A stretch of DNA of 30,878 nucleotides, taken from the IMG/VR virus record IMGVR_UViG_3300023172_000127, positions 1 to 30,878 of that record. The stretch is one strand, 5' to 3'. Below, piece by piece: positions 1 through 30,878 of this stretch. Within the stretch, counting starts at the first letter, position 1. Each line of letters starts with the position of its first letter. Source of the stretch: a virus. A program made the translations under genes and the position numbers. Under the pieces are notes generated by a model. The model ran no database searches. It was not told the origin of the DNA and was given only the letters and a program-made list of their open reading frames with translations.

Positions 1-40
1 TGGTCTCTCACTCCATTAAACTGTTTCTGTCTATAAGTTG

Positions 41-68
41 ACAATAACATCTATATATCTACTGTCAA
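41..68 (-). promoter_or_regulatory. Possible sigma70-like promoter reading off the left edge
   Basis: On the minus strand TTGACA (63-68) is followed 16 bases later by TATTGT (41-46). The -35 box contains the TGA stop codon (65-67) of the gene before it, as at three other promoters in this window. The site also forms an imperfect inverted repeat (GTTGACA...TGTCAAC), so the -10 choice is uncertain. It would drive a leftward gene beyond the window. Bases 1-40 hold no gene I can see. Confidence 0.4.
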
Positions 69-766
69 CCTTTTTCTTCTACTTTTACGTAATTAATTAC
101 AGTTTCTTTACAATCACTGAACTTGCTCACGTCATGTTGCTTTACTTTACCAGTAATAATAACACGGCGTCCTTCTAGCAATCCTGCAATGTCGGGCTCT
201 TTGCTAAAGAAGAACTTAACAATGTTCTCATCGTTGTTGACACAAGTTACCAAATGTATTCCATACTTAGCAATAAACTTTACGTCCTTGACAAGAACTT
301 CAAAACGCAAACGCTCGCCTGGTGTACCAACAAATTCACTTTTAGGACGCATGTCGCTAAACCAGTCATCTAGACTTTGACGTTTTTCTTGCACACGGAA
401 ACTATTTGGTAAGCTAGCAATAATACTAACACCAAAGTTATCACATTGTGTATCGCTAAGAGTTTTTAGTACATTTTCTTCAAATGAATTCATTGTACCC
501 ATTAGTTTTTTGGCAACCAAACTATCACGGAAAGTGTTAGTAATTTCTTTGGCTTGAGCTTTTACATCCTCAGATATTTCGGGCATCTCAAAATCTTCGA
601 CACCGTTCAAATAACTTGAAATAGTAGTTTTGTTGTCGTATACATGTTTAGACGACTCGTGATCATAATAACCGTAACCGCTTTTAATAAAACCTTGCGC
701 AGAGTCTACAATAATAGCCAATTGAAGAACTTGCTCTGTATTATACAATGTACGCTGTTTAGCCAT
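65..766 (-). CDS. Hypothetical protein, possible C-terminal OB-like beta domain
   Basis: A 233-residue protein with no family I recognise. The ATG at 766 is preceded by a good ribosome binding site (AAGGAG, 8 bases upstream), so the start is secure. The N-terminal two thirds are mixed helical and charged. The last ~80 residues (about 150-230) alternate short hydrophobic strands, including an RRVIITGKVKQHD segment that looks like a strand of a five-stranded OB barrel. If correct it could bind single-stranded nucleic acid, but this is inference from pattern only. It lies 11 bases downstream of the 69-residue gene at 778-987, probably in one transcript from the promoter at 1020-1048. Its TGA stop sits inside the next -35 box. 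Confidence 0.75.
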   Translation of the reverse strand: MAKQRTLYNTEQVLQLAIIVDSAQGFIKSGYGYYDHESSKHVYDNKTTISSYLNGVEDFEMPEISEDVKAQAKEITNTFRDSLVAKKLMGTMNSFEENVLKTLSDTQCDNFGVSIIASLPNSFRVQEKRQSLDDWFSDMRPKSEFVGTPGERLRFEVLVKDVKFIAKYGIHLVTCVNNDENIVKFFFSKEPDIAGLLEGRRVIITGKVKQHDVSKFSDCKETVINYVKVEEKG

Positions 767-777
767 CTTTGGACTCC

Positions 778-987
778 TTATACGCTCAGTGGACCTTTAA
801 AATTACGGATACGTTCGTTAGCCTTTTCTTGTTCCCATTCGGCAACCTTATCCCAACTACGACACATAGCCCATTTACCGCTGTTTGACATTTCAGCGTG
901 ACGCTTACGAGCTTGTTTTTCGGTTAAACCTGACATGTAAAAGTAGTCTGGATTCTCACCGTAGTTACGTGCTTCAACTGCCCACAT
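778..987 (-). CDS. Small hypothetical early protein (69 aa)
   Basis: A 69-residue protein of unknown function, rich in Trp, Arg, Lys and Glu, with a helical middle containing LTEKQARKRHAEM. No motif, signal peptide or membrane segment is visible. The start is supported by AGGAG eight bases upstream of the ATG and by a strong sigma70-like promoter immediately before it (1020-1048), making this the first gene of a leftward transcript that continues into the 233-residue gene. Small basic or charged proteins expressed early are common in T4-like phages and often act on host machinery; nothing here says which target. Confidence 0.7.
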   Translation of the reverse strand: MWAVEARNYGENPDYFYMSGLTEKQARKRHAEMSNSGKWAMCRSWDKVAEWEQEKANERIRNFKGPLSV

Positions 988-1019
988 ATTGATCTCCTAT
1001 TGCTAACGTCTACATATAT

Positions 1020-1048
1020 AATATAGTGGTTTTACAACCCAATGTCAA
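1020..1048 (-). promoter_or_regulatory. Sigma70-like early promoter
   Basis: TTGACA (1043-1048), a 17-base spacer and TATATT (1020-1025) on the minus strand, followed by ATATATGTAGAC. The same -10 context precedes the genes starting at 3784 and 4424. It lies 33 bases before the 69-residue gene and directly follows the hairpin at 1051-1080. Presumably used by unmodified host RNA polymerase early in infection. Confidence 0.8.
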
Positions 1049-1050
1049 CA

Positions 1051-1080
1051 GGAAACGCAAGAAAAGAATCCTGCGTTTTC
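1051..1080 (-). terminator. Hairpin terminator of cassette A
   Basis: The arms 1051-1059 and 1072-1080 pair over nine base pairs (one G-T) around a loop 1060-1071 whose minus-strand sequence includes GGATTCTTTTC, the loop also found in cassette B. It begins 17 bases past the stop of the 71-residue gene. The trailing U-run is poor (TTTCCTG), so termination may be partial; the sister hairpin at 4482-4508 has a better one. Confidence 0.55.
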
Positions 1081-1097
1081 AAAGGGTTGTAATTTTT

Positions 1098-1313
1098 TTA
1101 TGCAACTTTTTTATATTCTCGGATTGTTTCGTGTGTCATTACACCGATAATCCAATTTTCTGCAGCATCTTCAACATAAGTGTAACTGTTGTTAGGATAC
1201 TCAATTTCGCCTACATGCTTTCCATTTTCATAAAAGGTACAACTTAGAATTTCTTTACTGATACTAATCACTGCAGATTTTTCTTCGTTTTTAAATGTCT
1301 TTAGAATCTTCAT
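1098..1313 (-). CDS. Small hypothetical protein (71 aa)
   Basis: A 71-residue protein that starts with a beta-rich half (KSAVISISKE, then SCTFYENGKHVGEIEY) and ends in an aromatic, acidic segment with EDAAENWIIGV. That last motif resembles short conserved proteins I recall from T4-like cyanophages, all without known function. No catalytic motif is visible. It overlaps the 3' end of the gene upstream (1291-1476) by 23 bases, so the two are probably translated from one message. The stop codon falls within the repeated cassette whose hairpin probably ends this transcript. Confidence 0.65.
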   Translation of the reverse strand: MKILKTFKNEEKSAVISISKEILSCTFYENGKHVGEIEYPNNSYTYVEDAAENWIIGVMTHETIREYKKVA

Positions 1314-1476
1314 TGTAACCCTTTCTTAATTGTTTTGCTTCGTTACGCAGTTGTTTGGTTGTACTACGTTTTATCTTTTGTTTTTTAACTTTTTGTTTTC
1401 TAGGATCAGTAGTGTAATCCTGTACTGTTTCATCAACAGTATTATTCATTGGATACAGATTTTCTTTTTTTCTCAT
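1291..1476 (-). CDS. Small highly basic hypothetical protein (61 aa)
   Basis: A longer frame reaches 1596, but the likely start is the ATG at 1476, which overlaps the TGA of the zinc-ribbon gene at 1473-1643 as ATGA, a typical coupled restart. The resulting 61-residue protein has an acidic N-terminal half and a Lys/Arg-rich helical C-terminal half (KVKKQKIKRSTTKQLRNEAK), suggesting nucleic acid contact. That role is inference from charge alone. The gene overlaps the next one by 23 bases. Function unknown; coding is supported mainly by the overlaps on both sides. Confidence 0.5.
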   Translation of the reverse strand: MRKKENLYPMNNTVDETVQDYTTDPRKQKVKKQKIKRSTTKQLRNEAKQLRKGYNEDSKDI

Positions 1477-1643
1477 TTGTCGACTTCTTGATCTTTCTCT
1501 ACACGACATTTTGTTCCACAGCCAGGACAATATAATGATGCTCTGTCTATGCAATACTTTTCTTCCATTGTAGGGAATGACCAATAGTGCTTGCATTTAC
1601 TGCAAGTCAAGTGCCAGATGATTTCTTTCTGTGCTCGTATCAT
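1473..1643 (-). CDS. Small zinc-ribbon protein (56 aa)
   Basis: A 56-residue protein that starts MIRAQKEIIWHLTC. It carries a CxxC pair at residues 14 and 17 (TCSKC) and another at 39 and 42 (YCPGC), plus Cys31 and Cys46. Two CxxC knuckles about 22 residues apart are the signature of a zinc ribbon; zinc binding follows from that family pattern and is not shown directly. Similar tiny Trp/His/Cys zinc ribbons occur in T4-like marine phages with unknown roles. The frame lies in a gap otherwise left empty. The ATG at 1643 is five bases after a late-promoter sequence (1649-1655), and its TGA overlaps the ATG of the next gene, which supports translation. Confidence 0.7.
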   Translation of the reverse strand: MIRAQKEIIWHLTCSKCKHYWSFPTMEEKYCIDRASLYCPGCGTKCRVEKDQEVDK

Positions 1644-1648
1644 AAATT

Positions 1649-1655
1649 TATTTAT
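1649..1655 (-). promoter_or_regulatory. T4-type late promoter box before the zinc-ribbon gene
   Basis: ATAAATA on the minus strand, separated from the ATG at 1643 by exactly five bases (AATTT). It matches the core of the T4 late promoter. It overlaps the stop codon of the upstream gene, so chance conservation through coding is possible. No ribosome binding site lies between the box and the start. Confidence 0.5.
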
Positions 1656-1840
1656 GTTGGTTTTTCTTCACGATAGACACAAACTGCTTGACTTCCTGGT
1701 GGATAATAACCTTCTTTGCCGCCTACTGTAAAACTCATATCTTCACGTATTTCAAAACACTCATACATAGTTTCAAAATCTGCTACTACAGTAGACTCTA
1801 GTTTACCCCCTATGAAGACAAGGTAAACTAAAGTCCACAT
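1652..1840 (-). CDS. Small hypothetical protein with hydrophobic N terminus (62 aa)
   Basis: A 62-residue protein starting MWTLVYLVFIGGK, a short hydrophobic stretch that could be a signal anchor, followed by a region with Cys residues at about 28 and 54 and a YYPPGSQAVCVY segment. The ATG at 1840 is preceded by GGAGAG at normal spacing. No family is recognised. A small exported or membrane-associated early protein is possible. It is the first protein gene downstream of the tRNA cluster and the structured region at 1857-2075, probably on the same transcript. Confidence 0.65.
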   Translation of the reverse strand: MWTLVYLVFIGGKLESTVVADFETMYECFEIREDMSFTVGGKEGYYPPGSQAVCVYREEKPT

Positions 1841-1856
1841 TTTTTCTCTCCAAAAG

Positions 1857-2075
1857 GTGCCGGTCCTCTGTGTTCTTATCTATGGGATCTCGGCTTAATA
1901 ATATGTGTGGGAAGGATTAGGATCCTCCAATGAGCCACTGCCAGTACTACCTGTCTAACTGGACTCATACCTGTCTGCATCCGCTAAGACGAACCGCTAA
2001 GTTCCTTCGACATTACCTTAGCCCCATACTGTAAGGGCTTATTCAGTCACCACGATCCACGACCCGTCGGTCTGG
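1857..2075 (-). ncRNA. Candidate structured noncoding RNA of unknown class
   Basis: About 220 bases directly downstream of tRNA-Thr contain no convincing reading frame and are visibly richer in G+C than the genes around them. Several helices can be drawn: 1859-1894 (GCCG/CGGC plus TCC/GGA), 1910-1928 (seven pairs, one bulge, four-base loop), 1931-1967 (TGAG/CTCA plus CCAGT/ACTGG), 2020-2039 (AGCCC/GGGCT), 1996-2022 (GCTAAG/CTTAGC) and 2061-2072. The 2020-2039 and 1996-2022 helices share bases 2020-2022 and exclude each other. Three short direct repeats are present. T4 makes stable RNAs C and D next to its tRNAs, so a stable phage RNA here is plausible. I do not recognise tmRNA, RNase P or a known riboswitch. 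Confidence 0.5.
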
Positions 2076-2086
2076 AAACTGTATTA

Positions 2087-2162
2087 TGGTGCCGCTTGAG
2101 AGACTTGAACTCCCGACCCACTGATTACAAATCAGTTGCTCTACCAGCTGAGCTAAAGCGGC
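2087..2162 (-). tRNA. tRNA-Thr(TGT)
   Basis: A full cloverleaf of 76 bases including an encoded CCA (2087-2089). Acceptor GCCGCTT pairs with AAGCGGC. The anticodon stem ACTGA/TCAGT encloses loop TTTGTAA, giving anticodon TGT, which reads ACA/ACG threonine codons. It is the last tRNA of the leftward cluster. Confidence 0.95.
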
Positions 2163-2163
2163 G

Positions 2164-2241
2164 TTATCTTCTTACTCTACAAGTTGAACACCAATCATTG
2201 TGTCCTAACTCGTTTTTGCATTCTGTACATACTTTATTCAT
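2164..2241 (-). CDS. Putative 25-aa double-CxxC microprotein between tRNAs
   Basis: The 91 bases between tRNA-Ser and tRNA-Thr hold a small frame from ATG (2239-2241) to TAA (2164-2166). It encodes a 25-residue peptide starting MNKVCTEC, with Cys at 5 and 8 (CTEC) and at 18 and 21 (CSTC) plus a His at 14. Two CxxC pairs in such a short peptide would suffice for one zinc site. The ATG is exactly five bases after an ATAAATA late-promoter box (2247-2253). This is the same arrangement as at gp13 and gp17, and is the main reason to believe it is expressed. There is no Shine-Dalgarno. Function is unknown, and chance occurrence cannot be excluded for so short a frame. Confidence 0.45.
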   Translation of the reverse strand: MNKVCTECKNELGHNDWCSTCRVRR

Positions 2242-2246
2242 ATGTT

Positions 2247-2253
2247 TATTTAT
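2247..2253 (-). promoter_or_regulatory. T4-type late promoter box inside the tRNA cluster
   Basis: ATAAATA on the minus strand, immediately after the CCA end of tRNA-Ser and five bases (AACAT) before the ATG of the 25-residue peptide. It could give late transcription of the peptide, tRNA-Thr and the structured RNA separately from the rest of the cluster. Confidence 0.5.
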
Positions 2254-2343
2254 TGGCGGAAGCGGTGGGATTCGAACCCACGAGACGCTTTCACGTCTAA
2301 CGGTTTAGTAGACCGGCGCTTTCAACCACTCAGCCACGCTTCC
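2254..2343 (-). tRNA. tRNA-Ser with unusual ACT anticodon
   Basis: A 90-base tRNA with the long variable arm of class II tRNAs, acceptor GGAAGCG/CGCTTCC, discriminator G and encoded CCA (2254-2256). The anticodon stem CGGT/ACCG encloses loop CTACTAA, giving anticodon ACT where bacterial tRNA-Ser for AGC/AGU normally has GCT. Position 27-43 is a C-U mismatch. Serine identity rests on the long arm, the G discriminator and the anticodon. Confidence 0.88.
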
Positions 2344-2349
2344 TATATT

Positions 2350-2424
2350 TGGCTCCAGATGTAGGGATCGAACCTACGACCAATTGATTAACAGTCAACT
2401 GCTCTACCGCTGAGCTAATCTGGA
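2350..2424 (-). tRNA. tRNA-Asn(GTT)
   Basis: A 75-base cloverleaf with acceptor TCCAGAT/ATCTGGA, discriminator G and encoded CCA (2350-2352). The anticodon stem GTTGA/TCAAT holds loop CTGTTAA, giving GTT. It is the first tRNA downstream of the internal promoter at 2436-2464. Confidence 0.95.
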
Positions 2425-2435
2425 ATGTTAACAAC

Positions 2436-2464
2436 AATATAATATATAAACTATTGTTTGTCAA
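2436..2464 (-). promoter_or_regulatory. Sigma70-like promoter inside the tRNA cluster
   Basis: TTGACA (2459-2464), 17 bases, then TATATT (2436-2441) on the minus strand, in the 51-base gap between tRNA-Met and tRNA-Asn. It would transcribe tRNA-Asn, Ser and Thr, the structured RNA and the small genes beyond, independently of the upstream genes. Its boxes match those of the other early promoters in the window. Confidence 0.75.
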
Positions 2465-2475
2465 CAATTATTTTA

Positions 2476-2552
2476 TGGTGCTCCCGATAGGACTCGAACC
2501 TATGACCAACCCGTTATGAGCGGGGAGCTCTAACCAACTGAGCTACAGGAGC
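2476..2552 (-). tRNA. tRNA-Met(CAT), elongator type
   Basis: A 77-base cloverleaf with acceptor GCTCCTG/CGGGAGC (one G-T pair), discriminator A and encoded CCA (2476-2478). The anticodon loop CTCATAA gives CAT. The first acceptor pair is G-C, so it is not an initiator tRNA. A CAT anticodon could also be a lysidine-modified isoleucine tRNA, which the bare sequence does not exclude. The 27-43 position looks mismatched (C-U). Confidence 0.88.
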
Positions 2553-2558
2553 GTTATT

Positions 2559-2644
2559 TGGTGCCCTCTCCCGGACTCGAACCGGGACGCCGTAACCGGC
2601 GAGAGATTTTAAGTCTCTTGTGTCTACCATTCCACCAAGAGGGC
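2559..2644 (-). tRNA. tRNA-Leu(TAA)
   Basis: An 86-base class II tRNA with acceptor GCCCTCT/AGAGGGC, discriminator A and encoded CCA (2559-2561). The anticodon stem AGAGA/TCTCT holds loop CTTAAAA, giving TAA, which reads TTA/TTG. TTA is a frequent leucine codon in AT-rich genes. Confidence 0.95.
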
Positions 2645-2655
2645 AATATAACTTA

Positions 2656-2732
2656 TGGCGATCACGGAAGGACTCGAACCCTCAACCTATTGATTAGAAG
2701 TCAATTGCTCTATCCAGTTGAGCTACGTGACC
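2656..2732 (-). tRNA. tRNA-Arg(TCT)
   Basis: A 77-base cloverleaf with acceptor GGTCACG/CGTGATC (one G-T pair), discriminator G and encoded CCA (2656-2658). The anticodon loop CTTCTAA gives TCT, which reads AGA/AGG. It is the first tRNA of the cluster and starts eight bases after the stop of the protein gene upstream, so protein genes and tRNAs probably share a transcript. Confidence 0.95.
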
Positions 2733-2740
2733 TTCATAAA

Positions 2741-3028
2741 TTATATCTGTACTGGAGTCTCCATAGTTACTGTATACATTTTTTTGATGATACTGTCAAC
2801 ATCTTTTTCAGTTAACCATCCTTTTACTGTATCGCCTTTGTTAGTAATACCAGGAAGTTCAACTTGATCCATATCTTCAAACACTGCAATTTCATACAAG
2901 CCTTGCTTGCTACCATAACTCATTTCATTCTGTACAATACTAAGATCATACTTGCCGCCAAACCGTAGTACTACTTGAACACCGTTTGGCGACTTGGTTT
3001 CCATCATTTTAAAGTCTGCTAGTTTCAT
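2741..3028 (-). CDS. Hypothetical protein (95 aa)
   Basis: A 95-residue protein with a beta-rich N-terminal part (VQVVLRFGGKYDLSIVQNE), a middle LYEIAVFEDMDQVELPGI, then a helical end. It looks like a small alpha/beta fold, but I do not recognise the family. Its ATG overlaps the TGA of the 47-residue membrane protein gene as ATGA. It is the last of four genes linked by stop/start overlaps from the promoter at 3819-3847, and its stop is eight bases before tRNA-Arg. Confidence 0.7.
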   Translation of the reverse strand: MKLADFKMMETKSPNGVQVVLRFGGKYDLSIVQNEMSYGSKQGLYEIAVFEDMDQVELPGITNKGDTVKGWLTEKDVDSIIKKMYTVTMETPVQI

Positions 3029-3168
3029 TTGTATAACATCCGTGCACAGGTTACAAAACTGTTTTCTTCTAAACAGTCACTCCAAGTATGTACTGTATAC
3101 CAGCCAATGGATCCAAAGATTACAGCAATAGCAATCAAATACCCTATAATTTTAAACCAGTCTTTCAT
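3025..3168 (-). CDS. Small single-pass membrane protein (47 aa)
   Basis: A 47-residue protein in what would otherwise be a 140-base gap. After MKDWFK comes a hydrophobic stretch at about residues 7-26 (IIGYLIAIAVIFGSIGWY), long enough to cross the membrane. A short tail follows with Cys at about 32 and 41 that could form a disulphide outside the cytoplasm. The ATG (3166-3168) overlaps the TAA of the gene upstream as TAATG, and its TGA overlaps the next ATG as ATGA, which strongly supports translation. The function is unknown. Small early phage membrane proteins often alter the host envelope or exclusion, but nothing specific is visible. Confidence 0.7.
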   Translation of the reverse strand: MKDWFKIIGYLIAIAVIFGSIGWYTVHTWSDCLEENSFVTCARMLYK

Positions 3169-3362
3169 TAGTGTAGTGCCTCCCATACTTTTTCATGTAC
3201 AAACATTCCATTTTGATTAATAAACTCTAACTGTTCCTCTGTTGCAGGAACTCCGTCAATGTCACAACTTTCGATATAAGCATCGCAGAAGTCAGGCCAA
3301 TCTTTCATGTCAATGTCTTGAACAATTACGTTATCAATTTTATCGTATTGTACTTCTTTCAT
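3168..3362 (-). CDS. Small acidic hypothetical protein (64 aa)
   Basis: A longer frame extends to 3407, but the probable start is the ATG at 3362, which overlaps the TAA of the upstream gene as TAATG. That gives 64 residues, strongly acidic, with DMKDWPDFCDAYIESCDIDG in the middle and a helix-like end (FVHEKVWEAL). The WPDFCDAYI segment suggests a compact helical protein that binds a partner. No family recognised. The arrangement implies translational coupling with its neighbours on both sides. Confidence 0.65.
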   Translation of the reverse strand: MKEVQYDKIDNVIVQDIDMKDWPDFCDAYIESCDIDGVPATEEQLEFINQNGMFVHEKVWEALH

Positions 3363-3784
3363 TACGCTGCCTCCGCCATTGCTGTACATACATAAGGTTT
3401 GTTCCATTGACCAACGTTGATATCCAAGTAATAAGCAATATCAAAGTAGTCAGTTTGGATGTCGCTGTTGTTGTACCAACCAGTGCCTTTCATTGCAGCA
3501 ATAAGTTCTTCTAAAAACTCTTTCGCTTCACCGTAATGCTCAGGATAGTAAGTGTTAACTTGAACATATCCTTCACTTGGATAATAAGGATGATTGCGGC
3601 GTTCTGCAATCTCACGATTCTTTTCGTTTGCCATGCCAATGAAATCAGCAGTGCCTTCTTTAATGTTTACAACAAGAGTGCTGTGGTTGTTAACTGCAAT
3701 TGAGCCTTTGTAACCATGCTTTTTCAAAACTGCTTTGATAGCCGGTGCAAGTGCTTTTTTCTTCTCTTGATTCATGTATGCCAT
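3362..3784 (-). CDS. Conserved phage protein of unknown function (140 aa)
   Basis: A 140-residue protein starting MAYMNQEKKKALAPAIKAVL, a basic helical head, then a beta region with SIAVNNHSTLVVNIKEG, and a tail with DYFDIAYYLDINVGQWNKPY. I recall very similar proteins in large phages and some plasmids, all of unknown function; the N-terminal KKKALAPAIKAVLKK is the recognisable part. AGGAC lies about 10 bases before the ATG, and a sigma70-like promoter lies at 3819-3847. It is the first gene of a four-gene overlapping chain that runs into the tRNA cluster. Confidence 0.75.
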   Translation of the reverse strand: MAYMNQEKKKALAPAIKAVLKKHGYKGSIAVNNHSTLVVNIKEGTADFIGMANEKNREIAERRNHPYYPSEGYVQVNTYYPEHYGEAKEFLEELIAAMKGTGWYNNSDIQTDYFDIAYYLDINVGQWNKPYVCTAMAEAA

Positions 3785-3818
3785 TTTTGAAGTCCTCTTC
3801 TTTCTTGCTTACATATAT

Positions 3819-3847
3819 AATATAGTGTAAGATGTCTTGGTTGTCAA
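3819..3847 (-). promoter_or_regulatory. Sigma70-like early promoter
   Basis: TTGACA (3842-3847), 17 bases, TATATT (3819-3824) on the minus strand, with the same ATATATGTA downstream context as at 1020 and 4449. The TGA stop (3844-3846) of the metallopeptidase gene lies inside the -35 box. It drives the overlapping gene chain and probably the first tRNAs. Confidence 0.8.
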
Positions 3848-4230
3848 GTCTTTTCTGAAACTTTTTTGAATTTTTTTAACATTTTTTCTTGTTCAGCATA
3901 TGCTTCAATCTCCCACGGACGATCCATATAAGGTATCTCTGATGGAGTAAACATAGGAAATTCTTTTAACACATCTTGTTTAACGTGTACAAATTCGTGG
4001 AAGATAGCAGTGACAAGATCCTCATAATCTAATCCACGCTTAACACGGATTTCATACTCACGATCATCATCACCTTCTAAGCAGTCAGCATCAACATCTA
4101 AATGCTTGGTAATCTCTACATCAACAGCAAGTTTACGATGCCGTGGCAACCAATATTTTTTAGCAAACCAAAGTGCTTCAGTAACTGCTGCACGTTCTTT
4201 TTTAGTACCGCCGATTACACTGTAAAGCAT
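3844..4230 (-). CDS. Putative zinc metallopeptidase (HExxH), 128 aa
   Basis: The motif HEFVH at residues 78-82 is the HExxH signature of zincin metallopeptidases: two His bind zinc and the Glu activates water. A likely third ligand is one of the Glu in RPWEIEAYAEQ (about 104-114), 26-30 residues later, as in gluzincin-like families. The rest is short and includes a very acidic patch (LEGDDDRE). A frame with a TTG start reaches 4236, but the ATG at 4230 overlaps the previous TAA as TAATG and is preferred. Small orphan HExxH proteins occur in T4-like phages; substrates are unknown. Zinc binding and proteolysis are inferred from the motif. Confidence 0.75.
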   Translation of the reverse strand: MLYSVIGGTKKERAAVTEALWFAKKYWLPRHRKLAVDVEITKHLDVDADCLEGDDDREYEIRVKRGLDYEDLVTAIFHEFVHVKQDVLKEFPMFTPSEIPYMDRPWEIEAYAEQEKMLKKFKKVSEKT

Positions 4231-4424
4231 TACCAAATTACCTCTTCAGTTACAATTATACGAGGAGTGTCCATTGCAGACTCAGTGTAGGTTTTTACAG
4301 CACCGTCATTATACATTACAGTAACAAGAGTTTCGCCATCTGCATCATCATGAATAGAAGTAATTTCTCCTAATGCGGTATAATCACGATACTGTCGAAT
4401 AATTCCCATTCCAACTTCAAACAT
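4230..4424 (-). CDS. Small beta-rich hypothetical protein (64 aa)
   Basis: The frame is open further upstream to 4511, but that would run through the promoter at 4449-4477. The ATG at 4424 follows GGAGGAAACAAT, a strong ribosome binding site, so a 64-residue product is chosen. It looks like a small beta barrel: IIRQYRDYTALGEITSIHDD, then ETLVTVMYNDGAVKTYTE. This is the pattern of short KOW/SH3-like domains that bind nucleic acid or protein, but that is a guess. Its TAA overlaps the ATG of the metallopeptidase gene (TAATG), so the pair is likely co-translated. Confidence 0.7.
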   Translation of the reverse strand: MFEVGMGIIRQYRDYTALGEITSIHDDADGETLVTVMYNDGAVKTYTESAMDTPRIIVTEEVIW

Positions 4425-4448
4425 ATTGTTTCCTCCGTCTACATATAT

Positions 4449-4477
4449 AATATAGTGATTGTAGATCCAGAAGTCAA
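4449..4477 (-). promoter_or_regulatory. Sigma70-like early promoter
   Basis: TTGACT (4472-4477), 17 bases, TATATT (4449-4454) on the minus strand, followed by ATATATGTAGACGGAGG, so the transcript starts just before the ribosome binding site of the 64-residue gene at 4230-4424. It sits immediately after the terminator hairpin of cassette B. Confidence 0.8.
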
Positions 4478-4508
4478 CAAAAAAGTGCAGAAAAGAATCC
4501 TGCACTTT
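4476..4508 (-). terminator. Rho-independent terminator after uvsY
   Basis: The arms 4482-4489 and 4501-4508 form eight base pairs (AAAGTGCA/TGCACTTT) around an 11-base loop with minus-strand sequence GGATTCTTTTC. The 3' arm runs into a U-run (TTTTTTG) in the leftward direction. It lies about 20 bases past the uvsY stop. Confidence 0.8.
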
Positions 4509-4526
4509 CAAAGGGTTGTAATTTTT

Positions 4527-4985
4527 TTATAAACTAATGTCTTCTAATCCTGCTGCACGTAGTTTAACAATATTGTTTATTTGAAACTGCTTGGCGTCCA
4601 ATGCTTTAATCAGTCCCATATACTTGTTTCGTATAAGTGCAAACTCATTACAAATATGCTGTTGGTCAACTACGTCTTGTTCACCTTCTGCGTACTTGTC
4701 TGCATCTCTCGAACTAAGAGCACGGTTGTAGTGTTCGAGAAACTTTTTGTATTTCTCTGTTTTAACTTTGCGTAATTCAATATTAAGGTATTCTAATATT
4801 GCTTCAATTTCCTGCAACTGATTAAAACGATGCTCAACTATACCAGGCATATCTCTACTGTGTTTTTCAACATTGCCTTTGAGACTACACTCTACACGAG
4901 CTTCATCTAGTTGTGTTTCGTAATAATTAATTGCAGGAATTATTTTATTAAAGTCCTTGCGGATTTCATTAAACCAGTGTGACAT
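4527..4985 (-). CDS. uvsY: UvsY-like recombination mediator
   Basis: A 152-residue, largely helical protein; T4 UvsY is 137 residues. UvsY loads the UvsX recombinase on single-stranded DNA covered with gp32 during recombination-dependent replication and repair. The C-terminal half, with a SRDADKYAEGEQDVV segment followed by a helix containing LIRNKYMGLIKALDAKQF, matches what I recall of cyanophage UvsY proteins. The context agrees: uvsX and gp32 lie just upstream in the same direction. The ATG at 4985 is next to the TAA stop of the 81-residue gene before it (4986-4988). A terminator follows. The assignment is by recognition and context, without alignment. Confidence 0.75.
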   Translation of the reverse strand: MSHWFNEIRKDFNKIIPAINYYETQLDEARVECSLKGNVEKHSRDMPGIVEHRFNQLQEIEAILEYLNIELRKVKTEKYKKFLEHYNRALSSRDADKYAEGEQDVVDQQHICNEFALIRNKYMGLIKALDAKQFQINNIVKLRAAGLEDISL

Positions 4986-5231
4986 TTACCATTCATCATC
5001 TTCGTTATATTCATCAAAGTCTGTATGTTCAATATAATGGTCTCTTAGTACTTTGTCAACCGTTCCATCATATCCAACTAACTCATCTGCAACATCTTCA
5101 ATATCGATTGTTTCTTCTAATGTCATAATAAACTTTTGACAAGCATCGTATTTGTCTTTTGCAGTAATGTATGGTTTAATAGCCATCCACAGATTCATGA
5201 ACTGTTCGATTTCATCTTCACTCAGTTTCAT
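4986..5231 (-). CDS. Small acidic protein between uvsX and uvsY (81 aa)
   Basis: An 81-residue, strongly acidic protein (C terminus TDFDEYNEDDEW) with an N-terminal helical region containing FMNLWMAIKPYITAKDKY and a YDACQKFI segment. I recall similar short proteins in the same position in T4-like marine phages, but no known function. The ATG at 5231 lies 14 bases inside uvsX, and the stop abuts the uvsY start, so expression is tied to the recombination genes. An accessory role in recombination is inferred from position only. Confidence 0.7.
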   Translation of the reverse strand: MKLSEDEIEQFMNLWMAIKPYITAKDKYDACQKFIMTLEETIDIEDVADELVGYDGTVDKVLRDHYIEHTDFDEYNEDDEW

Positions 5232-6342
5232 TGATAGTTAATTCCTCAGATAGTGTTGTTTCGATATTTAGTTCTTCTTCTTCAATATCTTCAATAACAT
5301 CATCTACTTCTTTGTCATCCCATTGTTTCATGATTAAGTCTAATACACCTTCGTCATTAGCTTCCCATGCTTTACGGAATTTGAGGATTGCTTCACCTGT
5401 TTCTTTATCAATATACTCTAAGCGGTTACCACTTTTCTTTAGGACACCTTTGCCTTCTGCTAAGTCTACTAACCCACTATATGGACTCATTCCGGTCTCA
5501 TATGGGATCTTAACTTGTACACTTTCGAAAGGTTTACTGTAACGTGTTTTCATTACTTTACATGCGGCACGAATACCACGTACTTCTGAAATTTTGTTAC
5601 CTTGCTCATCTTCTTTTAGTTTAAGTTTACGCATTGCAACAACGATACTGGATGCATAGATAAAGCCTTGTCCGCCACTAATCTTGTCATCTGGATCAAA
5701 CATATCTTGCGATGCGTATGTGTGGTTAGTTGCTACTAGGCCGACATTGTAATCACCAAACATGTTAACACAGTTACGAACAAGTGCTGTAAGTGCTTTA
5801 GGTTTACGTCCCAAGTCACCTTTCATGTCACCTTTTTGGAACTGATCAATATCAGTAGGTGTTAGCATCATGCCAAGCGAGTCGATTACAAACAATACTT
5901 TAGGACGATCTTCTTCGTCTTTGTCTGCATACTGTGACTTATAATCTTTCATAAACTCACTGATAAGTTTAGCAACGTCATCAATCATTGCTACATTTAG
6001 TTTGAGCAGTTTGTCTTCACTAACATCAACATCTAGTGCTTCTAGCCATTTTGCGTCTAGTGCATTTTCTGTATCAATTAGTACAACAAAGATACCTTGC
6101 TTTTGTGCTTCACGTACTAAGTTGCCTGAGCAAATAAATGATTTGCCAGCACCTGATTCGCCTGCAAAGACTGATACTTTGCCTAGTGGAATACCGCCAT
6201 CAAAACGTCCACTAACTAATTTGTTTAATGTATAGTTGCCTGTACTAATCCATGTATCTGGATCTCTAAATCCGCTACTAAGACCAGGCACACTCTTAGT
6301 AATACTTTTGCGAAATTTCGCAATGTCAAAAGGTTTTGCCAT
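5218..6342 (-). CDS. uvsX: UvsX, RecA-family recombinase
   Basis: A 374-residue RecA/UvsX protein (T4 UvsX is 391). It forms filaments on single-stranded DNA and catalyses strand exchange with ATP. Visible are Walker A GESGAGKS (61-68), the catalytic Glu region IDTENA (90-95), Walker B VLFVIDS (149-155), the MKGDLGRK segment (173-180) and the DNA-binding loop region ISGGQGF (221-227). The C terminus is a long acidic tail. TAGGAG precedes the ATG at 6342. It lies between gp32 and uvsY in one direction, and the three products act together at the replication fork and in repair. A GC-rich hairpin lies just upstream. Confidence 0.95.
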   Translation of the reverse strand: MAKPFDIAKFRKSITKSVPGLSSGFRDPDTWISTGNYTLNKLVSGRFDGGIPLGKVSVFAGESGAGKSFICSGNLVREAQKQGIFVVLIDTENALDAKWLEALDVDVSEDKLLKLNVAMIDDVAKLISEFMKDYKSQYADKDEEDRPKVLFVIDSLGMMLTPTDIDQFQKGDMKGDLGRKPKALTALVRNCVNMFGDYNVGLVATNHTYASQDMFDPDDKISGGQGFIYASSIVVAMRKLKLKEDEQGNKISEVRGIRAACKVMKTRYSKPFESVQVKIPYETGMSPYSGLVDLAEGKGVLKKSGNRLEYIDKETGEAILKFRKAWEANDEGVLDLIMKQWDDKEVDDVIEDIEEEELNIETTLSEELTINETE

Positions 6343-6362
6343 AATTATCTCCTAGAAAGAAT

Positions 6363-6395
6363 GGGGCGACTTGGTGCCGCCCCGCCGGGTTTTTT
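6363..6395. terminator. GC-rich hairpin between gp32 and uvsX
   Basis: GGGGCG (6363-6368) pairs with CGCCCC (6378-6383). Reading leftward, in the direction of the genes, the hairpin is followed by ATTCTTTCT, a poor U-run. Reading rightward, GCCGGG and six T (6390-6395) follow. It may partially terminate the gp32 message, be a processing site, or stop antisense transcription; the sequence does not decide. Confidence 0.45.
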
Positions 6396-6403
6396 GTTAA
6401 GAA

Positions 6404-7450
6404 TTAGTTTCCACGTGCACGAATTGCTGCAAGAATATCTTGCGCACTAGGCTTTTCGCCTTCTGCTGCTGGTGCTGTTGCTGCTACTGTTTCAGCAACT
6501 TGCTCCTGTTGTGCAGGAGGTGTTACAGGTGCAACAGGTTCTTGCCAACCAGTATCTGTTACTGTTTCAGCTACAGGAGTTGCAGCTGGAGTAGGCGTAG
6601 GTGCCGGTGCAGGACTAGCACTACCTGTATTTGGTGCACTGTTTGATGTATCAATTTGTACACCTGCTGGGCGATAAAAATTACCCCATGCTGCAGGATC
6701 ATACAATTTACCATCAACACTTGCTTCAAACATTTCGCCAATAACACGAAGTTCTTCTTCGCTAGGCTGTTTAGGAAGATAATCGTTTAGATTATACAAA
6801 CCATATGTGTCAATTGCTGCACGTTCATCGCTGTTTAGCGAACGCTCACGGCGTGCCCAACTTGATGTTGAGTAGTCTGCATATTGACCTTTTGTAGTTT
6901 TAGTTAAACGGAAGTCTGTACCTGCTTCATAATCAGTAGGTAGTTCTTCAAAGTCACTATCCATAAGTGCACCTTTGATAATGTTAAAGATGCTTGGGTT
7001 AATAATAAAACGACGGATTGGATTTTCCGGAGTTTCTTCATCGAGTGAATTCTCAACTACAAAACCTTGGAATACGTATGAACGTTTTTTCCAGTACTTA
7101 CGACCCATATCTTCTAAACTAGGATCTTTAAACCAATTACGCACCTCTGACAGTACAGGGCAGCTTCCTACTGGTCCCCACATTTCGTTACAAGGTACAT
7201 TAACTGTTACACGACGAGAATCAGGTTGTCCTTCGACTCCTGCAAATTCTAGTCTAATCATTTGACGCTCACGCCAAAAGAAAGTATTACTCGTATCTCC
7301 ATCTGGAAGGAAACGAATTACACTAGTTGAATTTTCTGGGATATTCCAAAATGGGAAGATAGCATTGTCGCCTCCTCCGCTCGATTGATTACCGCTTCCA
7401 CGGTTATCTTGTTCTTGTAGTTTTGCACGAATTTCTGCCAATGATGCCAT
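6404..7450 (-). CDS. 32: gp32-like single-stranded DNA-binding protein
   Basis: A 348-residue protein resembling cyanophage gp32: IRFLPDGD at 45-52, FFWRERQ at 57-63, a VPCNEMWG...SCPVL segment at 85-100, and KKRSYVFQGFVV at 121-132. gp32 coats single-stranded DNA in replication, recombination and repair. T4 gp32 holds zinc with one His and three Cys. Here only Cys87 and Cys97 remain, and the second Cys of the CPVC knuckle is Leu, so the zinc site is probably lost. The C-terminal third is a Pro/Ala/Thr linker ending in QDILAAIRARGN rather than a strongly acidic tail. AAGGAG precedes the ATG. Promoter at 7525-7553; the leader may be autoregulatory. Confidence 0.88.
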   Translation of the reverse strand: MASLAEIRAKLQEQDNRGSGNQSSGGGDNAIFPFWNIPENSTSVIRFLPDGDTSNTFFWRERQMIRLEFAGVEGQPDSRRVTVNVPCNEMWGPVGSCPVLSEVRNWFKDPSLEDMGRKYWKKRSYVFQGFVVENSLDEETPENPIRRFIINPSIFNIIKGALMDSDFEELPTDYEAGTDFRLTKTTKGQYADYSTSSWARRERSLNSDERAAIDTYGLYNLNDYLPKQPSEEELRVIGEMFEASVDGKLYDPAAWGNFYRPAGVQIDTSNSAPNTGSASPAPAPTPTPAATPVAETVTDTGWQEPVAPVTPPAQQEQVAETVAATAPAAEGEKPSAQDILAAIRARGN

Positions 7451-7521
7451 AGTTATTCTCCTTAATGTTGCCTATGTTTTGTTTGCCTAAGTTTTGCCTT
7501 TGTGACAATGTACTTATTGTC
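7451..7521 (-). promoter_or_regulatory. gp32 mRNA leader, possible autoregulatory pseudoknot
   Basis: The ~70-base leader begins with a hairpin, GACAAT (7516-7521) with ATTGTC (7504-7509), whose loop contains AAGT. An ACTT downstream (7489-7492) can pair with the loop, which would form an H-type pseudoknot. After it the leader is A-rich and unstructured, with three AGGCAA repeats, up to AAGGAG and the ATG. T4 gp32 represses its own translation by binding a leader pseudoknot and the adjacent unstructured RNA. The predicted start of transcription (~7518) falls at the edge of the hairpin, which is a weakness. Confidence 0.4.
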
Positions 7522-7524
7522 TTG

Positions 7525-7553
7525 ATAATAATACGTTTTGTGCCAGTTGTCAA
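7525..7553 (-). promoter_or_regulatory. Sigma70-like promoter of gp32
   Basis: TTGACA (7548-7553), 17 bases, TATTAT (7525-7530) on the minus strand, about 75 bases before the gp32 start. The TGA stop (7550-7552) of the 448-residue gene is inside the -35 box. It separates early recombination genes from the late block upstream. Confidence 0.8.
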
Positions 7554-8896
7554 TTAAAAATTTTAGTTACATCATAATTTTCGAACATCTTATCAAATTC
7601 TTGTTCCCAATCAACCGACTCTGAACGTACTTCTTCTTTCTCAACGACACTTAGTTTAGGCATCAACTGTGTGATTGCACGAGCTGATTTACCTAGCATA
7701 GCATCGTCTTGAATACTGTCAACTAATTTACTTGCTTCTTGCAATTTAGTTGCCAATTCCTGTTCGCTTTCGTCTAATACGTTAGCGATATATTCCATTA
7801 CTGCACCTAATTGCGATCTTGCTGATTCCATTTTTGCTCTCATTGGATTCTCAGGATCTGCTTTTAAGTTAGTTCCTTCACGTAAACCAAACATGTCCTT
7901 TGATTCAACAAACGCAACTAAGTTACCGATTGCTTCTTCAATTGCTGCACGTTGTTCACGCACTACTTGCATTTCTTTTACAAGTGCTTGTACATATGGT
8001 AATGCACCTTCTACATTTTCATCAAAATATGAAACTGTAAATTTATCCTTAATATCTGCGAAATCATCTTCATCTAGTTTTTCACCATCACTTGAAAATG
8101 CTTCAAGTGCTGCAGCATATGTTTTGCTGCCTTTAAGTTTGTTTAAACCTTCACGAATATTTGCAATACGTGAACTTACTGCTTCTACGATTTCTGCAGT
8201 ATCTTCGTTGACCAGATTGTTTTTATCACTATAACGCTTAAACTCTTTAAGTTTCTTTAGTTCAATGCACTGTTCAACGATGTGTTTGCCAAAGTCATCA
8301 TATGGTGTTCCGCCTTCTTTGACATGACGCAACATAGCTCTACCACCTGCTAAGTTGTTGCTTGGAAACTTATAACGCTCTCCGTCTGCATTTTCAATAT
8401 AGATAGCACTAATATTTCTACTACGTGATCCACGCTGTTCTTCATTTACAGGCTTATTGTGTTTAATAATAAGTCTTGCGCTTTCTAATTTTTGATAGCT
8501 GCTTTTTGTGCTGCCATATGCTTGTCCGATTGCTTCGTTTACTGTATTCATGTCTCTTACCTTTTGTGCTTGGTAGTCAAAATCCTTTGGTTCGATTTCT
8601 TTGGTATAATTTTTTAATGTGTATTCAATAATACTTTTGTTTGCTAATTTTTTAACTTGGTATAGTGTATCTTTTAGCATGTCGATATCAGTTGTTGCAC
8701 CAATACTTACTTTGATTTCACGCCTGTTATCAGTTTCATCGAGACTAACCATTGTCCCAGTGTCATTCAAGTAGAAACGTCTACTTGTCGAAGGATCTAC
8801 TGTAGAATCACCTTCGTCTGTAAACATTTGTAATTCGTGCCCGTTGCCCTTGAGTATCTTAAAAATCTTTTCTGCAACTGTTTCTGAACTCAACAT
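7550..8896 (-). CDS. Hypothetical protein, late-expressed (448 aa)
   Basis: A 448-residue protein I do not recognise. The N-terminal ~150 residues are mixed, with RRFYLNDTGTMVSLDETDNR and a region with VKVSIGATTD-like strands. A middle segment, GERYKFPSNNLAGGRAMLRH, resembles a small DNA- or protein-binding motif. The C-terminal ~250 residues are highly helical, with coiled-coil character (EGLNKLKGSKTYAAALEAF, then LVKEMQVVREQRAAIEEAI). It is preceded by a textbook late promoter (8922-8929), so a virion or assembly role is likely, downstream of the large terminase. T4 offers no obvious equivalent at this position. Confidence 0.75.
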   Translation of the reverse strand: MLSSETVAEKIFKILKGNGHELQMFTDEGDSTVDPSTSRRFYLNDTGTMVSLDETDNRREIKVSIGATTDIDMLKDTLYQVKKLANKSIIEYTLKNYTKEIEPKDFDYQAQKVRDMNTVNEAIGQAYGSTKSSYQKLESARLIIKHNKPVNEEQRGSRSRNISAIYIENADGERYKFPSNNLAGGRAMLRHVKEGGTPYDDFGKHIVEQCIELKKLKEFKRYSDKNNLVNEDTAEIVEAVSSRIANIREGLNKLKGSKTYAAALEAFSSDGEKLDEDDFADIKDKFTVSYFDENVEGALPYVQALVKEMQVVREQRAAIEEAIGNLVAFVESKDMFGLREGTNLKADPENPMRAKMESARSQLGAVMEYIANVLDESEQELATKLQEASKLVDSIQDDAMLGKSARAITQLMPKLSVVEKEEVRSESVDWEQEFDKMFENYDVTKIFN

Positions 8897-8921
8897 TCTT
8901 TAATCTCTCTTTGTTATATTG

Positions 8922-10905
<1,984 letters not shown>

Positions 10906-10910
10906 ACTAT

Positions 10911-10917
10911 TACTTAT
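10911..10917 (-). promoter_or_regulatory. Late promoter variant abutting the 136-aa gene
   Basis: ATAAGTA on the minus strand, then ATAGT and the ATG at 10905. It follows the terminator at 10922-10955 by four bases, so one transcript ends and the next begins almost at the same point. Confidence 0.55.
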
Positions 10918-10921
10918 CAAT

Positions 10922-10955
10922 AAAAAAAGAGCTACATTTTAAAATGTAGCTCTTT
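10922..10955 (-). terminator. Rho-independent terminator
   Basis: A perfect 15-base-pair palindrome (arms 10926-10940 and 10941-10955, AAAGAGCTACATTTT and complement) ends leftward in seven U (10922-10928). In the other direction there is no T-run. It closes the head-protein transcript ending with the 98-residue gene. The tip A/T pairs will open into a loop. Confidence 0.9.
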
Positions 10956-11001
10956 AATCGTAAACCTTAACGCCTGAATTTAAGGTTGTAGTTCTAACTT
11001 T

Positions 11002-11298
11002 TTAATTTTTGTACCTATCACTGACAGGTTTTGTCATTCTTATTGTTTGTGGAGATAGAGCTGGCTGACCATGAACATATGGTTCTCCACTTGGTTCAAA
11101 TGACTGCCCATCTGAACTAATTTTACTAGTTTGTGCATCACCACCTGTTAATCTTGTTGCTGTTTTTGCATCTAATCCTTGTAAAAATGCATTAATTTTA
11201 ATTTGATTATTGGTAGCTAGTACATCAGCATATTGCTGATCTATACTTGCTTCATTAATGCCTGCTAATTTTTTAATTCTTGCAAGATCATCATTCAT
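11002..11298 (-). CDS. Probable small internal head protein with KLAGI tag (98 aa)
   Basis: A 98-residue protein starting with a short amphipathic helix, LARIKKLAGINEAS. The KLAGI motif (10-14), followed by an acidic residue, occurs again twice in the neighbouring 450-residue protein. The remainder is polar and low in structure. In T4, small internal head proteins carry an N-terminal capsid-targeting peptide that the gp21 protease removes after an (L/I)-x-E site; the INE here would fit. That is inference. The ATG overlaps the TAG/TAA end of the gene upstream as TAATG. A strong terminator follows. Confidence 0.65.
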   Translation of the reverse strand: MNDDLARIKKLAGINEASIDQQYADVLATNNQIKINAFLQGLDAKTATRLTGGDAQTSKISSDGQSFEPSGEPYVHGQPALSPQTIRMTKPVSDRYKN

Positions 11299-12650
11299 TA
11301 GCGTAACTTCCTAAAATAATCTGGATTAGGTTTCGGAGGATTTGTATTAAATGGGTTTGGCCTTGGTCCGCCGAATTTTGGCCAAATTTTGTCCTGGTCA
11401 CCTTTTATATCAAATTTTTCACCTGGTTTTAAAATATATTCTGGATTTGGAAAAATTCCGCCGCCTGATCCGTCTCCTGAATATGGTAGATATTTCGGTA
11501 TGCCATCATCGCCTTTAATATCAAATACACTAGGTCTATCACGACGTTCTGGACGTTCACGTGGGTCAATTGTACCCATTTCTTCAATACCTGCTAGTTT
11601 CTTTAATATATTTAAAGATTCATCAACATCGTCGTCTTCTTCTTTGTCTTTTGCAGCTTTTTTCATTGACTCTTCTTTGTCGCCGTCGCCGTCGATATCA
11701 ATGTAGTCTGGTTTTGCACCTTCGTCTAAACTTTCGTTTACACTTTCCCATGTACCAGCATTTTCTTCGCCGTATTTCTTAATAAAGGCTGCTTTACTCA
11801 TTTTTTCAGCATCATCTATCATTGCATCTTTAACAGCGCCTTCTTTGACTTTGTGTACTTTTCCGTCAACTTCGAATTCATCTGCGCCTGCTGCTTTTGC
11901 TTTTGCAAGTGCACCTGAGTATGCATTACCTTCGCCTACTTCTGGTTCATCGATTTCAACTGATTCTCCTACTTCTAGCATTTTTTCAAACATAGCAATT
12001 GCTCTTTCACGTACATCAGTATCAGTTGCTTCTTCAAATTCTGGATCTTCTGCAAGATTATCAAGTGACTGGAGCATTATTTTTAATGCTTGTTCTTTGC
12101 TTTCATAGTCACCGTCCATTAATAAAACGGCAGCGTCTTCTACACGCATCCCAACTTCTTCATTGCCTTTTTTTGTAAACATGCCGTAATCATGAGTATG
12201 CGGGTTAGCATCTTCTACATTGCTTTCATAGTCTCCGATTGCTAGATTATAATCTGGTGCACCAATACTTGCTTCAGCTTTTAGTTTACCGCCAAAACCT
12301 TTTGCAGGTGTTCTAATTTGTTTAAAGTATGCTGCAATTTCTTTGTCCAAGTTTGGTGTTGCAGATTCTGCTTTAAATGCCGCATATGCTTCTGTTACAC
12401 TTTCTACTGTGTGGTCAGGATATACTTCTTCGTCTACAGTAACGTGATCACCTTTTGCTTTCAAATAACGGCGCAGACTTAAATCTGCATCGCTTCCCAT
12501 TGTTGCCATTGGGTCATCCATCATTTCTTCTTGTGGTCTTGTTGTTGCATCTTCAAATCCTGCGCCATCTGCTTCTACAGTTGGCTCTAGCTTGTTTAAA
12601 ACTTCTGGGTTTACGATGCCTGCTAGTTTAACTAAGTCTCTTAAATCCAT
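11298..12650 (-). CDS. Probable internal head/scaffold-like protein (450 aa)
   Basis: A 450-residue, acidic, low-complexity protein. It starts MDLRDLVKLAGIVNPE and repeats the tag at 351-355 (LNILKKLAGIEE). A segment at 315-326 (YIDIDGDGDKEE after Asp315) looks like a calcium-binding EF-hand-like loop, and DEFEVDGKVHKVKE at 257-270 is a short beta motif I recall from marine T4-like head proteins. The end is Pro/Gly-rich (PRPNPFNTNPPKPNPD). Multiple (L/I)-x-E sites would allow processing by a prohead protease. I infer a virion-internal or scaffold role. T4 gp22 is much smaller (269 residues), so no T4 name is given. It follows the 165-residue gene by four bases. Confidence 0.65.
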   Translation of the reverse strand: MDLRDLVKLAGIVNPEVLNKLEPTVEADGAGFEDATTRPQEEMMDDPMATMGSDADLSLRRYLKAKGDHVTVDEEVYPDHTVESVTEAYAAFKAESATPNLDKEIAAYFKQIRTPAKGFGGKLKAEASIGAPDYNLAIGDYESNVEDANPHTHDYGMFTKKGNEEVGMRVEDAAVLLMDGDYESKEQALKIMLQSLDNLAEDPEFEEATDTDVRERAIAMFEKMLEVGESVEIDEPEVGEGNAYSGALAKAKAAGADEFEVDGKVHKVKEGAVKDAMIDDAEKMSKAAFIKKYGEENAGTWESVNESLDEGAKPDYIDIDGDGDKEESMKKAAKDKEEDDDVDESLNILKKLAGIEEMGTIDPRERPERRDRPSVFDIKGDDGIPKYLPYSGDGSGGGIFPNPEYILKPGEKFDIKGDQDKIWPKFGGPRPNPFNTNPPKPNPDYFRKLR

Positions 12651-12654
12651 TTTA

Positions 12655-13152
12655 TTATACCTTATACTCTGTGTTTAATTCAGACTTTGGTAAGTTTTTA
12701 ACAAACTTTTCTACAAATTCGTTACCGTAGTTATCACTGTGATCAACTTTTTCTTCTTCACTGTAATCTGCGTCTGCTAGTACACTTTTACCTTCTTCTG
12801 GTTCATCCTCATCTAACGGATGAATTTCTTCAAACTCACCTTCATTATACACACGGATTGTTCCGTAATGAATGTTGGCTGCATTTGCTAATTCTTCTTG
12901 TAGTGCAGGAGGTGTTGTTGGCAGTTTAACTGCTACCTCAAATGTTGTTACTGCACTAGGACCAATATTACCAAAGCCAGCAGGGCTTTTTTGGATAATA
13001 CTTGTTTTTGGTGCACTAACACTTTCTACATTATATCTTGCAAGATATGCTTCAATCTTGTCCATTGCTTCCTCTGTCATAGGTGCAACTGTCTGCACTT
13101 TAAACTTGTAAGTTTTTTCAGATTCGGCCAAATATTGTGCTAAACTTTTCAT
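12655..13152 (-). CDS. Probable internal head protein (165 aa)
   Basis: The N terminus, MKSLAQYLAESE, closely parallels the T4 capsid-targeting sequence of internal protein I (MKTYQEFIAEA), whose removal by the gp21 protease follows the E. The mature part (residues 12-165) has a small alpha/beta region (FKVQTVAPMTEEAMDKIEAY) and an acidic tail. This suggests a protein packaged in the head, possibly injected with DNA, but the link is from the tag only. GAGG lies upstream of the ATG, and a late promoter is at 13174-13180. It starts the three-gene head cluster that ends at the terminator 10922-10955. Confidence 0.65.
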   Translation of the reverse strand: MKSLAQYLAESEKTYKFKVQTVAPMTEEAMDKIEAYLARYNVESVSAPKTSIIQKSPAGFGNIGPSAVTTFEVAVKLPTTPPALQEELANAANIHYGTIRVYNEGEFEEIHPLDEDEPEEGKSVLADADYSEEEKVDHSDNYGNEFVEKFVKNLPKSELNTEYKV

Positions 13153-13172
13153 AATATCATTCCTCGTTATAG

Positions 13173-13706
13173 TTATTTATCAGAATCATTTGATTTAATA
13201 CGGTCTACAAGGTCGTTAAGTAAACTGCTTCTATCAAAAAATTCCTCTGCCTCACCCTCAATTGCAGTTTCACCTTTAGCATTTTCTTTAGCAATTTGAT
13301 GTTCAAGTTTCTTTTCTTCTAAATCTAATTTACGTTTGCGCATTTGCATTTCGATCATCTTTAGTTTTTTATCCATCTTTGCTGTTTTAGCAGTAATAGC
13401 ATTTGTCATCATTTTACTAGCACTATCAAACACAGGTGCAGCATGCCTATCTTCTACATTTTGTCCCAAGTCCATCAAGTCTTGAAACGCATTTATTGCT
13501 TGTTTAGCATAGTCGTCCATTTCGTGGTCTAATGCTTCTAAGTCACGGACAGCAGGAAGTGCTGCATCAATTTTGTCTACTGTGTCCATTGTTTCACGTA
13601 GTTTGTCTAAATCAAAACCAGTTTCTTCTTCTTGTATTGGTTGTTCGATCTCCTCACGTTCATTCATCGGAGGCAAATCAAATACTTCTTCAATTTTTCT
13701 ACTCAT
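13173..13706 (-). CDS. 16: Probable gp16, terminase small subunit
   Basis: A 177-residue helical protein (T4 gp16 is 164). The central region, NAFQDLMDLGQNVEDRHAAP followed by a helix with KMMTNAITAKTAKMDKKLKM, has the same layout as the T4 gp16 oligomerisation core (helix, a short turn with an R-H pair, then a long helix). The C-terminal part is a long charged coiled coil. gp16 forms rings that recognise DNA and stimulate gp17. The acidic N terminus (EEIEQPIQEEETG) is also gp16-like. The ATG overlaps the TGA of the gp4-like gene as ATGA. I have not aligned it, so the name is moderate confidence. Confidence 0.65.
   Translation of the reverse strand: MSRKIEEVFDLPPMNEREEIEQPIQEEETGFDLDKLRETMDTVDKIDAALPAVRDLEALDHEMDDYAKQAINAFQDLMDLGQNVEDRHAAPVFDSASKMMTNAITAKTAKMDKKLKMIEMQMRKRKLDLEEKKLEHQIAKENAKGETAIEGEAEEFFDRSSLLNDLVDRIKSNDSDK
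13174..13180 (-). promoter_or_regulatory. T4-type late promoter for the head-protein cluster
   Basis: ATAAATA on the minus strand, 22 bases before the ATG of the 165-residue gene, overlapping the TAA stop of the gp16 gene (13173-13175). A GAGG ribosome site lies between, unlike at the abutting promoters. Confidence 0.6.
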
Positions 13707-14140
13707 TTTTTCTTTTTAGGATTATTAAACAGTTCATGTTCAGTTAAAACTCTAAATCCTACTCCTTGACGTTCTGCAAATACTTTTGCAGCTTGCCACT
13801 TTGCTTCGTTAACTACTGCAGCGGCTTTTTGTGCTGTACCTTTAGCATTACCTAATATTTGTCCTGCTGGTTTAATCTCTATAAACTCTGCTTGCCGTTT
13901 ACCATTTCTATCTTCGTAAACTACAAAAAAGTCTGGCACATAATTACTTGCTTTGTTTGTTAATGGATTTCTATAAGGTATTCTATGACTTTCACTAGCC
14001 CATGCAATGATATTTGGATGATCATCACACACTCGCATAAACTTTAATTCCCATCCACTACGATAACGTGGGCGGTGTTTGCCAATGTATTTGCTTGGGT
14101 TTTTGAGTTTGTATATACCTTGTTGAAACTTTGCTGCCAT
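13703..14140 (-). CDS. 4: gp4-like head completion protein with nuclease-fold motif
   Basis: A 145-residue basic protein. The motif VPDFFV (68-73) followed by EFIEIKP (85-91) is a PD-(D/E)xK nuclease core, with Asp70, Glu88 and Lys90 in the expected order. The segment RSGWELKFMRVCDDHPNIIAWASE (27-50) is the conserved front helix and strand seen in T4 gp4-type head completion proteins and TnsA-like nucleases. In T4, gp4 (also called gp50/65) finishes filled heads before tail joining. The ATG is eight bases after a late box (14149-14155) with no ribosome site. The product ends in a run of Lys. Confidence 0.7.
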   Translation of the reverse strand: MAAKFQQGIYKLKNPSKYIGKHRPRYRSGWELKFMRVCDDHPNIIAWASESHRIPYRNPLTNKASNYVPDFFVVYEDRNGKRQAEFIEIKPAGQILGNAKGTAQKAAAVVNEAKWQAAKVFAERQGVGFRVLTEHELFNNPKKKK

Positions 14141-14148
14141 TATATAGG

Positions 14149-14155
14149 TATTTAT
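14149..14155 (-). promoter_or_regulatory. T4-type late promoter close to gp4-like gene
   Basis: ATAAATA on the minus strand followed by CCTATATA and the ATG at 14140. With a start site about six bases after the box, the leader would be two or three bases. The box lies next to the TAA of the upstream gene (14156-14158). Confidence 0.55.
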
Positions 14156-15139
14156 TTAATCTATATCAAAGCCAAATGCACGAAATGTATCTCTGGCTTT
14201 TTCGGGATCCCATTTTAGTACAGCTTTTTGTATATTACCTGGATTAGGATCAGCTATTCCTGCTATAACAGGATTTCCATTTACATCTATCACAGGTTGT
14301 CCTAAATCATCTATTACTTGTTGTACTAGTGTACCTGTCGATGTTGTCCCTAAATTTTGTATACTATCCAATCTAACAGCGTTACCTACTGCGTCTCTGA
14401 TAACTTCGCCTGCTGCATTTACCAATACGCCTGCTGCAGCACTTTTAACTGCATTGTACGCTTGTGTAGGTGCATTAACTCCTACTGCTGATGCTCCATT
14501 ACTTGAATTATCTCCATCAAAGTTAACGTGTTCTGGCAGAAATTGTACTGTCCAAACTACAGGATTGCTATCACTATAATCTAATCTGTCGTGACTTACA
14601 TTTGTAATCATACAGTTATACATATTAATTTCACGTTTAGAGTTTGCTGTATCTCTGCTTATAATTTTAATTTGAGGAAAGAAATAACGCTCACTAGTTG
14701 CAGTTGGTTTTACACCAAATGTTCCATCAAATGCAGGTGTTATTGTATCATATGTTACAATAGTTCTTTCGCTTACTGAATGTCCATGTCCGTAATGCTG
14801 TGCATATGCTTGTAAGAGATTCTGAAACTGATTATCTACCGTATCATAAAATGTAATACCAGCTGAAGTTGGTTCTATCTTAGTATGTAAGTATCTTTGT
14901 CTATTATACTGATTAACACTAGTAGTGTTATAACTATAATCAGGTAAGTTTACTCCTTGCACTCGATGAAAAATAAACTTTCGTCCATATGATTCATCGA
15001 GCAAAGGAATTGTTTCGTTTACAGTTATTTCAACTGAAAACTGGAATTTTTTGCGAGGGATTTTTGTCATTATAGTGTCGTCGACACCGTAACGCTCTGC
15101 CGCTGCATTATAAGGGCCAGTATTAGCAGTTAATCCCAT
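14156..15139 (-). CDS. Tail-tube-like structural protein (327 aa)
   Basis: A 327-residue protein whose first ~215 residues follow the tail-tube fold pattern: a start like gp19 (KKFQFSVEITVNE), a FIFHRVQGVNLPDYSY strand region, and EPTSAGITFYDT. The C-terminal 110 residues are a Gly/Val/Asn-rich extension with VLVNAAGEVIRDAVGNAV and PVIDVNGNPVIAG, which look like short beta repeats. It lies 14 bases after gp19 in the same transcript. T4 gp54 (320 residues) and gp48 are tube paralogues at the baseplate, so a tube initiator or terminator is possible; I cannot choose. AGAGG precedes the ATG. Confidence 0.7.
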   Translation of the reverse strand: MGLTANTGPYNAAAERYGVDDTIMTKIPRKKFQFSVEITVNETIPLLDESYGRKFIFHRVQGVNLPDYSYNTTSVNQYNRQRYLHTKIEPTSAGITFYDTVDNQFQNLLQAYAQHYGHGHSVSERTIVTYDTITPAFDGTFGVKPTATSERYFFPQIKIISRDTANSKREINMYNCMITNVSHDRLDYSDSNPVVWTVQFLPEHVNFDGDNSSNGASAVGVNAPTQAYNAVKSAAAGVLVNAAGEVIRDAVGNAVRLDSIQNLGTTSTGTLVQQVIDDLGQPVIDVNGNPVIAGIADPNPGNIQKAVLKWDPEKARDTFRAFGFDID

Positions 15140-15153
15140 CGCTCATTTACCTC

Positions 15154-15756
15154 TTACTGAGTGTTACCGCCAGTTGCGTTACTTACTGTTTGGTCCTGAT
15201 CAGCGCCTGTTAGTGTTGCGTTACCTGCTGCATCATAAATTTCTGCATTATCGTAACGAATTGTTACAGACATTTGAACTTGATCACTAGTTGCATATGC
15301 CATATCGCCATACTGAATATTACTAATGTAGCAACCTGCTAGTTCAAACTTGTCTAGTACGCCTGGTGTTGGGTTTGCACCATCTAGTGTTTCAACTACT
15401 GTTTGGAACTTGTATGATGCGCCTGCACGTGGTGCACTTTGGTTTGCATGATCAACTTGTCTGTTAAGTTGATTGTTTAATTCTCTTAATACTGCACTGT
15501 CTACATCGTCACGTAATGTAACTGTTACTGGTTCCCATGTATGTTTACCAGCAAGATAAATTCTACTGTTATACATGTCTAGTGGAATCTCATCGTGTGT
15601 TAGTGCTGGGCGTGTTACTGTCATTACACTGCGTGTTGGTGTTGCTGAAAAGCCATCGCCGATAAATGTTACACGAAAACGATATTGTAGTTTTGGCATA
15701 ATTGTTGTGGTGTTACCTGCATTATCTGGTACACCAAGTGTTGTTAAAACTGCCAT
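15154..15756 (-). CDS. 19: gp19, tail tube protein
   Basis: A 200-residue protein (T4 gp19 is 163) that starts with a flexible N terminus and then LQYRFRVTFIG, as in phage tail tubes. It has the conserved SVMTVTRPALTHDEIPLDMYNSRIYLAGKH-type region (43-72) and WEPVTVTLRDD with a following helix (VLRELNNQLNRQ). The C-terminal half gives more strands and an Ala/Gly/Thr tail. Hexameric rings of gp19 stack to form the inner tube of the contractile tail. It directly follows gp18, as in T4, and has its own late promoter at 15791-15797 after a terminator. Confidence 0.9.
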   Translation of the reverse strand: MAVLTTLGVPDNAGNTTTIMPKLQYRFRVTFIGDGFSATPTRSVMTVTRPALTHDEIPLDMYNSRIYLAGKHTWEPVTVTLRDDVDSAVLRELNNQLNRQVDHANQSAPRAGASYKFQTVVETLDGANPTPGVLDKFELAGCYISNIQYGDMAYATSDQVQMSVTIRYDNAEIYDAAGNATLTGADQDQTVSNATGGNTQ

Positions 15757-15790
15757 AATTAATTCTCCTCTAATACTGGCTCTGTACGTA

Positions 15791-15797
15791 TATTTAT
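15791..15797 (-). promoter_or_regulatory. T4-type late promoter of gp19
   Basis: ATAAATA (in AATAAATATACG) on the minus strand, 34 bases before the gp19 ATG and just downstream of the terminator at 15810-15837. It lets tube protein be made independently of sheath. Confidence 0.65.
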
Positions 15798-15809
15798 TAC
15801 AAATCAGTC

Positions 15810-15837
15810 AAAAAAATGGACGCCCGAAAGCGTCCAT
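15810..15837 (-). terminator. Rho-independent terminator after gp18
   Basis: ATGGACGC (15816-15823) pairs with GCGTCCAT (15830-15837) around a six-base loop. Leftward it is followed by seven U (15810-15816). It lies 23 bases beyond the gp18 stop and separates sheath from tube transcription. Confidence 0.9.
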
Positions 15838-15860
15838 TAAGTATTAAGTTAATTTTTTTA

Positions 15861-18263
15861 TTATATTTGTGCTGAAAGTGTGCCAGTATTTACAATTCGA
15901 ATTGGAATGTAAATAAATTCTGCAACTTTAGCTGGTTCAATCGCAACATCAATATATAGTTCGTTACGATCAATTCTTGCTGGTGTATTGTTTGTTTCAT
16001 CACATACAACTGCAAAGTCATAAATGCCTCTGCGGCTTAAAATGTCTGCTAGGAAACGTTCAAACACTAGTTTAGCTCTGTCACGTGTTTGCTGGTCGTT
16101 AATTTCAAACAAGAATGGACGAGCAATGTGATCAAAACGTTCACGTAAGTAAGCAACTAAACGTGCTACGTTTACACGGTCTAGTGCACTATCAAAGTTG
16201 TGTAGTGTTTTTTGTCCAAATACAACTGTACCTTGTCCGATAAATGTTGTGATTGGGTTTAGTTTGTTTTCATACATTGCATCACGCTGTCCTTGTGTAA
16301 GTGCAACTGCTTTGTATTCACCTTCGTCTGTTAGGTAACCAACACTACTTGCGTTTTGTACAACACCACGTGTTAAGCCTGCTGGTGCAAACCACTGGAA
16401 TGATACATTATCATTGTATGCATATGTATATAGTGCCATATGTGATGGAGGAACAACAACTGTTTTGCCGTTTACTGGCTCAGTTCCTGCGCCTGCTGGA
16501 TAGTAAACTGCACTGTATGTGTCGTTTGTTACTAGTCCATCTTCTCCATTTTCACTTGCAATACCTGCATTTTGTACCCAAGTAATTGCATCTGTTGGAT
16601 TTTTGCGCATCGGAGTATCAATAATGATAAATCCTGTTTCGCCTCTGTCACTGTTTAGTGCTACTAGTTCGTCTGTTAGTTCAGGGAAGTTAGGAGCTGC
16701 CATAAGTGTAAATGCATGTTGTGGATCACGTAAATCTTCGCCTACTGCTACCGCTTGCATTTTAGCTGCAATATATTTGTGCTGTGCAAAACGTCCAAAT
16801 GCCCCTGAGCCGTCTGCATGATTTGCTACTGCGTTTCTCCATGCACCTGCTGTTGCGTCATATTCACGAACAGTGTTTGCACTTTGTCCCATGTTAACAA
16901 CTACCATACCATCTGGGAATACCAATGGATCTGGTCCGTCTGTAATAACAGTTGCAGCACCGCCGTTACTTGTGTCGCCTGCTGTATCAGTTACGTTTGC
17001 AAATAATACACCACGGTTTGTTGTTTGATCTGTATTATCATGTGATACCCAATCACCTACTGTTGTGTTATAAACACGAATGTCTGGATATGCTCTTGCG
17101 TTTGCTTGATTTGTTCCTGCTAGTGCAGTATTAACCCAAATGTCACCACCCGACGGATTTGACGGAGAATTTGAACCGTATGTTACGTTTGATGCCGGAA
17201 CAAATGTATTACTACTTACTGTGTAAATGTCTAATGAATTTAGTGTATCATTAAACCAAACTTGACCATCTGCTGCAGTTGCAGTTGGGAAAGCAACACT
17301 TGCTTTAAATGTAGTTAATGCATTTACATCGCTGTCTGCATCTAACTCACCGATTTTAATAATATCGCCTGTTGTGTCTAATACAAGTTTATTTTCCTGT
17401 GATGAACTTGCTGTTAATGCAGTTGTACTAGTACCGTTTTGTGGAACATAACCTGTTACACTTGTACCAGAACCTACACCTAGTACTGTACGCTGTACCC
17501 AACCTGTTGTTACATATTCATAAACAACTAAATCAATACCATTACCTGGTGATGTTGTTTTAATCCATGTATCACCATTACTCGGTCCTGCTGGTGTACT
17601 AAAGTGCTCATCGAATGTTGCAACTGATGCTAGTGCTACCCATGCAGCACCGCTTTCTTTATAATATTCAATTGTATTGTCATCTGTACTAATTACAACA
17701 TGATAGCCGCCAGTTACAACTGTTGCTAGTGGAGCAGTACCCGCTGCACCTGTAATTACTTCAACTGTTGGTATTTTGTTGCGCCATACATCTGCAGTAC
17801 TGTCATATTCGTGAATACCATATTTACTTGCGTCTGTATCTAACCAATGTGTGTTAGCAGTTGACCATGCTGCAGTTGGTTCTGTGTCTGAAGGTTCTAA
17901 TTGACCTAAATCTACGTCAGCACGTACAATGTACGCAGTATTTCCTTGTCCAAGATAGCTGTATGCTGCCATTAGACCATATTCGTTTGTTTCGTCACCT
18001 TGAATAACAACATCTGTACTATTTGTACGGAATGTAGGGTTACCAAAGAACTGTGTTACTTCTCTTTGTGATGTAACACGAACAACTTCACCTGCGTATG
18101 CACTTTTTGTGTATTTTGCAATACCATCTGATGCACTACCCGTAGGGTCTGTTTTATTTTCTCTTGTAGCAAGTACAATTAGCGGACTTGTGCCAGCGCC
18201 TGGGGCACCGTATGCACTCTCATCTGTAATTTGTACCTCTACACCTGGGGATACTAAAGCCAT
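15861..18263 (-). CDS. 18: gp18, tail sheath protein with large insertion
   Basis: An 800-residue contractile sheath subunit (T4 gp18 is 659). The N terminus MALVSPGVEVQITDES and the C-terminal domain, with DRVNVARLVAYLRERFDHIARPFLFE and NELYIDVAIEPAKVAEFIYIPI-like strands (about 695-800), are typical sheath sequences. Between about residues 125 and 480 is an insertion with five copies of a short module containing G-D-x-W...Y...W (near 132-162, 226-257, 324-356, 366-406 and 447-478). The insertion probably sits on the outer surface. AGGAG precedes the ATG. A weak late box lies about 35 bases upstream, and a strong terminator follows. Confidence 0.93.
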   Translation of the reverse strand: MALVSPGVEVQITDESAYGAPGAGTSPLIVLATRENKTDPTGSASDGIAKYTKSAYAGEVVRVTSQREVTQFFGNPTFRTNSTDVVIQGDETNEYGLMAAYSYLGQGNTAYIVRADVDLGQLEPSDTEPTAAWSTANTHWLDTDASKYGIHEYDSTADVWRNKIPTVEVITGAAGTAPLATVVTGGYHVVISTDDNTIEYYKESGAAWVALASVATFDEHFSTPAGPSNGDTWIKTTSPGNGIDLVVYEYVTTGWVQRTVLGVGSGTSVTGYVPQNGTSTTALTASSSQENKLVLDTTGDIIKIGELDADSDVNALTTFKASVAFPTATAADGQVWFNDTLNSLDIYTVSSNTFVPASNVTYGSNSPSNPSGGDIWVNTALAGTNQANARAYPDIRVYNTTVGDWVSHDNTDQTTNRGVLFANVTDTAGDTSNGGAATVITDGPDPLVFPDGMVVVNMGQSANTVREYDATAGAWRNAVANHADGSGAFGRFAQHKYIAAKMQAVAVGEDLRDPQHAFTLMAAPNFPELTDELVALNSDRGETGFIIIDTPMRKNPTDAITWVQNAGIASENGEDGLVTNDTYSAVYYPAGAGTEPVNGKTVVVPPSHMALYTYAYNDNVSFQWFAPAGLTRGVVQNASSVGYLTDEGEYKAVALTQGQRDAMYENKLNPITTFIGQGTVVFGQKTLHNFDSALDRVNVARLVAYLRERFDHIARPFLFEINDQQTRDRAKLVFERFLADILSRRGIYDFAVVCDETNNTPARIDRNELYIDVAIEPAKVAEFIYIPIRIVNTGTLSAQI

Positions 18264-18297
18264 TATATTTCTCCTCTGGGTTCGTATTTGATAATAC

Positions 18298-18303
18298 TAT
18301 TTA
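18298..18303 (-). promoter_or_regulatory. Weak late promoter candidate before gp18
   Basis: TAAATA in GGTAAATAG on the minus strand, 35 bases before the gp18 ATG. The first bases of the box deviate from ATAAATA. The rest of the 90-base gap between the dNMP kinase and gp18 holds a short palindrome (AACTACGTAGTT) but no reading frame. Confidence 0.35.
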
Positions 18304-18353
18304 CCAGAAAAGCTATATATCAGGGGGGAAACAGAGGATAACTACGTAGTTAA

Positions 18354-18866
18354 TTAGCTAGCACTGTAACTGTCAATGTGACTAATAAGTGCATGTACAT
18401 TAAATTCTAAATCCTCTAATGTACCATTATTACAAATTGTATAGTCTGCCATCCATTGTTCAAGACTCATTGAGTTTTTATTTTCAGGTGGCAAATGATC
18501 ACTACGGTCAACCCATATACAATAGTCAAACACACCTGTATTTTTCATTGCATGGAATTCTTTTTTGTTACGTAGTCCACAGTAAATGTCATACTCTGCA
18601 AACATTTCTCTACCAAGTCTAGCAGGATCGGGAACGTTGTAGTCACAAATAGCATCATACCATTCTTGACGATGACTATGTCTATCAGCATAGCATTCTT
18701 CTTCGTTAGCATAGCCGTACTTGTCTTTTAAGTCGTTGTAGATAAACAACTTGCTACAAAACTGACTACTTGATTCAAAACTATAACCATACTTGTCTCG
18801 CAAAATTTCGCAGACAGTATCTTTGCCATGGCGACCATGACCAATCACTAACAATTTTAATTTCAT
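18354..18866 (-). CDS. 1: Deoxynucleoside monophosphate kinase (gp1-like)
   Basis: A 170-residue P-loop kinase with GHGRHGKDT at 9-17. T4 gp1 (241 residues) phosphorylates dTMP, dGMP and hydroxymethyl-dCMP to diphosphates for phage DNA synthesis; the substrate range here is not visible. The end, TICNNGTLEDLEFNV, matches the NDGSLEEL-type region of T4 gp1 and of related nucleotide kinases, near the C terminus. The protein is shorter than gp1 in the middle. It has its own sigma70-like promoter (18873-18901), so it can be expressed early although the neighbours gp13 and gp18 are late. Confidence 0.75.
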   Translation of the reverse strand: MKLKLLVIGHGRHGKDTVCEILRDKYGYSFESSSQFCSKLFIYNDLKDKYGYANEEECYADRHSHRQEWYDAICDYNVPDPARLGREMFAEYDIYCGLRNKKEFHAMKNTGVFDYCIWVDRSDHLPPENKNSMSLEQWMADYTICNNGTLEDLEFNVHALISHIDSYSAS

Positions 18867-18872
18867 AGTTAT

Positions 18873-18901
18873 ATTATAATAGGATCAGGACCGTTTGTCA
18901 A
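18873..18901 (-). promoter_or_regulatory. Sigma70-like promoter of the dNMP kinase
   Basis: TTGACA (18896-18901), 17 bases, and a perfect TATAAT (18873-18878) on the minus strand. Only six bases separate the -10 box from the ATG at 18866, so the transcript would be leaderless or nearly so. The TGA stop of gp13 (18898-18900) lies inside the -35 box. Confidence 0.75.
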
Positions 18902-19638
18902 CCGATAATTACTCCAAAACCTGCTTGTCCATCAACAAAAGTTTTAAGTTCATCTTCTAGTTTATCGATTGCTGCTTGAGCATCCATGCGAAGCATATCA
19001 GCGTTTAAACTAGTGCCACCTTGTGGGCCAGCAATAGTGTTAAATTTACCACGTGCTTCTGCTAGCATTAGTTTTGAGTATGCTAGTGCTAGTTCTTTAA
19101 TCCAGGGCATACTATAAGGATCAGTTAATAGTTCTTCGTCTGATCGTTGAATGTATGCATGTAGATATACAATGTCATCTACTTTTTGCTTGCGGTGTAT
19201 TAGCAATAATTTAGTTACTGTGTTCCAAGTAAACAACATTTCTTCACCAAATACACGGCTTAGTGCTTCACGATGCTGACTTAAAAAGTCAAACGTAGCA
19301 ATACCACCTGCTCTACCGCTGTTTAGCAAGTAAGTATTTAGGTATGCTGTTTCAAATGGTTCAATGTCGCCAATACTGCTACTGTTCAGTGCACCAGTTG
19401 TACGTCTGTAAATGTCTTTTACTTCAATAACATCATCACCGAGAGTATATTCAGCTTGTTCCTTTAGCAATTGTAGAGGAATAAACTTTTCCTCTACTGC
19501 ATTTTCACTACGCTGTCTATATCTTTCAAATGCTTTTTTGATTGCAACTTCATAGTGCTCCGGGTCGAGCTCTACATCAACCATTTGTCCGCCTAAGCGA
19601 AGTTCTATTTCTTTGATTAAGTCATCACGTTTTGCCAT
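18898..19638 (-). CDS. 13: gp13-like neck protein
   Basis: A 246-residue protein (T4 gp13 is 309). The N terminus, RDDLIKEIELRLGGQMVDVE followed by a helix with VAIKKAFERYRQRS, matches the gp13 pattern (a first helix, 'LG', a short strand, then an EEAFEKW-like helix). The middle has strands with VIEVKDIYRRTTG, and the C-terminal part is helical (WIKELALAYSKLMLAEARGK). gp13 with gp14 forms the neck that seals the filled head and receives the tail. The ATG is exactly five bases after a late box (19644-19650). The partner gp14 is transcribed in the opposite direction 1.2 kb away. Confidence 0.72.
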   Translation of the reverse strand: MAKRDDLIKEIELRLGGQMVDVELDPEHYEVAIKKAFERYRQRSENAVEEKFIPLQLLKEQAEYTLGDDVIEVKDIYRRTTGALNSSSIGDIEPFETAYLNTYLLNSGRAGGIATFDFLSQHREALSRVFGEEMLFTWNTVTKLLLIHRKQKVDDIVYLHAYIQRSDEELLTDPYSMPWIKELALAYSKLMLAEARGKFNTIAGPQGGTSLNADMLRMDAQAAIDKLEDELKTFVDGQAGFGVIIG

Positions 19639-19643
19639 ACTAA

Positions 19644-19650
19644 TATTTAT
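19644..19650 (-). promoter_or_regulatory. Late promoter box abutting gp13
   Basis: ATAAATA on the minus strand then TTAGT and the ATG. If transcription starts six bases past the box, as at T4 late promoters, +1 is the A of the ATG. No ribosome binding site exists downstream of the box. Confidence 0.65.
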
Positions 19651-19651
19651 T

Positions 19652-20812
19652 CTATTTGAATACTTTTAGTATGACCGTATCCTCATTCATTCTACCGTTC
19701 ATTTTAGTATCAGTAGTTTTTAGGTAACCAAACTGTGATTTTAGTTTATGTTTTGTAACTTTTTTCCAATTTGGAAGTACTTCATCAGGCTTACGTACAG
19801 TTTTTTGTCTACTATTGTTTTCATCAAAGAACTGTAGTGTAGTTCCTTTAACTTGAATAGTAGCATGTTCAGCTGCATAGTAAATACCTAGTTTACGTGT
19901 TTTACAGTTAAACACAACTACGGCTGTTGCACCAACTACATCTGCTGGATTAACACTTGCAATGCCATAATCTGCATCACTTGGCTTAAACTTCATCTTT
20001 TTAACAAGATCTTGTGCACTCTTTTGCTTAGGCTTACGAACAGCACGAGTTTGTTTTTTCTCTGCACGAATAATTTCAAGTGCTTGGAATACACGTTGGT
20101 AAAAACCGTGTAGTTCTTTTTTCTCTTTTGTACTTAGATGATTATAACCTTCTGCAAGTTGCTGTTCCATTTCGTCTTGTTTTTTTGCAGGAGGTAAATT
20201 GATTAGTTCAGTAAGTTCTTCTAGTTCACCTTCGTAAAACTTTTGAATAAAGCGAGCATGTCCTAAGTTAATTTCTAGTTTACGGAACAATTGCAACGGC
20301 TGCTTATCTTTAAGAGGATTCTTTTTAGCATCACGCATCCAATCATCGACCCACTGGTCAAGTTCCTCCATCTTATCAATTGTTGCTTCTTCTAGTCGTT
20401 CTTGAATACTAGGAATATACTTTGTCTTTTTTACTTTTTCTTCTGCACGTTTGATTTCAACAATTTTGTTGCCTTCTTCAGCAAGTTCTTTGATCCATTT
20501 GTCAAGTTTACCAACATAATCTGGATGCATATTGTTAGGAGCACGTTCTTCCATAAATGCTGCAGTAGCATAATGGCTTTTACCGCCAACTTTCCAGTCT
20601 GGTAGCTTGTTAATTGCTGCTACTGTTTTCTTGTCATAGTTAGCTTTAATGTAGGCTTTTACTTTTGTAAGCCATTCTTTAGATTCCATTAAGTAATGAA
20701 TATGATATTGTGCTTTATGCCAGCTATCAGTCGGGACCATATCCCATACTGCTATTCTACGTTTTGCACGTGGTGCTTTCTTTTTAAGTTTAACTCCAGC
20801 AGCTTTTGCCAT
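19652..20812 (-). CDS. Basic hypothetical protein (386 aa)
   Basis: A 386-residue protein rich in Lys, with a basic N terminus (KLKKKAPRAKRR) and several charged helices (KLDKWIKELAEEGNKIVEIK, then ELDQWVDDWMRDAKKNP). The C-terminal ~110 residues are beta-rich (ATAVVVFNCKTRKLGIYYAA) and end with KMNGRMNEDTVILKVFK. The composition suggests nucleic acid binding. I recall conserved unknown proteins like this in T4-like marine phages but have no function for them. It has AGGAG before the ATG and a sigma70-like promoter at 20839-20866, so it may be expressed early although gp13 follows directly. Confidence 0.75.
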   Translation of the reverse strand: MAKAAGVKLKKKAPRAKRRIAVWDMVPTDSWHKAQYHIHYLMESKEWLTKVKAYIKANYDKKTVAAINKLPDWKVGGKSHYATAAFMEERAPNNMHPDYVGKLDKWIKELAEEGNKIVEIKRAEEKVKKTKYIPSIQERLEEATIDKMEELDQWVDDWMRDAKKNPLKDKQPLQLFRKLEINLGHARFIQKFYEGELEELTELINLPPAKKQDEMEQQLAEGYNHLSTKEKKELHGFYQRVFQALEIIRAEKKQTRAVRKPKQKSAQDLVKKMKFKPSDADYGIASVNPADVVGATAVVVFNCKTRKLGIYYAAEHATIQVKGTTLQFFDENNSRQKTVRKPDEVLPNWKKVTKHKLKSQFGYLKTTDTKMNGRMNEDTVILKVFK

Positions 20813-20838
20813 AACACTCTCCTGACTATTTCTTACTT

Positions 20839-20866
20839 ATAATAGCATCATTATATATGCTGTCAA
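20839..20866 (-). promoter_or_regulatory. Sigma70-like promoter, leftward, in the divergent region
   Basis: TTGACA (20861-20866), 16 bases, TATTAT (20839-20844) on the minus strand, 26 bases before the ATG of the 386-residue gene. It lies in the 72-base gap where transcription direction switches and ends four bases from the rightward late box of gp14. Confidence 0.6.
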
Positions 20867-20869
20867 CCG

Positions 20870-20876
20870 ATAAATA
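20870..20876 (+). promoter_or_regulatory. T4-type late promoter of gp14, rightward
   Basis: ATAAATA on the plus strand, eight bases (TAAGTGCT) before the gp14 ATG at 20885. The implied leader is only two or three bases, and no ribosome binding site is present. It is back to back with the leftward sigma70-like promoter. Confidence 0.6.
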
Positions 20877-20884
20877 TAAGTGCT

Positions 20885-22045
20885 ATGCCAAGATTAAGTT
20901 TATATAAACCGACAAAAACCAATGATTATAACTTTATGGATCGTCAGATTCGTGAACAGTTCTGGGTAGGCGGTACAGGTGTACATGTACACAAGTATGT
21001 AGGGCCTGCTGTTGTTCCAACTGACGGAGATCCAAGTACACCAGACTACATAGATGGTAGAGAAATTGATCCACTAAGTGGAGAATTTATCAACATTGAC
21101 GGTATTATCAACGAAACAAAAATACAAGACTTGCTGTTTATGGAAAACAGAGACCGCAAGTACGATTCAGACATTTACGAACTACGTGGCATTTATAACG
21201 TAACTGACAATGACTTTGAACTTACACAGTTCGGTTTATTTTTAAGCAATGATATGTTATATATGTCATTTCACATGAACGAAATGGTAGAAATACTTGG
21301 TAGAAAACTATTAGCAGGTGATGTGTTAGAGTTACCACACTTACGTGACGACTTATTACTTAATGCAGATAAAAAAGCAATCAACAAATATTATGTTATC
21401 AGCGATGCTAACAGAGGTGCTGAAGGTTTTTCACCTACATGGTATCCACATATTTGGAGAGTAAAACTAAGTCCACTAACAGACAGTCAAGAATACAACG
21501 ATATACTTGGAGATGCAAAAGGCGACGGCAGTCTTAAAGACGATATCAGTACATACATCACAGAATACAAAATCAATGACGCAGTTGTTGCTAGTGCTGA
21601 AGCACAAGATCCAGATGGTACAACAGACAGAGATCATCTATTTGGTTATGATTATGCAACAAGCGGCGGTATTGTAAACAAAGACATTACATATAATCAC
21701 GGTGAACCAATTGCAACAGGTACAGAGTTTCCAAGTAGTCCTGCAAACGGAGATTACTTTATACGTACAGACTTCAAACCTAATAGAATGTTTGTTCGCA
21801 GAGGAAACAAATGGCACAGAGTATACGATAACTTGACAGATCGTACTTGGACAGACATTACATATAACGCAAGTGATTATATTAATAATAACAACACAAC
21901 TGTTGTTTCAGATCAAGAATTTAACGAAAGACAACCTATAAGCCAGGTAATTACACCTAAACCAGATAACGAAGTCGAATACGACCCAAGTTCTGCTTAT
22001 GCAATTGCTGGTTATTATAGCGAAGGGTATGTCGAGGACAGCTAA
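20885..22045 (+). CDS. 14: gp14-like neck protein
   Basis: A 386-residue protein (T4 gp14 is 256) with the features I recall from cyanophage gp14: MPRLSLYKPTKTNDYNFMDR at the start, IQDLLFMENRDRKYD (80-94), then YYVISDANRGAEGFSPTWYP (169-188) and HIWRVKLSPLTDSQEYNDIL (189-208). With gp13 it forms the neck after DNA packaging. Compared with T4 it has an added C-terminal region containing one copy of the GD-x-F...W module (about 281-314), also seen in gp18, gp15 and the fibres. It heads the rightward late block, followed by fibre genes. Confidence 0.8.
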   Translation: MPRLSLYKPTKTNDYNFMDRQIREQFWVGGTGVHVHKYVGPAVVPTDGDPSTPDYIDGREIDPLSGEFINIDGIINETKIQDLLFMENRDRKYDSDIYELRGIYNVTDNDFELTQFGLFLSNDMLYMSFHMNEMVEILGRKLLAGDVLELPHLRDDLLLNADKKAINKYYVISDANRGAEGFSPTWYPHIWRVKLSPLTDSQEYNDILGDAKGDGSLKDDISTYITEYKINDAVVASAEAQDPDGTTDRDHLFGYDYATSGGIVNKDITYNHGEPIATGTEFPSSPANGDYFIRTDFKPNRMFVRRGNKWHRVYDNLTDRTWTDITYNASDYINNNNTTVVSDQEFNERQPISQVITPKPDNEVEYDPSSAYAIAGYYSEGYVEDS

Positions 22046-22063
22046 AGATTAAAGGAAAAGAAA

Positions 22064-23200
22064 ATGGCGATTGTTAAAAGATTAACTAAAGGTAGTGCAC
22101 TAACACATGCAGAACTCGATGGTAACTTCACTGACCTAGACACCCGTGTTAGTACATTAGAAACTGCACCAGACAGTGATAGTCAAACACTAACACTAGT
22201 CGGAACAGATTTAAGCATTAGTAGTGGTAACACTGTTGACCTAAGCGGACTAGGCGGTGGTGCTGGCGGTATTGCACTTACAGATATCAGTGTTACAAGT
22301 CTTGCAGCCGCAGGCAGCGGAACACTTACATACGATAACACAACTGGTGTATTTGATTATACTCCGCCGGATTTAAGTTCGTTTAGTACATTTGACGGTG
22401 ATTATAACAGTTTAACCAATAAACCAACTATACCAAGTGCATTAACAGATTTAGGAATCGTTGACGGAACAAATGGTCAAGTATTAACAACAGATGGTGC
22501 AGGTAGCTTTACATTTACTACTGTAACAGGTGGTACTGCTTACACTGATGCTGATGTCGATACACACCTTAACACTAGTACTGCAACTGCTAATCAAATA
22601 CTAAGTTGGGATGGAGCAGACTATGCATGGGTTGCGGATCAAACAGGTGCAGGCGGAACATACAGTGATACCGATGTTGCAACATACTTAAACGGCAACT
22701 TAGACACAAGTATTATTCCAGATACAAATGCTTCATATGATTTAGGCAGTGCTGAATACAAAATCAGACATTTGTACCTAAGTGACAACAGTTTAAAATT
22801 TACAGACACAACAGATCCACTAAACATTGTAGAATATAGTGTAGGCAGAACTGGTACAGATATTACATTTAACGGTAGTGCACTAAAAAGTACAAGTTCA
22901 GAAGATGTAGTAGATGCAGGTACAATCGATATTACAAAAACAAATCACTTTGTAACAAACGGAACTACTGCAGTACTTCCAGATGGTACATACATGGGAC
23001 AAAAATTAGAGTTTTGGAGAGTAGTAGGAACAGGATCTGTTGATATTAACGTAAACAGTGCAATTTATATGGACGGCGGAAATACTGCAACAGGTCCAGC
23101 TCCTATTGTTTGGAGATTAGGCGATGCTAACCAAACACTTTACAGTTGTATATGGAACGGAGTTGCGTGGGTACTATCGCACGGCGGCCCAGGAGTATAA
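22064..23200 (+). CDS. Tail or neck fibre protein (378 aa)
   Basis: A 378-residue fibre-type protein. The N terminus, KRLTKGSALTHAELDGNFTD (5-24), followed by a short heptad segment LDTRVSTLE, is a common attachment end of marine phage fibres. The YNSLTNKPTIPSALTDLGI region (114-132) is the usual repeat of tail fibres. Residues about 160-192 (DVDTHLNTS...SWDGADYAWVA) are nearly duplicated in the next gene. The C-terminal part is a beta-rich domain ending SCIWNGVAWVLSHGG. It probably trimerises and binds the host or another fibre. AAAGGAAAAG precedes the ATG. The position between gp14 and gp15 could mean a neck rather than a baseplate fibre. Confidence 0.8.
   Translation: MAIVKRLTKGSALTHAELDGNFTDLDTRVSTLETAPDSDSQTLTLVGTDLSISSGNTVDLSGLGGGAGGIALTDISVTSLAAAGSGTLTYDNTTGVFDYTPPDLSSFSTFDGDYNSLTNKPTIPSALTDLGIVDGTNGQVLTTDGAGSFTFTTVTGGTAYTDADVDTHLNTSTATANQILSWDGADYAWVADQTGAGGTYSDTDVATYLNGNLDTSIIPDTNASYDLGSAEYKIRHLYLSDNSLKFTDTTDPLNIVEYSVGRTGTDITFNGSALKSTSSEDVVDAGTIDITKTNHFVTNGTTAVLPDGTYMGQKLEFWRVVGTGSVDINVNSAIYMDGGNTATGPAPIVWRLGDANQTLYSCIWNGVAWVLSHGGPGV
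22559..22636 (+). repeat. 78-bp duplicated fibre module, copy 1
   Basis: Encodes DTHLNTSTATANQILSWDGA followed by DYAWVA in the 378-residue fibre. It aligns without gaps with 23570-23647 in the next gene; most differences are at third codon positions. Confidence 0.8.
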
Positions 23201-23212
23201 AGGATAAAATAA

Positions 23213-24553
23213 ATGGCAATTAATTTTCCAAGTAACCCAAATGTTAATGATACACATACAGTAGGTAGTACTGTATGGACGTGGGACGGCAGTAGTTGGA
23301 ATGGTGTATCACATGATCCAATTGAAATAGCAACACTAACATATCCGAGTGTTGATGGAACAGCTGGACAGTTATTAATAACAGACGGCGCTGGAAATTT
23401 GTCATTTGGTAATCTTAGTCCTGCAACATTATCAACTGTAAGTATAGACGCACTCAGTGATGTAGATATTACTAGTGTTGCACCAACAGACGGACAAGTT
23501 CTCGTTTGGGATAATGCAAGTAGTACGTTTATTCCGGGATCAAATGCAGGATATTCAGACAGTTCAGTTGATACACACTTAAACACAAGTGCTGCAACTA
23601 GTAATCAAGTACTAAGTTGGGATGGATCAGACTACGCATGGGTTGCAGCGTCAAGTGGTACTAGCGGTGCATTTAGTACTACATACGACCAAGTACAAAT
23701 TGAAACAACAACTCCAAATACAGATTCATTAAATGAATTATGGTTTAATCCCGACACTGCTACATGGAGTAAAAGTATACAAAATCCAACTACCGGTGCT
23801 GTACTTGATACACAAGTTGCATCTATCGGAGGTGGCGGGCCAAGTATAGTATTCCCTTCAACAACATCCGGAACTATCTTTTTTGGTTACGGATTATATA
23901 GTTCGAATGGAGTGGAAGTGGTTTTTACAACTCCTCTTTGGCTGGTTTCGTATAGCCATCCTAGTTTTGACGCAGTCGAAATTCACAGTTATATATTAGA
24001 AGACGATACTGAAGTAATTCTATATCCAAATGCACCAAGTTCTTATAGTAATAACGGAACAGATTGGGCAACACAACGAGTTAAATCTCTAAAATTTACT
24101 AGTGGTTATAGAGCTAATAATACAAACGGTACACTTATAGCTGCTGGTGCTCCGATTTGGGACGAACTAGAACAAACATTTGATAAACCTATTGTAATAG
24201 ATGGAGTAATTGAAACTAGTACTGCACTTACTGGTGCTACCGGTACTGTTGTCCATGACACAAGTAACAGTCATATTTTTACACACAGTAGTATTGCTGC
24301 AGACTTTACAGCAAACTTTACTAATTTATCATTAGTTGCTAATCAAACTACTGCACTAACACTTGTACTAACACAAGGTGCTACAGCATATATTCCAACT
24401 GCAGTAGAAATTGGAGGCACAGCACAAACAATTTTATGGCAAGGCGGAAGTGCACCGAGCGGAACAGCAAGTGGTACTGATGTTGTGACATTCTCTATAA
24501 TTTATAATGGATCTAGTTATACAGTTTTAGGTAACTTAGCATCATATTCATAA
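23213..24553 (+). CDS. Fibre protein with C-terminal beta domain (446 aa)
   Basis: A 446-residue fibre protein. It opens with a GD/W-type module (INFPSNPNVNDTHTVG, then VWTWDGSSWNGV, 3-32) as in many marine phage fibres. It carries the duplicated DTHLNTS...DYAWVA module (120-145). A middle segment with SLNELWFNPDTATWSKSIQN (172-191) follows. The last ~100 residues (about 345-446, ending TFSIIYNGSSYTVLGNLASYS) are a beta domain that I recall at the ends of fibre-like proteins in T4-like marine phages. It lies 12 bases after the previous fibre gene, with AAAGGAT before the ATG, and probably forms part of the same appendage. Confidence 0.8.
   Translation: MAINFPSNPNVNDTHTVGSTVWTWDGSSWNGVSHDPIEIATLTYPSVDGTAGQLLITDGAGNLSFGNLSPATLSTVSIDALSDVDITSVAPTDGQVLVWDNASSTFIPGSNAGYSDSSVDTHLNTSAATSNQVLSWDGSDYAWVAASSGTSGAFSTTYDQVQIETTTPNTDSLNELWFNPDTATWSKSIQNPTTGAVLDTQVASIGGGGPSIVFPSTTSGTIFFGYGLYSSNGVEVVFTTPLWLVSYSHPSFDAVEIHSYILEDDTEVILYPNAPSSYSNNGTDWATQRVKSLKFTSGYRANNTNGTLIAAGAPIWDELEQTFDKPIVIDGVIETSTALTGATGTVVHDTSNSHIFTHSSIAADFTANFTNLSLVANQTTALTLVLTQGATAYIPTAVEIGGTAQTILWQGGSAPSGTASGTDVVTFSIIYNGSSYTVLGNLASYS
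23570..23647 (+). repeat. 78-bp duplicated fibre module, copy 2
   Basis: Second copy of the fibre module, encoding DTHLNTSAATSNQVLSWDGS followed by DYAWVA in the 446-residue protein. It suggests duplication or recombination between fibre genes. Confidence 0.8.
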
Positions 24554-24562
24554 GGAAACAAT

Positions 24563-27500
24563 ATGCCAATTATTAGTGCATTAAACGGAAGTTTTTATAT
24601 ACGTGCAGTACTTTCGATCGCAAATTCTGCAACTGCATATCAAGTTGTTACTGAAGCGTCATTACATAGCATTACTGGATACTATTCAAACGGTGTTTCA
24701 TTTAACAATGACGGAACAAAAGCATACTTAGATGATATGGAAATTTCCGGATCAACTTCTTTTTCAATCTCAGAATACAGTTTAAGTACTCCATACGATC
24801 TTGCAACTGCTACTTACACTACAAGAAAACTTGCTAGTTATCCTGGGTTATCAGATACCGGAGGTACAACGTGGAATAACGACGGAACAAAAATTTACGT
24901 AGGTGCAGAAATGCAAAGTGGAGAAACAGATCGTCCTAGAATTGTCGAATTTAATGTATCAACACCGTACGATATATCAACTATGTCTACATCACCAAAT
25001 ACTTATATTAATTCTACTAGTTATACAAGAAATCTTACATGGAACAACGACGGAACTAAATTGTTTGCAGCCATCGACAGTTCTGGTATAGTAGAAATAA
25101 CAGCTTCTACTCCATATTCTTTAGTTGGGGCCACTAAAACAACATTCAATTCTACATCACTGGTCGGTGAAAGCGCCAGACTTTGGGGCATAGACTTTAA
25201 TAAAACAGGAACTATTGCGTTTATTGTACAATCTCAAGTTATAGACGATAAAATTTGGAAATTAGAATTATCAACTCCATATGATTTAACTACTGCAACA
25301 GTTGTCGATACATATATTACAACAGATTATGATATAACGTATCCTTTTAGTCTCAGAGTAGCTGATAATTATTTAATAATACATGGTAATTCAGATGCAG
25401 GGCCTGGCAGATCGTTTACTTATTTTGATTCTTCTGTTGTTGGCACTATAAATGCTCCAAAAACAGAAGCAACTATGACCGCAAGAGCGTACATCGACAC
25501 ATCCGATTCTAGTGTTGAATATGACTATTATTCTGGTAATATTAGAATTTTAGACAATGGAAGTAAAGTAGCATATAGTGGTAGTTATAATGACGGTACT
25601 AGTCACCGTGACATGCGTATAGCAACATTAAATACACCTTATGATATTTCATCTTCTACTACTGCTACATCTATTTTTGAGCCATCTAATTTTGTAAGTA
25701 CACCTTACATACCAAATACAGAAGCGCCGAGAGACTTTTGGATAAGCAATGACGGGTTAACACTTTATGTAATGTATGAAAATTGGGCAACGTCTCAAAC
25801 ATATTGGGCAAGAGAAATATATAAATTTGCACTGCCGAGTCCTTGGGATTTAAGCAGTATCACAGACTGGACACCTACCCAAACATTTTCTATTGCTAGT
25901 ACTACAGCCGGTGAACAAACCGCAGGGATGGGCACATCAGATCATTTTCCGTTTAGTTTTTGGTTTAATGATAACGGTACAAAATTATTCATCTTCACAG
26001 CGGACAGTAATGCAACAGCTCCAGATCATTTATTAGAATATCCGTTAAGTACGCCATACGATTTAGCATCTGCAGGAACAAGAACATGGCACAAATTTAT
26101 TGATGGAACGGACCCGCTTAACCAACTACAAAGCGGAGAGTCATTTGTTCCTAATAGGATTGAATTCAATGATGACGGTACAAAATTATTTGGAATCTTT
26201 AGTAAGTCAGGATTTATAGTAGGTATTACAACGTGGACATTAGGAACAGCATGGGATATTAGTACATTATCTAAAGACTCGTGGGAACAAGATATCAGTG
26301 ATGCATATACAGACGATAGCAGTAATATATTAGGAGCAAGTTCAAGAGGAACATTCCCAACTGCATTTGCAAACAACAATTTGTATATTACAGATATCTT
26401 ACATACATCTGCTGGCGGGTTAAATACTAGTCCAATATATCGTTGGGATGTAAGTGACATTGACTATAGTGGTACTCGTGCGTTTTATAGCTATTCAATT
26501 ACAAATGATACTCAGTCTAATTCAGTAGACGAAGGCAGCACTGTTGTGTTTACAGTTTCAGCACCTGATATACCGGACGGTTCGACAATATATTGGGAAA
26601 TTGATCCATATACAAGCACCGAAATAGAAGATTTCGATCCAGCAACTCGCAGCGGAACAGCAACTTTTTCCAATGGAACGACCACTATCACCGTTAACAT
26701 AGCAACTGATATACTCGACGAAACTAGCCAAAATGAAAGATTTAATCTCAGAACTGCTAGAAATCAAAATGTTTATAACGATTTATTTCCACTTGTATCA
26801 TCTAACTTAATTTCCATAGGTGAAGTTCCTTGGATTAGTTTAGATCACACAATTCAAACACCTGGATTGGCTACAACCGACAGACTAGGAGGAAACAAAG
26901 CATCTAAAGGAATGAATAGCACATACACTGTTGTTGCTTCTTACAACAAAGATGATGGTGCAAACGCAAGCTCAGGCGAAGTCTACTTATATAATACTAG
27001 TACAGGTGCACTAGAAAGAACATTTACAAATCCAAATGCGTATAATACAACTACTAACGATTTCTTTGGTTATTCGGTTGGGTTGTCTGACAGTTATTTA
27101 ATTGTAGGTGCTATTTTTGAAGATTCTTCAGGTGGCAATAGTTCAGGTAAAGCATATGTATTTAATTTAAGCGATGGATCTCTTAAATATACACTAAACA
27201 ATCCAAATACATACGGAACAGAAGAAAGCGACCATTTCGGAAATTCAGTTGCTATAACTGACAATTATGCAATAGTTGGTGCTTACTTCGAAGATTCAGG
27301 CACATTTGGTCAAGAAACAGGTGCAGCATATATATTTGACATGAGTGATGGATCAGTTGCATATACACTTACTAACCCAGATAGCGAGCCAGGCACACAA
27401 GATTGGTTTGGTTTTTCTGTTAGTATAAATCAACACTATGCTGCCGTTGGAGCACCATTAGAATCGTATGATATCAGTGCTACAAATACTGGAGGTAAAG

Positions 27501-28972
27501 CGTATCTTTATAGACTTGATACAGGTGCATTATTACACACTATTGATAACCCCGGGTCAAATGCAACATATAATGCAAATGACCAGTTTGGTTGGGATAT
27601 ATCATTAACAAATAAACATTTGATTGTAGGTGCTAACCAAGCATCAACAGTCGACGACAGTGGAACAAATACAAATGCTGGTAAAGTTGATGTATTTAAT
27701 CTCCGAGACGGTACACATCTTTATACTCTGGAAAATCGTCCATTTGGCGGCATAAATGATTATTTTGGCGATACTGTAGATGGATCAGACAACTTCTTAA
27801 TTGCAGGTACAAGAGACTTAGATGGTACGAATAATGGTGGTGCATACATTTATAATATTAACAGTGGCGATTATATAACAACGTTAAGTAATCCAAATAC
27901 ATACAACGGACCCGACGGTGATAGATTTGGATCTACAGTCGCTATTTTAGATGATGGAACTGCAGCAGTTGGCGCTTGGGGTGAAGATACTGCATCTACT
28001 ACTGATAGCGGTGCACTCTACATTTATAGTTCAACTTATCCAGTGTCAACAGGAGCATACACATATAAAGCTATAGGTGATCGTGGACTTATTGCTGGTG
28101 CAATAAACGCTACATATGATTATAAAATACAATATTTTGATATAACAACATTGGGCAATGCAGCTGACTTTGGAACAAGATATCCAGGCTCAGGTTATTC
28201 AGCATCTTTATCTAATGCAATACGTGGCATGTGGGCAGGCGGGACCACAGCTACAGAAACCGGCGGTGGTTACAATGCTACATATTGGGTTACAATATCT
28301 AGTTTAGGTAATGCATACATGTGGACTACTTTACTAGAATCAACTGCATATAGTGCTGGAGTTTGCGACGGCGACAGAGGTGTAATTTTTGGAGGACCTG
28401 AGAATTTTGATGATTATAGTAATATTATGCAATATATTTCAATGTCTATTGCTTCATATCAGGGATACGATTTTGGAAATCTTACGTATGCTGTATCACA
28501 AACAGCAGGCGTAGGAGATAACACATATGGTATTAAGGCAGGCGGTTACTACACTACTTCATATACTCGTCGAATTGAAATGGAGAAATTCACTATTCAA
28601 ACTACCGGTGGTGCTGCATACTTAGGCGATTTAACAGAAGCTAGAAGAAAACTAACTGGGACAAGTAATGGGACACGAGGACTATTTGCAGGCGGCGAAA
28701 ATTTCGGCTCAGTAAGCACTATAGATTATATAACTATTGCAACAGACACTAATGCAACCGACTTTGGTGATTTATCTTCTGCTTTACGAGGAGTATCTGC
28801 ATGTTCAAATGAAACAAGAGCAGTATTTGGCGGCGGATATGATGGTAGTTCTGGTAGTACTGCTTTACAATATGTAAGTTACGACACGCCAGGAACTGCT
28901 ACGAGTTTTGGTAGTTTAGTAGCAGGAACAAATAATCAAGGCGGGTCCGGGCTATCAGGCAATGCTGCATAA
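24563..28972 (+). CDS. Giant repeat-rich adhesin with several propeller-like regions (1469 aa)
   Basis: The largest protein here. Residues ~40-640 hold repeats of the form FNNDGTKLF...STPYDL (NDGTK at about 49, 106, 162, 538; STPYDL-like at 75, 133, 182, 237, 357, 496), a WD/YVTN-like beta-propeller pattern. Residues ~645-745 resemble a Calx-beta domain (SVDEGSTVVFTVS, ending in a DETSQNERFNL strand). Residues ~755-1160 are FG-GAP-like repeats (DHFGNSVAITDNYAIVGA and relatives, with tip F-G). Residues ~1165-1465 are kelch-like (RGLFAGG, RAVFGGG, NATDFGDL). Such proteins bind glycans or receptors, so a host-recognition role at neck or tail is inferred. No transmembrane or obvious trimerisation domain is seen. 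AAGGA precedes the ATG. Confidence 0.85.
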   Translation: MPIISALNGSFYIRAVLSIANSATAYQVVTEASLHSITGYYSNGVSFNNDGTKAYLDDMEISGSTSFSISEYSLSTPYDLATATYTTRKLASYPGLSDTGGTTWNNDGTKIYVGAEMQSGETDRPRIVEFNVSTPYDISTMSTSPNTYINSTSYTRNLTWNNDGTKLFAAIDSSGIVEITASTPYSLVGATKTTFNSTSLVGESARLWGIDFNKTGTIAFIVQSQVIDDKIWKLELSTPYDLTTATVVDTYITTDYDITYPFSLRVADNYLIIHGNSDAGPGRSFTYFDSSVVGTINAPKTEATMTARAYIDTSDSSVEYDYYSGNIRILDNGSKVAYSGSYNDGTSHRDMRIATLNTPYDISSSTTATSIFEPSNFVSTPYIPNTEAPRDFWISNDGLTLYVMYENWATSQTYWAREIYKFALPSPWDLSSITDWTPTQTFSIASTTAGEQTAGMGTSDHFPFSFWFNDNGTKLFIFTADSNATAPDHLLEYPLSTPYDLASAGTRTWHKFIDGTDPLNQLQSGESFVPNRIEFNDDGTKLFGIFSKSGFIVGITTWTLGTAWDISTLSKDSWEQDISDAYTDDSSNILGASSRGTFPTAFANNNLYITDILHTSAGGLNTSPIYRWDVSDIDYSGTRAFYSYSITNDTQSNSVDEGSTVVFTVSAPDIPDGSTIYWEIDPYTSTEIEDFDPATRSGTATFSNGTTTITVNIATDILDETSQNERFNLRTARNQNVYNDLFPLVSSNLISIGEVPWISLDHTIQTPGLATTDRLGGNKASKGMNSTYTVVASYNKDDGANASSGEVYLYNTSTGALERTFTNPNAYNTTTNDFFGYSVGLSDSYLIVGAIFEDSSGGNSSGKAYVFNLSDGSLKYTLNNPNTYGTEESDHFGNSVAITDNYAIVGAYFEDSGTFGQETGAAYIFDMSDGSVAYTLTNPDSEPGTQDWFGFSVSINQHYAAVGAPLESYDISATNTGGKAYLYRLDTGALLHTIDNPGSNATYNANDQFGWDISLTNKHLIVGANQASTVDDSGTNTNAGKVDVFNLRDGTHLYTLENRPFGGINDYFGDTVDGSDNFLIAGTRDLDGTNNGGAYIYNINSGDYITTLSNPNTYNGPDGDRFGSTVAILDDGTAAVGAWGEDTASTTDSGALYIYSSTYPVSTGAYTYKAIGDRGLIAGAINATYDYKIQYFDITTLGNAADFGTRYPGSGYSASLSNAIRGMWAGGTTATETGGGYNATYWVTISSLGNAYMWTTLLESTAYSAGVCDGDRGVIFGGPENFDDYSNIMQYISMSIASYQGYDFGNLTYAVSQTAGVGDNTYGIKAGGYYTTSYTRRIEMEKFTIQTTGGAAYLGDLTEARRKLTGTSNGTRGLFAGGENFGSVSTIDYITIATDTNATDFGDLSSALRGVSACSNETRAVFGGGYDGSSGSTALQYVSYDTPGTATSFGSLVAGTNNQGGSGLSGNAA

Positions 28973-28974
28973 AA

Positions 28975-28981
28975 ATAAATA
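28975..28981 (+). promoter_or_regulatory. T4-type late promoter of gp15
   Basis: ATAAATA on the plus strand, 19 bases before the gp15 ATG, with a TAGGAT ribosome site between. It allows gp15 to be made without reading through the 4.4-kb adhesin gene. Confidence 0.6.
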
Positions 28982-29000
28982 CAAGTAGATAGGATTATAG

Positions 29001-30401
29001 ATGGCCACTGGTAACACTAAAATAACTGCAGTACCGTACTTTTACGATAGACAATTACGCAGATACATTCAGCAATTTATTAGAATCTTTGCTGGATTTC
29101 AAATTGCTATGAGTACAGATCAAAACGGTAATACCAAGTATCAAACTGTTCCAGTACGTTACGGTGATGTGAATCGTATGGCAGCACACATTGTAAAAGA
29201 AAACAGTGAAAATATGCTTAACAGTGTTCCGTTTATCAGTTGCTATGTTACTGGACTAGAACTTGCTCCGCAGAATAGAACATATCCACAGTTTGAAGAA
29301 AACGTACCTGTGTACGAAAAAAAGTATAACGAAGAAACAAGTAACTACGAAAATGAAATAGGTAATGTGTACACTATCAAAAGACACCAACCTGTTCCAT
29401 ACATACTTACAATGCAGTGCGATTTGTGGACAAGTAATACAGAACAAAAATTACAATTGTTAGAACAAATACTTGTATTGTTTAATCCAACACTTAACAT
29501 TCACACAACAAACAACCCACTAGACTGGAGTAGTTTAAGTTATGTTGAACTGTTAAGTAGTACGTGGAGCATACGTAGTATTCCAGGTGGCGTAGATGAT
29601 ATCATTGATATTAGTAGTTTAACATTTGAAATGCCAGTACTAATTAACCCACCTGCAAAAGTTATGCGTAACACAGTTATTCATACTATTATTGATAACA
29701 TAGATGAAGTTACAGATCAAGACTTGGATAGTTTACGTGCTGGAGGAAGTTATACTCCAATCTTTACAAGTTATGCAGTTGTAACACTTGAAAACTTTAA
29801 AATGAAATTCGAAGTAGATGACAGTGGAAATGCTACTGCTAGCCTTAGACATCGTAACACAAGCAACACAGACGACAACGGAGGTATATTAGACTGGCAA
29901 CAAGAACTACTTCCATACGGCGAACTACGTGATGGTATTACACAAATTAGATTAAAGCAAACTGCTGATCCAGGAGACACAAGTAAAGATATTATTGGCA
30001 CTATTTACAAAACTACAGATCCAAATATACTTAAAGTTGTATTAGATACTGATACATTACCTGCAAACACAGAAGATGCAGTTGATGCAGTAATCGATCC
30101 TACATTCAACTATCCAGGAGACGGAACATTAACTGCCGCTGCTAATGGAGATAGATATTTGCTACTAGCAGATATTCCAAGCGGAAGCGGATGGGCAAGC
30201 AGTTCAGCAAAAGCAAACGATATTATTCAGTATGACAGTTCTACTGGACAGTGGAACATTACATTTGACAGTGATGTTATAACTGCTGAACAATTTACAA
30301 CAAATATAACAACTCAGGACAAACTCAAATGGACTGGCTCACAGTGGGTCAACGCATTTGAAGGAACATACAACCCAGGATACTGGCGAATTTACTTATG
30401 A
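29001..30401 (+). CDS. 15: gp15-like tail sheath stabiliser, extended
   Basis: A 466-residue protein (T4 gp15 is 272). The N terminus has the gp15 pattern: VPYFYDRQLRRYIQQFIRIF (11-30), VPVRYGD (50-56), a PYILTMQCDLWTSNTEQKLQ region (133-152) and an FEMPVLINPPAKV strand (209-221). gp15 caps the tail tube and sheath and joins the neck to the tail. Residues beyond ~245 are an extension with a linker, a GD-x-Y...W module (about 383-420) and KWTGSQWVNAFEG (443-455), again like the fibres and sheath. Its end overlaps the Nudix gene as ATGA. Preceded by a late promoter and ribosome site. Confidence 0.82.
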   Translation: MATGNTKITAVPYFYDRQLRRYIQQFIRIFAGFQIAMSTDQNGNTKYQTVPVRYGDVNRMAAHIVKENSENMLNSVPFISCYVTGLELAPQNRTYPQFEENVPVYEKKYNEETSNYENEIGNVYTIKRHQPVPYILTMQCDLWTSNTEQKLQLLEQILVLFNPTLNIHTTNNPLDWSSLSYVELLSSTWSIRSIPGGVDDIIDISSLTFEMPVLINPPAKVMRNTVIHTIIDNIDEVTDQDLDSLRAGGSYTPIFTSYAVVTLENFKMKFEVDDSGNATASLRHRNTSNTDDNGGILDWQQELLPYGELRDGITQIRLKQTADPGDTSKDIIGTIYKTTDPNILKVVLDTDTLPANTEDAVDAVIDPTFNYPGDGTLTAAANGDRYLLLADIPSGSGWASSSAKANDIIQYDSSTGQWNITFDSDVITAEQFTTNITTQDKLKWTGSQWVNAFEGTYNPGYWRIYL

Positions 30402-30856
30402 TAACAGCAAGCGGTTGCTGCTTTTTAGCACTTAATACAGGACGCATAATGCTACAACAACGTAGCAAGGAAGTTTCACATCCTCTTACTTGGAGTTTTT
30501 GGGGAGGTAAAAGTGAACACAATGAACGTCCAGTAGAAACATTGTTACGTGAATGTGAAGAAGAAATGGGTAAACTGCCAAGTTTAGAAAAAGTTTATCC
30601 TATACATACATTTTTAAGTGAAGATAAAAAGTTTACATATCATACATATGTTATTACAGTGTATGAAGAATTCATTCCTAACACAAACGGAGAAAGTGCC
30701 GGATACGCATGGGTTGAACTAAATGGTTGGCCAAAGCCTTTACATAGAGGCGCACGTGTTGTATTAGAAAAACCTGATATGATTGATAAGATTAAAACTA
30801 TTTGGGATAATGCAAAGGATTCAGAAGACTTATCAAACTGGTTAGATAGTTTTTAA
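30398..30856 (+). CDS. Nudix hydrolase
   Basis: A 152-residue protein with a complete Nudix box: Gly37, Glu43, then RECEEEMG at 51-58 (GX5EX7REUXEEXG pattern). The Glu cluster binds the metal for hydrolysis of a nucleoside diphosphate linked to another group. The substrate is not visible: T4 NudE acts on Ap4A, ADP-ribose and FADH, and other phage Nudix enzymes decap RNA or clean nucleotide pools. The ATG overlaps the gp15 TGA (ATGA), so this enzyme is coupled to a late structural gene, an odd pairing. The remaining bases 30857-30878 show nothing. Confidence 0.9.
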   Translation: MITASGCCFLALNTGRIMLQQRSKEVSHPLTWSFWGGKSEHNERPVETLLRECEEEMGKLPSLEKVYPIHTFLSEDKKFTYHTYVITVYEEFIPNTNGESAGYAWVELNGWPKPLHRGARVVLEKPDMIDKIKTIWDNAKDSEDLSNWLDSF

Positions 30857-30878
30857 AAACTGCTATCAATTGCAGAGC

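Follow-up and report, generated by a model that had tools for sequence, protein, structure and literature searches.

Jumbo phages of the Rak2/PA5oct/Atu_ph07 type bear poorly understood decorations and fibres. Mass spectrometry of virions of phage CBB detected the kelch protein CBB_552 together with CBB_234 and gp15 (CBB_233) (PMC5259590), and the Sinorhizobium jumbo phage AP-J-162 is reported to encode an integrin-like 'hemagglutinin', gp213, which is most similar to a protein of Atu_ph07 (PMC11242549). The phi11 gp45/80alpha receptor-binding protein (PDB 5efv, 6v8i; PMC4901313) carries a five-bladed host-recognition propeller. Here we analyzed a 30,878-nt stretch (the window; IMG/VR record IMGVR_UViG_3300023172_000127) from a jumbo-type, T4-like myovirus that is uncultured and of marine origin, and we consider it likely that one of its genes, the focal gene, encodes a modular multi-propeller adhesin that is associated with the virion and acts as a receptor-binding protein, with exchangeable front modules that are probably receptor-specific.

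The ORF, motif counts and profiles agreed on one 1469-aa frame with the order NDGTK repeats, beta-sandwich, FG-GAP repeats and GG-repeats (Table 1), as had been claimed in an earlier note made from the sequence alone. With overlapping matches counted, the focal protein contained 11 NDGTK-like motifs (shuffle mean 0.03), 6 STPYD-like motifs (0.04), 5 FG..V motifs (0.07) and 4 TR..F.GG-like motifs (0.07). Since self-alignment periodicity was significant for the FG-GAP part only (57 residues, 0/200 shuffles) and borderline or not significant for the other repeats, the latter were assessed by motif counts and profiles. The whole protein had no match in PDB by phmmer and none in NCBIfam, PHROGs or PADLOC, and megablast of positions 20000-30878 against phages gave no match. 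The GC content of the gene (0.36-0.38) falls within the range of the window (0.35-0.42), which bears out the earlier statement that its composition resembles that of its neighbours. The gene was also present in four other contigs from three samples, complete in L001 at 100% and partial in three at 99-100%.

Table 1. Features of the adhesin island and its borders (positions in the window).
Feature	Position	Residues	Strand	Evidence
phrog_11591 virion structural protein (CBB_234 homologue), left island border	20885..22045		+	E 7.6e-87
Island gene 1, tail-fibre-like	22064..23200	378 aa	+	phrog_9729 tail fiber, E 5.4e-11
Island gene 2, tail-fibre-like	23213..24553	446 aa	+	phrog_677, E 1.2e-5
Conserved 57-bp island: ribosome-binding region and first 14 codons, MPIISALNGSFYIR	24548..24604		+	94.7% identity to L002
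Focal gene, putative multi-propeller adhesin	24563..28972	1469 aa	+	single intact ORF, ATG start
Module P1, NDGTK/STPYD five-bladed propeller (predicted), exchanged module	24605..25462	aa 15-300	+	AF2, structure match
Module P2, second NDGTK propeller (predicted), about five blades	25463..26482	aa 301-640	+	AF2
Beta-sandwich, Calx-beta/Ig-like by pattern only	26480..26857	aa 640-765	+	predicted strands, pLDDT 37-77
FG-GAP module, seven-bladed integrin-alpha-like propeller (predicted)	26858..28048	aa 766-1162	+	PF14312, predicted fold
C-terminal region, about six 50-aa TRGxFxGG...DFGDL repeats, kelch-like by pattern	28049..28969	aa 1163-1469 (307 aa)	+	
gp15 tail sheath stabiliser, right island border	29001..30401		+	PF16724, E 5.4e-24
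NUDIX hydrolase	30398..30856		+	PF00293, E 5.5e-14

Structure prediction supported three of the propellers that had been proposed to stand in series (P1, P2 and the FG-GAP module) and did not support the kelch-like one. The AF2 model of P1, with a pLDDT mostly of 70-94 across aa 40-290, had the phi11 receptor-binding protein as its top-ranked match among solved structures (Z 16.2, rmsd 3.9, 230 aligned), at 11% identity and tied with non-phage propellers. The P2 model (pLDDT 44-92 in most blocks) matched the tandem-propeller structures of LRP6/megalin, and a P1+P2 profile matched the archaeal surface-layer YVTN-type propeller 1l0q (E 1.1e-9). By predicted fold and profile similarity, the NDGTK part is a YVTN-type/tandem propeller; a scan of bacterial genome contigs with P1+P2 gave 25 pattern matches and no confirmed relatives. 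The FG-GAP part scored 159.4 bits with FG-GAP_2 (PF14312; E 2.3e-47, seven stretches; curated cut-off 23 bits), and its predicted model aligned with the integrin alphaM head over 352 residues (Z 36.9, rmsd 3.0). This part lacks the DxDxDG-type calcium-binding motif of integrin alpha blades, and integrin-like calcium binding was rejected on that ground. The NDGTK/STPYD and FG-GAP labels of the earlier note held, and its Calx-beta-like and kelch-like labels were weaker: the sandwich scored 13.7 bits (E 0.066) with Calx-beta PF03160, below the cut-off of 27, and 17.3 bits with Ig_3, again below cut-off, and the C-terminal repeat region had no match to any Pfam model, kelch models included, at E <= 10. 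Profiles of both regions gave no convincing match against PDB. The C-terminal TRGxFxGG...DFGDL repeats were visible in nine aligned sequences, and the AF2 model of this region (aa 1160-1469) was of low confidence, with a pLDDT of about 33.

The focal gene is the largest of a 7-kb island of co-directional tail-fibre genes located between a virion-protein gene and gp15, the latter lying directly downstream of it; such a place within a tail/fibre gene cluster is one mark of a receptor-binding protein. The left-border protein ends in a C-terminal ...GYVEDS tail and has homologues in 60 phage records, which among the matches listed are all jumbo phages except one 86-kb record; its sequence gave no link to T4 gp14. 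On the right, the gp15 family profile matched T4 gp15 (3j2m, E 4.6e-7), and CBB, Munch and Paride likewise have the NUDIX hydrolase gene in synteny with gp15. In these three cultured jumbo phages and in 23 distinct relatives the slot is empty and the virion-protein gene abuts gp15; filled slots in relatives hold an S74 endosialidase-chaperone protein, stand-alone FG-GAP genes or subtilases. The results also showed a GYVxxGYV-type C-terminal tail on the left-border protein in 8 of 10 filled-slot phages and in 0 of 23 empty-slot ones. Given that this tail occurs only where the slot is filled, the slot might be a plug-in site at which island adhesins dock via the GYV tail near the neck/upper tail while recombination swaps the front propellers and re-targets the particle, an idea that we hold tentatively and consider rather doubtful.

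Since subtilase genes recur within the island of relatives, degradative functions appear to belong there, and beta-propellers serve commonly as enzyme scaffolds; both points could favour a tail enzyme, namely a propeller-type glycan hydrolase or lyase degrading host polysaccharide. This we regard as unlikely, as no catalytic family in Pfam, NCBIfam or PHROGs was matched and no sialidase Asp-box was found in the focal protein, the latter leaving a sialidase-type enzyme unsupported. It is also the case that bacterial surface adhesins commonly carry FG-GAP and Calx-beta-like domains, as might be expected of a non-virion protein that is made in the infected cell, exported or surface-exposed, and alters the aggregation or adhesion of infected cells. 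We judge such a role very unlikely, given that a signal peptide was not evident in the focal protein (it lacks a basic start, and its 15-residue hydropathy peaks at 1.36), that its gene is placed amid structural genes and next to tail-fibre genes, and that the S74-chaperone protein occupies the same slot in relatives.

Comparison of the window with related contigs showed that close relatives differ by the exchange of entire modules, which at the sequence level supports the 'switchable' part of the earlier proposal. Relatives with nearly identical flanking genes carry versions of the protein (1930 and 2020 aa) whose N-terminal part is unrelated, and P1 is unrelated in L002 and L035. Against L002, dS was 0.075 in gp15, 0.033 in the FG-GAP part and 0.023 in the kelch-like part, whereas P1 was replaced (26% aa) and P2 had a dS of 0.72. 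Against L035, P1 was likewise replaced, with a dS of 0.46 in gp15 and about 1.0 in the adhesin body, and against the more distant L007, P1 had a dS of 0.29 (0.20-0.38) compared with 1.05 (0.82-1.40) in gp15. The C-terminal two-thirds of island gene 2 were swapped along with P1, and the counterparts of this gene in L002 and L035 end with kelch-like repeats. The DNA on both sides of the 57-bp island fails to align between the window and L002. The 14-codon stub is present in L007 and L035 as well and, in a looser form, in L056, and a degenerate DNA scan for it gave matches confined to this phage group.

Assembly chimeras or ordinary divergence as the source of these module differences might be suspected from the L002 allele, which is known from a single contig; a scan with its N-terminal module matched that contig alone. 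This explanation is largely refuted already, and we give it almost no credence: the L035 allele was recovered from two samples on separate contigs (L035/L039, L036, L132), the window allele recurs in the additional contigs mentioned above, L002 is a distinct strain, its flanks being 3-4% divergent from the window, and the low P1 dS relative to gp15 with L007 is unlike the expectation for a chimera with window DNA. Positive selection at the propeller faces, which the earlier note had suggested, found no backing, since the comparison of the window with L007 gave a dN/dS of about 0.5 for the first propeller and of 0.2-0.3 for the rest, and since hardly any variation was seen among copies of one allele. 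DGR diversification found no support either, given this near-invariance and the lack of A-bias in an 80-bp repeat (22556/23567); no reverse transcriptase was found among the scanned window genes, which covered part of the small ORFs, in this incomplete genome. Phage fibres mostly keep their N-terminus and vary at the C-terminus. The focal protein, its stub aside, shows the reverse, a varying N-terminus and a retained C-terminal body, and this pattern, which bears on the polarity of attachment, counts against the adhesin reading.

Since the front modules of this protein differ among close relatives, the most likely explanation is a tail adhesin whose target changes through module swaps, and it is further supported by the closeness of the predicted P1 fold to the phi11 receptor-binding protein, the integrin-like FG-GAP part and the location among fibre-like genes, with a precedent in the CBB virion proteins named above. 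Such a protein would be assembled into the virion, where its serial beta-propellers would present binding faces toward the host surface and bind a receptor. Behind the conserved 14-codon start, recombination would replace the N-terminal propeller module and, together with it, the C-terminal portion of the neighbouring fibre gene, largely retaining the FG-GAP/kelch-like C-terminal body, and the exchange would change host specificity. A possible but less probable reading makes the protein a whisker or a decoration of the tail or head, one that sticks weakly and reversibly to cells or particles and does not recognise a specific receptor. The related jumbo phages CBB and Atu_ph07 carry hair-like whiskers, to which the CBB kelch virion proteins have been tentatively linked (PMC5259590, PMC6102473), and the large size with serial propellers and the adjacency of the island genes to neck/tail genes would suit such a structure. 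However, rapid swap of one module with the rest retained better fits selection on specificity, no CBB gene has yet been assigned to the whiskers, and CBB has no island at the corresponding place. With its fixed adhesin-island position and several naturally occurring alleles that vary one propeller module on a conserved body, the locus allows direct tests of which propeller determines attachment to the host, and of whether module exchange or point mutation underlies host-range change in a putative adhesin of this kind.

To compare with the known systems, each chain of the coiled-coil trimer of phi11 bears a single propeller, whereas the focal protein has several predicted propellers in series and no detected coiled coil. 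Roseobacter phages CRP-9 and CRP-738 encode NDGTK/STPYD repeat proteins adjoining genes annotated as tail structural; these are 56-kb-class phages, with about 30% identity and a matching part without FG-GAP. The earlier view that FG-GAP repeats are unusual in a T4-like tail was too strong, because similar proteins occur in cyanophages S-TIM5 and S-MbCM6 and in Sinorhizobium phage Phosso, in addition to the AP-J-162 hemagglutinin (PMC11242549). The S-TIM5 and S-MbCM6 proteins are annotated as virion structural and share about 28-30% identity across the FG-GAP region, but come from different phage lineages and differ in architecture, with lengths of about 400 aa and about 7000 aa. AP-J-162 gp213, from a related jumbo phage, has by its published description an FG-GAP/integrin-type fold, as does the predicted focal module; it is a stand-alone protein of 375 aa, whereas the focal FG-GAP propeller is one module among several. 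CBB_550, CBB_552 and CBB_554 of the Rak2-like phage CBB (PMC5259590) have propeller repeats too, but with recognised kelch InterPro domains, none of which scored in the focal protein, and at a different genome location. FG-GAP or kelch virion proteins are thus already known in related jumbo phages, and the focal protein is a variation on them.

Among the genes on the minus strand are those for the tail sheath and tail tube, the large terminase, the recombination proteins UvsX and UvsY and a single-strand binding protein. The terminase is nearest to its counterparts in PA5oct-type Pseudomonas phages, at 56%, and in Sinorhizobium phage Phosso, at 53%. The border protein, a virion structural protein encoded upstream of the adhesin candidate, has homologues in 60 phage records; with the exception of one 86-kb record, those listed belong to jumbo phages of the PA5oct, Atu_ph07 and Rak2/CBB kinds. 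On this kinship the 30.9-kb record therefore most likely derives from a jumbo-type T4-like phage. Its repeat relatives, together with the sample numbers, suggest a marine or coastal phage.

The adhesin candidate is a single intact ORF, as had been claimed, and its frame is complete in the related contig L001 (100% identity) and partial in L003, L004 and L005 (99-100%). The repeat motifs listed in the earlier note occur far above shuffled expectation, and the FG-GAP-like repeats were recognized by Pfam as FG-GAP_2 (PF14312; seven stretches, E 2.3e-47), the only Pfam family found in the protein. The proposed Calx-beta-like domain survives as a weak sandwich, but the Calx-beta score (13.7 bits) falls under the cut-off of 27. 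Likewise, a C-terminal pattern (TRGxFxGG-YxTIxTxGNAxDFGDL-R) is visible by eye and, as a pattern, resembles the kelch order GG, Y, W, R, but no Pfam kelch model matched at E <= 10.

Coordinates of the features discussed
Feature	Record	Position	Strand	Remark
Border protein gene	window	20885-22045	+	phrog_11591
GYV tail	window	21980-22045	+
80-bp repeat	window	22556-22635; 23567-23646
Adhesin candidate	window	24563-28972	+	1469 codons
P1		aa 15-300
P2		aa 301-640
Sandwich		aa 640-765
FG-GAP part		aa 766-1162
Kelch-like part		aa 1163-1469
gp15	window	29001-30401	+
tRNA cluster	window	2087-2732		Thr, Ser, Asn, Met, Leu, Arg (six)
Structural-cluster genes	window	11298-12650; 7550-8896; 13173-13706	-	PHROG matches only
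Subtilase-like, island	L007	689-2470		Peptidase_S8 (Pfam)
Subtilase-like, island	L056	8108-9874		Peptidase_S8 (Pfam)
Subtilase-like, island	L118	8226-9992		matching ends
Subtilase-like, island	L039	4769-6349		Peptidase_S8 (Pfam)
Fibre-like (862 aa) and subtilase-like (344 aa) genes	L037	8837-12469	opposite	downstream of gp15

The candidate, followed by gp15, is the last of three genes in a 6,955-bp island reaching from the border protein to gp15; the first two match tail-fibre PHROGs. In 23 distinct relatives this slot is empty, the border gene stop overlapping the gp15 start (TAATG). The two genes are also adjacent in CBB, Munch and Paride, with NUDIX next, and a lysin sits between them in Phosso and Atu_ph07. 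The slot is filled in ten distinct viral-contig records, including the window, with lengths from 0.95 to 11.4 kb; small slots are over-represented among them, since a short contig can contain the two borders only around a small slot. Subtilases are among the island contents of relatives, and an S74 endosialidase-chaperone protein and stand-alone FG-GAP genes occur in L052, whose contig stops short of the left border and thus gives no slot length. Subtilase-like genes recur in the island, and Phosso has an S8 peptidase near its FG-GAP giant gene. Mass spectrometry of CBB virions detected homologues of both the border protein (CBB_234) and gp15 (CBB_233) (PMC5259590). A GYVxxGYV-type C-terminal tail on the border protein was present in eight of ten filled-slot records (window, L002, L039, L103, L078, L118, L116 and L056) and in none of 23 empty-slot records (Fisher p 3e-6, records treated without correction for relatedness); in two of the eight, the window and L002, the motif is less strict (AIAGYYSEGYVEDS). 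Island proteins may dock on this tail, or it may simply have come with the insert.

Comparison with relatives showed how the gene varies. L002 is 96-97% identical to the window in DNA upstream and 93% across the gene's 3' part and beyond, and its counterpart (1930 aa) has a different N-terminus; that of L035 (2020 aa) has a third type, in which an additional FG-GAP propeller is included, and that of L007 (1475 aa) has the window type. Between window and L002, dS was 0.075 in gp15, 0.15 in the border protein, 0.72 in P2, 0.30 in the sandwich, 0.033 in the FG-GAP part and 0.023 in the kelch-like part, with P1 unalignable in practice and a break around aa 640-760. Against L007, dS was 1.05 in gp15 and 0.7-1.3 in the body, and just 0.29 (0.20-0.38) in P1; against L035 it was 0.46 in gp15, 0.39 in the border protein and about 1.0 in the body, with P1 replaced. 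The modules thus have separate histories. The adjacent fibre gene was swapped along with P1, ending in kelch-like repeats in L002 and L035 and not in the window and L007. A 57-bp stretch across the start codon, kept between window and L002, could be a recombination foothold. The two upstream fibre genes share an 80-bp repeat (87.5% identical), possibly another foothold, and no A-directed substitution bias was found between its copies. Copies of one allele are nearly invariant: within the gene, L001 shows no differences from the window, L003 differs at two bases and L005 at four. The positive selection suggested for propeller faces was not supported, dN/dS between window and L007 being 0.48 in P1 and 0.2-0.3 in the other modules.

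The anatomy and the module exchange are the only parts demonstrated; beyond them, we propose that the protein most likely sits on the phage particle, where its propeller faces would bind the host surface. The exchangeable N-terminal module would set the target and the FG-GAP/kelch-like body, the constant region, would give attachment, reach or a second contact; the short N-terminal stub is the sole part common to all N-termini.

An AlphaFold2 model of aa 1-641 (14 sequences, mean pLDDT 72) has two propellers, counted as five blades each, P1 being modelled confidently and P2 less so. For P1, VIA-align ranked the receptor-binding protein of phi11 first (Z 16.2, rmsd 3.9, 230 aligned), level with its 80alpha homologue and unrelated propellers, and an archaeal surface-layer propeller was also matched by the P1+P2 profile (E 1.1e-9). 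In phi11 the domain is reported to be a propeller of five blades whose cavity could accommodate the receptor's GlcNAc (PMC4901313), and the predicted P1 shares that blade number. In the model of aa 640-1469 (mean pLDDT 57), the sandwich is weakly modelled and no confident fold emerged for the final 310 residues (pLDDT about 33), perhaps owing to mixed repeat registers in the alignment. The FG-GAP part, modelled confidently, resembles the heads of integrin alpha in predicted fold (Z 36.9, rmsd 3.0, 352 aligned), but a search of it for the DxDxDG calcium motifs found none. Proteins with FG-GAP, NDGTK or kelch repeats are also found in other phages; what is distinctive here is that a single chain combines FG-GAP, NDGTK and kelch-like repeats, that the island occupies a fixed site and that modules are exchanged on the N-terminal side.
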